The notes beneath the pieces are model-generated. The model saw nothing but the letters and a program-made list of their open reading frames with translations. It was not told the DNA's origin and did no database searches. A stretch of DNA of 64,000 nucleotides. Source: Crossaster papposus (taxonomy: Eukaryota > Echinodermata > Asteroidea > Velatida > Solasteridae). Of the stretch, positions 1 through 64,000 are shown piece after piece. The stretch spans positions 496,001-560,000 of the forward strand of contig JBAIAA010000516.1 of assembly GCA_037893245.1 (NCBI GenBank), written 5' to 3'. Numbering within the stretch: position 1 is the stretch's first letter; each line of letters opens with the position of its first letter. A program made the translations under genes and the position numbers.

Positions 1-324
1 TGTAGTCTGGTTCCCTGGCCCCACTTAAAATGAAGCGAAGCAATTATAGAGTTAGAGAATTATAAGGTCATAGAATCAGTCTAGTTGTTTGCTGGTGTAA
101 TCCAAAATGCGGAATAACTAAATTTCAAAATTTAAGAGCAGTATTTTGTTTTAAGCCAGTTTTTTCAAACACTGGTAATTAAGCCAACCAGTGTTGGAAA
201 TTGATACGAAAATAGCACTTTATTTGAAAATGTCAGCACGCCAGGAACTATATTTTTACAAGATGCTTTTAATAGACTAGGAATGCCTCAACAGTCCAGT
301 ACACGTAAAGTATTTTGTGGTATT
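1..324. other. Unassigned intergenic DNA
   Basis: AT-rich sequence without a recognisable gene, RNA or repeat structure. It is bounded on the right by the TTAA target of the first MITE. Confidence 0.5.
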
Positions 325-563
325 TTAACCAGTTCGCGCCGGATGACGTATCACGCAAAGTTTTCCCCAAATTTAAAATGGATGACGCATAAACACGCCA
401 AGTTCAAGTTCGGAAATGTCTGTCAGCAGCGAGCAAGGCCGGAAATGCGTGGGTGTGCTTCCCGGCACTGTCGGCCTGAACCCGCTTCGGATCGAGTTTC
501 GTTAAAAATAATCCCGCCCCTCGGCTCAGTGATGTTAAAATAATCCCGGCGCGAACTGGTTAA
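325..563 (+). mobile_element. TTAA-target MITE, copy 1
   Basis: TTAA at 325-328 and 560-563 flank a 231-bp body. The body starts CCAGTTCGCGCCGG and ends with the inverse, CCGGCGCGAACTGG. TTAA target duplication is typical of piggyBac-type transposases, so this is read as a non-autonomous piggyBac-like MITE; the superfamily is inferred from the target only. Related copies lie at 27555-27792, 40412-40657 and 48564-48805, and a relative lies at 44157-44618. Any open frame inside is shared noise of the repeat. Confidence 0.85.
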
Positions 564-828
564 GAGGGGAAAATACCGAGAGAGAAAGTCGAAAGTTGTC
601 AGTGGGCGGGCCCTGCATTCTATAATTGGTCTGATTGCTGTAATGGTAGTTTATGATCAACGAAGCATTACAATTTCCCTCAAATGTGTGTATTACATGA
701 CTATAGGCCTGCAGTCTCTCCTTGCAATTTTTAAGAAGTTTGTGGTTATTAACAGTTAGCTCTGTGGTATTGGATATTTGCATATAACAGTATAAAAAGG
801 CCAGGCAAGTAGTTGTGGTTGTTGACAA
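564..828. other. Unassigned spacer
   Basis: About 265 bp between two MITEs. No gene-like signal was seen. Confidence 0.4.
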
Positions 829-1073
829 CTGGGGCCAATTTCATAGAGCTGCTAAGCACAAAAATTTGCTTAGCATGACAATTTGTCCTTGACAAAAACA
901 AGGTTACAGACCAAATTTTTACCTGATCTTTATTGTTCTGGATTGATAATCAGCTGTTTTTTTGCTTAGCATGAAAAACATGTTTAATTTTGGCCGGAAA
1001 TCTGTTTTAATGAGCAAGACTTTTTGTGCTAAGCAATTTTTGTTGCTTAGCAGCTCTATGAAATTGGGCCCTG
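829..1073. mobile_element. MITE with GGGCCCAATTTC-type terminal inverted repeats
   Basis: The left end reads CTGGGGCCAATTTCATAGAG and the right end is its near-perfect inverse (CTCTATGAAATTGGGCCCTG). The inverted match continues through the GCTGCTAAGC stretch, so each TIR is about 30 bp. The body has further AAGCA/TGCTT repeats. A relative with ends CAGGGCCCAATTTC lies at 42137-42391. CAGGG...CCCTG ends are compatible with hAT-like MITEs, but no clean 8-bp target duplication is visible. Confidence 0.75.
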
Positions 1074-1128
1074 GTGATGGCAAGAGGCTAGCTACATGTA
1101 TCTAACGCCTCTTATCCTGCAATGGCTG

Positions 1129-1350
1129 TATTACGTTTCAGACATTTACAGGCCAAGACTGCATGGGCCAATGTTATAACCTAATTATGTTTCAGACATT
1201 TATGTTTCGGTGATTAGAAAGCTTACGTTTCAGACATTTGAAATGTCTGAAACGTAATCGCTACTTACGTTTCAGACATTTAATATATATTTAATTAGTA
1301 TATTGTTCTTGTTTCAGACATTTTGACACGTAACAATAGCGTTTCAGACA
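1129..1350. repeat. Cluster of GTTTCAGACATT motifs
   Basis: The 12-mer GTTTCAGACATT, usually preceded by TTAC, occurs at least six times here, on both strands. One copy forms the hairpin CAGACATTTGAAATGTCTG near 1230. The cluster recurs at 4870-5040 as part of a segmental duplication. Function unknown. Confidence 0.7.
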
Positions 1351-1452
1351 TTCTTGGTTCACAGAAAAAATAGGACCCCGTTCGAACCCCGTTCGTTTGA
1401 ATTCCTGACCTGTTTGTTTGTGTTCTTTCCTCCATGCCATGGTACATGTACA

Positions 1453-1892
1453 TTAACCCTAACCCTACCTAATGCTACTTTTTACTACTACATGTAGTAG
1501 TAAAAAGTAGTATGCAGTACTCTCACTGACTTGTGTGCAATATGCCTGTAGTAATTTTTAGTATTTGGTACTTCACCCCTTATTGCACTCTCTCTCTCTG
1601 CTTGCTGAGTGTGCATGGCCCATGTATGCTGTGTAAGGTGTTCTAAACTCTACAGCAAAAATTGTCACTTGGGACACATGCATTGGGTCAAGGCTGGACT
1701 ACTGCATTTTTTGCCAGGTAAGTATTACTGACCTGTATTGCCACTATATAGTATTAGTACTTTGTAGTTGGCAGTATCTGTACTCTGTCAGTACACACCC
1801 AATCATCAGTCACAGAGGGACCAATGCTACACTAAGTAGTACTAGTACGCAGTTCTTTAGCCCAAAGTAAGGCCTCAGGGGGTTAGGGTTAA
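1453..1892. mobile_element. TTAA MITE with telomere-like ends, unit 1
   Basis: TTAA (1453-1456), then a 432-bp body beginning CCCTAACCCTACC and ending GGGGGTTAGGG, then TTAA (1889-1892). The ends mimic (TTAGGG)n, but each holds fewer than two full telomere units, so they are terminal inverted repeats rather than an interstitial telomere tract. A subterminal palindrome of TACTACTA/TAGTAGTA type follows the left end. TTAA target plus CCC-starting ends fit piggyBac-like MITEs. Confidence 0.85.
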
Positions 1893-2327
1893 CCCTAACC
1901 CTACCTAATGCTACTTTTTACTACTAGTAGTAAAAAGTAGTATGCAGTACTCTCACTGACTTTTGTGCAATGCCTGTAGTAATTTTTAGTATTGGGTACT
2001 TCACCCCTTATTGCACTCGTAGTACTTTTTAGCATTGGGTACCTCTGCTTGCTGAGTGTGCATTGCCCATGTATGCTGTGTAGACTCTCCAGCAAAAAAT
2101 GTCACTTGGGGCACAATGGGTCAAGGTTGGACTACTGCATTTTTTGCCAGGTAAGTATTACTGACCTGTATTGCTACTATTAGTATTTTGTAGTTGGCAG
2201 TACCTGTACTCTGTCAGTACACACCCAAGCATCAGTCACAGAGAAACCCAATGCTACAAAATACTAAGTAGTATTCTGTAGTAGGCAGTTCTTTAGCCCA
2301 AAGTAAGGCCTAGGGGGTTAGGGTTAA
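1889..2327. mobile_element. TTAA MITE with telomere-like ends, unit 2
   Basis: A second 431-bp copy directly abuts unit 1 and shares its TTAA (1889-1892). It begins CCCTAACCCTACC and ends GGGTTAGGG before TTAA 2324-2327. Both units have the same orientation and high similarity. The duplicated locus at 5136-5147 shows the unoccupied target (TACGTTAAACCACG), so both insertions post-date the duplication. Confidence 0.85.
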
Positions 2328-2609
2328 ACCACGATGTTTGTCTTTCGGATAATACCAGAAAGAAAACAATCACTGGCTGAAATTGTTTTGGTGTTCGGCG
2401 ATTTTCACCATATGATCAAAAGTTTGTATCGTAATATTTTTTCAAATAACCAATAACAATTAACGTTTTGTGGGGTTGCATTTTATCCTTTCTAAAAATA
2501 GGGTTGGTCTGTTATTTTTTGTTTAGCCTTTAACTTGTGACATGTTGAACCCTTTGCATAGGGTTAACATGCATACAGTATTTCTAATCATACATTTTGA
2601 ATATTTCAG

Positions 2610-2720
2610 TAACCTCCTGATCGAAACCCAGACTCGTAGTGTACTTCATTCAGCAGAGATCATCATGTGAACCACAACAAACAGGCTTCTTTGAAGTGCA
2701 GTTCATCAATGAGTACATTG
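2610..2720 (+). other. Exon-like cassette, copy 1
   Basis: 111 nt preceded by TATTTCAG and followed by GTAAGAAC, a plausible acceptor/donor pair. Near the 3' end one frame encodes CEPQQTGFFEVQFINEYIG, shared by all three copies. All frames contain a stop near the 5' side here, so this copy looks non-functional. No protein family recognised. Confidence 0.4.
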
Positions 2721-2761
2721 GTAAGAACGTTTGTACTAAACACTTTGGATAGGTGATTCAT

Positions 2762-3442
2762 AAGGGGCTGTCCAAAGTTGTCAACATTTTTAAGGTCGTA
2801 CAGAGCGTACTACTTTTCAAGACCCCCCTCCCTCCCCCCAAAGTAGTACTTTTCAACATTTAGTCCAAACACCGGTAGAGCGCGGTGGGGCATTGCGTGC
2901 ACGATGTCCATGCACAGCTGTGGGAACGAGTCGCAGTAAAGCTGTGTCAAAGGTTATTCATTCACGCTTGGCACATTCGTGCGCTTATTCAGGGCTAGTA
3001 TATAGGGCATCAATACATGTGTGTATGTACACCGCATGGTTAACGTTGCGCTATACGAAATCATTGCCAACTCGGTCGCCGCGGCGTGTAGGGCGGGCGG
3101 CGTCAAAAGTATCTCATCCTCGCAAGCTACGTACTGTATAGCTAGCCAGGGACGCATCGGATTTTTTTCACGGAGTTGCATAGCTGCTAACAAGGTATAA
3201 CCTGCCGAAGCAATCATTTTTGAACAGCGGACTATTTGTATCGCTTCTGATTTTAACGTTGGAAATTCGAGATAAAAAAAGAAGGAAACAAAACCAATCA
3301 TATAATTTTCCTTTGCTGATTGTACGGTACAAAATCAACATTTTATTTACAATTTAAAGTCGTACGCGGCCTCCGACCCCCCTCCCCCCTGTTGTACGCT
3401 TTGTACGACCATTAAAATGTTGTAAACTTTGGACGGCCCCTT
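2762..3442. mobile_element. DNA transposon remnant with ~50-bp TIRs, copy 1
   Basis: The left end reads AGGGGCTGTCCAAAGTTGTC followed by a GGTCGTACAGAGCGTAC stretch. The right end is its inverse (GTACGCTTTGTACGACC ... CTTTGGACGGCCCCTT). The subterminal region next to each TIR is rich in CCCCTCC. No transposase is readable. Other copies lie at 7459-8431 and its mirror 62968-63940. The target duplication cannot be defined because the flanks were themselves duplicated. Confidence 0.8.
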
Positions 3443-3521
3443 AGTCATGAAGTAACACAGACATTTGTAAGTCACATCCTATAACTACATAAATATTGAA
3501 TATTTTAAAGTGAACAAAGCT

Positions 3522-3593
3522 GGCAGGAGCTGGATTCGAACCTGCGACCTCCAGGTTACCGTACCAGCGCTATACCAACTGAGCTATCTTGCC
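3522..3593 (-). tRNA. tRNA-like sequence (pseudo-tRNA or tRNA-derived SINE head)
   Basis: A 72-nt sequence with a perfect A box (TAGCTCAGTTGG), a perfect B box (GGTTCGAATCC) and a 7-bp acceptor stem with one mismatch. The anticodon arm does not form a normal 5-bp stem with T33, so no anticodon can be assigned with confidence. This points to a tRNA pseudogene or the pol III head of a SINE. No CCA is encoded, as expected in eukaryotes. Confidence 0.6.
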
Positions 3594-4862
3594 GCAATGC
3601 CCTATGAATGAGGCTAGCCTACATGTATGTTGGCGGTCTCCCAAATTGTCAGTATCTTTATTTGGGGGCGCTAGTCAGAAGTCATAAACACAAGAATGAC
3701 GTATGTGACCTGTTGCCCGGAAGTGGGCGTAAAGTTGCAAAATTTCAAAATCAAGACTATGGTATTTCCTGAAAGTACAGGTTGCAAGCTTTAATTATAG
3801 ATACATTGTGTGTTGTGTATCATACAACCAACAAACTTTGGTTTGGGTCACATGGTGAGAAAACAATTGGGTCGGTCGGTCAGCATGACATTTTTTTTTT
3901 TTTAATTTTTTTTTAGGTTTAAATATATGTTAGTATTAGTATTATTATTATTATTATTTTAGGAACCATACCTGGGCTTGAAGTAAACGACGGCCACGAC
4001 GGCCATTGCCGTTGTTGCCTTTTTGATGGCCGAGGTGCCCCACTAAAAATTGCCGTCTTCACGGCCAGTTTTGCCTTGCCCAATTTTTACCTTGGCCGTC
4101 GTGCCCTTTTTTGCAAAAACATCCTTCAGCCTAATGTTAGTATTCTAATCACTGAATCATTGTTCTAGAAAAAAATATCGCTGCATACGTTACGTATCGC
4201 GCACGCAGCAACGTTAACGACACAAACTGAATCTAGCTTCGCAATCAGGCCCCATAAATATAGCGCACGCTATGTACTGTACATGTTTGTATGTACAGCC
4301 AAGTCCAGCTAATTTCGGAGTATGCCGATACTTCTAGCTGCGACACCCCGCCGCAACACACGTACCAGCAGGAGTAAGTACGGCAGATCGTACTTGCAAA
4401 GTCAACTGACTTTCTTTTTCTCAGTGCTACTGTACACGTGACGCGCAGTGCACAATACGAATGCGTGTTTGTGTTCGTGTACGTGTACGTGTACGAGGCA
4501 AACGATAGTCGTTACAATCACCCCAACCTCGTTACCATGGCTATGATCTTGCTGCGCTATTTTTTCCCACCATGCCTTCGCGATAACGCGCACACGCTCA
4601 TATGGAGTCGAGGCTGCGATCACCCTGCATGCGGCTGGTGCTCCAATATTGTCAACAGGTTTTTGATGAAGTTATCCCTCTGCTAAATGAACGGCATTGA
4701 ATTTGTTAGGAAGAAAATCAGAAAAATCAACAATGCCGGGCAAGGATCGCGTAAAGCGAACAGCCTAAAATTTCAATATGATTTTCCACACACCCCAGGG
4801 AGTTAAGGTTGCATTGCAGATATAGTGCATGCAGCTGGAGCGTAAGATTTCTTTTTCTCATT
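3594..4862. other. Non-genic DNA with GGCCGT-rich repeat patch
   Basis: No gene recognised. Positions about 3985-4110 carry repeated GGCCGTCGTGCC/ACGGCC motifs on both strands, likely a degraded element. Positions 3890-3960 hold T-rich and ATT simple sequence, and 4470-4490 has CGTGTACGTGTACG. Confidence 0.4.
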
Positions 4863-5541
4863 TTATAACCTAATTATATGTTTCAGAAATTTTGAGGTTT
4901 GGAAATGTCTAAATAATTCGGTGATTAGGAAGCTTACGTTTTAGACATTTGAAATGTCTGAAACGTAATCGCTATGTCTGAAACGTATATTGTTCATGTT
5001 TCAGATATTTTGACACGTAACAATAGCGTTTCAGACATTCTTGGTTCACAGAAAAAATAGGACCCCGTTCGAACCTCGTTCGTTCGAATTCTTGACCTGT
5101 TTGTCCGTGTTCTTTCCTCCATGCCATGGTACATGTACGTTAAACCACGATGTTTGTCTTTCGGATAATACCAGAAAGAAAACAATCACTGGCTGAAATT
5201 GTTTTGGTGTTCGGCGATTTTCACCAATATGATCGAAAGTTTGTATCGTAATAATATTTTTTCCAATAACCAATAACACTTAACATTTTGTGGGGTCGCA
5301 TTTTATCCTTTCTAAAAATAGGGTTGGTCTGGTATTTTTTGTTTAGCCTTTAACTTGTGACATGTTGAACCCTTTGCATAGGGTTAACATGCATACAGTA
5401 TTTCTAATCATACATTTTGAATATTTGCAGTAACCTCCTGATCGAGACCCAGACTCGTAGTGTACTTCATTCAGCAGAGATCATCATGTGAACCACAACA
5501 AACAGGCTTCTTTGAAGTGCAGTTCATCAATGAGTACATTG
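4863..5541 (+). repeat. Segmental duplication, copy B (empty site)
   Basis: Near-identical to copy A at 1190-2720 but without the tandem telomere-like MITEs. The single TTAA at 5140-5143 is the empty target. It ends with the second exon-like cassette. Confidence 0.85.
5431..5541 (+). other. Exon-like cassette, copy 2
   Basis: 111 nt bounded by TATTTGCAG and GTAAGGGAG, nearly identical to copy 1. The open frame encoding CEPQQTGFFEVQFINEYIG remains, but the 5' part has stops in every frame. Probably a duplicated pseudo-exon. Confidence 0.4.
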
Positions 5542-5849
5542 GTAAGGGAGCTTACCAATTCGTCCTTACCTTGATTCTGCGGAAAGTCCGCCGTTGTCAA
5601 GGGGGCAGGAAAGTTTGCGAACTGCACGCACGTGCGCACCCCAGCGCATCGAAGTTAATAAGCTAGCCCAATCGGGCGCTAATGTTGCTGAGAAATTTCA
5701 ACTCATGAATAAACACAAGACGCGGATAACATTTAAATACCACGTTCTGTTCGCGGACTGAACGCGTTCAAACCTTGTTTGTTGAATCGAAGCGGTGAGG
5801 CCTGTTTATACTCGGCATTTAAATACCACGTTCTGTCCGCGTACTGAAC

Positions 5850-6650
5850 GTGTTCAAAACCTTGCTTGTTGAACATCTTCTTGAGATTAACAGGCAAAAA
5901 TGTGCTCTTTGTTTTTGAAAAATGTTTACATTCGCCGAGGTCTATGGCGAAAACTGCTGTCATTTTTAAACAATGCATATACACGTACGACACGACGGTC
6001 ACTGACGCAGGAAAACGTGGTGCCGCGGTATATGCATGCCGGCGCGCGTGCCCGATAGACTTGACAGTATAGATTGGCCACACCCGACATATACAAATAT
6101 TAAGTGGCTCAGAGTGGAATATTAATCCCATTTCACGATTAAATGCCACTCAATATTTGTTTTATATAACCGAGATACAGATCCTCGTCATTTGATCTTA
6201 AACAGATCCTTGCACTTTTCCGAACTACCCCTTCACAAAAATGTTTTAATCCAGCTCTGTAGCGCTGTGCGCATCAAGGATGATCCTAGCCGTTGAATAG
6301 TATTTCCCATTCCCTATGGGCGAATGGGACTTTTTGAGCACCGGCATTAATGGGAGAAATGAATGTCCTGTGATGTGAGTTCCACCAATCAAGGATCTGT
6401 ATGCCAGTTATATAAACATAAATGTACGGTGATATACACATCACGAGCACCACACACAAAAACAACCATTTCTGACTATCAGTGCGGATATGCATGCATG
6501 CAATACAGTATGTCGACAAATTCTCCATTGTTGCTGTGCTAAGGCGATGTTGGCCGCGTTCGAACTTGGCTATATACGTCTGGAAATCACACACGTGGCC
6601 AAGTAAGCAGATGTAGCAACTAACTTTGTGTGTTATTCTCAATGTTATTC
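5850..6650 (-). pseudogene. Coding-like relic homologous to 54985-55375
   Basis: Read on the minus strand, 6605-6486 matches 54985-55110, and 5965-5870 matches 55268-55365. The second block keeps a peptide containing FSKTKSTFLPVNLK in both loci, one locus interrupted by a stop. Shared peptide-level conservation suggests an old gene or transposon ORF fragment. I do not recognise the family. The two copies are in inverted orientation about 49 kb apart and are not part of the large inverted repeat. Confidence 0.4.
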
Positions 6651-7258
6651 TTCCATTTAGTAGCAAAGAATTCACAAACGGTACCTTTGCTTTGAGAAAA
6701 TTGATGAGCTTGTCTCAATTAAGTGCAGCCAAGAGGGCATGCACGCAATCGTGTTCTGGGAAGGAACGGGAGAATGCGTAACGTTACGTTAATTCTCTTT
6801 TGGCATTCCACTTTTTCCATGGGAAATATATTATGGCCACTAGTCAATGTCGATAACATTGTTTGCAGTCGCCGATTATGATCGAAAATCGCTATGGTAC
6901 AATTAAGTATTTTAAACTCAAACTAATACAATTGTATAAAGTCGCATTTTATGGCTTTCGGAGATAGGGTCTGTCCGGTGACCCGAACCAAAGGTATTTT
7001 TTGTTTGTCCTCATCAGAGTTTTGACCATTGTTTTAAAAAATGAAGTTAAAAGTTGTTGATCTGTTAAAACAAATTCAGTTAAAAAACTTTGGGATATGA
7101 CAGAACAGTTTTCAAATAGAAAGTTGTTAAAATCCCAAAATTGACTTTTCAGTTAAAATTATTGTTATTCTTGTAACTCGGAAGAGCCATAGTGCGACTT
7201 TACGCTTATTTTGTGTTGTCAGGTCAAATGTAACTACATAGATATTGATTATTTGCAG
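6651..7258. other. Diverged relative of the duplicated segment
   Basis: From about 6840 the sequence weakly follows segmental copies A/B (GTCGCATTTTAT, TATTTTTTGTTTG blocks) up to the third exon-like cassette. No gene seen before it. Confidence 0.4.
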
Positions 7259-7392
7259 TAACCTCCTGAGACCCACAATCATGCTTCGTTCTCGGAGATC
7301 ATGTGAACCACTACAACAGGCTTCAAAACCATGCATCAGAGGCACAGACAGTGGCGGCTTCTTTGAAGTGCAGTTCATCAATGAGTACATTG
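7259..7392 (+). other. Exon-like cassette, copy 3
   Basis: 134 nt after ATTTGCAG and before GTAAGAACC. One frame is open throughout and ends in GFFEVQFINEYIG, making it the only copy without a stop. A 23-nt difference against copies 1/2 sits in the centre (TGCATCAGAGGCACAGACAG region). If any copy is a functional exon it is this one. Family not recognised. The mirror copy in arm 2 would lie just beyond 64000. Confidence 0.4.
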
Positions 7393-7458
7393 GTAAGAAC
7401 CTTTTTACTAAATTATCAGCATGATTAAAAAGTCTTGGTTTAATTTTTGCTAATGTTT

Positions 7459-8431
7459 AGGGGCCGTCCAAAGTTGTCAACATTTTTAAGGTCGTACAGA
7501 GCGTACTACTTTTCAAGACCCCCTTCCCTCCCCCCAAAGTACGGTAGTACTTTTCAACATTGTATTTTTTCAATGTTGATGCACATGTTTTATCATCATT
7601 TTACATTTTTCATGTTGCTGATGATCAATGCAAGTTAAAAACAAAAGCAGATGAACATTTAATTTTGTCAAAAACAATGTACTCATAGTACTTGCTGTAT
7701 AGTTTATTTTAAACATACATGTACAATGCTAAAAGCATGGCTGGTCTCTGGACTGCAACGATCGGACTGCAACAAGTACCGGTACAGTGCGACGCCATGA
7801 TCATCGGCAGTGACAACCTCGTCCCAAGTGTACAAACTCCAAACACCGGTAGAGCGCGGTGGGGCATGGCGTGCACCATGTCCATGCACAGCTGTGGGAA
7901 CGATTCGCAGTACAGTCGTGTCAAAGGTTTATTCATTCACACTTGGCACCTTCGCGCTCTATTCAGGGTGTTGATATACTGTACATGTACGTCATTTACA
8001 TGTACATGTACAGTAACACACTTGTGGGATTCGTCCATGCGCGCACGTATGTGTACACCTTGTGGTTAACGTTGCGCTATACGAAATCATTGCCAACTCG
8101 GCCGCTGTGGCGTGTAGGGCGGGCGGCGTCAAAAGTATCCTATCCTCGCGCCAGCTACGCTAGGGACGCATCAGGTTTTTTTTCTCGGAGTTGCACAATA
8201 GCTGTAAACAAGGTATACCTGCTGAAGCAATCCTTTTAGAACAGCGGACTTTGTATCGCTTCTGATTAAAAAAACCAAACCTCAAATGATATAATTTTCC
8301 TTTGCTGATTGTACGATACAAAATCAACATTTTATTCAGCATTTAAAGTCGTACGCGGCCTCCGACCCCCCTCCCCCGTGTCGTACGCTTTGTACGACCA
8401 TTAAAATGTTCACAACTTTGGACGACCCCTT
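7459..8431. mobile_element. DNA transposon remnant with ~50-bp TIRs, copy 2
   Basis: Same family as 2762-3442 and longer (973 bp). The ends AGGGGCCGTCCAAAGTTGTC and GGACGACCCCT are inverted. It follows exon-like cassette 3 just as copy 1 follows cassette 1, so the element was in place before that segment was duplicated. Confidence 0.8.
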
Positions 8432-8690
8432 AGTCATGCTTCCGATTACATGCCTTTCAAAAGGTTGCTGCGGCACATCTCGTGCTTTAAATGTTTCCAT
8501 TTACGCTACGAAAGCCATCAAATATTGCCTCAAAAAGTGATAAAAACTTGCCTTAATTAATGTCAAAAATGTTTACAGTCAATCATTCTTTTAACAAGAA
8601 TGGAGAATTTAGGTCGTGAACAGTGCTATGCACAACGCCTAGCCCCGAGTTTGAGGTGCGGCGGTAAGCGTGCGTGATGAGTTTTTGAAA
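8432..8690 (+). repeat. Fragment of unclassified interspersed repeat
   Basis: Matches 10620-10820 and, inverted, 49470-49600 (shared TTAATTAATGTC, GGAGAATTTAGGTCGTG and GCACAACGC blocks). Part of the dispersed family best seen at 48900-49600. Confidence 0.6.
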
Positions 8691-9010
8691 ATAATAGTGT
8701 ATAACTTCTACATGTACATGCTTTCACAGATTTTGATAAAACTTGGATGCAGTGACCCTTGGGTCGGAAGACACATTTCCTCATTGGGTTACAGAGGTCA
8801 AAGGTCATGAAGGGGTCATTAGATGTCATTGCTCAAACATACCGGTACTTCAAATGTTTCTTTGTACATGTATACAGAATTTGATGGATTTTAATGTAAC
8901 TTGGATGGAGTGATCCTTGGGTGGGGTTCATCAAAACTCCTTTGAAATAGGAGGTCAAAGGTAATCAAGGGGTCATTTGAGGTCATTGAAAAATGCACAA
9001 AATTTGACTT
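8691..9010. repeat. Tandem dimer, ~190-bp unit, with AGGTCAAAGGT motifs
   Basis: Two diverged units share ACTTGGATG.AGTGA.CCTTGGGT, AGGTCAAAGGT and AAGGGGTCATT, about 170-190 bp apart. AGGTCAAAGGTCA in unit 1 is a perfect direct repeat of two nuclear-receptor half sites spaced by one base; regulatory meaning is not implied. The mirror copy lies at about 62390-62710. Confidence 0.6.
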
Positions 9011-9439
9011 TTTAAAGAAAACTAAACATAGGGATCGACCGCGGGGAAAAGGCGACACTCGCGACTCAGGGGATCACTTGTATAGTGATACTGACCTTTA
9101 TAAAGATTTGTGTTCATAGATGAAAATGAAAAACTGTCTCAGGTATGTATGCTTTTTGCTGGTTTTGATTTTCTTAGGTCGATCGAGGAACATTTGCTCA
9201 GAAGAATTTCAAAAAAGCCAATTTCTTGCTGGAATATCGGGGAGAACTGATAACTCATACTAAAAGGGGAACAGTGGCAGGACACATACCCAGACGAAAA
9301 GGGATCGTTTCTCTTCTTCTTGTTCAAGACTAGCGGTGTTTCACTGTGATAAGTTGCTTCTGATCATAATGAACTCAAAGTTACCTGCGCTTAATATGCT
9401 GTAACCCTCTCAATTTTCACTAATGGGCAATTCCACGAT

Positions 9440-9880
9440 TACGTTACGTTTTTAGCCATTTAGCACAGCTCTTTGGGCTCCCATATCCAGATGTATGCTT
9501 AGGCTAAACAAAAGAAATGGTGTGTTTACGGTAACGGCTTGAAAAAAATACAGGTAGGTACGCAGGGAAATATTTTAATTTTGTCTTTTCTTTTCCATTT
9601 TAGTTGTGTTTTAAGTGTGGAAAATGATTGTTTGTGACAAATAATTGAAACTAGTATTTATCTACAATTATCAACTAGCAAAACAGCAATAACAAGTTTG
9701 AGGTTGGCAATTGGGCCACCAAAAATCCAGGGTTAGTGTAAACACACCATTTTTCTTTTGGCCTCATCAATTCTTCATTTTATCATTAATAAATTTTATT
9801 AAAATAAATAAATAAAATAAATAATTAAAATCATTTAGACATGTTTTGCGAGTTGATATGGGAACTTGAGTGTTCGTTAG
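9440..9880. mobile_element. Hairpin-forming MITE-like element
   Basis: The inverted pair AAAAGAAATGGTGTGTTTAC (9508) / GTAAACACACCATTTTTCTTT (about 9739-9759), and an outer pair CTCCCATATC / GATATGGGAAC, define a foldback of roughly 400 bp. Ends are diffuse and no target duplication is visible. The mirror copy in arm 2 carries an 8-base tandem insertion beside the inner repeat. Confidence 0.5.
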
Positions 9881-9884
9881 GCCA

Positions 9885-10315
9885 ACAAAAAATAGTTCTG
9901 CTTCCGGTTACCCAACCGACCATAATTTAAGGCTGCGACCCTAAAGTTTTTATCGGCAAGTTAAAAAATAATAATAATAACCATTAAAACATTTTTTTTT
10001 AAATTAACAAAAATGTCTTTTCTGTCTTTACAAAATGCTTTTCAACTACCCATTTACGTCAAAAAACGGTCGTACTTTTTTTTGCCTACTTACATTCGCT
10101 ATTTTCTGAGATTCCCTATCACTTTCTCTTCGCAATGACAACGCGTTGCGTGATTCCCTATCAGTATCACGGTGATGAAAACACGTGCATAATGCTCAAT
10201 GCAGCAATGCTGTAATGGTCCCCCCCGCACCGCCCACTAAAAGTGCCAAAGAAGGCAGGATGGAGTCTATGCATACACGGCCGACCAACAGGAAACGGGC
10301 AGATAAAAAGAACAC
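9885..10315 (+). repeat. Unclassified interspersed repeat, forward fragment
   Basis: Closely matches 48905-49255: TTCTGCTTCCGGTTACCC, GCTGCGACCCTAAA, AACACGTGCATAATGCTC and AAGTGCCAAAGAAGGCAGG blocks. No protein evident. Confidence 0.7.
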
Positions 10316-10599
10316 GTGTTTGAATCTATGATAAAGCCAGAATCATTGAATGGACATTGTGGGGTTCCAGACGCTTTTTTTTTGGTTAAGAACAAATCAC
10401 GCTGCGAACTATGGAATTCCGTACGATTTCGACATTCTTAAGGGCAGAGTGTTGGTTTGATGAAACAATGAGTCTGTCGTCAATTGTACACAAAGGATAA
10501 AATGCCTTGAGCACGCTAATGATACGTACACCACCATACGTAGTTGGCAGAATTAACTCAATCCAAAAGGAAGTACGGTGAAAACGTTTGTAGCAAGTA

Positions 10600-11400
10600 G
10601 CATGCTGCGAGCCTCGCGGTGTGAGTTGCCGCGGCATATGTCGCGCTTCAAATGTTGACATTGATTTACGCTACATGTACGAAAGCCATTAAAACAATTG
10701 CCACAAAAAGTGATAAAAACTTGCCTTAATTAATGTCAACTATTTACTGTCGATAATTCTTTAAAATAATGGAGAATTTAGGTCGTGCACACCACTATGC
10801 ACAACGCTACCCACAAAGGGAAACTTGCCAACACTGTCCGTCTGTAGTGTGTGAAGCACTGTGTGGCAGGCGACGAACCTCGCGTTGCGGCAGAAAATGT
10901 CGGGGAAACATGCTGCGCTATCATTTCAAGTACAAGCGATACAACCTCATCATAATTCATGAACACAGAAAACACATACACAGTTGAGAGATCAAGTTTT
11001 GTGAATTAACTTGCAGAAATATTCGTTCTCCATCGATGTTTATTCGGCATTTAGATTGACCTAGAACTGCAGTGTTACGATGTTAATCGGCCATGCATGT
11101 ACATGTACATGTATAGACTGATTGTCGCATACATCATGCCTTCTTTGGCGCGGCAGGGACCAGTACAGCGTTACTACATTGAGCGTTACGCACATGTTTT
11201 CATCACCATGACTGGGAATTGTGCACCACGAAGGGAACTTGTAATCGCGAAGGGATCTTCTAAAACCAACAGAGGTTTCTTCTCAGAAAATAGCGAACGT
11301 AAGTGGGCCGACAAATTAGAAGCGTTTTGACATAAATAAGTATAGTTGAGAGTCATTTCGTGAAGACGGAAAAGACACAAACCGACACAAACTTTAGGGC
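10600..11400 (-). repeat. Unclassified interspersed repeat, inverted copy
   Basis: Read on the minus strand from 11400 to 10600, this follows the same order as 48950-49600 (GCTATTTTCTGAGAAGAAAC, AACATCGATGGAGAA, TTCATGAATT, GACCTAAATTCTCCATT). It stands inverted to 9885-10315. Confidence 0.7.
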
Positions 11401-12062
11401 CGCATCAAATATGCTTGCAAATGGGACTGGTGGGAGAAGGAAGTGGATGGAGTTCCTCTTGCAAAAGCTATAGGAAAGCTTAATGGACCATGCATGGCAT
11501 ATTTCTGGGTATGCAAGAACTTCAAGGAGATGACGTGGATAGCGCTGGACGATAATATCGTCACGATACGATACCGAAGACGATATAGACAGTATCGTCT
11601 TTGGTTTTTTGCATCCAATCTTAACATTTTGTCTCTTGTCTTTAAAAAAAAGGTTGTTATTTACATACATTTTTATCATCTAATGACAAAAATTGTATTG
11701 AAAATGAAAAAACAGTCCCCTAAAAAATGGCCGTTGACGTACCAATGCTGCACGTGGAGATCGTGCACAAATACACAAACGACGTTAACAAATACCTCCC
11801 CTAAAAAGGGCAACATTAATCGATACATTTTTGAAAATTCTTCTTCGAACCCACACAGTTTTTTCTATGAATACGTTAAAAAAGGATGTATACGTAGCAG
11901 TGATATACTGAATTTTTTGAAAAATCTGTCTGCCGGCCCCAATTCAACCTCCGCAAAATACGCACAGGCTAGCCCCGGGAAAAGGTCCCAAGGATGTGAC
12001 ATGAGGCAGTTATTTACCGAACTGTTAGAAATTCCACCAAGTTCGGCAAGCCTACATCCAAG
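11401..12062. other. Unassigned DNA inside arm 1
   Basis: No recognisable gene. Positions 11548-11605 are rich in short TATCGTC/GACGATA inverted words. A 212-codon open frame spans 11443-12081 but runs into the minisatellite and has no recognisable domain. Confidence 0.4.
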
Positions 12063-12776
12063 CACAGCCAAGTGCACCTGAGCTGGCAAAAGCCCATCCA
12101 AGCTCACACCAAGTCCATCTGAGCTGGCAAAAGCCCATCCAAGCTCGCACCAAGTCCATCTGAGCTGGCAAAAGCCCACCCAAGCTCACACCAAATCCAC
12201 CTGAGCTGGCAAAAGCCCATCCAAGCTCACACCAAATCCACCTGAGCTGGCAAAAGCCCACCCAAGCTCGCACCAAATCCACCTGAGCTGGCAAAAGCCC
12301 ATCCAAGCTCGCACCAAGTCCACCTGAGCTGGCAAAAGCCCATCCAAGCTCGCACCAAGTGTACCTGAGCTGGCAAAAGCCCATCCAAGCTCACACCAGG
12401 ACTAACCAAGTCAACTCGAGCTGGCAAAAGCCCATCCAAGCACACACACCAAGTCCAAGCAGTCGTGAACCACATAACGACCGAGGATCGATATTGTGTT
12501 TTCCTTTGTTCCTTTACTATACCCTAACCCCATTACTTATCGCTTGCCCCAACGATCGAGGACCGAGTTCGGACAAGCAAACCGTCCTTCGAGGATCCTT
12601 TGTTCCCTTTGTTCTTTTTTGTGTTTCGATCCTCGATCGTAATACGATACAAGAACACCTGAGCTGGCAAAAGCCCATCCAAGCTCACACCAAGTCCACC
12701 TGAGCTGGCAAAAGCCCATCCAAGCTCACACCAGGACTAACCAAGTCAACTCGAGCTGGCAAAAGCCCATCCAAGC
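12063..12776 (+). repeat. 41-bp minisatellite (arm 1)
   Basis: Unit of 41 bp containing GAGCTGGCAAAAGCCCATCC, about 12 copies with variants (CACACC/CGCACC, ATCC/ACCC). Interrupted at about 12460-12655 by unrelated sequence with two GATCGAGGA-type blocks. Because 41 is not a multiple of 3, open frames across the array are artefacts. Inverse copy at 58615-59330. Confidence 0.93.
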
Positions 12777-12791
12777 TCATCACATAATTAC

Positions 12792-12979
12792 TACCGTAAT
12801 TTCCTGCGGTAAAGCCGCACGGCGGTTAAGGCGCAGGTCCCTAAAATCACCCAAATAAATTTCAAACGTCAACAGATAAAGCGCACCGCCGAATAAAGCG
12901 CATGCTTGAACGCACCCAAAAGAACACCAGACGCCACCCGGTGTAGGTACATCGCCAGAAAGGGGTCATTTTGTTGCCT
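12792..12979. mobile_element. Truncated end of TACCGTAATT-type TIR element
   Basis: The terminal 188 bp of the element that is complete at 57594-58599, starting TACCGTAATTTCCTGCGG. Here it is cut at 12979, exactly where arm homology ends and the foldback pair begins. Confidence 0.85.
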
Positions 12980-12983
12980 GTCG

Positions 12984-13195
12984 GTCACTTCGCCCATTTT
13001 CCACTTCGCCCATAACCACTTCGCCCACAACCACTTCGCCCATTTACCACTTCGCCCACTTACCACTTCGCCTACGCGCCACTTCGCCCACTTACCACTT
13101 CGCCCACGCACCACTTCGCCCACGCGCCACTTCGCCCATTTACCACTTCGCCCATCCACCACTTCGCCCATCCACCACTTCGCCCATCCATTATT
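12984..13195. repeat. Outer foldback minisatellite terminus, element A
   Basis: About 13 tandem 15-16-bp units with the core CACTTCGCCCA. The terminal order of variants (ATTTTC, ATAAC, ACAAC, ATTTAC) is repeated at all four element ends, which confirms that these are true termini. Confidence 0.88.
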
Positions 13196-14280
13196 TCTTT
13201 AGAAGTAACAAGTTAGTATAGGGTCAGATCAGTCGGCCAAAAAAAAATGAGAAAAATGCATTCCCGACCTGTATAAATTTAATGATGACCTACGCAGCTT
13301 AATGGTTACGTCTTCAAGTCAAGAAACCACAGGTTACTTTTGAAGTCCCTTTTTTGGCCGCCAGTGGAGACCCACGGGCGTTTTGCAAGTGCCATTGACA
13401 ACTTGAGTAACAACGCGCCGGATTTCGGCGATTCAAAGAGGGCGGTCGTTCCTGTGTGGAATGCTTGACGCGTGGTGGTATGGTGCAGTGGCAGCTGTCG
13501 CTCGCTTTCACTGGAAATATCAGCTGTGATTAGACAATAGTTCATTAAGGGCGGGGAGGATGTTTCAATAAGACGAATGGGGGTGTATGTTTGTTTGTTT
13601 GGTATACATCATACATGTAGTTGTTTGTCAAGCTGCCAGGTCTGTTTATATAATGCTTAACTGCTTTACTTCTACTTCTTGCCTGTCTAACATGCAGATC
13701 CAAATCTGTAGATTTTAATTTACCGTTTACCAATCCTGCTATCAAACTTAATAAATAGTACCAAGTTATGGAAAGTTGTAGCTTGTAGCTGCTTGTCTGC
13801 ATTATTTGTCTCTGTAACAATCTTGTTTCATTATTGAATTGGCGAACATTATTGAATTGGCGAACTTTATTTCCACACGGCCTATATTCAAGGAAAGTCA
13901 CGCTATCACTTCACACTAATGGTGAATTCTAACTTCATCAAAATTTACACAGGATAGAAGCGCAGTGCTAATTGGTAGAAGAATAGTATACATGTATAAA
14001 CAAGTCGACGAATGAGAAATAAACGCTTTTATATTTGAAACGGATCGTTTGATTTTATGAACTTCATGCAAAAAATGGGAGACTCGTATTTAGGAATTTG
14101 GCTGCCAAAACGCGTTACTAGCTTGGTAGGCTTACTTGGTTGATTTCCTCCTAAAAACATTATCTTTTGATCTTGGCATTCGCCAAGAAAACAGATTTTA
14201 AAAACCTTTATTGCTTTAGTGAATACATTGCAGAATAGTAATAATCCTGTTATGTCTTTTATTGAAACATTCCCAAATGT
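13196..14280. mobile_element. Internal region of foldback element A
   Basis: About 1085 bp, mirrored at 14710-15794 in element B. It contains a 118-codon open frame (13545-13901, minus), identical in its mirror copy, and a 79-codon frame (13306-13545). Neither has recognisable transposase motifs. Confidence 0.75.
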
Positions 14281-14614
14281 AAGTGGGCGAAGTGGCAAAT
14301 GGGCGAAGTGGCAAATGGGCGAAGTGGTAAATGGGCGAAGTGGTTGTGGGCGAAGTGGTTATGGGCGAAGTGGAAAATGGGCGAAGTGACAGTCACTTCG
14401 CCCATTTTCCACTTCGCCCATAACCACTTCGCCCACAACCACTTCGCCCATTTGCCACTTCGCCCATTTGCCACTTCGCCCACTTACCACTTTGCCTACG
14501 CGCCACTTCGCCCACTTACCACTTCGCCCACTTACCACTTCGCCCACTTACCACTTCGCCCACGCGCCACTTCGCCCACGCGCCACTTCGCCCATTTACC
14601 ACTTCGCCCACGCA
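14281..14614. repeat. Abutting inner minisatellite termini of the foldback pair
   Basis: Units read GGGCGAAGTGG up to 14390 and CACTTCGCCC from 14392, with A at 14391 as the only separating base. This gives a perfect local palindrome of about 150 bp. The element B side has more units than the A side, so the arrays are asymmetric. Confidence 0.88.
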
Positions 14615-14709
14615 TAGCACGCCCGTGTTAATTCGACAGGTCGTTGCATGCTTGAGGCGGCAGGGGGGACCGTTTGTTGGGTGGGCCCGGCCCGGCCCGC
14701 CCTAAACGA
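14615..14709. other. Non-palindromic insert in foldback element B
   Basis: About 95 bp of GC-rich sequence (GGGCCCGGCCCGGCCCGCCC) with no counterpart in element A. It is the main asymmetry of the palindrome. Confidence 0.7.
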
Positions 14710-16006
14710 TACATTTGGGAATGTTTCAATAAAAGACATAACAGGATTATTACTATTCTGCAATGTATTCACTAAGCAATAAAGGTTTTTAAAATCTGTT
14801 TTCTTGGCGAATGCCAAGATCAAAAGATAATGTTTTTAGGAGGAAATCAACCAAGTAAGCCTACCAAGCTAGTAACGCGTTTTGGCAGCCAAATTCCTAA
14901 ATACGAGTCTCCCATTTTTTGCATGAAGTTCATAAAATCAAACGATCCGTTTCAAATATAAAAGCGTTTATTTCTCATATGTCGACTTGTTTATACATGT
15001 ATACTATTCTTCTACCAATTAGCACTGCGCTTCTATCCTGTGTAAATTTTGATGAAGTTAGAATTCACCATTAGTGTGAAGTGATAGCGTGACTTTCCTT
15101 GAATATAGGCCGTGTGGAAATAAAGTTCGCCAATTCAATAATGTTCGCCAATTCAATAATGAAACAAGATTGTTACAGAGACAAATAATGCAGACAAGCA
15201 GCTACAAGCTACAACTTTCCATAACTTGGTACTATTTATTAAGTTTGATAGCAGGATTGGTAAACGGTAAATTAAAATCTACAGATTTGGATCTGCATGT
15301 TAGACAGGCAAGAAGTAGAAGTAAAGCAGTTAAGCATTATATAAACAGACCTGGCAGCTTGACAAACAACTACATGTATGATGTATACCAAACAAACAAA
15401 CATACACCCCCATTCGTCTTATTGAAACATCCTCCCCGCCCTTAATGAACTATTGTCTAATCACAGCTGATATTTCCAGTGAAAGCGAGCGACAGCTGCC
15501 ACTGCACCATACCACCACGCGTCAAACATTCCACACAGGAACGACCGCCCTCTTTGAATCGCCGAAATCCGGCGCGTTGTTACTCAAGTTGTCAATGGCA
15601 CTTGCAAAACGCCCGTGGGTCTCCACTGGCGGCCAAAAAAGGGACTTCAAAAGTAACCTGTGGTTTCTTGACTTGAAGACGTAACCATTAAGCTGCGTAG
15701 GTCATCATTAAATTTATACAGGTCGGGAATGCATTTTTCTCATTTTTTTTTGGCCGACTGATCTGACCCTATACTAACTTGTTACTTCTAAAGAAATAAT
15801 GGATGGGCGAAGTGGTGGATGGGCGAAGTGGTAAATGGGCGAAGTGGCGCGTGGGCGAAGTGGTGCGTGGGCGAAGTGGTAAGTGGGCGAAGTGGCGCGT
15901 AGGCGAAGTGGTGAGTGGGCGAAGTGGTAAGTGGGCGAAGTGGTAAATGGCCGAAGTGGTTGTGGGCGAAGTGGTTATGGGCGAAGTGGAAAATGGGCGA
16001 AGTGAC
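14710..16006. mobile_element. Internal region and outer terminus of foldback element B
   Basis: Inverse copy of 12984-14280, with its minisatellite terminus at about 15800-16006. Differences from A are rare, for example at the mirror of 13460 and near 14975. Confidence 0.85.
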
Positions 16007-16013
16007 CGACAGG

Positions 16014-16467
16014 CGTATATACGTCATCTATGTGGAACTACACCCAGGGCCGGGGACATTGTATGCGATAATAATACAAATATTTGCAAGCCCAGCTGAA
16101 AAGCACCCTTTCAAATATTGTAAAGGAGACTAAGGAACAATAGTTTAACAATTTAAACGTCAAGAAATTACTAGACGCAGCTGATAATCCTCGGCTGTAT
16201 AAATTCAACGGAAACAATGGAACTAGGGTGTCGAATAGGCCTAATCACTAAAGTGTGATACCACAATATAGCACGTCCACGAAGCATGCTTGGCAACATT
16301 GACATATACTCATGTGCACCGCGTGTATGCATACATGTTGTGTATACCCATCCTCCGCAGCGCTAGCGGGTAGCTTTTGGCGTAAATACACTTCAACTGC
16401 AACAACCAAGAAAACCTTGGCAGCGTATATACACGTCCTCCGCGGAATTAAACTGCTGTGCCCGACG
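16014..16467. repeat. 5' flank of LINE: interspersed repeat related to 44157-44470
   Basis: From about 16098 it matches 44157-44470 (GACGCAGCTGATAATCC, GAATAGGCCTAATCACT, CTCAACTGCAACAA blocks). The 3' half of the same repeat resumes after the LINE at 21501-21627. The LINE is therefore inserted in an older repeat. Confidence 0.75.
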
Positions 16468-16494
16468 AGTTTTCTATCAAAACTCGACACTAAG

Positions 16495-18330
16495 ATGCAG
16501 GATATCGTGTCTAAATTCCAAGTGTCGCCGCCTATGTCATTGCGGTCAGTGCTAAGTAGTGATTTTACCATTGATGAATTGTTACAAGCGAGGATTGTGA
16601 TTTTTGAAGCTGCGATGGAGAAGTACCGTGAAGACGTCCAAGATGGCGACGAAACGGGCGACTCGTCAAAAAAGCTAAGTACAGTTTTTTCACTTAAATC
16701 CCGTAGATCTAATCAAACAGCATCCGATGACATCAAGGACCTATGTCTGTATATTTTTGGTCATCGGAACACTTTTCCCATGTCTTGTCTTAGTTCAGCT
16801 TGTCAGATAAATTACAAGCAAACAATTACTACAGATCGGGACTTAACAGGTGTCACAACCCCCGATCAAGTCCCCGAACCCACCCCACAGGTCATTTATC
16901 AAGCCATCATACAGGTCAAAAATGACATAAAATTACTTGATCAGAAATTTTCAGACCAATTTGCAACACTATCTGACCAGATTTCTCGATCTTCTTGTTC
17001 CCAAAGGGAAACAATAGACCACCTGAAGAAGGAATGTGACGCTCTCCATTCTACCATTGATATGCTGATGAGTCCTTCTCGTGAAGCCCATGATGATTCA
17101 GAACGCCCGCCGAGTGCTCTGAGCCGGAACCACCCATGGACGCCCACAAGTCTAGCCAGTCCAGCGAGCCACCGTACAGCGGATCTCAGTCCAGCGAGCC
17201 ACTGTACATTGGATGTCGGCCCAGCGGTTCTGGTACCGACAAGCAACCGCTTCGCTGCATTGGCGACAGAGGATCCCGTCATCACCGACTCCAGCACCGG
17301 TGATTCCCGGACCGAGGCCGAGTTGGTGATCGACACGTACTTCGAAGTCTTGCAGCTAAACGGCCAGCCTGACACCGAGGAGCAGGGATCCTCCCCAACC
17401 CCAAACCATTTGCCCCATCCCTCAAAAACTAAAATGTCCTTAGCATTTGACGAGCAGCTGAATCAATACCGGAAAAAGCACAAGAAGCTGACCACTGCAA
17501 AGGACAAACCGGCACCTAAAGTAAAACAATCACCAACGGAACACCACTGTGCAGATGTGCTTCTAATCGGTGACTCGATGATAAAACGGCTTCAGCCCAG
17601 GAGATTGAGCAGGCAAAAGAAAGTGATGTGCCACACCATGCGTGGAGCAAAAATCCAAGATCTTGCTCCCCACGTCATACAGCTGTCGACCAAGCACGAC
17701 GTATCTCGGGTAATTCTCCATGTTGGGACCAACAACACATCCGACAACCCGGAGACTATTGCCGCTCAGATCACCTCCCTCGGCGAGTCACTACAACCAA
17801 GATCAGTGACAATATCTTCGATCATACACCGTAAAAACCAAACGGTGCCACAGTGCAAGAGAGTAGATGATTCCAATAATCTGCTCAAGTCCATAGCAAA
17901 GCGAAATAACTGGGGCTTCATTGACAACGGTAACATAAACTCAAACCACCTTGTGTCGGACGGTGTGCACCTCGACTCGGCAGGAGTGCGCCTACTTGCC
18001 ACGAACATTATCCAACACATCAAAGGACCACCAAAGACCTTTGATAGTCGCATTCCACATCAGAAAACCCCTTTCGGTCAGAGTTTGTACTCTGATGTCC
18101 TGACGAAGCGGACTACAGCGACCCGTGATGTTCCGACGGGTTTTCTAATGGCCAACCAGTATTACCCGCATCCCCATCAGAAACGGCACCAAATCAACCT
18201 CAATCAACGACGGCAGCCAGTATCCCAGACCAGAGCACCCGCCCCGACACATTATCGAGGCCAGGAGTGGAACCAACATCTGAAAATGGTCAGGGAGCTG
18301 CTCAACCCACAAGGCAAGGTTCTAAAATAG
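16495..18330 (+). CDS. LINE ORF1 protein with SGNH/GDSL esterase domain
   Basis: 611 codons from the ATG at 16495. The reading frame extends upstream to 16312, but that part lies in the older flanking repeat, so the later ATG is chosen. About residues 128-192 form a charged, heptad-like helix (VKNDIKLLDQKF...), a likely coiled coil for multimerisation. Residues around 355-500 form an SGNH hydrolase: GDSM near 359 (block I serine), HVGTNN near 410 (block III) and DGVHLDSAG near 489 (block V Asp/His). CR1-type ORF1 proteins carry such esterase domains, thought to support RNP or membrane association. The C-terminal tail is basic and Pro/Gln-rich. It overlaps ORF2 by 64 nt in another frame, suggesting reinitiation or coupling. 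The frame is intact. Confidence 0.88.
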   Translation: MQDIVSKFQVSPPMSLRSVLSSDFTIDELLQARIVIFEAAMEKYREDVQDGDETGDSSKKLSTVFSLKSRRSNQTASDDIKDLCLYIFGHRNTFPMSCLSSACQINYKQTITTDRDLTGVTTPDQVPEPTPQVIYQAIIQVKNDIKLLDQKFSDQFATLSDQISRSSCSQRETIDHLKKECDALHSTIDMLMSPSREAHDDSERPPSALSRNHPWTPTSLASPASHRTADLSPASHCTLDVGPAVLVPTSNRFAALATEDPVITDSSTGDSRTEAELVIDTYFEVLQLNGQPDTEEQGSSPTPNHLPHPSKTKMSLAFDEQLNQYRKKHKKLTTAKDKPAPKVKQSPTEHHCADVLLIGDSMIKRLQPRRLSRQKKVMCHTMRGAKIQDLAPHVIQLSTKHDVSRVILHVGTNNTSDNPETIAAQITSLGESLQPRSVTISSIIHRKNQTVPQCKRVDDSNNLLKSIAKRNNWGFIDNGNINSNHLVSDGVHLDSAGVRLLATNIIQHIKGPPKTFDSRIPHQKTPFGQSLYSDVLTKRTTATRDVPTGFLMANQYYPHPHQKRHQINLNQRRQPVSQTRAPAPTHYRGQEWNQHLKMVRELLNPQGKVLK

Positions 18331-21188
18331 ACATAACAGATGGTATTATCTGCAATCAAAGTTCCGAGGGTTTCTCATTCGCCCATCTTAATGTAAGAAG
18401 CCTCATAAACAAATTTGACCATTTTAAGATTGTAATGTCTAAAAATCCATTCGACATCATCTGTCTAAACGAAACTTTTTGCGACGCCTCAATCTCTGAT
18501 GACGAAATAACTCTACCAAATTATTCTATTGTCAGAAAAGACAGGAACCGACATGGTGGCGGTGTTGCAATTTACATTCGAGATACCCTAATGTTCTCTC
18601 GTCGTGAAGATCTCGAAATATATGATGTCGAGTGTATATGGGTTGAAATTAAGTGAAAACAAAGACAGCCTGTGCTTATCAGTTCTATTTATAGGCCTCC
18701 TTCAAGCTCTGTCGAATTTATGGGAAAACTGAGTGATATCCTTAATAAGGCCTCGTGTGAATGTAAAGAAATTATTACAACTGGGGACTTTAATTGTGAT
18801 GTTTCAGATGAATACGATAGTATGCAATCAAATCCAATTATTTCTTGCTTTAGTTCGTTCCAAATGGCGCAACTCATACATGACCCAACACGTGTCACTG
18901 AATCTACTAAAACTACCATCGATCTCATTTTTAGTTCCCACCCAGAGCTCATAAAGGACTGTGGTGTTTTACCAGTCCTAATCAGTGATCATTATCTTGT
19001 TTATGGGCTACACAGTTGGAAAACACCAAAAATGAAAGGTCGTTCAATAAATTTTCGATGTCTAAAAAATATAGACAGTGATGCATTTACGGACGATCTC
19101 CGTAATGCACCATGGCAAGATGTTTTTGGTTGTTATGATGTGGATAATGCATGGTCTATATGGTACTCCATATTTATGAGTATTATTAACCTCCATGCGC
19201 CAGTCAAAACCAAACGCATTCGGGGTGCCTCAGTTCCGTGGCTCGATAGCGAAATTCTTAAACTTATGCGGCAGCGCGATCGTTTACACAAAATTGCAAA
19301 GCACACAGGCTTACAAATTCATTGGGATTCATACAAAAACCTGCGGAACAATGTTACTAATAAAATCCGCAGTAAAAAGAGTAATTACTACACATCCGCC
19401 ATAGAAGAAAATAAAAGCAACTCTTCTATGCTGTGGAAAACTCTGAAGGAGGTACTCCCTAAGAAACAAAAAACTGTACCAAATTCGATTACTTCCCCAA
19501 ATGGGGAAAATATTGACAATATCGCCGACATTGCTGATACATTAAATGAACACTTTTCAACAATCGGCAAGCGTACTGCTGGAAATTACCCTTTGCGTGA
19601 ACTTGAAATAGATGACAATACTGACGCCTCTATATTTGATTCTGTTGATGAAGATTGCGTAGTACCTAACATTACAGAAGAGTTTGTTCGAAAGCAAATA
19701 TCATCTATGTCGGTTGGGAAAGCAACAGGTCCGGATGGAATTAGTGTTAAAATGATTAAAATTGCTTCACCTTATATCATTAAATCTTTAACTCATATTG
19801 TTAACCTGTCTATAAGATGTGAGCGATACCCTAAAGATTGGAAACATGCTTTAGTAACACCAATTCACAAGGGAGGAGATAAATGTAGTACAGGTAACTA
19901 TCGTCCAATTTCTATACTGCCAATTATCTCTAAGATTTTAGAAAGATGGGTGCACTCATCGGTATATAGATATCTTGATGAAAACAATCTGATTCCTAGT
20001 TGCCAGTCGGGATTTAGACCCCTGCACTCAACTGAAAGCACCCTACATGACTTAACAAACAAGTGTTTTGCGGCCATGGAGAATGGACAAGTTACAGGCA
20101 GTGTGTTTATAGACCTCAGTAAAGCATTTGATTGTGTTGATCATGAAATCTTACTAAAGAAACTAGAAAGGATGAACGTGTCATCTTCTGTAACAAATTG
20201 GTTTAAGTCGTACCTAAGTGAACGTAGTCAGTCTGTGAATATTGGCGGCACCATATCAAAGGTCCTGTCCGTAAACACTGGTGTTCCACAGGGGTCGATA
20301 CTAGGTCCACTTTTATTCATTGTTTATACTAGTGACCTTCCATTTTGTATTGCCCCAAACTGCAACTTATTTATGTATGCAGATGACTCAACATTAACGT
20401 GTAGCTCCTCCAACATTAATATAATAGAAAGTAGCTTAAATACAGCTCTTACTAGTTTTCACAACTGGTGCGGAAGAAACAAGCTAGCTTTAAATGCCAC
20501 CAAAACCAAATGCATGCTTATTGGTACTAGGCAGAAAATATCTAATGTTAATTTAAATGTATGCATTGCTGGTAGTCGTATTGAAAATGTGAAGTCATAT
20601 AAATGTTTGGGTGTAATTATTGATGAAGCATTAAGTTGGGGCCCACATGTCGAATACGTAAGAAAAAATGTGGTGTCTAAATTAGGTATAAGAAGAATCC
20701 GTGATTGTATTCCTCAGCACAGCTTGCACACACTATTTGTAAGTCTAATTATGCCAACATTAGAGTATTGTTGTACTGTGTGGGGAGGAAGGTACATATC
20801 TCACGATAATATTTTAAACAAATGTCTCAAAAGAGCCGCGCGGATAATCCTTAAATGTACCTTCCTCACCCCTTCAGAGGATATGTTTGCTCGTCTTAAT
20901 TGGACCCCTTTTTCAAAAAGAGTCAAGTCAAAAAAGGCTATTCTTGTCTTCAAAAGTATCAACAAAATGACTCCTTTGTACATGACAAATATTTTCAAAC
21001 CACTTACAGTAATTCGCGAAACAAGGCAATCAACCCACACGGCACTGAAAGTTCCTTTCGCCAAAAAAGAATGCTACGCCACAAGTTTCGCTGTGAGTGG
21101 TGCAAATATTTGGAATAATCTGCCCGAACAATTGCGAACATTGGACTCAGTAAGCACATTTAAATCAGAACTCCGACATGCCATCTGA
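18267..21188 (+). pseudogene. LINE ORF2: AP endonuclease-reverse transcriptase with one stop
   Basis: One frame runs from ATG 18267 to the stop at 21188, interrupted only by TGA at 18654-18656 (codon 130). Endonuclease motifs before the stop: HLNVRSL, LNETF and GGGVAIYIR. After it: IYRPPSS, TGDFNCD and SDHYLV, so the domain is complete in sequence but split. Reverse transcriptase motifs: KATGPDGIS, NYRPISILP, FIDLSKAFDCVDHE, GVPQGSILGPLLF, YADDSTL (catalytic YADD at 20375-20386) and KCLGVIIDE. In target-primed reverse transcription the endonuclease nicks DNA and the RT copies the LINE RNA. A single nonsense change in a frame of about 970 codons implies recent inactivation, or an error or polymorphism. 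Confidence 0.9.
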
Positions 21189-21500
21189 GTGTTAGATATT
21201 ATGCCAATTGCGCTGATCTACGGAGTTAGAACTTGGTTGCCACTATAATGTGGAGCCGGATAGGAATTTCCCCTTCTTATTTTTCACCTAAAAAGGTTTT
21301 TTTATTTGGCGGGTTTTCGCCTATCTCGTAAATCAGAGTTAGTATTAATGTTTAGAATTCCTGTAATATCCTTGTATTTATAATATGTACTGTTATTTTA
21401 TTTGATGATGTATGCAGGGCCCCAATGAAAACCAGTTTTAAACTGTTTGGGCACACCCTGGGTAAAGAAATGGAATAAATAAATAAATAAATAAATAAAA
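21189..21500 (+). other. LINE 3' UTR and AATA tail
   Basis: Contains GGGCCCCAATGAAAACCAG and GGGCACACCCTGGGTAAAG, followed by GGAATAAATAAATAAATAAA. The short tandem AATA tail is of the type generated by CR1/L2 elements rather than a long poly(A). Confidence 0.75.
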
Positions 21501-21627
21501 CACGTCATCCGTGGATAGTAAACAATTTGTTGGGGCTTTGCTCGGGATGTGTTTATTTGTCATCCGTTTTAAATCTCAGAAAAATTGTGTGTGTATATAT
21601 GTCAACCGGCGCAAACTGGTTAAGCCC
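21501..21627 (+). repeat. 3' flank of LINE: second half of the host repeat
   Basis: Matches 44504-44618 (ATCCGTGGATAGTA, CATCCGTTTT, CGCAAACTGGTTAAG). It ends in a diverged form of the CGCGAACTGGTTAA terminus used by the TTAA MITEs. Confidence 0.75.
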
Positions 21628-21960
21628 AAGACTAATTTCTTTGCAGATTTCTGTGCACATTTCTGCGATGTCAGCACATAAAGGTACCTTTTTATCATAC
21701 ATTAATCGCAAAGATTGTTTTCTTCGGCAAGATTAGGTGATCATACATGGTATAGCTTTGTCCAGGGTACAGGTAAACTCGGCCCCTAACCATCTCAGCC
21801 CCAGTCTAGAAAGTAGAGTTGTCTTGACTTGGAGCCTTAACTTAATTGCGCCCTCTGTTGATATAATGTTTTTTAAAGTGCATTGCAACTGCTAAAGTAC
21901 AAAAGTACATTATAATAATGTCTTGGGTGGCTGGAGGGTTCACATCCTATAAAACCTTAC
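21628..21960. other. Unassigned spacer
   Basis: No gene or repeat structure recognised. It is followed on the minus strand by the candidate host exon. Confidence 0.4.
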
Positions 21961-22177
21961 CCGGCCTCTGGATGTTATTCAGATAGTCCTGGGTTCGCCT
22001 CTCATCCACCTCAGCCTGTCCCTTCACATCCCCTTTGATCCTCTCCGTCTCCTGCGCTCTCTTCTTCCTCCGTCTGGCTTCCAGCCGGGTTCGCGTTTTC
22101 TCCTGGTTGCGCCCCTGCTCCAGGCGTTGCGAGACCTCAAAGCGCTTCATGTTCTCCTCATGCTCCCTCAATAGTTT
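21961..22177 (-). CDS. Candidate host-gene exon encoding a charged coiled coil
   Basis: 217 nt open on the minus strand, preceded by CGCTCTCACAG (acceptor) and followed by GTAAGG (donor): phase 0 at the start, one base over at the end. The 72 codons encode a very charged helical peptide (KLLREHEENMKRFEVSQRL, then RTRLEARRRKKRAQ, ending DYLNNIQRP). GC content is clearly above the AT-rich surroundings and the codons are not repeat-like. No other copy occurs in the window. It resembles a segment of a long coiled-coil protein. I cannot name the family, and the neighbouring exons would lie outside recognisable parts of this window. Confidence 0.55.
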
Positions 22178-22613
22178 CTGTGAGAGCGAAATGTGTTATT
22201 ATATTAAAAACTATTAGGAGGGGGCAGTCAAAATTATATCCGATTTTCAAGAGCTAAGGCACAAATAAGGAAATAACATGAGTAAACTTGAAAAAGGCTA
22301 CTCGGTAGAGTGCAGATTTCCACCCTAAATGTTATCCAGATTTCTAATCTGCCCACAGATCAATCTAAAAATATAAAGGAATCATCCTTGTGACCCACCA
22401 AGTTTCGTTAACATTCCTCCCAAATAAACAAACAAACACCCCTACAGCCCAACACCTACAAAGTCGGGACCGGCCCTCGGTTTCCACCTAGATCACAGGT
22501 ATAGGGACCAGTTGGGAACCAAGCCCCATTTCCGGGACCGAAATGTTCTTTAATCGTCATATTTGAAAATAAGTATATAAAATGACAATCCTGTCAAAAA
22601 AGTGTAAATTACC
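22178..22613. other. Likely intron or intergenic DNA
   Basis: AT-rich, upstream of the candidate exon on its strand. No further exon seen. Confidence 0.35.
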
Positions 22614-23255
22614 ACATATTTTGCTTTGTGTGGTCCTGGCATTGATGGCAAGTTGAATATTTGTGTTTGTCTGGTCCCGGGATTGATGGTAAGATGAGTA
22701 TTTTTGTTTGTCTGGTCCCAGCATTGATGGTAAGATGAGTATTTGTGTTTGTCTGGTCCCAGCATTGATGGTAAGATGAGTATTTTTGTTTGTCTGGTCC
22801 CAGCATTAATGGTAAGATGAGTATTTGTGTTTGTCTGGTCCCGGCATTAATGGTATGATGAGCATTTGTGTTTGTCTGGTCCCGGCATTGATGGTAAGAT
22901 GAGTATTTGTGTTTGTCTGGTCCCGGCATTAATGGTATGATGAGTATTTGTGTTTGTCTGGTCCCGGCATTATTGGTAAGATATGTATTTATGTTTGTCT
23001 GGTCCCAGCATTGATGGTAAGATGAGTATTTATGTTTGTCTGGTCCCAGCATTGATGGTAAGATGGGTATTTTTGTTTGTCTGGTCCCAGCATTGATGGA
23101 AAGATGAGTATTTGTGTTTGTCTGGTCCCAGCATTGATGGTAAGATGGGTATTTATGTTTGTCTGGTCCCAGCATTGATGGAAAGATGAGTATTTCTGTT
23201 TGTCTGGTCCCAGCATTGATGGAAAGATGAGTATTTGTGTTTGTTAGTCAGGGAC
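22614..23255 (+). repeat. 41-bp minisatellite, block 1
   Basis: About 15 units containing TTTGTCTGGTCCCAGCATTG, spaced 41 bp (for example 22671 and 22712). Variants include CCCGG/CCCAG and GATGG/AATGG. Unit length not divisible by 3 leaves all minus-strand frames open, so these apparent proteins are artefacts. Confidence 0.93.
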
Positions 23256-24177
23256 GCGGACTTTATAGGGGCCGTTTGGCTCAGATTTCTAAAAAACAAC
23301 CAAATTTTGACAATATGCTGCCCATACAATACTTTTACGATTGTTGACGGTCGCCATGTTTGCTTAATTTGCATAAATCCTTAATACCTGCCGCGTAATA
23401 TATTTATTCACATATTTTTTTTTTGGAAAAGGCTTATTTTGGTGATTCTACTTACACATCCATTCTTAACTAACATTTTCTAAAGCATATAAAAGTGACT
23501 TAATAATTATGAGAACATAGTAACAATCCAAAATAGCTACTGTATTAGTATGTATATACCCTAAACTACGTTGCACGCATTTACCCAATTGTCTCCAGAT
23601 ATTACTCAAGTAGTCTTGCCAAGTTGGGCAACCGTTCGCCTAATTTTAGCCCAAATTACAGACACTTCACCCCCCCCCCCCCCCTTTTTTTGGGGGGGGG
23701 CAAAATATTAAGATATGTTCATTTTTGTAATGATTTTCCATTTTTTTGGGGTGGGGGGGGGGGGGAGGGAGGGGAAGCTGTGCCAGTAAGTAACTTTGTG
23801 AATGTAATGCTCATCAATACTGACGTTTGACGAGACAACTTGATGATATTTGAGTAAAGGGTAAATGCGCACAACTTTAGGGAACAATACTAGAAGTAGC
23901 CATTTGGGATTATTATTGTTGTTCTCATAATTATTCAGTCACTTATATGTTTTAGAAAATGTTATTTAAGTGAGGTGTGTAAGTAGAATCGCCCCCCAAA
24001 ATAAATCAAAATAAATACAAATATACCCAATTAAGAGAATAAATATATATTACACAAGCAAATATGGCGACTCAGAGGGCACCGGTCTTGGCGCCCGTCA
24101 AATCGAAAAAGTATGGCCAAATTTGGTGCTTTTGGAAAAATCTGAACCAAAATATCCCTAACACAGCTTACTATATG
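23256..24177. mobile_element. Long-inverted-repeat insert splitting the minisatellite
   Basis: The left half (23262-23590) is imperfectly inverted to the right half (23865-24172): GATTCTACTTACACA, ACATTTTCTAAA and TAATTATGAGAACA occur in one orientation on the left and inverted on the right. The loop holds C and G homopolymers (23670-23700, 23745-23775). The same-strand array resumes on both sides, so a foldback MITE-like insertion is likely. Arms have diverged by roughly a quarter. Confidence 0.65.
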
Positions 24178-25030
24178 TCTGGTCCCGGCATTATTGGTAA
24201 GATATGTATTTCTGTTTGTCTGGTCCCAGCATTGATGGTAAGATGAGTATTTTTGTTTGTCTGGTCCCAGCATTGATGGTAAGATGAGTATTTCTGTTTG
24301 TCTGGTCCCGGCATTGATGGCAAGATTAGTATTTCTGTTTGTCTGGTCCCAGCATTGATGGTAAGATGAGTATTTCTGTTTGTCTGGTCCCGGCATTGAT
24401 GGTAAGATGAGTATTTTTGTTTGTCTGGTCCCAGCATTAATGGTATGATGAGTATTTCTGTTTGTCTGGTCCCGGCATTGATGGCAAGATTAGTATTTCT
24501 GTTTGTCTGGTCCCAGCATTGATGGTAAGATGAGTATTTCTGTTTGTCTGGTCCCAGCATTGATGGTAAGATGAGTATTTTTGTTTGTCTGGTCCCAGCA
24601 TTAATGGTAAGATGAGTATTTGTGTTTGTCTGGTCCCAGCATTGATGGTAAGATGAGTATTTCTGTTTGTCTGGTCCCAGCGTTGATGGTAAGATGAGTA
24701 TTTGTGTTTGTCTGGTCCCAGCATTGATGGTAAGATGAGTATTTCTGTTTGTCTGGTCCCGGCATTGATGGTAAGATGAGTATTTCTGTTTGTCTGGTCC
24801 CAGCATTGATGGTATAAGAGGAGTATTTCTGTTTGTCTGGTCCCGGCATTAATGGTATGATGAGTATTTTTGTTTGTCTGGTCCCGGCATTAATGGTATG
24901 ATGAGTATTTCTGTTTGTCTGGTCCCAGCATTGATGGTAAGATGAGTATTTCTGTTTGTCTGGTCCCGGCAATGATGCTAAGATGAGTATTGCCGTTTGT
25001 CTGGTCCCGGCATTGATGATAAGATGAGTA
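24178..25030 (+). repeat. 41-bp minisatellite, block 2
   Basis: About 20 further units of the same repeat in the same orientation, some in paired higher-order patterns (GTATTTCTG/GTATTTTTG alternation). The last unit at about 25000 is degenerate. Confidence 0.93.
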
Positions 25031-25182
25031 TTTTGGGGGTATGTGTGTGATGGGGCGGAGAGGGGGTGTACCTCATATATGCCCGCAAATGGTAATACAG
25101 TCAGACTGTTTTAATTCACTTCATTACGATGATGATAACGAAGACTATTACTGTTTCCATTCTCTATAATTATAATAAATAG

Positions 25183-25262
25183 CATGTGGGGTACCTCAAG
25201 GTTCTGTGGTGCTGGGCCCATTATTTTTTCCTGTTTAATATAAATGATATTTGTAATTCATA
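25183..25262 (+). pseudogene. Reverse transcriptase relic (LINE fragment)
   Basis: About 80 bp aligning with the GVPQGSVLGPLFF region of the LINE at 32796-32870 (shared CAAGGTTCTGTG, CCATTATTTTTT and ATAAATGATATTTGTAA). One inserted base breaks the frame. The remainder of the element is not recognisable. Confidence 0.65.
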
Positions 25263-25514
25263 GAAAACCAGCTAACAGAAGAATGAGATTTTTAACAACG
25301 TGTATTGCTACTTCTAAAATCTAAATTTTTGCTAGCAGAACATTGTAAAAAAACCGATTGTCCACATTTGAGGCATCGAAATATTAGTCAAAGTAAAATC
25401 CAAATTTCTTCAAGCAAAAAATTGAGTTTTTTAAATTACCGGTGTCGCAATTTCTGAAAACCTAAAATTTTACTAGCAGAAAATCAGAAAATGCGGTTGT
25501 CCACTTTTGACGCT
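25263..25514. other. Unassigned spacer
   Basis: Contains a loose repeat pair (CAGAAAATCAGAAAATGCGG versus CAGAACATTGTAAAAAAACC, each followed by TTGTCCAC). No gene seen. Confidence 0.35.
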
Positions 25515-25749
25515 CCATAGTATACGTTACAAGCATGGTGGCATACGCTGACAAACGCGAGGATACGCCAAACTAAATTGTTAAGCATGCTTACAAAATG
25601 TGTGCGTATGCCTGCGTAAAGGGTTCATACGCTTAGCATACTGTAGGCATACGCTGAATACACCAAAGGTACGCTAGAGGTAGGTTACGGCCTAGGTCGA
25701 GTACGCTGGACATAAGTTGCCATAGGTTGGCATGAAGGTTTACCATAAT

Positions 25750-26114
25750 ATTATTATTCTTTCTGGTAATAAAACCGCAAGGATCCTTCAAAATTGCCTC
25801 AAGGCACTGTAGCTCGTAAGCAAAAAGAACCCCGTAGACAGAGGCACACAGCCAGGAACACCGGGGATACGCCAAACCCCTTCTCTTCGTCTTAGTGATA
25901 AGTGTTCTGGGTTCTTTTACGTGTATTATACAATTTTATAATGAAAATGATATATACACACAGTATAAATAATACAACACACGGGACGTCCCATCCGAAG
26001 GACGAAGCAACAGTGGTTTAATTGCCTTGCTTAAGGACACACGTGTTGAGGCCGGGGTTTGAACCCACGCTCTGCGAACAGAAAACCCAGCTCTCAACCG
26101 TTCGGCCACGACAC
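25750..26114 (-). mobile_element. tRNA-derived SINE
   Basis: The minus strand starts GTGTCGTGGCCGAACGGTTG, a class II (Leu/Ser-type) tRNA 5' half with A box, followed by a GGGTTCAAACCCC B box. It continues into a conserved-looking central domain (TGCTTCGTCCTTCGGATGGG) and a body with AGAGAAGGGGTTTGG. Central domains of this kind are shared by SINE superfamilies across animals (recalled, not checked). No protein is encoded. Confidence 0.75.
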
Positions 26115-26210
26115 TTCACATAGCGCATTGATAGCGTATGAGTAACAACAGTTGCGCTTTGAATACGATACTCATACGCAACTAATACGCTGGACATACG
26201 CCGACAATAA

Positions 26211-26597
26211 GCCATTTGCGCGTGACCCCGAGTTAAATTTGAATAACATCTGGTACACTGACTTGCTCACACAGCTTGGCACAGTTCAACTTTAAATTCC
26301 CCAGACCAACGACGATGTTGCTATATCACGTGATTCGGGGCAAGCCTTACGCGTCATACGCTAGCAACCCCCAGCTCTGGAATGATCTGGTGTCTTTTTG
26401 CCATTCTCACCCATTGTAAACAATGTATTGGTGCTGAGCGTCTCTTACGTAACTATGCAAAGGCTTGCCCCGAATCACGTGATATAGCAACAGTGTCTTT
26501 GGTCTGGAGAATTTAAAGTTAAACTGTGCCAAGCTGTGTGAACAAGTCAGTGTACCAGATATTATTTAAGTTTAACTCGGGGTCAAGCGCAAATGGC
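26211..26597. mobile_element. Hairpin MITE, 387 bp
   Basis: Terminal inverted repeats GCCATTTGCGC / GCGCAAATGGC extend into a long inverted arm of about 150 bp (CCCCGAGTTAAA, TGTGCCAAGCTGTGTGA, ATCACGTGATATAGCAAC blocks) around a loop near 26408. No coding capacity. Confidence 0.85.
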
Positions 26598-26750
26598 ATA
26601 TTGCTGGCCATACTCAGGCCGTACGCTATTCATACGCTACAAATATGTTCAATACGGTTAGGTACACGCACAATTCCGTATTTTGAGGGCTTGTTGTGCG
26701 TATGTAAAATATGTTATGAAGTGCCATACGCAACAGTGTGACAGCACCTT

Positions 26751-26989
26751 AGCGGAAATTTCTTTAAAAATGCATCTTTAGACGCACCGTTCGAAATTGG
26801 TCTTTTTTTTCTTCTAAAATAACAGTTTGCCACTTGCCAGAAAGAATAATTCCACAGGGAGTTTAGTCCCATTACTACCGATATCTTTAAACCAAGTACA
26901 TGCTTTATAACATTTCGTCAGCTACAAATGATGGATGTTACCTTTAAATTAGTTCACTGAATCATTTATCCAAATTACTAAGACCACTG
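26751..26989. other. Unassigned spacer
   Basis: AT-rich, no recognisable feature. Confidence 0.35.
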
Positions 26990-28115
26990 TTTTAATTATC
27001 ATCAACATGTACTTGACACACAAATATTGACAATTTCAATGATCCGTTAAGTAATTGTGAAACACAATCAAGCATGTAGTGTTTTTAAAACATCAATTTG
27101 GCCGACAGTGCATGTAATTACATAATATTAATAATTAAATCCTAAGCCATTTCATCAAATATGTTTCAACAAGGAAGATGTACTTATTTTAGGCAAGATT
27201 CATGGCAATTCATGTTTTCTTTTTGCTGGGTTATACTGCAAATTAAGCACCCCTTAACACCAACAGCTGCCAGTGACTGTTTCAGCTAAACATTCCCCTA
27301 GTTCTCTGTGTACATTTCTTGGTTTACATGTACATACATATCCTATATTGTACTTATTTCATTTTAAAAGGGAAAATTTACTTGTTTTAGGCAAAATTCA
27401 TGGCAATTCATATTTTTTTCAAATCATTAAAGTTGGGATTAACACTAGTAGCAAGACTCATTAGGATATTTAATTCATAATGCATGTTACATACAGTAAC
27501 CATGCATTTCATCGTGGTGTGATCTTTCCATTGCAACAGTGAAATTGCACTGTTTCAACCAGTTCACGCCAGGATTATTTTGACATTGACCAGACCCAGG
27601 ATTGTTTTTCACAAACCTTGAGGGTTCGAGTCGGCATATGTGGGTAGCACACCTGATATTTCTGGCCTTGCTCGCTGCGAGCCAGTCGCTGACAGGTATT
27701 TCCGGCCTTGCTCGTGACGTGTTCATCCTCATCCGTTTTGAATTCCGGAAAAACTTTGCGTGTATACACGTCATCCGACGCTAACTGGTTAATTATCATC
27801 AATATGCAAGTAAAAACACACAAATATCAACAATTTACACTGATTCAAGAAATTGTGAAAAACTATCAAATGTAACTGATACAAAAAGGGATTCCTTTTC
27901 AGTTAAATCTTAACCGTTCCATAAAAGCAACCACACATTTTAGGCCACATTTCATCAAATATGTTTCAACAGACCTCCTTGGCTTGACATTGTGCTGCAA
28001 TTGTTCATCTTTTCCCATCAGAAACCACACATTCCTTTAGACATTTTCTTGGTATTGTATATATTTCATTTTAAAAGGGAAACTTTACTTGTTTTAAGCA
28101 AGATTCATGGCAATT
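26990..28115 (+). repeat. Local direct duplication
   Basis: Blocks in 26990-27480 recur in order at 27785-28115 (CACACAAATAT.AACAATTT, TCATCAAATATGTTTCAACA, CATTTTAAAAGGGAAA.TTTACTTG, GATTCATGGCAATTCA). Copies are diverged. The TTAA MITE at 27555-27792 lies between them. Confidence 0.65.
27555..27792 (-). mobile_element. TTAA MITE, diverged copy
   Basis: The minus-strand order matches copy 1 at 325-563. The right end is CTAACTGGTTAA; the left end is TTCAACCAGTTCACGCC, so one TTAA has mutated to TTCAA. More diverged than the copies at 40.4 and 48.6 kb. Confidence 0.75.
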
Positions 28116-29479
28116 CAAAATAAAGAAGGGGGTGCATGGTCCCCATTTGAACCCCAGGTCCTCCCTTGCATTGGATTACCTATTTTGTTTAATGACCAAG
28201 ACAACATTACACCTAGACCTGAAGTTGCCAATTTTTTTACTGGATTAGTTTAGAAACTTGATGTTTGTGGCATTTGATAGAATAATCCAGGATCTTCCTT
28301 TTATCTCGTGCGCGTAAAGTCACGTGACCCTTCCTTCCGGTCCAAACCGGAAGTGCCTTATAATTTGAAAATGAAAAATTTCATGAACTTACTTTCAACG
28401 ATGTTAGTGTCTTGCTAGAATGAACTTTTCAAACAAATTACCGTCGACGTCATAACATGTTATAGCGCCCTCTAGTGGCAGGTTGAAAATGGTTGAAATT
28501 AATAATATGTTTATGTGTGTGGCGAAGTTTGCTGAAACCACTTTATAACCAGTGTATTTAAAAGGGAAACTCCATCCATAGTTTATAATTGCATAATGCT
28601 AAAGAGTGTCAATTGCCATTGTGACTTGATTTTTATTTCATTTTTATCGGTTTACCGAAACCGATAAAAATCATAAAACAGAGATTTCCTCGCACTGCGC
28701 TTACCGTCATGCGAGCCGCCATTTTGTTCTGGTTTATCGGTACATCCGAGATATTGTGACGTAGTGTCTGCACCATCAGTACGCGAAGCCCGATCGATAG
28801 CGGCCCTGCACGCGCAATGAATGCAAGTGAACCCTTTTGTGTACGGCATAGTGTATACATAATGTGTACTGTACATGTGAAAGTGGGCTCAAAATAATAC
28901 GGAGAAGGACCTGATGCCATAATTACTAGCTCACAGATTTTCTATTCTTCTCAGAAAATACAAAAATAAACGATAGTTTGTGGCGCCTCAAGTCGATATT
29001 CTGCACAGAAATGCAATACATGTACTCGCAATAGTCGGGCGCCGTACAACATATGTCTGCATAATGTAGTTGGCCACGTCAAGGTAGGATACCAGTGCGA
29101 ACAACACACAATAAAGCGATGTGCAAACACTACGTCATAATGTCCCGGGTGAGGCGGGAAATTTGAACAATGATATGGACGCGCCCATGTACTCCTGAAT
29201 GGCAAGAAATCGTGAATATAATAGGCGCGTGAGTCGTTCTCGATAACAAATTTTGACGTCACCAGACCGGAAGTTGACGCCATCATACAATTGTATGTGA
29301 TTTATTACGTTTTGACCTTTAAGCCGTATCTCAGCAACGGAACATGCTAAAATAAAAAAAAAAATTGTATTGGGTTGGTTAGGTAGTTTACCGAAAGTTT
29401 ACAAATGTGTGACGTCATCGGTTTAATCACTTTAAATTAACTTTAATCTGTTTAAATAACCTAAATTCATTTTGATTAC
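28116..29479. other. Non-genic DNA with short hairpins
   Basis: No gene recognised. Perfect hairpins occur at about 28334-28353 (CTTCCGGT/ACCGGAAG) and 28642-28672 (ATTTTTATCGGTTT / AACCGATAAAAAT). Positions 29,350-29,365 hold poly(A). Confidence 0.4.
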
Positions 29480-30170
29480 TTTTAATCTGTTTATAATTCC
29501 TTTTGAATGGTTTTTGAGGAAAAAATACAAATGCGAAAAAGCCCTATGTTCTTTTCCTTCAGACTTTTCTCCATAGAGTTTGTGCACGTTTTTCTTCGAC
29601 CAATACACTTTGGCAAGTCCGAACGACTTGGGACTTGGCACACAGTTGAACCATCACCCAAGGATGGTCCTAGAACAAAATTCGTTGCGATTACGTCATT
29701 AGTGGTCACGTGACGTCACGTTAAATGTTCAATTTTTCCCCATAGGTTTTGTACACGTTTTTCTTCAGACTATTGACTTTGACACTGGTAAATCCGATCG
29801 ACTTGAGACATAGCACACACCTCGACCACCATCCACAAGTGGGCCAAGAGAAAAATCGTCACGGTGACGTTATTGTAGGTCATGTGACGTCACATTAAAG
29901 GTGTAGTTTTTAAGACCCTTGCGTCAAACTTGGTATACAAGTATGTGTTATAGACTAAAATTAATCACTAAAAATTAATGATCACGTCAACGGGTGTCAT
30001 GTGATGTCACATTAAAGGTGCAGTTTTTCCTCTAAGATTCGGACACGTTTTTTGTTTACCAATATATATTTGGCGCTTGGGTAAATCCAACCGACTTCAG
30101 ACTTGGCACACACTTAGACCACCACACACATATTGAAAGTCATTGTAGACACTCGAAACAGCTGTGTTTG
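29480..30170 (+). repeat. Diverged tandem repeat with TGACGTCAC motifs
   Basis: Roughly four units of 110-200 bp share GTGACGTCACATTAAAGGTG, TTTGTACACGTTTTT and GGTAAATCCGATCGACTT blocks. A related unit occurs at 34725-34880. TGACGTCA is the CRE palindrome, but here it is part of a repeat unit. Confidence 0.7.
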
Positions 30171-30239
30171 TCCACAAACACATTTCTAGGTTTTTTTTTC
30201 TTTTTCTTCTGTTTTAGTCTCCTCTCCATTGGGTTTGTA

Positions 30240-30720
30240 CACATTTTTTGTTCAGCAGATGCTGCTAACTCGGCAACAATGTCAGACGCCCTTAAAGGAG
30301 TGGTTGAATTCTCACAAAGTCGAGAAAACAGGAACTTTTTACCCTTGTTTTTTTTTAGCCAACATATCTACACTTTCTTTCATGTTAACTGGCATGAGAA
30401 TTGGAACTCCACGCCCTCGCTTTCCCCGCACCATAAGCAATGTCAGCCTTTTTAGAGAAACCTTTTCGGGTGGAGTTAGCTTTCGAGAATTTCATCATGA
30501 ACAGCTCTCTTGGATTGTACTTGCTGATTATAGTTGTCAACCTCAATACTTTCATATTTTGGTCTTCTATTGTACAAAACAACCTGTGTAAGTGTCACCT
30601 TGGCCAGCTCCTTGTATGTTTTAGCCGTGAGTTTTCCATCTGCGTTAACCTTTTTGCTGATTACCAATGGCCACGCGTATGACATTGTACAATTGCATAC
30701 CCAGTAGAGATTTACACAAT
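30240..30720 (-). pseudogene. C-terminal fragment B of zinc-finger/tyrosine-recombinase-like gene
   Basis: The minus strand encodes, in shifting frames, YKELAKVTLTQVVLYNRR, then RGKRGRGVPILMPVNMKES and FSRLCENSTTPL, collinear with 40090-40400 and 40660-40700 on the plus strand. It includes the intact CCTTTAAGGGCG site where the paralogue carries a TTAA MITE. It is fused at about 30240 to the TGACGTCAC-type repeat. Frameshifts and stops show it is dead. Confidence 0.7.
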
Positions 30721-30855
30721 GCAACCATGGAGATTCCTTCTTATTCCTCCATGATGCAACTGAATTTCATGATGATGAGGTTTTGTAGCAATCAACAGTG
30801 CAGTCATATTGAGGGGAATTTTTTTAAAGCAACCAAGCTTTATGTGATTTGGTGA

Positions 30856-31768
30856 TGGAAAACAACTTATCAATCTTGCAGTGCCTGATTTATGTTGATC
30901 TTAACGTTTTTGTTCCTGTTCCTTCTTGTTCATCTTTGCTTTCACTGTGAGTGTCTTGTTGTGGATCTTGTTGTTAATATCTCTCCAGCTTTTATTGTCA
31001 TGCAGGTCGTTGGCTCTTTTGATCATCCGTAAACTAAGGGTTTTTCCTGGAGTGGCCATCTTAAAAAATTGTTGTTGTATTTCACTCTGGCTTATAGTCA
31101 GGTTCATAAGTGTAAGGACACAATACTGACTATCTTTCATTATGCAAACACAATCTTGACTTTCTCATATATTACTATTTGCAATCATTTTTTTATTTTA
31201 GATAATATTGTACATCATGTACATATGTTTAAGAGATAAATAATGTGTGAATACAGGATATTTCGTTTTAAATTCACGTTTACAAGCATCAAAATGGCAT
31301 CTAAAAACGGGACACAGATTAAAAAAAAATTCTTCAAAATTTCATTAAATCAAAGACTTTAATATCCCTTATTTATTTTCATTACTTTGTGCATATTACT
31401 TGAGTAAGTAAATATACTGGCCCACAAAAAAAATACGCACATGAACGCTGTGATCTGCGTGTTCCAAAAGTTACACGTCGTGTCCACCACATCATATGAT
31501 GTTCAAAAAGCCAGATTTTTTTTTTTAAACCTCATTCTTGCCAAACTAAGCAATTGTTTTCTGAATTAGCTGCATAATCATCGTGTAAAATGTCTGTACA
31601 TCCCCCATTAATATAAGGATGAAAAAAATCCACACATCGATCACTCATTTATGTTCGTGTCCACTTGTACGTTAAATGTTGTCGCAATTTAACTGGTAAT
31701 CAACAGAATCCTGAGTTGGCCAGTACACATGAAAAGTACCCTGTGTCGATGACCTGAAGGTCACTTAT
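30856..31768. other. Unassigned DNA left of LINE 2
   Basis: No gene recognised. The short word CGTGTCCAC recurs at 31479, 31659 and 31783, and relatives (GGTGTCCAC, GTGGACACC) recur at 34386-34655 beyond the LINE, suggesting a host repeat split by the LINE. Confidence 0.35.
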
Positions 31769-33727
31769 TTGCTAATTTACGCGTCGTGTCCACTGCATTC
31801 TGTTTCGCGTCTTATTGTAACTAACGTAAGTTTTGATCAAACATGTTGGAATAAATCTACTTATACTAGCTTTAAAAATAAACTTAACTTTCTGATTAAA
31901 TTATCCAAAAAGAATTATCTATATAAAAAATTCAATGAAGTAAAAAATAATATAAAAGGTACGTGGAATGTAATTAATTCTCTTTTAAATAAGCGTAAAC
32001 AAAAAAGTAGCTCCTATTTTAACCATGATGGCATTAACATTACGAACGACACCGAAATTGCTGATTCATTTAACAACTATTTTGTTAATATTGGCAGCAG
32101 TCTTTCTAGTGGACTACCATTATGTAACACCTCTTTTCATTCATTTTTAAATACCCGATGTTCGGATTCATTCTTCTTGTCACCTATTACCCAAGAGGAG
32201 ATTGTGGACAATATTAACAAAATTCCTTCTGGCAAGGCCCCTGGTTTCGACGCTTTGAATTCTTTTGTAATAAAACAGGCAAGGTATTCGTTAGCAAAAC
32301 CTTTAGCTATTATTTTTAATAAATGTCTAACAGCAGGAGTATTTCCCGATGGCTTAAAAATAGCCCAAGTTATACCAATCTACAAAAAAGGTTGTAGACA
32401 TGATATTACTAATTATAGACCAATTTCAGTTCTGTCGACATTCTCCAAGTTATTTGAAAGGCTTATATACATTAGGTTAATATCTTTTATAAACAAGAAT
32501 GATATTCTTTCGGAGGCACAATTTGGCTTCAGACAAAACCGGTCAACTGAATTATCAACATCATATGTTCTCAGTAAAATATGTAATGCGATCGATCATA
32601 ATAAATTTTCAATTGGCATATTCCTTGACTTATCTAAAGCATTTGACACAGTCAATCATGAAATATTAATAAGTAAGATGGAACATTACGGGGTCCGTGG
32701 GATTGCCTTGGACCTATTTAAAAGTTATCTGACTAACAGAAAGCAGTATGTGTCTTATAATTCTGTAAACTCAACTGATCGTGATATTGTCTGTGGAGTA
32801 CCACAAGGTTCTGTGTTAGGTCCTCTATTTTTTATTCTTTATATAAATGATATTTGTAACACCTCCGACATTATTTCATTTTGCTTATTTGCTGATGACA
32901 CAAGTTTACTATATACTCACCAAAATGTTGACACTGCTGTTAGAAACCTCAATGTTGAACTTAAAACAATTAGCACTTGGCTCTTAGCAAACAAATTATG
33001 TCTTAACTTATTGAAATCTAACTATATGATTTTCTGTGCCCATCAGTATAAATATTCTCAATCTGTTCCTCTAATTTTAAATGAATCAAGGCTAAACCAA
33101 GTAACAACTACTAAATTCCTAGGAATAACTATTGATGAGCATCTCACCTGGAGAAACCATATTGATGACATAGCGACAAAAATATCTAAAAATGTTGGCA
33201 TAATGAACCGTCTAAAATATTACCTGCCCAGTAGAATCTTGTTAACTCTGTATAATTCTTTTGTTTTGCCATATTTAAATTATTCAATCTTGACTTGGGG
33301 GGGTTCTTCATCTAAATACAACAAACTGTTTACCTTGCAGAAACGAGCAGTCCGAATAGTATCAAAAGCTGGCTATCGTGATCATTCCCTTCCTTTATTT
33401 ACAAACCTGAGTCTTTTACAGTTTTATGACCTGTACTATTTTAATTTAGGCAAATTGATGTATAAATTTAAAACCAATGTATTACCAAGTTGTTTTAATT
33501 CATTCTTCATGTTAACCTCTGACATTCATTTGTATAATACCCGAAGTACTGCCAAGAACAATTTTTATGTCCAGTTTAGCCGAACAGAGTTGTGTAAAAA
33601 TAGTGTTTTTAAACGTGGCACTTTATATTGGAATAGCTTAGACGAGTCCCTAAAATCATCAAACTCCCTCTCTATATTTGTTAAAAAGCTGAAATTCTAT
33701 CTTCTTGATTCACATCTATATAATTAG
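31769..33727 (+). CDS. 5'-truncated LINE ORF2, reverse transcriptase
   Basis: 652-codon open frame. LINE-derived residues begin near 31830; the first dozens of codons come from flanking DNA, so the start shown is only the limit of the frame. The endonuclease domain is absent. RT motifs in order: SGKAPGFDALN, NYRPISVLSTFSKLFE, FGFRQNRSTE, IFLDLSKAFDTVNHEI, CGVPQGSVLGPLFF, LFADDTSLL (FADD at 32888-32899) and TKFLGITID. The C-terminal region ends with LYWNSLDESLKS. No stop or frameshift, so the insertion is young. The sequence is of the CR1/L2/Rex1-like type and clearly different from the LINE at 16.5-21.5 kb. It would be inert alone without an endonuclease. Confidence 0.85.
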   Translation: MLIYASCPLHSVSRLIVTNVSFDQTCWNKSTYTSFKNKLNFLIKLSKKNYLYKKFNEVKNNIKGTWNVINSLLNKRKQKSSSYFNHDGINITNDTEIADSFNNYFVNIGSSLSSGLPLCNTSFHSFLNTRCSDSFFLSPITQEEIVDNINKIPSGKAPGFDALNSFVIKQARYSLAKPLAIIFNKCLTAGVFPDGLKIAQVIPIYKKGCRHDITNYRPISVLSTFSKLFERLIYIRLISFINKNDILSEAQFGFRQNRSTELSTSYVLSKICNAIDHNKFSIGIFLDLSKAFDTVNHEILISKMEHYGVRGIALDLFKSYLTNRKQYVSYNSVNSTDRDIVCGVPQGSVLGPLFFILYINDICNTSDIISFCLFADDTSLLYTHQNVDTAVRNLNVELKTISTWLLANKLCLNLLKSNYMIFCAHQYKYSQSVPLILNESRLNQVTTTKFLGITIDEHLTWRNHIDDIATKISKNVGIMNRLKYYLPSRILLTLYNSFVLPYLNYSILTWGGSSSKYNKLFTLQKRAVRIVSKAGYRDHSLPLFTNLSLLQFYDLYYFNLGKLMYKFKTNVLPSCFNSFFMLTSDIHLYNTRSTAKNNFYVQFSRTELCKNSVFKRGTLYWNSLDESLKSSNSLSIFVKKLKFYLLDSHLYN

Positions 33728-34064
33728 TTATAATTTATGAAATTAATTTATGTGTCTCTCACCAGCTTGTGTTTTCTAGTGTGTGTTTTGTTATATTGTT
33801 TGTTTACGTATAATGTCATTTGTCCTTTGTGTTGACCGTATAGATTGTCTGTCAATAGGTTCGGGTACAAAAGCAATTCGCTTCACCTTATACCTAAATG
33901 TTGTCATTAATTTGATTATAATTTTATACTTCTGTATATAATTATAATTAGATCATTTAATTGTTTACTCTTTGTTAAAGTGAATTCTGTTTTCTTCTAT
34001 TCTGTGCTAATGGCAGCGTTGAAATAAATGTACTACTAAAAAAAAAAAAAAAAAAAAAAAAAAA
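31830..34064 (+). mobile_element. 5'-truncated LINE with poly(A) tail
   Basis: ORF2 fragment, 3' UTR of about 310 bp, an AATAAA signal at 34023-34028 and a tail of 27 A (34038-34064). The poly(A) tail contrasts with the AATA tail of the other LINE. The left junction is approximate; no target-site duplication was found. Confidence 0.8.
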
Positions 34065-34724
34065 TTGTTCCTTAAATTCTACCAGATCAAAATGTAAATA
34101 ACAACAAAAAAGGTACGTATCAACATTAAGTTCAACATTTTACCATGTTTTAGTAGGAAAACTTGCTGCGAGTGGCGACCTTTTTTGTTAACGTTGGTTT
34201 AGTGGACACTAACATTGGTTTCAGTAGACAGCCATGTTGGCAGGTTGGTGTATTTTTTGTAACCTGTTTGAGAACCATGCAATGAAAACAGGCCACTGTT
34301 AAGGCAAGTACCTTGAAGGCTTTAGTTGAGCAAGTGATAATAAACTTGACACACTTGAAATGTTTGCCTTGATTTAAAATTTATGGTGTCCACGTCATTT
34401 TTGTAACTAATGTTAACATGCATGATCAGATCTTGAAAACTAAGGGTATTTAATCACTGGTTAAATGGTAAAACTTTAGTAGTCTAGCTTAACGGTAGTT
34501 AGTTACGGTGTCCACCTTTTAATATGCCGATAAAAACAAAGTCTTTTTTTAAATTTTTTACTTCAACATAGGAGGAACACATTAACTTAAATAAAAAAAA
34601 AATTAAATAAATTTCTTTGACTTGACTCAATGACTCAACTGAGAAGTGGACACCATGTAACTTTAATGCGTTAAATTTATACGACAATCAGAGAAAACGC
34701 TGCTTTCCAGTAGGTGATGGTGAC
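34065..34724. other. Unassigned DNA right of LINE 2
   Basis: No gene. Contains GTGTCCAC/GTGGACAC words (34216, 34386, 34507, 34646) like those left of the LINE. Confidence 0.35.
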
Positions 34725-34864
34725 ATCATCGCCTGCATGTGACGTCACATTAAAGGTGTAGTTTTCCCCATAGGATTTGTACACATTTTTTTAACCAATA
34801 ATATCTTTGTCACTTGGGTAAATCCGATCAACTTCAGACTGGGTACATACTTAGACCACCACAC
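34725..34864 (+). repeat. Single TGACGTCAC repeat unit
   Basis: GTGACGTCACATTAAAGGTG, GATTTGTACACATTTTT and GGTAAATCCGATCAACTTC match the tandem units at 29700-30170. As there, it leads directly into zinc-finger-gene sequence through the same ACACTCGAAACAGCT junction. Confidence 0.7.
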
Positions 34865-35160
34865 ACAAATTGAAAGTAATTTTAGACACTCGAAACAGCT
34901 CTGTGTTTGTCCACAAACACATTTCTAGTTTATTATTTCCTTCTGTTAGTCTTTTGAGGACAATCAGGTCCTTAGCCTCTCCTTTGAAAACCATGTTGTT
35001 GGGTTCATGGTTGCCCAGGTTACGAATATGCAGCCAACTCTGCCGCTTCATTCTTTTTTCCTCCTTTGGGATTGCCAAAACTTCACAAACCAATGTTTCC
35101 TGACAGTGGTGCCTACTGCAATGCCAGGTGAGTTTCTGCTGAGGTTTTCCACAGAACAAA
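34865..35160 (-). pseudogene. N-terminal fragment A of zinc-finger/tyrosine-recombinase-like gene
   Basis: The minus strand encodes FCGKPQQKLTWHCSRHHCQ, a C2H2-like finger, followed by EVLAIPKEEKRMKRQSWLH and RNLGNHEPNNMVFKGEAKDL, collinear with 39105-39320. It is cut at CLWTNTELFR, the junction also seen at 30170-30200. The 36-bp minisatellite begins just to the right. Confidence 0.75.
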
Positions 35161-35249
35161 CCATCATTGACCAGTGTGGGTTCGAATATACCGGGGTACA
35201 TGTAGATAGTGAAACTGTAGGAGCTAATGGCTACATGATGCCGAGTCTC

Positions 35250-36035
35250 AATTGAGTACATCTGGCTAACAGAAGAGTCCCATCAGAGTACATCTATCTG
35301 GCCACCATGATGAAGAGTCCCAACTGGGTACATCTGGCCACCATGATGCACACTCCCAACCAGGTAACCAGGTACATCTGGCCTCCATGATGCAGAGTCC
35401 CAACTGAGTACATATGGCCACCATGATGCACAGTCCCAACCGAGTACATCTGGCCACCATGCTGCACAGTCCCAACCGGGTACACCCGGCCACCTTGATG
35501 CAGACTACCAACTGAGCTCACCTGGCCGTCATGATGCACAATCCCAACTGAGTATATCCGGCCACCGTGGTGCAGAGTCCCAACCGAGTACATCTGACCA
35601 CCATGATGCACAGTCACAACTGCGTACATCTGACCACCATGATGCACAATCACAACTGCATACATCTGGACACCGTGGTGCAGAGTCCCAACCGAGTACA
35701 TCTGACCACCATGATGCACAGTAACAACTCCGTACATCTGGACACCGTGGTGCAGAGTCCCAACCGAGTACATCTGACCACCATGATGCAGTCACAACTG
35801 CATACATCTGGACACCGTGGTGCAGAGTCCCAACCGAGTACATCTGACCACCATGGTGCACAGTCACAACTGCATACATCTGGACACCGTGGTGCAGAGT
35901 CCCAACCGAGTACATCTGACCACCATGATGCACAGTCACAACTGCGTATATCTGGCCACCGTGGTGCAGATTCCCAACTGAATACATCTAGCCTCCATGA
36001 TGCAGAGTCTCAACGAGTACAAATGTACATCTGGG
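35250..36035 (+). repeat. 36-bp minisatellite, block 1 with 72-bp higher-order unit
   Basis: Units of 36 bp with the core GTACATCTGGCCACCATGAT. From about 35590 to 35950 two variants alternate (GACCACCATGATGCACAGTC and GGACACCGTGGTGCAGAGTC), giving a 72-bp higher-order repeat. Units divisible by 3 create long open frames on both strands that should not be called genes. Confidence 0.93.
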
Positions 36036-36039
36036 CACA

Positions 36040-36812
36040 AAATATTTTCTCAATTATGTTTTGAGTGTTATGAACAGAGTCATTACACATTGCAAATCAA
36101 ATCTGTGTTCTCAAAATGTGTGTCATGATCTTTGAAAGTGATAAAAATTGGGCAAATCTGGTGACTAGTCTGGCAAAAATGGTCGAAATTGCAACTATCT
36201 AAATTGTGTAAACTAGTTTTCTCGTAACCCTCCCTACATTGCCTATAGCTACACATCAGGATGGAATAAAATAAGACTACTTCAAAAACGATACAAATTG
36301 AGCTCGACAAAAAATACACTTGATTTTAGTAGAGAATTAACACTAAAATGGAAATTGCATATTAATACTCTTGTTGGTTGACTTTTCTTCAAAGCTTCTA
36401 TCGCAAACGGTTCACTGAAATGTACACGCAATGCACCACATTTACAAAAGCAGTGCCAGGAAAATCAGTGGAATATAGTTATCAAGCCATGTGAAATATG
36501 AATGTTAACATTCATAATTCACAGTAAAGTTCCGGTAATCCAGCTCATGATTTGAATAAAACATAAGCGTCTACTAGTCTTGGGCTGTACATTCCAAAAC
36601 TTAACAAAGAAAGTTTTGCCCTAAAACCTCATAATTGGTTCAAGACAACAAGTAAAACGCATAAGCACACATTACAAAACAAGGAAATCCTAAGATTATT
36701 CAAATCATCAAATCTCACTTTAATACCAAGTCCTTGACAGACCAAATCTTTAGGCAGCTAAACTTGTATTAGATGTACAAAAGGGAGAGGTCCTGGGAGC
36801 TGGCTGTTCTCT
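36040..36812. other. Unassigned spacer
   Basis: AT-rich DNA between minisatellite block 1 and fragment D. No gene recognised. Confidence 0.35.
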
Positions 36813-36897
36813 CAAAACAAAATTGGAAAGCTCCAAAACTGATGCCCTTAACCAAGGATTGTGTTGCATTCAATGCATTTCTTCAAAGAAGAAATAT
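36813..36897 (+). pseudogene. Internal fragment D of the same gene family
   Basis: Encodes QNWKAPKLMPLTKDCVAFNA, nearly identical to 39975-40050. It is followed by about 120 bp (36925-37045) duplicated from 35160-35275, then by minisatellite. Confidence 0.7.
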
Positions 36898-37019
36898 GCG
36901 CCCAACCTCGATCATTAGCTGGTCCTGCCTAGTCCAACCATCATTGACCAGTGTGGGTTCGAACAAACCCGGGTACATGTAGATAGTGAAACTGTAGAAG
37001 CTAATGGCTACATGATGCC

Positions 37020-37474
37020 GAGTCTCAATTGAGTACATCTGGCTAACAGGAGATTCCCCATCAGAGTACAACGATCTGGCCACCATGAGTCCAAACTGAG
37101 CGGTATACATCTGGCCACCGTGATGCAGAGTCCCAACTGCAGCCTCCATGATGCAGAGTCCCAACTGAGTACATATGACCACTGTGGTGCAGAGTCCCAG
37201 CCTACATCTGGCCACCATGATAATGCCCAGTCCTAACCGGGTAAATCTGGCCACCATGCTGCACAGTCCCAACCGAGTACATCCGGCCTCCATGATGAAA
37301 AGTCCCAACTGGAGACATCTGGCCACCATGCTGCACAGTCCCAACTGAGTACATCTGGCCACCATGTTGCACAGTCCCAACCGGGTACATCTGGCCACCA
37401 TGATGCACAAGCCCAGCTGAGTACATGTACATCTTGCCATGCATGGTCGATGCACAGTCCCAACCGGGTACATC
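37020..37474 (+). repeat. 36-bp minisatellite, block 2
   Basis: Same unit as block 1 with more variants. It ends with GGTACATC at 37467-37474, the left target duplication of the hAT element. Block 3 is its continuation. Confidence 0.88.
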
Positions 37475-38300
37475 CAGTGTTGTAGTCGAGTCACCTATGT
37501 CGAGTCCGAGTCCCGAGTCACTTGGTCCGAGTCCGAGTCACGGGTCACTTAAGTTTAAATAATTAAATAGTTAAACTACTTTGACCAGTTCACTTAGATG
37601 ACTGGATCACTATTGATCGCAAACAACACACAGCCATCTCAGTCAGGCGGTGTTTTTACAGGTACCAGACATGCCAGACTATGGTCAGCTTCGGTTGCGT
37701 CTATGGCTAGATCAGCGCGTAAGCCGCCTATGTTTTAACATTAAAAAGAGGTAGCGATATAGCCGCAGCCAGCTAAAGCCGTCATTCGGATTCCGGAGAC
37801 GAATTCCTATTTCCCTAGTAATATGCATCAAGCAGTGGCTATGGTGTTAAGGTTGACAGAATACCAGCGTTAATATTGGTGTCGTGCACAATAATGCTTT
37901 TACAGAAATATATCCCAGTGTTATTATGCGTATTGAACATACACATGTACATGTACGTGCGCTGTACATTACATGGGCATAGCAACACATTAATCACGAA
38001 CACTATTACTTGCAACATCAGTATAACTGCTTATTTCGTGTGCTAAACGTTAATATTCCCCAATGTGCATGACGATCGGATCATTGGAATTGTTTTTAAT
38101 ATTTACAAAAAAAATAAAAAGGTATTGTTGGTGAAAATACGTGACTCGAGTCACAAGTCCTCGAGGTCAAGTCCGAGTCATGGTAGTCGAGTCCGAGTCC
38201 GAGTCTTTTGCCGACGTGACTCGAGTCAAGTCCGAGTCACCAAAATTATGACTCGAGACGGACTCGAGTCCGAGTCCTGGACTTGAGTCATACAACTCTG
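37475..38300. mobile_element. Non-autonomous hAT element, 826 bp
   Basis: Ends CAGTGTTGTA / TACAACTCTG, flanked by a perfect 8-bp target duplication, GGTACATC (37467-37474 and 38301-38308). Both subterminal regions are tandem GAGTCCGAGTC/GACTCGAGTC repeats, likely transposase-binding arrays. The inside is AT-rich with ACATGTAC words and no transposase. 8-bp duplications with CAG...CTG ends are diagnostic of hAT. It splits a once continuous minisatellite. Confidence 0.93.
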
Positions 38301-38840
38301 GGTACATCTGGCCATCATGATGCAGAGTCCCAACTGAATACCTCTAGCCTCCATGATGCAGAGTCCCAACTGAGTGTATATGACCACTGTGGTGCAGAGT
38401 CCCAGCCTAAATCTGACCACCATGATGCACAGTCCCAACTGAGTACATCTGGCCACCATAACGCACCACGTGAGTACATCTGGCCACTATGATGCACAGT
38501 CCCAACCGGATAAATCTGGCCACCATGATGCAGTGTCCCAACTGGGTACATCTAGCCACCATATGATGCAGAGTCCCAACTGAGTACATCTGGCCACTTT
38601 GCACAGTCCCAACTGAATACATCTAACCTCCATGATGCAGAGTCCTAACCTAGTACATCTGGCCACCATAATGCAGAGTCCAAACCGAGTACATCTGGCC
38701 ACCGTGATGCACAGTCACAACTGCGTACATCTGGACACCGTGGTGCACAGTCATCTGGCTGCCATGATGCCTATTACCAAACCTTTTCAACAGGCTGCAC
38801 AGAAAAAGATTCCCAACCTTGTACATCTGGCAGCATAGTA
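38301..38840 (+). repeat. 36-bp minisatellite, block 3
   Basis: Continuation of block 2 after the hAT insertion, starting inside a unit at GGTACATCTGGCC. The array ends at about 38840 next to the start of the recombinase-like pseudogene. Confidence 0.9.
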
Positions 38841-38859
38841 ATAAGCAGATCCCTTTGAT

Positions 38860-40830
38860 GAAGTTGAAGTTAATGAAGATGATGCGGTGATGATAGTTGA
38901 TATATGTTAAGTAGTCATGACAGCACAAGCAATGACAACAGCAGGAATGATGACAGCAGCAGCGATTGATGAAATGGACACCAGGAACATAAATGATAAT
39001 GAAATCCTTAGTGATGGAGAACAGGGGGATGAAGATATCAAGAAGACATGGGTGACCCTGATGGCACTTATGTCACAGATTCTGGAGATCCAGGCAAGTG
39101 CAGTTATTGTTTGTTCTGTGGAAAACCTCGGCAGAAACTCACCCGGAGGCATTGCCGTAGGCACCACTGTCAGGAAACATTGATTTGTGAAGTTTTGGCA
39201 ATCTCAAAGGAGGAAAAAGGAATGAAGCGGCAGAGTTGGCTGCATATTCGTAACCTGGGCAACCATGAACACAACAACATGATTTTTAAGGAGAGGCTAA
39301 GGACCCGATTGTCCGCAAAAGACCAACGGAAGGAAATAAAAAAAAATCAATCCATGACTACATTCCCTGTGCCGACTGCTTTGGATATTTTCATAAGAGA
39401 GTACCTTATATGGGTAAACAAAAAAAACTGCTGCATGGTAATTCATAAACACCTTCCTTACAGTAAACACTGCAAGACCAGGCGGATGCTTATTCCCCTA
39501 AAACATGACGTATCCAGGGAATTGAAAGAGGTTCTGCATTCTGTGCAAAAAGACAAGATACGATTAACTGTAAGAAATGATCAGGACATTCCACGAGTGG
39601 GGAAAATGTGATGAACACAACAAACTCGAACAGAAGACAAGACAAGGCCAGAGAAAAAAATGCGAACACTTGGTATAATCCTTAATCATGCAAGAGGGTT
39701 CGACTCTACTATTATACAGGCCAGAGATCTGGTGAAGCCCAAGTCTTTTGATGCAGTCATTAACAGTACTTTGATCATGTCAGGCTATCAGAAAGAAACA
39801 CAAAAACACCAAGCATACTCGTGGGCTTTGCACCGACGGATCTTTCACTAATCATGAAGAACATCTACATAAAGGAACAAAACCGTGCTGCCATTCTTAA
39901 AGTGGATGATTTCATGCATCTCAGGGAAACTGAGTGGAAGGCTCGGGTGACATCATCAGCACTGCGCCAGATGCAACAACAAAATTGGAAAGCTCCAAAA
40001 CTGTTGCCCTTAACCAAGGATTGTGTTGCATTCAATGCATTTCTTCAGAAGAAGTGAACACAAAATCAAGTCAAAGGTGAACGCACGGCTACAACATACA
40101 AGGAGCTGGCCAACACTTACACAGGTTGTTTTGTACAATAGGAGACCAAAATATGAAAGTATTGAGGTTTACAACTATAATCAGCAAGTACAATCCAAGA
40201 GAGCTGTTCATGATGAAATTCTCGAAAGCTAACTCCACCCGAAAAGGTTTCTCTAAAAAGGCTGACATTGCTTATGGTGCGGGGAAAGCGAGGGCGTGGA
40301 GTTCCAATTCTCATGCCAGTTAACATGAAAGAAAGTTTGGATATGTTGGCTAAAGAAAACAAGGGTAAAAGTTTCATGTTTTCTCGACTTTGTGAGAATT
40401 CAACCACTCCTTTAACCAGTTCGCGCCAGATGACGTATATAAACGCAAAGATTTCCCCCAATTCAAAACGGATGAAGCATAAACACGCCAAGTTCAAGTT
40501 CGGAAATGTATGTCAGCAGCGAGCAAGGCCGGAAATGCGTGGGTGTGCTTCCCGGCACTATCAGCCTGAACCCGCTTCGGATCGAGTTTCGACCGTTAAA
40601 AATAATCCCGCCCTTCGGCTCGGCGATGTTAAAATAATCCCGGCGTGACCTGGTTAAGGGCGTCTGGCATTGTTGCCAAGTTAGCAGCATCTGCTGAACC
40701 TAAGCTACAACAGCCATTCACAATCAGATGTACAAAGCTCAGAAAGCATCTCGCAACTATGTGTCAGTTGCTAAATCTGAAGAAATCTGTATTCAAGGCT
40801 AGGCTTAGCCTGGTATATCCACGCTATATT
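38860..40830 (+). pseudogene. Longest copy (C) of zinc-finger/tyrosine-recombinase-like gene
   Basis: Intronless over 1.7 kb after removing the MITE at 40412-40657. In order: acidic N-terminus (ILSDGEQGDEDIKKTW), C2H2-like finger (CLFCGKPRQKLTRRHCRRHH, near 39110), RNLGNHEHNN, a second Cys/His cluster near 39430, ARDLVKPKSFDAVINSTLI, WKAPKLLPLTKDCVAFNAF, LTQVVLYNRRPKYESIEV, RGKRGRGVPILMPVNMKES and KLRKHLATMCQLLNLK. The last three resemble tyrosine-recombinase blocks (Arg I region, beta strands, HxxR-like helix), recalling Crypton-type or domesticated recombinases in marine animals; this is inference. A TGA (39609), at least four frameshifts and the MITE show it is dead. Confidence 0.7.
40412..40657 (+). 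mobile_element. TTAA MITE inside the recombinase-like pseudogene
   Basis: TTAA at 40412-40415 and 40654-40657; ends CCAGTTCGCGCC and GGCGTGACCTGG. The paralogue at 30288-30305 (minus) has the unoccupied site CTCCTTTAAGGGCG, which proves insertion with TTAA duplication. Confidence 0.93.
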
Positions 40831-41053
40831 CTTACCGTGACGTCATCTTTTGTGGGCGGGGCACGGCGCATATTGCTTTTCATTTTAGGGTCACGATTAA
40901 TGAGCAAAACCTAAACAAATAAGTTTTTGCAGTTGTTAAGTATTCAGCGTTATTAAAGCGTATATTTCGCCATATTAAAGTTTTAAATTTCAGTTACCCT
41001 TTAAGAATTTTGCTTATGGTATATTGCAGTTCTGCGACAACAGATTTGTTAAA

Positions 41054-41255
41054 GAACAAACTGACAATTTTGCTTGACATAATGGCTGTTTCGCATTTAG
41101 CTTCGAATGGGAACAAACTGCGACAATATTGCTTGATATAATGGCTGTTTCGCGTTTAGCTTCGAATGGGAACAAACTGCGACAATATTGCTTGATATAA
41201 TGGCTGTTTCGCGTTTAGCTTCGAACGGGAACAAACTGCAACAATATCGCTTTGA
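41054..41255 (+). repeat. 59-bp tandem repeat, ~3.4 copies
   Basis: Unit with AACAAACTGCGACAATATTG and ATGGCTGTTTCGCGTTTAGC. The second and third units are almost identical. Confidence 0.9.
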
Positions 41256-42136
41256 TTGCTGTCCCGAGCTTTCAGCTCAGAGAAGTTGTCACATCGCGGT
41301 TGTATCATGCGGGGATAAATGGAAAATAGCATAATTATCAAACTAAAGAGTATTCATATTATAATACTGATGAACCGCTGATTTTAGGCTAACCATTTGT
41401 TAGATTTTAACAATCAGATTTAATTAATAATGGCCTTCTCCCCTTACAGCCATCTGATCCACCCACTTTACTAGTCCAATATTTGGAACTCTCAATACTG
41501 TGTATGGGAGTCCCTAAATGTAAGCAGGGGTGTGAGTGGCCACATGCAAAAAAAACTGAAAACGGCCAGCAAAAAGCTGACATTTAATCAGTTCCCATAC
41601 TTTAGTACAGAGCAGGTGTACCAAAAAGCTTAAATTTAGGGTAAAAATCTAAAAAAAACAACTGAAATCTGCTAAAAAGCTGAATTCTCACACTCCTGTG
41701 TAAGATACTGAAAACATACAACACAAGAAAATAGACCGACACATCAAACACCCTGTCCAATACAACTTTAGAACGAATCAGTCAACTGTGTAAAAAAAAC
41801 AGTCTGCCATAGTCTGCCATTAGACTACTGAAGAGATTTCCAAACAGCATGTTATCACTTTAAAAAATAGAAATTGCATATATACCATTTGATACATTTG
41901 CTCCTTGGCCAATTATGAAGAATAACAAATGTTGGAACAAAGGTTCCCTCATATCTCGGGCACGCTTTGGTGCCAGTGTTCTGCCTGCTATGCTGTCTCC
42001 CTGAACTTTGTATTCCTCCTCTGGCACCAATGCACATGCTTCAACTGAAGTTTCAACCCCTAAATATAGAAAGACAAACAATCTCGTAAGAATAAAATAA
42101 ATTAAGACCTGATGTTTCGAAAGCATAGTTTCAGAA
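41256..42136. other. Unassigned spacer
   Basis: AT-rich, no recognisable gene or element. Confidence 0.35.
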
Positions 42137-42391
42137 CAGGGCCCAATTTCTTGGCTCTGCTTACCGTTAGCGAAAAATCCCTGCTTACTATAGCAGAAAA
42201 TTCGGTGCTTACGGTAAACGTATTTCACGCGTTAGCGAGGAATTTCGGTCTCTGAGCATGCGTACACCCCGTAACTAAGGATTCTGTGCTTACAGGGTTA
42301 GCGCAAAAAGTTTCTGCTAGCGCGGTTAGCGGAAAATGGAGACCGTAAGCGCGAAATTCTGTGGTTAGCAGAGCCAAGAAATTGGGCCCTG
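42137..42391. mobile_element. MITE, CAGGGCCCAATTTC ends
   Basis: 255 bp with TIRs CAGGGCCCAATTTCTTGGCT / AGCCAAGAAATTGGGCCCTG that continue through CTGCTTACCG-like sequence. Inside are GTTAGCG/CGCTAAC repeats. Flanks GTTTCAGAA and GTTTAAACA are only partly alike. Relative of 829-1073. Confidence 0.85.
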
Positions 42392-44156
42392 GTTTAAACA
42401 TGTGCAATTTTCACAACATAATATCAATTTTGAAGGGTGAAATGTGTTAGCTTTGGTTAATAATACCAATTGCCTCATAAAAGTGAACAATATTTTGGGG
42501 GTGAAAAACATTTATGGTCAACCCATTACATGTGTAACTGTAACAGTGCGTGTTTCAAAAGTAATCATCACTGAGGTCAACAATTAAAAAATTAACTTTC
42601 TTCATCAGATTGATTCAAACTTGAAACAGACCGCAGAACATGGACAAGTGTCCGCTGTCATCTTATACAGTGAGATATATATATTCTCATAAGGCCATTT
42701 AAAATTTATTTTTAGGCTTTTATCACTCAACATTGAGGGGTCGACGTCAGGCATATGGATCATTAATTCCAAACCATGGCTTGACAACCTTCAACCCACA
42801 CGTAATCTGTGCACGTAATCTGTGCACGTAATCTGTGTGATTACAAAAGGTATGATGTAGAGTTCAACCAACAACACAGCAATTAATTGGCCTACCCTTG
42901 CCAGCTATAGATGTCAAACTTTAAACTCTACGAGCACTGTATACAACAAGCGCTTAGCTCAATTCACAGTTCACGCACGACATGTTATGTATCGTATGTA
43001 TGTATGTATGGAGCCTAGAGCGTTGTCGTATCAATACCACATCGACCCATCATGGTTCCCGACTATACGATGACGCATTGCATTAATAGCATAATAAATT
43101 CGCGCGATGTGGTTTGTTAACTGTTGTAGGGTTGCACCATTAATCTCCATAATAAAAAAAAGATCAACGGGTGGCACAGACTCTGTTCGTATTCATTGTC
43201 AGATGATTGAATGGCTGTTTGCTGTCATTAATGTCGCACAAATTGTTATGATAATTATGGCCATTTTCCAAACCCTAACTTAGGCTCTGTCTTTATCACC
43301 ATTACCAAACTGAATGAACAAATCTAAAACGGAGATGAAGCGGGGGTTCAGAAAACGGCCTGTGGGAGACGTCATCATTTAGTCGGGAGCCACATCACAG
43401 CAAGCTTGACACGACAACACAAGCGCACTATGGCCAAGGCATGCATAACACAATACAGTAGCTATCGTGCAGAACGTTAGCGTGCAAATTTGGTGGATTT
43501 AGTGAGAAACTTGTCTGGAAAATACCTTTTTGGGGAGAGAAAAAAAAATTATAAATTGGGGCGCAGTGTTCTCCAAGTGTACATGTATAATAAACCATGG
43601 CGGCCCGCCATGCTATATTTTTGAGATTGGTAATCTCGCCATGCTTTAAAAATCGCCGCCATGCTAAAAAAATACACCCAATCTGGCAGCCAAGTATTAA
43701 CCAAAGCCATCACAAATGCAGCTAAACTCATGATGTCAAAGAAATACTGCACCTTGGACATTAACGCATTCCTGGTTCATGGGACCGATCTTGTTTAAAT
43801 GGACGTGAAGGACGCACTAGTTTAGTCAATACCGTTTCACATGTGCATGTTGGCAGTCTTAATTGGTTCCAAGACCTTCGCATGAATCAATTTCCCGGAC
43901 CAAGTGCCTGCAGCACGTGACTCTCACGCCATGCTTTCATTTTTTTTTTTTTTTAGAACATTGGGGCGGGAGTAGAAATGGACGGGCCGTGATGAAAACC
44001 TAAAAATCAATTTGAAATGGCCTAATCAAATAATGGCAGAGAATACAGGCAGAGCCCCCATTGTGTTGTAGTGACACGTTACATGATTGGTTAAGACGCG
44101 AGCTGTTTGGGGTGTTGGCCGATAGGAAATGCACAGAACATTCATAGCTGAAAATT
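42392..44156. other. Non-genic DNA
   Basis: No gene recognised. Includes three tandem 15-bp copies of CACGTAATCTGTG near 42798-42840, a CGCCATGCT-rich patch at 43590-43670 (both strands) and ATGT simple repeats near 42992-43012. Confidence 0.4.
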
Positions 44157-44618
44157 AAAGGACCCTTTCACAAATTTCAAAGGAGACTAACGAACAATGG
44201 TGGGGGAATATGTATGTCTAGAACTTAGTTGACGCAGCTGATAATCCCTCAGCTGTAGGCATTAATGGAGACAATGGAAGTAGGGTTTTGAATAGGCCTA
44301 ATCACTGAAGCGTGCATGATGCCATGATATCAAGTCAATGCGGCATGGCATGACAACGTTAGTGTGTATACATGTCCACCACAACATGTGTCACTGTCAT
44401 TAACGTAAGCCGTGTATACACCTCAACTGCAACAATCAAGCAAACTTCCATAGCGTGTATACGTCCTCCACTGAATAAAACCGCCATGCCTGACGGGTTA
44501 ACGCGACATCCGTGGATAGTACACAATTTTGTATGGGATGTTCATGACGTGTTTGTCCATCATCCGTTTTGAATTCCGCAAAAACTTTGTGTGTACGTCA
44601 TCTGACGCGAACTGGTTA
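44157..44618 (+). repeat. Interspersed repeat; empty-site paralogue of the 16.5-kb LINE
   Basis: Matches 16098-16467 and then 21501-21627, with the LINE absent. The junction at 44491-44506 reads GCCTGACGGGTTAACG. The right end, CGCGAACTGGTTA, is the terminus of the TTAA MITE family, so this is a longer or composite member. Confidence 0.75.
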
Positions 44619-44764
44619 GAAGGTTCGTGGGCGTGCTCCCTGGAAAATTTTGATAATCTACAATGATTCGGCCTGGATTATACGGTAATTTGAGAATAAA
44701 TTTTGGAACTCTGAGTCAATTTGGTGTAGTATCAAAACTTTAGTCCACGATGCAAGTCATGCAA

Positions 44765-44787
44765 CCCCCCCCCCCCCCCCCCCCCCC
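44765..44787. repeat. Poly(C) tract, 23 bp
   Basis: Uninterrupted C run; assembly length may be unreliable. Confidence 0.95.
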
Positions 44788-45537
44788 TTCTCCTATATCC
44801 TCCACTGACGTGCCGGACATCACTCGATGCTTTGTTCAAAACCGCGAAATCTAGACCTATTGTGTATAGGGCCTAGCCGCATTTCAGTCCCTTTTCAGGG
44901 GGTTTCGAGTGTTAAATATACATTCAATCAAGTACGACATTGACTTTGATCCTCTTCTCCTTTTCCTTTTTTTTTTTTTTTCTCTCTCTATTTTTGTTTT
45001 TTTTGGGGGGGTTTCCCAATAGGCCTTACTCTATAATAATTAAAGTAATGAAATAAAGTTAATTACAAATTAATACCAGTCTGCTCTGATGAATGATTAC
45101 AAATTTGCGATTAATGCCCCGCTAATGTTTTAAGCCACATTAAATAAAAATGAAAGTGAGGCTTGGAACGGATAAATAGTCTGCCACCATCCAATTCAAC
45201 GGTGATTTGGTTGCAACGACTATGTCGCACTGCATGTCACACACGTGCGCGTGTGTAAATGAACAAAATAATACGTGGTACATGTATGTTGCACGATTTT
45301 TGAAATTATTAGCGCCATGTCGCAGTCGCACGACTTTGTCGCGTAAATGTAAACACGGTCATTGATTTGGGCGTGTATATTAATACGGGCGACATTATCG
45401 CTCAACAAAATCGCTTATGTGTTCAGGGAGCACGATCAAAAATGGCTCCACCGTGAATATGGTCTATTATTTCATATTGTAAACAACTTTGACTTTTGGT
45501 TTGTTAAAAAAACAAATGTTCAAAGAATGAATACTAG
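44788..45537. other. Non-genic DNA
   Basis: Contains T-rich simple sequence (44965-45005). No gene recognised. Confidence 0.35.
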
Positions 45538-46286
45538 AGCCCCTTTCACACTGGACGATTTCCCCAGGAATTCCCCGGGGAATTGCGGTCGGTCTGTTCA
45601 CACTGCCAAAGAAATCCCCGGGAAACTGCTTTTCCCCGGGACTGCTTGTGAGTAGGGTTAAAGGAGAAATCCCTGGGGTTTAACGTTTTTCCCGGAGAAT
45701 AGCAACTACTGTGAACGTCGCAGGGTTTGAACTTACCCCACCTTTTTGCGTCCACGGGTAATCTCGAAAGGTCACAGGGTCACAAATAATTCGCGTGGTG
45801 ACTTAGTATTGTAATGCAGTACCTTTCAAACTTTTTGTAAATATATTTACAGTTAAGTACAAAAGACAAATAATAACGTTTGAAAATTATACAAATAATT
45901 TAATTTTAAAGAATATGAGCAAAATGAATGGTTTTAATATTTAATAAAAGAAGTGTCGTGAACAAGACTGTGTTTAGCTTCCTTCTCGTGTACATGTATT
46001 TATAACGTCCCGTGTGGTTAGGTACCAGTCTTCTATTTTCTTATCCGCATGATGCGTGGCGCAGCGGTTATCGTCGACCCATGCCACGCGCCCTCAGTTT
46101 AAACATTTCCCGGGGTTTGATGGCCAGTGTGAAACGACCGTGCATATTCCCGGGAAATAGTGTCCCCGGATGTTACCAAATGGGTCCAGTGTGAACTGTT
46201 GCCGAGGTGTTGGTGGGGTAAAAAATCCTCTGGAATTTTCCAGGGATTTATTTCCCGGGGATTGGCTCTGCAGTGTGAAAAAGGCT
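45538..46286. mobile_element. TIR element with CCCTTTCACACTG ends
   Basis: Left end AGCCCCTTTCACACTGG and right end CAGTGTGAAAAAGGCT are inverted. The subterminal regions carry repeated TCCCCGGGAA and CAGTGTGAA-type words on both strands. The centre is AT-rich, 749 bp in all. No transposase, and the target duplication is unclear. Confidence 0.7.
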
Positions 46287-47880
46287 TTACACTTGTAGCT
46301 CACAACCCACACACGAGCAGCAATTCCTTGAAAGGATTTTAGAGTCCTTTCTTGAGCAAGGTTTTGATCATCTGATTAAAAAAGTAGAAGCTTTTTAAAA
46401 ATATGTAAAGACAGCAGCACTATTTAGTATTTGGGTCATCCATAAATAAGGAGCCAATGTTAAAATTCTAATATCTATACTTTCATATGGAATTTGCTAT
46501 TTAATTTTGATCACCGTGTTCAAATCTGTGTATTTATTTTGTTGCCACCATTAATCTGTACTGAATAAAACCTACAATGAATCTTCCATGGCAATGTATT
46601 TTTAAAATTTTATAAAAATGAGCAAAAAATGCCAATTTTTAGGCAAACATTTGCAACATTGGAAAATTGTGTTACATGTACATTATGAGACATTGTCCTC
46701 CTTTTTAATGGTTAACTTGGTTAATTTGTAACTTAAATGATTTATAACACACCAATGCTCAATATTAGACTGGTTCCCAATCCTTCCCGTTATCTTTTGG
46801 CTTAAAAAATGGGTTAATAATTTGTTTTGGCGTGTACGTGCCGCAGTGGCTACTCACGCTTACTTTGTGTAAGTTAGAAAATGATGGAGGGAGTGGAAAC
46901 TACATGTAGTCTATGGTTGACTACGATGTGCTAAACTGGTTCCCACTGCACGCTATGAAAACAAAATAAAATGCATAATACCAGTCTGCACACACGCACG
47001 CACGCATCCAGATTAACGTTAACGCGTTCAGCATGCTTACAATCAGCTGTGGTATTTTTTTGTTAGATTTGTTTGGGGCCACACGCTTTTACACTCGGAT
47101 ACACGCAATAAAGGACAAAGAAGAACGATTTTTGTTTTTGCTATTTTGCTGCAGCTTGCAAATTTATTAATGTTCGCTAAATGGTACCGTGCCCTTACGG
47201 GGGTCAATCGGCCACCGACCCCCAAATAAGAAAAGTTAGCAGAGGTCAGGCTTGACCACTGCACCTGGTAATTATCAATCTATTAAATCCATTATAAACC
47301 AATTTCATACAAGCACGTGATGACAGCTTGCCAGATAGGCCACAGCTTGTGGCCTGGACCATGAACGAATGGGCAGCTTGCCCCAGTTGCAATTGACTTA
47401 TGGGCTGATTAGACCCCCATGGCAGCTTGCCAAAAGTCGATTACAATGAACGATTTTTATAAAACCGTATTGGTAATAATGAATCTACAATCGATTACAC
47501 AAAAAGATGATAACCATTCTACAATAAACTTGCATTAGACTTGTATGGGTTGATCACACCCCCATGGCAGCTTGCCAACAAGTCCAGTAACCACAATGCA
47601 TTACTATGTCTTCTTAATGATTAGGAGTTTCTAAAAACACTAATGGTGATTTATTAAAAGTTAACCTATAATTTTACTGCATAGTGCTTTCCACCGCCTG
47701 AACTGGCAGTTGGAAATGAATTGCCCCCGCTGAACTTGGACGTGGGTGCAGACTATGCTTACAATTGTTTCTATCTACTTCTTAATTTACAGGTTAACTA
47801 AAGCAAAATGAGTCTGTGTCAGTCCTTCCCCCAGCAAAAATGCCACTCGCGCCACCAAAAGCGACCCCTGGGAAGAAGGA
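46287..47880. other. Non-genic DNA with GGCAGCTTGCC motifs
   Basis: No gene recognised. Between 47325 and 47575 the word CAGCTTGCC (often ATGGCAGCTTGCC) occurs four times, and CCCCCATGGCAGCTTGCCAA is duplicated near 47418 and 47560. Confidence 0.4.
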
Positions 47881-47922
47881 ACTGGCACGATGACTCATGT
47901 TGCTTCCTCATCGGCAACAAGT

Positions 47923-48290
47923 TTACCGAAAATATGAAATGATGCAATGGGAAATATTTTGCCGAAATAGAGTGAGCCCTTCAGCAGAGAGGTGTACCCC
48001 ATCGAATCGATAAAGATGAAAAAACGACCATTTAAACTGTGGGTGGTGCAATACTGTTACGCCCAACCTGCGCGCGACCGATCGCGCCCATCTATTTATT
48101 GCCCGCCGCTTCATTTCAATTTTTGACTGAGAAAAAGCCCCATAAAAACAGGCCCGAGGTAAAATATCTGACCACACTAACTGTGCTTCAGGAAATCGGG
48201 CACGACACTCCGCCATGAATATGCGGATGCTTTGGCGAATACAAAAGGCATCCAAAGGCACAAGATCGTTATTTTTAGGTTTTAAAATTT
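47923..48290 (-). pseudogene. SGNH hydrolase relic of transposon type
   Basis: The minus strand encodes about 115 codons. NNDLVPL resembles the GxND block III, LVWSDILPRACFYG is a characteristic strand and loop, then RRLGVTVLHHPQF, and FDGVHLSAEGLTLF is block V with the Asp/His pair. The block I serine (GDS) is missing, so only the C-terminal two thirds remain. SGNH domains with WSDILPR-like signatures accompany tyrosine-recombinase retrotransposons such as Ngaro and related elements in marine animals (recalled, not searched). No recombinase or RT is visible nearby. This domain is only distantly related to the esterase of the LINE ORF1. Confidence 0.6.
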
Positions 48291-48563
48291 GTCGAGATCT
48301 GGGTGGATGAAAATAGTTATTATAAGTAAATAAAACTTACAGAAATTGGGTTTCTGCCCCAAAGTCTATTACTAATCTACCAGTATATTCCCATACCAGT
48401 TGAGTAATTTTCGAAAAATTAAGGTCAAATCCATTTTGGCCAAAATGTTGCTTTTATTGACCTTGAAAAATGGTTTTCAAACTTAAGATACATGTAAAGC
48501 CAAAAGAGTGTTCTGTGATCCATTGGGTCAAAGTTTCTAAACCATTTTACACAAGTTCTCTTC
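48291..48563. other. Unassigned spacer
   Basis: AT-rich, no recognisable feature. Confidence 0.3.
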
Positions 48564-48805
48564 TTAACCAGTTCGCGCCGAATGACGTGTATAAACGCAA
48601 AAATTTCCCCAAATTCAAAACGGATGACGCATAAACACGCCAAGTTCAAGTTCGCAAATGTATGTCAGCAGCGCGCAAGGCCGGAAATGCGTGGGTGTGC
48701 TTCCTGGCACTATCAGCCTGAACCCGCTTCAGATCGAGTTTCGTTAAAAATAATCCCGCCCGTCGGCTCGGCGATGTTAAAATAATCCCGGCGCGAACTG
48801 GTTAA
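48564..48805 (+). mobile_element. TTAA MITE, copy 4
   Basis: TTAA 48564-48567 and 48802-48805; ends CCAGTTCGCGCCG / CCGGCGCGAACTGG. Very similar to 325-563 and 40412-40657 (same AAGTTCAAGTTCG, GCCGGAAATGCGTGGGTGTG blocks), so recently amplified. Confidence 0.92.
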
Positions 48806-48899
48806 ACTCAGTGGAAGTCTTTTGTATTAAATAATACTTTATCAGAATGTCTGCTTGATTCAGGTGGTTCTGGCTGAAAAATAGATTTTCTTGCGTGGT

Positions 48900-49600
48900 T
48901 ATAGACCACACAAAATAAAGTTCTGCTTCCGGTTACCCGACCGATCCTAATTTAAGGCTGCGACCCTAAAAATGTTATCAGCAAGTAGAAAAAGAATATT
49001 ACAAAAAAAAATATTTACAAAATGCTTTTCAACTACCTACTTACAATTGCTATTTTCTGAGAAGAAACCTCTGTTATTTTTACAAGTTCCCTTCGCGATG
49101 ACAACGCGGTGCACGATTCCCTATCAGTATCACGGTGATGAAAACACGTGCATAATGCTCAATGCAGCAATGCTGTACTGGTTCCCCCTGCACCGCCCAC
49201 TAAAAGTGCCAAAGAAGGCAGGATGGAGTCTATGCATACACGGCCGACCAACATCATAACACTGGAGTTCAGGGTCGATCTGACAGTGTAAAAATGGCAA
49301 GTAAACATCGATGGAAAAAGATGATTTTTGCAAGTTAATTCACAGAACTTGATTCTCTTGTCTGTGTAATGTATTTTCCGTGTTCATGAATTTATTTCGA
49401 GGTTGTACAGCTTGTACGTGAAGTGATAGCCCAGCGTGTTTTGCCCGACATTTCCTACCGCAACACAAGGTGCGTCGCCCGCCATACACAGTGCATCACG
49501 CACGCTTACCACCGCACCACAAAGTCGTGCCCAGGCGTTGTGCATAGCACTGTTCATGACCTAAACTTTCCATTCTTTTAAAGAATTATTGACCGTAAAT
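48900..49600 (+). repeat. Most complete copy of unclassified ~0.7-kb interspersed repeat
   Basis: Collinear with 9885-10315 and, on the minus strand, with 11400-10600; fragments lie at 8432-8690 and 53040-53380. It begins near TTCTGCTTCCGGTTACCC and ends near GGAAAGTTTAGGTCATG-type sequence. No terminal repeats or protein found, so the class is unknown. Confidence 0.65.
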
Positions 49601-49913
49601 ATTAGGGCATGGATACATGTAACGTGCGTTAGTAAAAAGTGACATCGGCAATTTTGATGTGGAATATTAAAAATTAGAGGAGCACAATTGTGGAAACCAA
49701 TTTCTAGAACGAAAACCAGACACAGCGTCTGCGAAAAATGTTCCCAGGCCAGATTCAATTTTTTTGGGAGTTTGGTTTGGTCTGGTTTATGTCGGTTTGA
49801 CCAAGTCAACCCAACTTGATGAACAAATACATGACTTGGAAGTTCATTTACATTAGAAATTATACAAAACTAACAGTAAATGAATAACGCTTCTACAACT
49901 ACAAGTACCTGTG
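49601..49913. other. Unassigned spacer
   Basis: No recognisable feature. Confidence 0.3.
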
Positions 49914-51802
49914 TAATACCCCAGTCACAATTAAAGCGGAGCCCGGGCGGCGTGTGCGATTTCTAGGCATCGGCCGGCATGTAGAGGTCGGCGAAAGATC
50001 GTGCGATATGGCGGTCACAGTCACAATTAAAAGTGCCCCGTACGCTGCCATGACGGGGCCCGGGGGGTCGCCGACCGGCGATCGGCCGACTTTCTTGGAA
50101 ATGGGGTCGAATTATTGGCCCGTTTATCGGCCGGTGTCCGGCAGGCACTCGTCCGGTGCCCTGCTTATGTCCTTGCGATACCCCTGCGGTATCCGGCAGG
50201 GTGCCAACCAATTCTTACAGGTCGTACGGCGGCCGGACGGGCATCTGTAGTGTGCCTGTCGAGTGGCCAGCGATCAACGGCCGGCGGCAGAAGCTCTCCT
50301 CTGGTGGCCTTGTCACACCAGAACATTTTAGGCCAACGCGTGAGTAGCGTGTTGTAATTTTGGCAACACGCTGGCAAACGCTGACCAACGCTAGGCCAGC
50401 GTTAGCAACACGCTGAGCGCGTTACTCACACGCTGGGACACGCTGTCACACGCTGAGAAAAAAAAAAAAATTTCAACATAACTACAATTTCCAGTGTTTT
50501 CCAGCGTGTGACTGCACACGCTGGCGGCGCGTTGGAGGTTCGTTACTCACGCGTCGAACACGCTAGACGATTGTTATCAACCCGCTACTCACACGATGGC
50601 GTACGCTGGCGTACGCTTGCGACACACTGGCTATGGCCCTACCACACCAGAACGTTTTAGGCCAATGCATGAGTAGCGCGTTAAAAATAGTTGATACGCT
50701 GGCAATTGCTGAACTTTCACAGAAAAAAAGTCAAGTGGAACCGTGATTTCAGCGTGTCCATGCAGGGTGATAAGGGGTTCATAGCGTATGCCAGCGCGTG
50801 AGTAGCGTGTGAGGAATGCGCTAAGCGTGTAAGGAACGCATCACTGATTTATAGTAAAAATACGACAGCGTGTCGCCAGCGTGAGAGTAGTGGGTTGGTA
50901 ACGATCGTCTAGCGCGTTCGACGCGTGAGTAACGGCCTTCCTGCGCGCCACCAGCGTGTGCAGTCACACGCTGGCAAACGCTGACATTTTTTAGGTATGT
51001 TGAAAAATGTATTTTTGCCTCAGCGTGTGACAGCGTGTTCCAGCGTGTGGGTAACGCGCGCAGCGCGTTGCGAACGCTGGCCTAGCGTTGGTCAACGTTT
51101 ACCCGCGTGTTGCCGAAATTCCAACACGTTGGCCTAAAACGTTCTGGTGTGACAGGGCCATGACCTTCTTTAAATAAGAAGGTGCCGCTGATACCTCCAC
51201 AACGCTTGCGGGCACCTGCACAGCGCGTGTAGGTCGCCCGGTTGAGGGAGAGGTTGGCGTTTGCACGCTATACCGCTACAACCTGGTTCTTGTTGCATTG
51301 GTGGCTGAAGAAGAGATGTAGTACTTGCACTATGAAACTTGTGTGATAAACTGTGTGTAGATGTAGACCGATGAGCCGCTTTTTTTTACCCTGCGAGCCC
51401 CGGCCGATGCATGACCGATTTCAGGCTGGGCGCCGGCAGGGCGCCGTCCGGCCCCCGGTCGATTTCCGGCCAGGCACCGCCAAGTCGGCCGGCGTGTGGG
51501 CGGCGCCTGGCCGATATATTGATTGTCTGGGTTGTCCAAAATTTGGTTCGGCGCCCGCCCGGCGTGTGCGATGCCCTGCCGGACATCGGCTAGGCATCGA
51601 CCGATTTATTGGCGATCAGTTTGCGATGCGAAACGCCGCACCAGGTTTTAAGTCCGAGTTAAAAGTAACTCGATGCCCGCCCGATGCCAAAAAATGACCC
51701 GGCAGCCGCAAGGAGTCCTGTGGGGCCCCGGCCGAAAATGCCTAGAAATCCGCCGCAAACTAATCGCAAACCCATCGCAAGCCAATTGTGACTGGGGTAT
51801 TA
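49914..51802. mobile_element. GC-rich TIR element, 1.9 kb, with nested element
   Basis: Perfect 19-bp TIRs TAATACCCCAGTCACAATT at both ends. The flanking 370-bp zones are unusually GC-rich and made of GGCCGGCGATCGG/CCGGCCGATG-like words, partly inverted between the two sides. No transposase. The middle is occupied by a second TIR element (50306-51159). Confidence 0.85.
50306..51159. mobile_element. Nested element with ACACGCTGG-rich interior
   Basis: TIRs GGCCTTGTCACACCAGAAC / GTTCTGGTGTGACAGGGCC (one mismatch). The interior is packed with CACGCTGG, GCGTGTGAG and AGCGTGTT words in both orientations. A further left end, GGCCCTACCACACCAGAACG, at about 50634 suggests a tandem or internally duplicated copy. 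The transposon superfamily is not determined. Confidence 0.8.
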
Positions 51803-52158
51803 GTGATGATATGTGTAGTGAAACAGTCAAAGGTTTTCACGTATAGGTTCTCCGTTGCTTCTGCCAGCTGTTTCACTTTTTCCTACATGTATAAATAAAT
51901 ATGAGTGCAATATGGACTAAGTTACTGTCTTAATATTATCAAACTTGTTACTGTATTTATTTTAAAAGTCTGCCCTCATTTGTTTTGGAATTCATTTTTA
52001 AAGAGGCTTTATCCAAAGATCTATAAATGAAACAGAAAAAAACTTGAAATTTAAATGAATTATTTCAAAGTGATCGCTATATTTCGAGCATTGCTAACTG
52101 TTAGAAACTGTACTTTGGTACATGAATTTGGGAGTTATACCTGGCTTACATGTACATG
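51803..52158. other. Unassigned spacer
   Basis: AT-rich, no recognisable gene. Confidence 0.3.
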
Positions 52159-52166
52159 GCATACAG

Positions 52167-52509
52167 CAGTGTTGTAGTACTCATGATAAATGTACATGTA
52201 CTCATACTGATGATAAGTACTTGTACTCTTGAAAATGTTACCACACATGAGAAGAAAAAAAAGAAGAGCTATTGTACACCCTGGAAACAATCAAGTTTCC
52301 TACTGTTTGGGAAACTTGTACAAGTGTATAAAAGTACTTTGACAGCTAAAAGCATTTGAAAACCTGTTAAAATATTGAAATTTGCTCTACATGTACTTAA
52401 AGAAAGTACTTGTACTCGTGTAAACAAATAACCTTGTACTCGTACTCTTACTCTACTCATGCCAAAGTATTCATACTCGTACTCGTGGAGTGTACTGACT
52501 ACAACGCTG
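52167..52509. mobile_element. Non-autonomous hAT element, 343 bp
   Basis: Ends CAGTGTTGTAGTACTC and GACTACAACGCTG. 8-bp target duplication GCATACAG (52159-52166) / GCATACTG (52510-52517), 7 of 8 matching. Subterminal regions are tandem GTACTTGTACTC-like repeats. It shares the CAGTGTTGTAGT terminus with the element at 37475-38300 but has a different subterminal repeat. Confidence 0.9.
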
Positions 52510-52517
52510 GCATACTG

Positions 52518-53039
52518 TATACAGGTTTTTGGCTTTAGCTGTGAGCAAAGGGTGGTGATCTAGCCAACTCTTCGGTATAGCACGTATTAGTTTCGCAGCA
52601 TTCCACTGTAGTGCAAAGTAAAAAGCATTTATACTCACACATTGGGTAGCATTCAAGTTGGTAGCAAGGAATGTTTTTCTTGCTGGCTGTGCTACATTCC
52701 TGAATGTACTGGTACTTGATGAACTGATGGCAACTAAAGGGACATCAGGGGCAACACAGCATTTTGTCATATTGACTTACATGTATAAGACACATCTACT
52801 GTAGCAATTTACATCCGTCCAAACAAATAATACATGTATAGTGTTTCCAGTAATACCCGATCGACCGTAAACAAAATTGGCCGTACGTAGAGTCGGCAAA
52901 GATATTTATTTTGGCATGAAAGTAAAATGAATACATAATACCAAAATATATAAATCTTCGTGAAAATGTATAAATTAACTCAAATTGCTGTTAACGAAAC
53001 CTTTGCTATACTATAGCGTTTCTAAAGTCGCAGGATTGT
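52518..53039. other. Unassigned spacer
   Basis: No gene recognised. Confidence 0.3.
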
Positions 53040-53380
53040 TCCCGTTTTAATCAGCAAGTTACCGGGTAGAAACAACATAGTCTTTTCTGTCTTCACAAAA
53101 CAACAAAACTTTTGTTACAAATTGTCCCCGTTTTATCGGCAAGTTACATGTAGACACAAAATCTATGTCTTTTCTGTCTTCTCAAAAACGCTTCTTCAAT
53201 CAAAAATGCTTGCAACATTTCTGTCATCTGTATTTGCTTGTTTGCTTACTTACAATCGCTACATGTATCTATTTTCAGAAGGGTTAACCAATGTTTTTTT
53301 CGCCGGTGCGATCGGCATGCAAGCTCCGCAGTGAACGAAAGCACTACATATCCTGCATACAGAAATGCTAGACTGGTTCC
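53040..53380 (+). repeat. Diverged fragment of the unclassified interspersed repeat
   Basis: TTATCGGCAAGTTA, TCTTTTCTGTCTTC and CTTACTTACAATCGCTA follow the order of 9950-10110 and 48970-49060. An internal local duplication of CCCGTTTTA.TC.GCAAGTTAC is present. Confidence 0.5.
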
Positions 53381-53414
53381 CGCGGCGCGCGATACCACGG
53401 CTGACATATAGCTG

Positions 53415-53552
53415 GTGCGTTCGTTTAACTCACCCGAGTCGATACGGGTATGAGTAAAGGCAGTCAGATTAGCCGCGCAAGCCGTGCTATGAAAATGAAC
53501 GCTCAAACCCGGGCCATTACGATCCTCACTCGGGTGAGCTAAACGAATGCAC
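53415..53552. mobile_element. MITE, 138 bp, GTGCGTTCGTTTA ends
   Basis: TIRs GTGCGTTCGTTTAACTCACC / GGTGAGCTAAACGAATGCAC. A rearranged relative occurs at 54045-54136 (GTTCGTTTAGC ... GCTAAACGAAC, and an inverted GCTCAAACCCGGGCCATTA block). Confidence 0.75.
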
Positions 53553-53754
53553 TCAGCATGATATAGCATTAACGTTGTGTGTTCCTGTGGCATTTCTACA
53601 CTAGCACATGCTGCCCGCGGTCCACACATAGCGAATGCAGTACGGCTGGAGTTGGCCAGCGGCTGTTGCAATGAACGCCGATAATGTTGGTTTTTCTTAA
53701 GAATCATCAACCTTAAATATATTTCTCAGGGGTTTCAAAATGTTTTAGAGTAGC

Positions 53755-54030
53755 AGGCAGGTGGATGAAAGTTTACATTCTTTTACACACTCATCCTTTA
53801 TAAAGACAATTGACATACAAACATATTATGTTTTTTTATGTAAGCTAACCTTAGAATGGGAAATACTTTTCACTTTTTTTCACACTTTTTCTCAAGTGGA
53901 AAACCGTTTTCACCAAATTGTCACACCTTTTCACACGAGTGGACAAACCGTTTTCACACTTACATGTACAAACCATTTTCACACTGTTTCACAAAATGTT
54001 AACACCTTTTCACAAAATTTGAGCATCACG
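53755..54030 (+). repeat. TTTTCACAC-rich low-order repeat
   Basis: The word CTTTTCACAC or CGTTTTCACAC recurs about ten times at irregular spacing. Degenerate minisatellite; the open frame across it is compositional. Confidence 0.7.
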
Positions 54031-54119
54031 TGAGGATCATAATGGCCCGGGTTTGAGCGTTCGTTTAGCACAGTTCTCGCGGCTAACCCAAGTGACTTTA
54101 CTTAATTGTGTCGACTCGG

Positions 54120-54195
54120 GTGAGCTAAACGAACACACACACTGACTCGAACCCACGACCTCCTGCTTTCTAGCAGGACAACACAGAGTATACAG
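54120..54195 (-). other. tRNA 3'-half-like relic
   Basis: The minus strand contains CCTGC/GCAGG around a short loop followed by GTGGGTTCGAGTC, a B-box-bearing T arm. No A box upstream. Probably a remnant of a tRNA-derived SINE. Confidence 0.3.
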
Positions 54196-54355
54196 TGTAA
54201 AAAACACGTTGGGACTTACATGTAGTTGGGACAAGAGCGTAAAATTTCTCAAAGCCAAGGTACCAGTTGCGTCCAAATTTTTGGCTACGTAATGGAACAA
54301 CATTGAGAATAACACACAGAGTTAGTTGATACAACCGCTTACTTAGCCCTGCGTG

Positions 54356-54975
54356 TAGTCTTGATCCAAGACCAAGCTAGCCGTTTATTTGTTCCGCGGC
54401 GCGCCGTCCGTATATATCCGGGCTTATTGAGGGCGCCCTTAATTATCGCCAGATTTCTTCCACTATCTTGGTCTTGGCGCAACAATTCAAATTTTAACGG
54501 CTCTTACCAAAAAAAGCACAATGACTACAATGACTGTGGTATTATTAGGCATTTCGTCTGGTGTTGACTTTTGCCATTGATGCGAGTTTTATTTTATAAA
54601 AACCTGGAAACACTCGAACATCGCGAACGTTAAGCAATTCCTCCAGTTTTGGGTCACGTGACATTGGCGGCTAAATAATAAATGAAAAATCTCAAATAGT
54701 CAGAAATATTTGGTCTGGGAACCAGACTATAATAATCGTACACTACATTAAACAAAAACGACTTAGCGCGCATGCGGGGACGAGTAGCAATTTGAGCTAT
54801 GCTTGGAATGTCCTCGGAATTTTCCGGGTTCACGCGACACTTGCGCCAAGACCAAGATACATGTAGTGGAAGGAATCTGTGACGATAATTAAGGGCGCCC
54901 TCAATAAGCCCGGATATATACGGACGGCGCGCCGCGGAACAAATAAACGGCTAGCTTGGTCTTGGATCAAGACTA
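54356..54975. mobile_element. MITE with ~130-bp TIRs and 9-bp target duplication
   Basis: Starts TAGTCTTGATCCAAGACC and ends with its inverse; inverted arms continue about 130 bp through AATTAAGGGCGCCCTCAATA-type sequence. Direct 9-bp duplication CCCTGCGTG at 54347-54355 and 54976-54984. Nine-base duplications with long TIRs fit Mutator-like elements. No transposase. Confidence 0.92.
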
Positions 54976-54984
54976 CCCTGCGTG

Positions 54985-55375
54985 CAATTTCCAGACGTAG
55001 CCAAGTTCGAACGTGGCCAACTTCCCCTCAGCACGGCGACAATGGAGAATTTGTCGACATACTGTATTGCATGCATGCATATTGCACTGCTAGTCAGCTA
55101 TACAGTTCAAATTCTCACTACGTTCCGCAGACTTAAACTCCAGTCAGGTAACGTATGGTCATATTTTTGTGTGTATGGTGCTTGTGATGTGTGTGGTACC
55201 GGTATGGGTGTGTATGTCGTGTGTGGCCAGTCTATTGTCAAGTCTATGTCTATAACGTGTATCGTTTCAAAATGACAGCATTTTACGGCATAGACCTCAG
55301 CGAATGTTGACATTTTTCAAAAACAAAGAGCACATTTTTGCCTGTTAATCTCAAGATCACATTCAAGGACGTCTT
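54985..55375 (+). pseudogene. Coding-like relic homologous to 6650-5850 (minus)
   Basis: Matches the minus strand of 6486-6605 (GCCAAGTTCGAACG.GGCCAAC, GGAGAATTTGTCGACATACT) and 5870-5965. From 55272 one frame reads MTAFYGIDLSEC, stop, HFSKTKSTFLPVNLK, then KDVFVKNHGEVDKDF. The stop shows decay. Family unknown. Confidence 0.4.
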
Positions 55376-57593
55376 TGTAAAGAACCATGGGGAAGTTGAT
55401 AAAGACTTTTGCATTGACATCCAGTAGGAAGCCAAGCAAATGATCCTAGAGCCGGAGTGGAGAAGTGCAACGTTACAATACCTTGTTATGTCAGTCACAG
55501 AACTCACAAACTGTTTAACCATCAGTAATAAAACATGTCTCAAAAATCATCTCAAAACACTTTGATTGCGCACCACTTAAACTTGTATGGTTCCTCACAT
55601 ACTGTGTACATATTTACACCTCCAAAAAAAAAGGGCAAAAATGTCATGTGGATCGACTGACCCAATTTTTTTCTACCAAAGTTTGTTTTTGTTTTGCCTT
55701 AAATCTTTCCTGAGTTTTTTGTGAAAATAATTCTTCAAACAACTTTTGAACAAAAGTCGTAAGGCCCAGTTTTACTCACACATGACGACACAAACCATGG
55801 AGGGCTAGGGAGGAAGGAATATTCCCAAGCATAATGCACGCACCTGCCACGGATGTTATTTTTTCATTCGCAAAAACAATATGCTTTTGCTACAGTATTT
55901 GCTTGGAGACTGGACTTATTACAGATGCTGTAACACGATATAAAACAAGTGGAGCCAGACTACTTTGTATTCTTAGCACCACCTCGTCCCTGTTAGCACC
56001 ACCTCGTCCCTGTTCGTTGCTCGCTTTACCATTGCAAGTACAATGTGATTATTTTGGGTATGAGGGGGGGGGGCTTAGCTCTATGCGTAAAGCAACGATA
56101 GTGGACTAAGATCACGGTTTGATTTTTTTCCGACATGACAAAACTGCATGTCAAACGTGCGAGGATATTGGAAAAAACAAAACCGCAGAGTAGCGAAGAA
56201 AAAAAATGGAGTTGGGAAATTATAAACGCGGCACGGACATTTCACATGCCTGCTTTGGAGACGATAATTACATGTAGTATTTCGTAGCTTAACTAGTTCC
56301 CGATGTTTTTACACTTTGCAGTGATCGGTCAGCGTTATAATTATCATGCTTATCCACGTCTAGCGCTGGACTGTCGTTAATCGCCGAGAACAATGTCGAC
56401 AAAAGAAAAAATATATGAACACAATGGTTGCTGGAAATGGACGCACTTCCACTGAAATCAAGTCGCCAATGTCAAACAAAAAACAAGTAGGAGGGGGGGG
56501 TGCTTGCATTTTTATTGCACAAAGATAGATTAATCTGATTGGCCAATTTTCATCGAGGGCAACGAAGTGGGCGTTCCTCGGAAAAAATAGTGTGGCGCAA
56601 GTGGAACAAAACCTTAATGCCAAATCCTATTAGTCCATGATTGATCAGTTGGAGGATTATCGGACAATGTAATACTTGTTTTACTTTGTGAATGCTGCCT
56701 GGTTGGCAACATGGGCCACTTTGCAAATTGGACTGTCGATCATTCTCGGACCTGGAGAGTCAGTTGCTGAATTAGTATTTTTTCTGGGCTGGGCTGCGAA
56801 TTTGGAAAGAATAACAAATTAGGCATGGGACAAGTTTATAAAATGATGCACATCGATGAATGCAGGCATTACAGGGTATTGTTTGACATCCGAGATTGTG
56901 GTGGTTTATATTTTATTTTTCTTAACTACAATTTGCAAAGGCTGGAATGAGCCTTTTTAAATCTATAGGACAATGTATTTCTAACACCATTTTAACACTA
57001 AACACACAACTTATATAAATGCCGGTAATATTTTGTTTTAGGAAGGGGCGTAATCATACATGCAGCTTACATTTTGTTTAACGATTCTCGGTCACATGGG
57101 ATGGAAATTAAATTGAAGAACGTGTAATGCTGGGTTTTGTGGATTTTTGTTCTGTCAGGCTATTAGGTTTTTTAGTTAAAGATGAGGTGCTTTTGCAAGA
57201 AAATAACAAGGAGAAACCGGTTTATGCAAACATACTTCATAGTTTATTTATTGATTTTGTTTGATCGATGCTAGAGTTACCGTAGCTGCAGTGAGTCAGA
57301 ACTCATTCTATATTGGAAGGGGAGGGTGTTTATGGGAGTTTTTACAAGTTTTAACATAACTATTTCTCATAGTTTTCGTTATTTTTTTGTTTCGTTATTT
57401 AGTTGATTTGTATCTCATTCGTTCTTCGACGCTCGCAATGCAAACATCCGTACTATACCATGCCATTGTACGCAGCGTGGTAATTTGGGTGTCATTCTTA
57501 TGGAGCATGGTAATGCAAATCCTGTTATCGTCATTGATTGGAATTTTGCTCCTTGGCTTATAGCTAGGCAGACTTAGAATAATTCTTGGCATA
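55376..57593. other. Non-genic DNA
   Basis: No gene recognised. Contains a 20-bp direct duplication TAGCACCACCTCGTCCCTGT (55975-56014) and several G runs. Confidence 0.4.
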
Positions 57594-58599
57594 TACCGTA
57601 ATTTCCTGCGGTAAAGACGCGGCTTATCTGACTTTCTAGACCACAAAAACATCGCCGCGCCTTATCTTTCGGTGCGCCGTATATGATGTCGCTTGAGTTC
57701 AAAGTGATGGTCTTTGTGTGAAGAATTCTTTGAATGCCGCAATCTTACTCAATAATGCGGTCAACCAATTAGCTCAACTCTCCGGACATTGTGACCGTGT
57801 TTCCATTAACAATGCCGCGATGTGTTGATCCCCTACTAGACTACGGGGCCCTACGACCGTACATGTATGTGTGTGTGCATGTACACATGTGATTTAGCAC
57901 TCGGCAGCGTGCGTAGTCTTGTTTGCAAGACGATCTTCGCGATGCGGGGCGCCCTCTAACGTACGCCGTAGACCACGCGCAAATTACCGCATCGGCGGCC
58001 TACGTGCGCTGCATATACCGCGATTAAGATCGTCTTGCAAACAAGACTACAGCGTGCGCTGCATGACGCGTACAACAGCGATAAAAAGCTGGCGTGGCCT
58101 TTTTCTAAACGTTTTTTCCTCTACGTTATCCGGCTTCATGCAATTCACCATCCGAACTACACAGCGCGGAGCATTCACAACGACTGGAAAAAAGACTAGG
58201 GGGTGTCGCAATTAGGGATACCCCGCACGCGATCGCTGCATGTGATGTACACGTGCATGTACATGTACATGCATGCAGTCAACATGATTGATATGTATCG
58301 GCACCTCGTGCGATATTGTGACGACTGGTTTGAAGTTTTCATACATTGTTTGCGTGCCAGATAAACTCAAGTACTCAGCAAATTCTTGCTTGGAATAGTG
58401 GGATCGTTCTAAGGCAACAAAATGACCCCTTTCTGGCGATGTACCTACACCGGGTGGCGTCTGGTGTTCTTTTGGGTGCGTTCAAGCATGCGCTTTATTC
58501 GGCGGTGCGCTTTATCTGTTGACGTTTGAAATTTATTTGGGTGATTTTAGGGACCTGCGCCTTAACCGCCGTGCGGCTTTACCGCAGGAAATTACGGTA
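57594..58599. mobile_element. TACCGTAATT-type TIR element, complete
   Basis: A 23-bp perfect TIR beginning TACCGTAATTTCCTGCGG at both ends, 1006 bp. Subterminal regions are rich in CGCCTTAT/CGCTTTAT and GGTGCGC words. The flanks allow a TA target. The MITE at 57914-58049 is nested inside. Its right 188 bp is also part of the large inverted repeat; the arm-1 copy (12792-12979) lacks the rest. Confidence 0.85.
57914..58049. mobile_element. Short MITE with 9-bp target duplication
   Basis: 136 bp with TIRs TAGTCTTGTTTGCAAGACGA and inverse, flanked by CAGCGTGCG at 57905-57913 and 58050-58058. Same TAGTCTTG ends and target size as 54356-54975, hence the same family. Confidence 0.92.
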
Positions 58600-58614
58600 G
58601 TAATTATGTGATGA

Positions 58615-59330
58615 GCTTGGATGGGCTTTTGCCAGCTCGAGTTGACTTGGTTAGTCCTGGTGTGAGCTTGGATGGGCTTTTGCCAGCTCAGGTGGACTTG
58701 GTGTGAGCTTGGATGGGCTTTTGCCAGCTCAGGTGTTCTTGTATCGTATTACGATCGAGGATCGAAACACAAAAAAGAACAAAGGGAACAAAGGATCCTC
58801 GAAGGACGGTTTGCTTGTCCGAACTCGGTCCTCGATCGTTGGGGCAAGCGATAAGTAATGGGGTTAGGGTATAGTAAAGGAACAAAGGAAAACACAATAT
58901 CGATCCTCGGTCGTTATGTGGTTCACGACTGCTTGGACTTGGTGTGTGTGCTTGGATGGGCTTTTGCCAGCTCGAGTTGACTTGGTTAGTCCTGGTGTGA
59001 GCTTGGATGGGCTTTTGCCAGCTCAGGTACACTTGGTGCGAGCTTGGATGGGCTTTTGCCAGCTCAGGTGGACTTGGTGCGAGCTTGGATGGGCTTTTGC
59101 CAGCTCAGGTGGATTTGGTGCGAGCTTGGGTGGGCTTTTGCCAGCTCAGGTGGATTTGGTGTGAGCTTGGATGGGCTTTTGCCAGCTCAGGTGGATTTGG
59201 TGTGAGCTTGGGTGGACTTTTGCCAGCTCAGATGGACTTGGTGCGAGCTTGGATGGGCTTTTGCCAGCTCAGATGGACTTGGTGTGAGCTTGGATGGGCT
59301 TTTGCCAGCTCAGGTGCACTTGGCTGTGCT
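58615..59330 (-). repeat. 41-bp minisatellite (arm 2)
   Basis: Mirror of 12063-12776 with the same unit count and the same interruption; one visible difference is a GGGTGGAC unit at about 59210. Identical copy number in both arms argues for a very recent duplication. Confidence 0.93.
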
Positions 59331-62300
59331 TGGATGTAGGCTTGCCGAACTTGGTGGAATTTCTAACAGTTCGGTAAATAACTGCCTCATGTCACATCCT
59401 TGGGACCTTTTCCCGGGGCTAGCCTGTGCGTATTTTGCGGAGGTTGAATTGGGGCCGGCAGACAGATTTTTCAAAAAATTCAGTATATCACTGCTACGTA
59501 TACATCCTTTTTTAACGTATTCATAGAAAAAACTGTGTGGGTTCGAAGAAGAATTTTCAAAAATGTATCGATTAATGTTGCCCTTTTTAGGGGAGGTATT
59601 TGTTAACGTCGTTTGTGTATTTGTGCACGATCTCCACGTGCAGCATTGGTACGTCAACGGCCATTTTTTAGGGGACTGTTTTTTCATTTTCAATACAATT
59701 TTTGTCATTAGATGATAAAAATGTATGTAAATAACAACCTTTTTTTTAAAGACAAGAGACAAAATGTTAAGATTGGATGCAAAAAAACAAAGACGATACT
59801 GTCTATATCGTCTTCGGTATCGTATCGTGACGATATTATCGTCCAGCGCTATCCACGTCATCTCCTTGAAGTTCTTGCATACCCAGAAATATGCCATGCA
59901 TGGTCCATTAAGCTTTCCTATAGCTTTTGCAAGAGGAACTCCATCCACTTCCTTCTCCCACCAGTCCCATTTGCAAGCATATTTGATGCGGCCCTAAAGT
60001 TTGTGTCGGTTTGTGTCTTTTCCGTCTTCACGAAATGACTCTCAACTATACTTATTTATGTCAAAACGCTTCTAATTTGTCGGCCCACTTACGTTCGCTA
60101 TTTTCTGAGAAGAAACCTCTGTTGGTTTTAGAAGATCCCTTCGCGATTACAAGTTCCCTTCGTGGTGCACAATTCCCAGTCATGGTGATGAAAACATGTG
60201 CGTAACGCTCAATGTAGTAACGCTGTACTGGTCCCTGCTGCGCCAAAGAAGGCATGATGTATGCGACAATCAGTCTATACATGTACATGTACATGCATGG
60301 CCGATTAACATCGTAACACTGCAGTTCTAGGTCAATCTAAATGCCGAATAAACATCGATGGAGAACGAATATTTCTGCAAGTTAATTCACAAAACTTGAT
60401 CTCTCAACTGTGTATGTGTTTTCTGTGTTCATGAATTATGATGAGGTTGTATCGCTTGTACTTGAAATGATAGCGCAGCATGTTTCCCCGACATTTTCTG
60501 CCGCAACGCGAGGTTCGTCGCCTGCCACACAGTGCTTCACACACTACAGACGGACAGTGTTGGCAAGTTTCCCTTCGTGGGTAGCGTTGTGCATAGTGGT
60601 GTGCACGACCTAAATTCTCCATTATTTTAAAGAATTATCGACAGTAAATAGTTGACATTAATTAAGGCAAGTTTTTATCACTTTTTGTGGCAATTGTTTT
60701 AATGGCTTTCGTACATGTAGCGTAAATCAATGTCAACATTTGAAGCGCGACATATGCCGCGGCAACTCACACCGCGAGGCTCGCAGCATGCTACTTGCTA
60801 CAAACATTTTCACCGTACTTCCTTTTGGATTGAGTTAATTCTGCCAACTACGTATGGTGGTGTACGTATCATTAGCGTGCTCAAGGCATTTTATCCTTTG
60901 TGTACAATTGACGACAGACTCATTGTTTCATCAAACCAACACTCTGCCCTTAAGAATGTCGAAATCGTACGGAATTCCATAGTTCGCAGCGTGATTTGTT
61001 CTTAACCAAAAAAAAAGCGTCTGGAACCCCACAATGTCCATTCAATGATTCTGGCTTTATCATAGATTCAAACACGTGTTCTTTTTATCTGCCCGTTTCC
61101 TGTTGGTCGGCCGTGTATGCATAGACTCCATCCTGCCTTCTTTGGCACTTTTAGTGGGCGGTGCGGGGGGGACCATTACAGCATTGCTGCATTGAGCATT
61201 ATGCACGTGTTTTCATCACCGTGATACTGATAGGGAATCACGCAACGCGTTGTCATTGCGAAGAGAAAGTGATAGGGAATCTCAGAAAATAGCGAATGTA
61301 AGTAGGCAAAATAAAGTACGACCGTTTTTTGACGTAAATGGGTAGTTGAAAAGCATTTTGTAAAGACAGAAAAGACATTTTTGTTAATTTAAAAAAAAAT
61401 GTTTTAATGGTTATTATTATTATTTTTTAACTTGCCGATAAAAACTTTAGGGTCGCAGCCTTAAATTATGGTCGGTTGGGTAACCGGAAGCAGAACTATT
61501 TTTTGTTGGCCTAACGAACACTCAAGTTCCCATATCAACTCGCAAAACATGTCTAAATGATTTTAATTATTTATTTTATTTATTTATTTTAATAAAATTT
61601 ATTAATGATAAAATGAAGAATTGATGAGGCCAAAAGAAAAATGGTGTGTTTACACTAACCCTACCTACCTGGATTTTTGGTGGCCCAATTGCCAACCTCA
61701 AACTTGTTATTGCTGTTTTGCTAGTTGATAATTGTAGATAAATACTAGTTTCAATTATTTGTCACAAACAATCATTTTCCACACTTAAAACACAACTAAA
61801 ATGGAAAAGAAAAGACAAAATTAAAATATTTCCCTGCGTACCTACCTGTATTTTTTTCAAGCCGTTACCGTAAACACACCATTTCTTTTGTTTAGCCTAA
61901 GCATACATCTGGATATGGGAGCCCAAAGAGCTGTGCTAAATGGCTAAAAACGTAACGTAATCGTGGAATTGCCCATTAGTGAAAATTGAGAGGGTTACAG
62001 CATATTAAGCGCAGGTAACTTTGAGTTCATTATGATCAGAAGCAACTTATCACAGTGAAACACCGCTAGTCTTGAACAAGAAGAAGAGAAACGATCCCTT
62101 TTCGTCTGGGTATGTGTCCTGCCACTGTTCCCCTTTTAGTATGAGTTATCAGTTCTCCCCGATATTCCAGCAAGAAATTGGCTTTTTTGAAATTCTTCTG
62201 AGCAAATGTTCCTCGATCGACCTAAGAAAATCAAAACCAGCAAAAAGCATACATACCTGAGACAGTTTTTCATTTTCATCTATGAACACAAATCTTTATA

Positions 62301-62967
62301 AAGGTCAGTATCACTATACAAGTGATCCCCTGAGTCGCGAGTGTCGCCTTTTCCCCGCGGTCGATCCCTATGTTTAGTTTTCTTTAAAAAGTCAAATTTT
62401 GTGCATTTTTCAATGACCTCAAATGACCCCTTGATTACCTTTGACCTCCTATTTCAAAGGAGTTTTGATGAACCCCACCCAAGGATCACTCCATCCAAGT
62501 TACATTAAAATCCATCAAATTCTGTATACATGTACAAAGAAACATTTGAAGTACCGGTATGTTTGAGCAATGACATCTAATGACCCCTTCATGACCTTTG
62601 ACCTCTGTAACCCAATGAGGAAATGTGTCTTCCGACCCAAGGGTCACTGCATCCAAGTTTTATCAAAATCTGTGAAAGCATGTACATGTAGAAGTTATAC
62701 AATATTATTTTCAAAAACTCATCACGCACGCTTACCGCCGCACCTCAAACTCGGGGCTAGGCGTTGTGCATAGCACTGTTCACGACCTAAATTCTCCATT
62801 CTTGTTAAAAGAATGATTGACTGTAAACATTTTTGACATTAATTAAGGCAAGTTTTTATCACTTTTTGAGGCAATATTTGATGGCTTTCGTAGCGTAAAT
62901 GGAAACATTTAAAGCACGAGATGTGCCGCAGCAACCTTTTGAAAGGCATGTAATCGGAAGCATGACT

Positions 62968-63940
62968 AAGGGGTCGTCCAAAGTTGTGAACATTTTAATG
63001 GTCGTACAAAGCGTACGACACGGGGGAGGGGGGTCGGAGGCCGCGTACGACTTTAAATGCTGAATAAAATGTTGATTTTGTATCGTACAATCAGCAAAGG
63101 AAAATTATATAATTTGAGGTTTGGTTTTTTTAATCAGAAGCGATACAAAGTCCGCTGTTCTAAAAGGATTGCTTCAGCAGGTATACCTTGTTTACAGCTA
63201 TTGTGCAACTCCGAGAAAAAAAACCTGATGCGTCCCTAGCGTAGCTGGCGCGAGGATAGGATACTTTTGACGCCGCCCGCCCTACACGCCACAGCGGCCG
63301 AGTTGGCAATGATTTCGTATAGCGCAACGTTAACCACAAGGTGTACACATACGTGCGCGCATGGACGAATCCCACAAGTGTGTTACTGTACATGTACATG
63401 TAAATGACGTACATGTACAGTATATCAACACCCTGAATAGAGCGCGAAGGTGCCAAGTGTGAATGAATAAACCTTTGACACGACTGTACTGCGAATCGTT
63501 CCCACAGCTGTGCATGGACATGGTGCACGCCATGCCCCACCGCGCTCTACCGGTGTTTGGAGTTTGTACACTTGGGACGAGGTTGTCACTGCCGATGATC
63601 ATGGCGTCGCACTGTACCGGTACTTGTTGCAGTCCGATCGTTGCAGTCCAGAGACCAGCCATGCTTTTAGCATTGTACATGTATGTTTAAAATAAACTAT
63701 ACAGCAAGTACTATGAGTACATTGTTTTTGACAAAATTAAATGTTCATCTGCTTTTGTTTTTAACTTGCATTGATCATCAGCAACATGAAAAATGTAAAA
63801 TGATGATAAAACATGTGCATCAACATTGAAAAAATAAAATGTTGAAAAGTACTACCGTACTTTGGGGGGAGGGAAGGGGGTCTTGAAAAGTAGTACGCTC
63901 TGTACGACCTTAAAAATGTTGACAACTTTGGACGGCCCCT
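62968..63940. mobile_element. DNA transposon remnant with ~50-bp TIRs, mirror copy
   Basis: Exact mirror of 7459-8431. Confidence 0.8.
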
Positions 63941-64000
63941 AAACATTAGCAAAAATTAAACCAAGACTTTTTAATCATGCTGATAATTTAGTAAAAAGGT

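Follow-up and report, generated by a model that had tools for sequence, protein, structure and literature searches.

How does a long inverted duplication come to end exactly at the terminus of a transposable element? This question is raised by a stretch of 64,000 nucleotides of Crossaster papposus DNA (C516:496001-560000, hereafter the window), which we compared with the 1.02-Gb genome in 1,841 contigs. Counts of junctions, copies and states come from the assembled contigs of one genome, and genome match counts are lower bounds, with 40 candidates scored per query. The long inverted duplication proposed in the first-pass annotation is confirmed. The inner part of arm 1 occupies 1..12979 (+) and that of arm 2 58412..64000 (-), and between 7399-12979 and the reverse complement of 58412-64000 (5,581 and 5,589 bp) there are 9 substitutions and one 8-bp indel. 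Both arms run on beyond the window, arm 1 from near C516:486393 and arm 2 to about C516:579396. The full arms in the contig (C516:486393-508979 and 554412-579396) measure about 22.6 kb, an extent given by a match chain that contains internal indels and array differences. The outer arm ends (C516:484899-490070 and 574024-580113; L012, L013, L015, L016) lie in a 29-bp repeat, AACCCTAGCTCCATTCATTTACACGGCCC, arranged in blocks of alternating orientation, which may represent a second foldback-like family. Immediately outside the left outer arm end there is a 72-bp array, which has an exact tandem copy of 2,160 bp.

On the inner side, arm 2 enters a complete TIR element, E (about 57594..58599, -), with TACCGTAATTTCCTGCGGTAAAG at both ends. 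The same element is interrupted in arm 1, where by reading only its outer 188 bp are kept (12792..12979, +), as had been noted before. The last bases of this stub, GCCT (12976-12979), are the first bases of the adjoining foldback element A and equally the next bases of intact E. Intact E reads TTTTGTTG followed by CCTTAGAACG; at the arm-1 junction TTTTGTTG is followed by CCTGTCG. The right-hand E had been taken for the intact state, and this view holds: E is intact in all five other units read letter by letter, and at least 14 whole copies at ~100% are found in the genome. The inner part of E alone was not found at ~100% among 42 matches (best 40 of 2,177 candidates scored); the single inner-part match, on C354, reaches 89% and belongs to a broken dispersed copy.

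Foldback A (12976..14390, +) and foldback B (14392..16014, -) stand head to head and are 98.4% identical over 1,306 bp, with 3 substitutions and 1 indel outside their 16-bp arrays (~1,091 bp). Where these elements end can be judged from one insertion, on C637, in which a direct repeat of 9-10 bp, CATCGGGTC(G), lies outside (G)CCTGTCG and TGTAAAA(C). On this basis we call the two termini g and t, respectively. The flanks of the C637 insertion match neither the window nor the examined pieces of C516, and of all places read it is the only one flanked by sequence foreign to the amplified block described below. Because of its target duplication, we place the terminus of the foldback element at 12976 or 12977, where (G)CCTGTCG begins, and since GCCT is element sequence, arm 1 ends at the element terminus and not four bases short of it. 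Thus, the first-pass annotation was right to place the breakpoint at a foldback terminus, but the terminus is not the GTCAC at 12984, four bases past the arm. The outer g terminus of A is followed by 16-bp arrays, and its t terminus, TGTAAAAC, was lost when the inner (t) ends of A and B were fused (GTGACAGTCAC). The fusion point (14388..14393, unstranded) reads GTG[AC]AGTCAC; it joins A without TGTAAAAC to B without GTTTT through a 2-bp overlap and forms the centre of a near-perfect hairpin, which folds at -137 kcal/mol (DNA), while 200 shuffles average -34. The head-to-head pair described earlier is real, but it is not a plain pair. An ordinary, pre-existing inverted pair as substrate of the rearrangement is not borne out, because the fusion of the inner termini is itself a rearrangement product; in all likelihood A/B represents a product or an intermediate rather than an ordinary substrate.

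The two ends of B match each other inverted (91% over 204 bp) and tandem 16-bp subrepeats are present, while the outermost 7-8 bases are unlike at the two ends. The foldback interior holds no ORF of 170 aa or longer. Pattern searches of viral and prokaryote contigs gave no confirmed match (one gave 7 unconfirmed pattern matches), the LINE search gave no match, and the literature matches listed for the foldback repeat unit include nothing related. The family yields 215 first-look candidates, and the best 40, which were scored, are ~100% identical, so that similarity cannot tell whether A copies B. An argument deriving A from B by inverted copying, built on 8 shared flanking bases (chance 4.2e-5), was rejected, since these bases are element sequence according to C637. 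The scenario based on it, a palindrome that had undergone a 42-kb deletion with 4 bp of microhomology, was dropped along with it. Dating of A/B against the arms (3/1091 versus 9/5581 substitutions, Fisher p = 0.43) was also dropped, because other copies, C637 included, match A as well as B does.

The first-pass annotation had asked what position 16014 adjoins. It is B's own g terminus, and beyond it lies the same flank at all 23 places read, the window included (GTATATACGTCATC, 16015..16028, unstranded). This terminus adjoins CGTATATAC at these 23 places, and in B it is followed by CGTATATACGTCATC and then a LINE; the other g ends read are those of the arm junction (10 loci, 9 places) and of C637. 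CGTATATAC is probably the original donor flank. The LINE, an apparently full-length non-LTR retrotransposon (16029..21499, +), has an 8-bp target duplication, ACGTCATC (16021-16028 and 21502-21509), and is older than the amplification, because its start comes after the g junction in the copies read far enough. Its ORF1 shows a weak GDSL-lipase-like match below the Pfam cutoff, and its ORF2 is broken by an in-frame stop (18654-18656). Among 120 listed homologues of this LINE the best matches at 97%, and a single named animal occurs, Mactra antiquata (36%). Away from the arm junction 18 t ends were read. Seventeen join window position 52464 (52464..52466, unstranded), which is uninterrupted in the window itself, and one (C576) joins unrelated sequence. 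Fourteen of these 18 elements were read on the g side too; all 14 carry CGTATATAC there, which never matches the t-side flank, and a matching target duplication is found in 0 of 14. A variant flank, TGGCATGTTTGGCATGAG, with a 9-base near-repeat occurs at 3 of the 17 elements joining 52464 (L045, L057, L064), possibly the footprint of an earlier insertion or excision. On C199 the order, according to the ends of the stretches read, is arm, A.B, 16015 onwards, up to 52464, element, 16015 onwards again, and E; this is a tandem duplication with the element at its junction. Both the junction of E with g and that of 52464 with t lie at the termini defined by C637, and the rearrangement junctions that were read coincide with an element terminus or fall no more than a few bases from it. 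Neither an intact donor, with CGTATATAC on both sides of one element, nor a reciprocal transposition product was found among the loci examined.

The junction is present in many copies. With the arm 1/A junction as query, 40 matches were scored, and at least 21 of these, the window included, span the junction. The outer-arm probe has at least 28 matches (98-100% over at least 1,285 of 1,500 bases), and a probe outside the right arm has at least 21 at ~100%, nearly all of them on contigs carrying arms or junctions (the exception is C37). An ORF that by eye resembles a pogo/Tigger-like DDE transposase (L016:2443-2982) adjoins this amplified outer flank. Three of five spacings between right-flank probe matches are close to 260 kb (259,444 bases on C153, 259,189 on C18 and 260,104 on C791); the remaining two are 305,759 (C582) and 454,416 bases (C18). 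The amplified block is heterogeneous, as its parts are present in unequal numbers (21 junctions, 21 outer flanks and 14 whole copies of E). Depending on the copy, the right outer-flank probe adjoins either the junction-side or the E-side arm, and the original arms were thus probably longer. A giant transposon with 22-kb TIRs was considered and rejected, because the repetition extends beyond the right arm. Likewise, a giant composite of the Ising type would place the unit at independent sites with unrelated flanks; instead, the right flank is repeated at 21 places.

At the 21 junction places the fused centre is kept in 12 and altered in 9. In two of the 12 (C791:318k and C18:3727k) neither inner end is deleted. 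The altered centres comprise four with the centre deleted (GTGACAGTTTGCC), one with a deletion from A into the LINE (C18:3454k) and four with a single element at the junction (C107, C1382, C765 and C18:4182k, the last assigned from its family match and L108, its far end unread). It looks as if the palindrome was made once and then altered differently among the copies. The suggestion that this locus shows a recent event is not in line with a junction shared by 21 places and a fused centre altered in several ways.

We consider it quite possible, and tentatively favour the view, that alternative transposition by the foldback element made these duplications. It is favoured because one donor end is fixed, the other end has a variety of partners and matching target duplications are absent, and because the homology of the arms stops at the g terminus. 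Alternative-end transposition, the first idea of the annotation, is thus the best fit, with the donor end constant and the other end joined to several partners. From the junction sequences, the copy numbers (as lower bounds) and the centre states that we observe, we infer a transposase reaction, the involvement of a sister chromatid and an order of events. A non-autonomous foldback element would have resided at the 16015 site with its g terminus toward 16015, and a transposase would have acted on termini of different chromatids or of fused copies rather than on the two ends of one element. In one reaction an outer g terminus would have gone into the E of the sister chromatid, at a distance of about 42 kb, and the outer part of E with everything beyond it would have been joined in mirror image to the donor, giving the order arm 1 with the E stub, g, A, t.t, B, g, 16015 onwards, E and arm 2. 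In another reaction, the t terminus may have joined 52464, duplicating about 36 kb in tandem. End joining of two element termini with a 2-bp overlap would account for the t.t fusion. The block would later have been amplified about twentyfold, and the central palindrome altered independently in several copies. Against alternative transposition stand the failure to find an intact donor or a reciprocal product among the loci examined and the two like (g) termini on which the inverted product, in the form drawn, depends. In known alternative transposition unlike ends are used.

A history of ordinary insertions followed by a deletion could leave much the same structure, and we regard it as possible, if somewhat unlikely. 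In this case, the inverted duplication would have pre-existed with E whole in both arms, A would have inserted into E of arm 1 and B at 16015, and the intervening DNA would have been lost while A and B were fused by end joining, placing the true duplication breakpoint in the lost DNA. Both exact g junctions then become ordinary insertions and the t.t fusion a single deletion, and the few bases trimmed at each inner end are typical of end joining. However, both ends of the deletion must fall within a few bases of two termini. An ordinary insertion of A in E would carry the 9-bp duplication ATTTTGTTG on the t side. That the inner part of E is not found alone at ~100% is a weak point against this history, which does not require such a copy. 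Ectopic (non-allelic) recombination between foldback copies would also yield tandem and inverted duplications, and the near-identity of the 40 scored foldback copies, out of 215 candidates, is in line with it. The single elements at the junction even look like TIR-TIR recombinants, C1382 and C107 with g ends on both sides, C765 and C18:4182k with the orientation of B beside the stub. Yet recombination needs more elements inserted at 52464 and in E, and position 52464 of the window is empty; it leaves the fusion of the inner termini unexplained, and recombination of the Galileo type would have to be combined with further insertions to place the junction precisely at a terminus. We judge it improbable.

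Template switching or fold-back priming with GCCT microhomology, independent of any transposase, appears highly improbable. GCCT is indeed common to both sides of the arm junction, and PMC3907307 and PMC10766186 describe palindromes from such events with short microhomology and subsequent deletions in the arms; however, GCCT belongs to the element, and junctions at or near termini are not what random switching predicts. The absence of a matching target duplication in all 14 elements away from the arm junction that were read on both sides fits alternative transposition better than either recombination or template switching. Finally, fold-back reads, which according to PMC12870357 create near-perfect palindrome centres like that of A/B, or joined haplotypes might have produced the structure during assembly. 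We find such an artefact extremely improbable: the structure occurs at 21 places, several on one contig and with the centre in differing states, and the arms are non-identical.

Sea-urchin TU elements presumably resemble the foldback family of A and B. Drosophila FB and Tetris elements have long terminal inverted repeats with tandem subrepeats and no evident coding capacity, as found here, and the target duplication of 8-10 bp given for Tetris in PMC4079207 compares with 9-10 bp on C637. Unlike the named foldback elements, the family described here has a 16-bp unit and outermost 7-8 bases that are unequal at the two ends. For maize Ac/Ds, PMC3744419 reports that reversed-ends transposition gives duplications starting precisely at the transposon with a one-sided target duplication, that NAHR, BIR and FoSTeS do not predict these, and that inverted duplications are possible from sister chromatid transposition; PMC4270019 deals with composite insertions in which the internal joins are consistent with end joining. 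The present case shares with Ac/Ds the duplications from an exact terminus, the one-sided target duplication, the tandem and inverted products and the end-joined internal joins, but it concerns a foldback family, comes with natural multi-copy evidence only, shows no intact donor or reciprocal product among the loci examined and has two like ends in the inverted product. Foldback-like or inverted-repeat structures are also found at animal rearrangement breakpoints, as in Galileo and in Anopheles gambiae 2Rj, for which alternative transposition was weighed beside homologous recombination (PMC4168063 and PMC1952172). Those cases are inversions, whereas here inverted and tandem duplications have one donor end in common. 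Ising TE of Drosophila consists of large segments bounded by foldback elements (PMC6431247), as here; in contrast to Ising, sequence lying outside the right arm is amplified as well and the copies cluster on contigs, a pattern better explained by segmental amplification than by transposition of a whole unit.

Well documented in maize, alternative transposition is not easily recognised in nature because its products decay. Here a single genome contains three partners for one donor end, a palindrome of fused ends both undeleted and altered, and a later amplification. On this basis natural copies would show the order of steps, from end fusion through duplication and amplification to palindrome decay, and foldback elements would be tied directly to segmental duplication. 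Among the literature matches listed, in which subscription journals are thinly covered, none deals with foldback-family alternative transposition making duplications. A broader proposal, which we hold to be rather unlikely, is that one foldback insertion served as a natural duplication engine, its single fixed donor terminus giving rise through alternative transposition to two duplications, one inverted and one tandem, and to a third join, with the resulting palindrome seeding an amplification to about 20 copies and the fused-end intermediate left without inner deletions in two of them. The 42-kb spacer between the arms also contains large minisatellite arrays with 41-bp and 36-bp units (22617-23244, 24176-25033, 35296-36021, 37142-37426 and 38298-38752). 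Two short, exon-like coiled-coil stretches, at 21950-22180 (-) of the window and at L018:9163-9567 (-), are alike by eye and possibly belong to a host gene in the amplified block.
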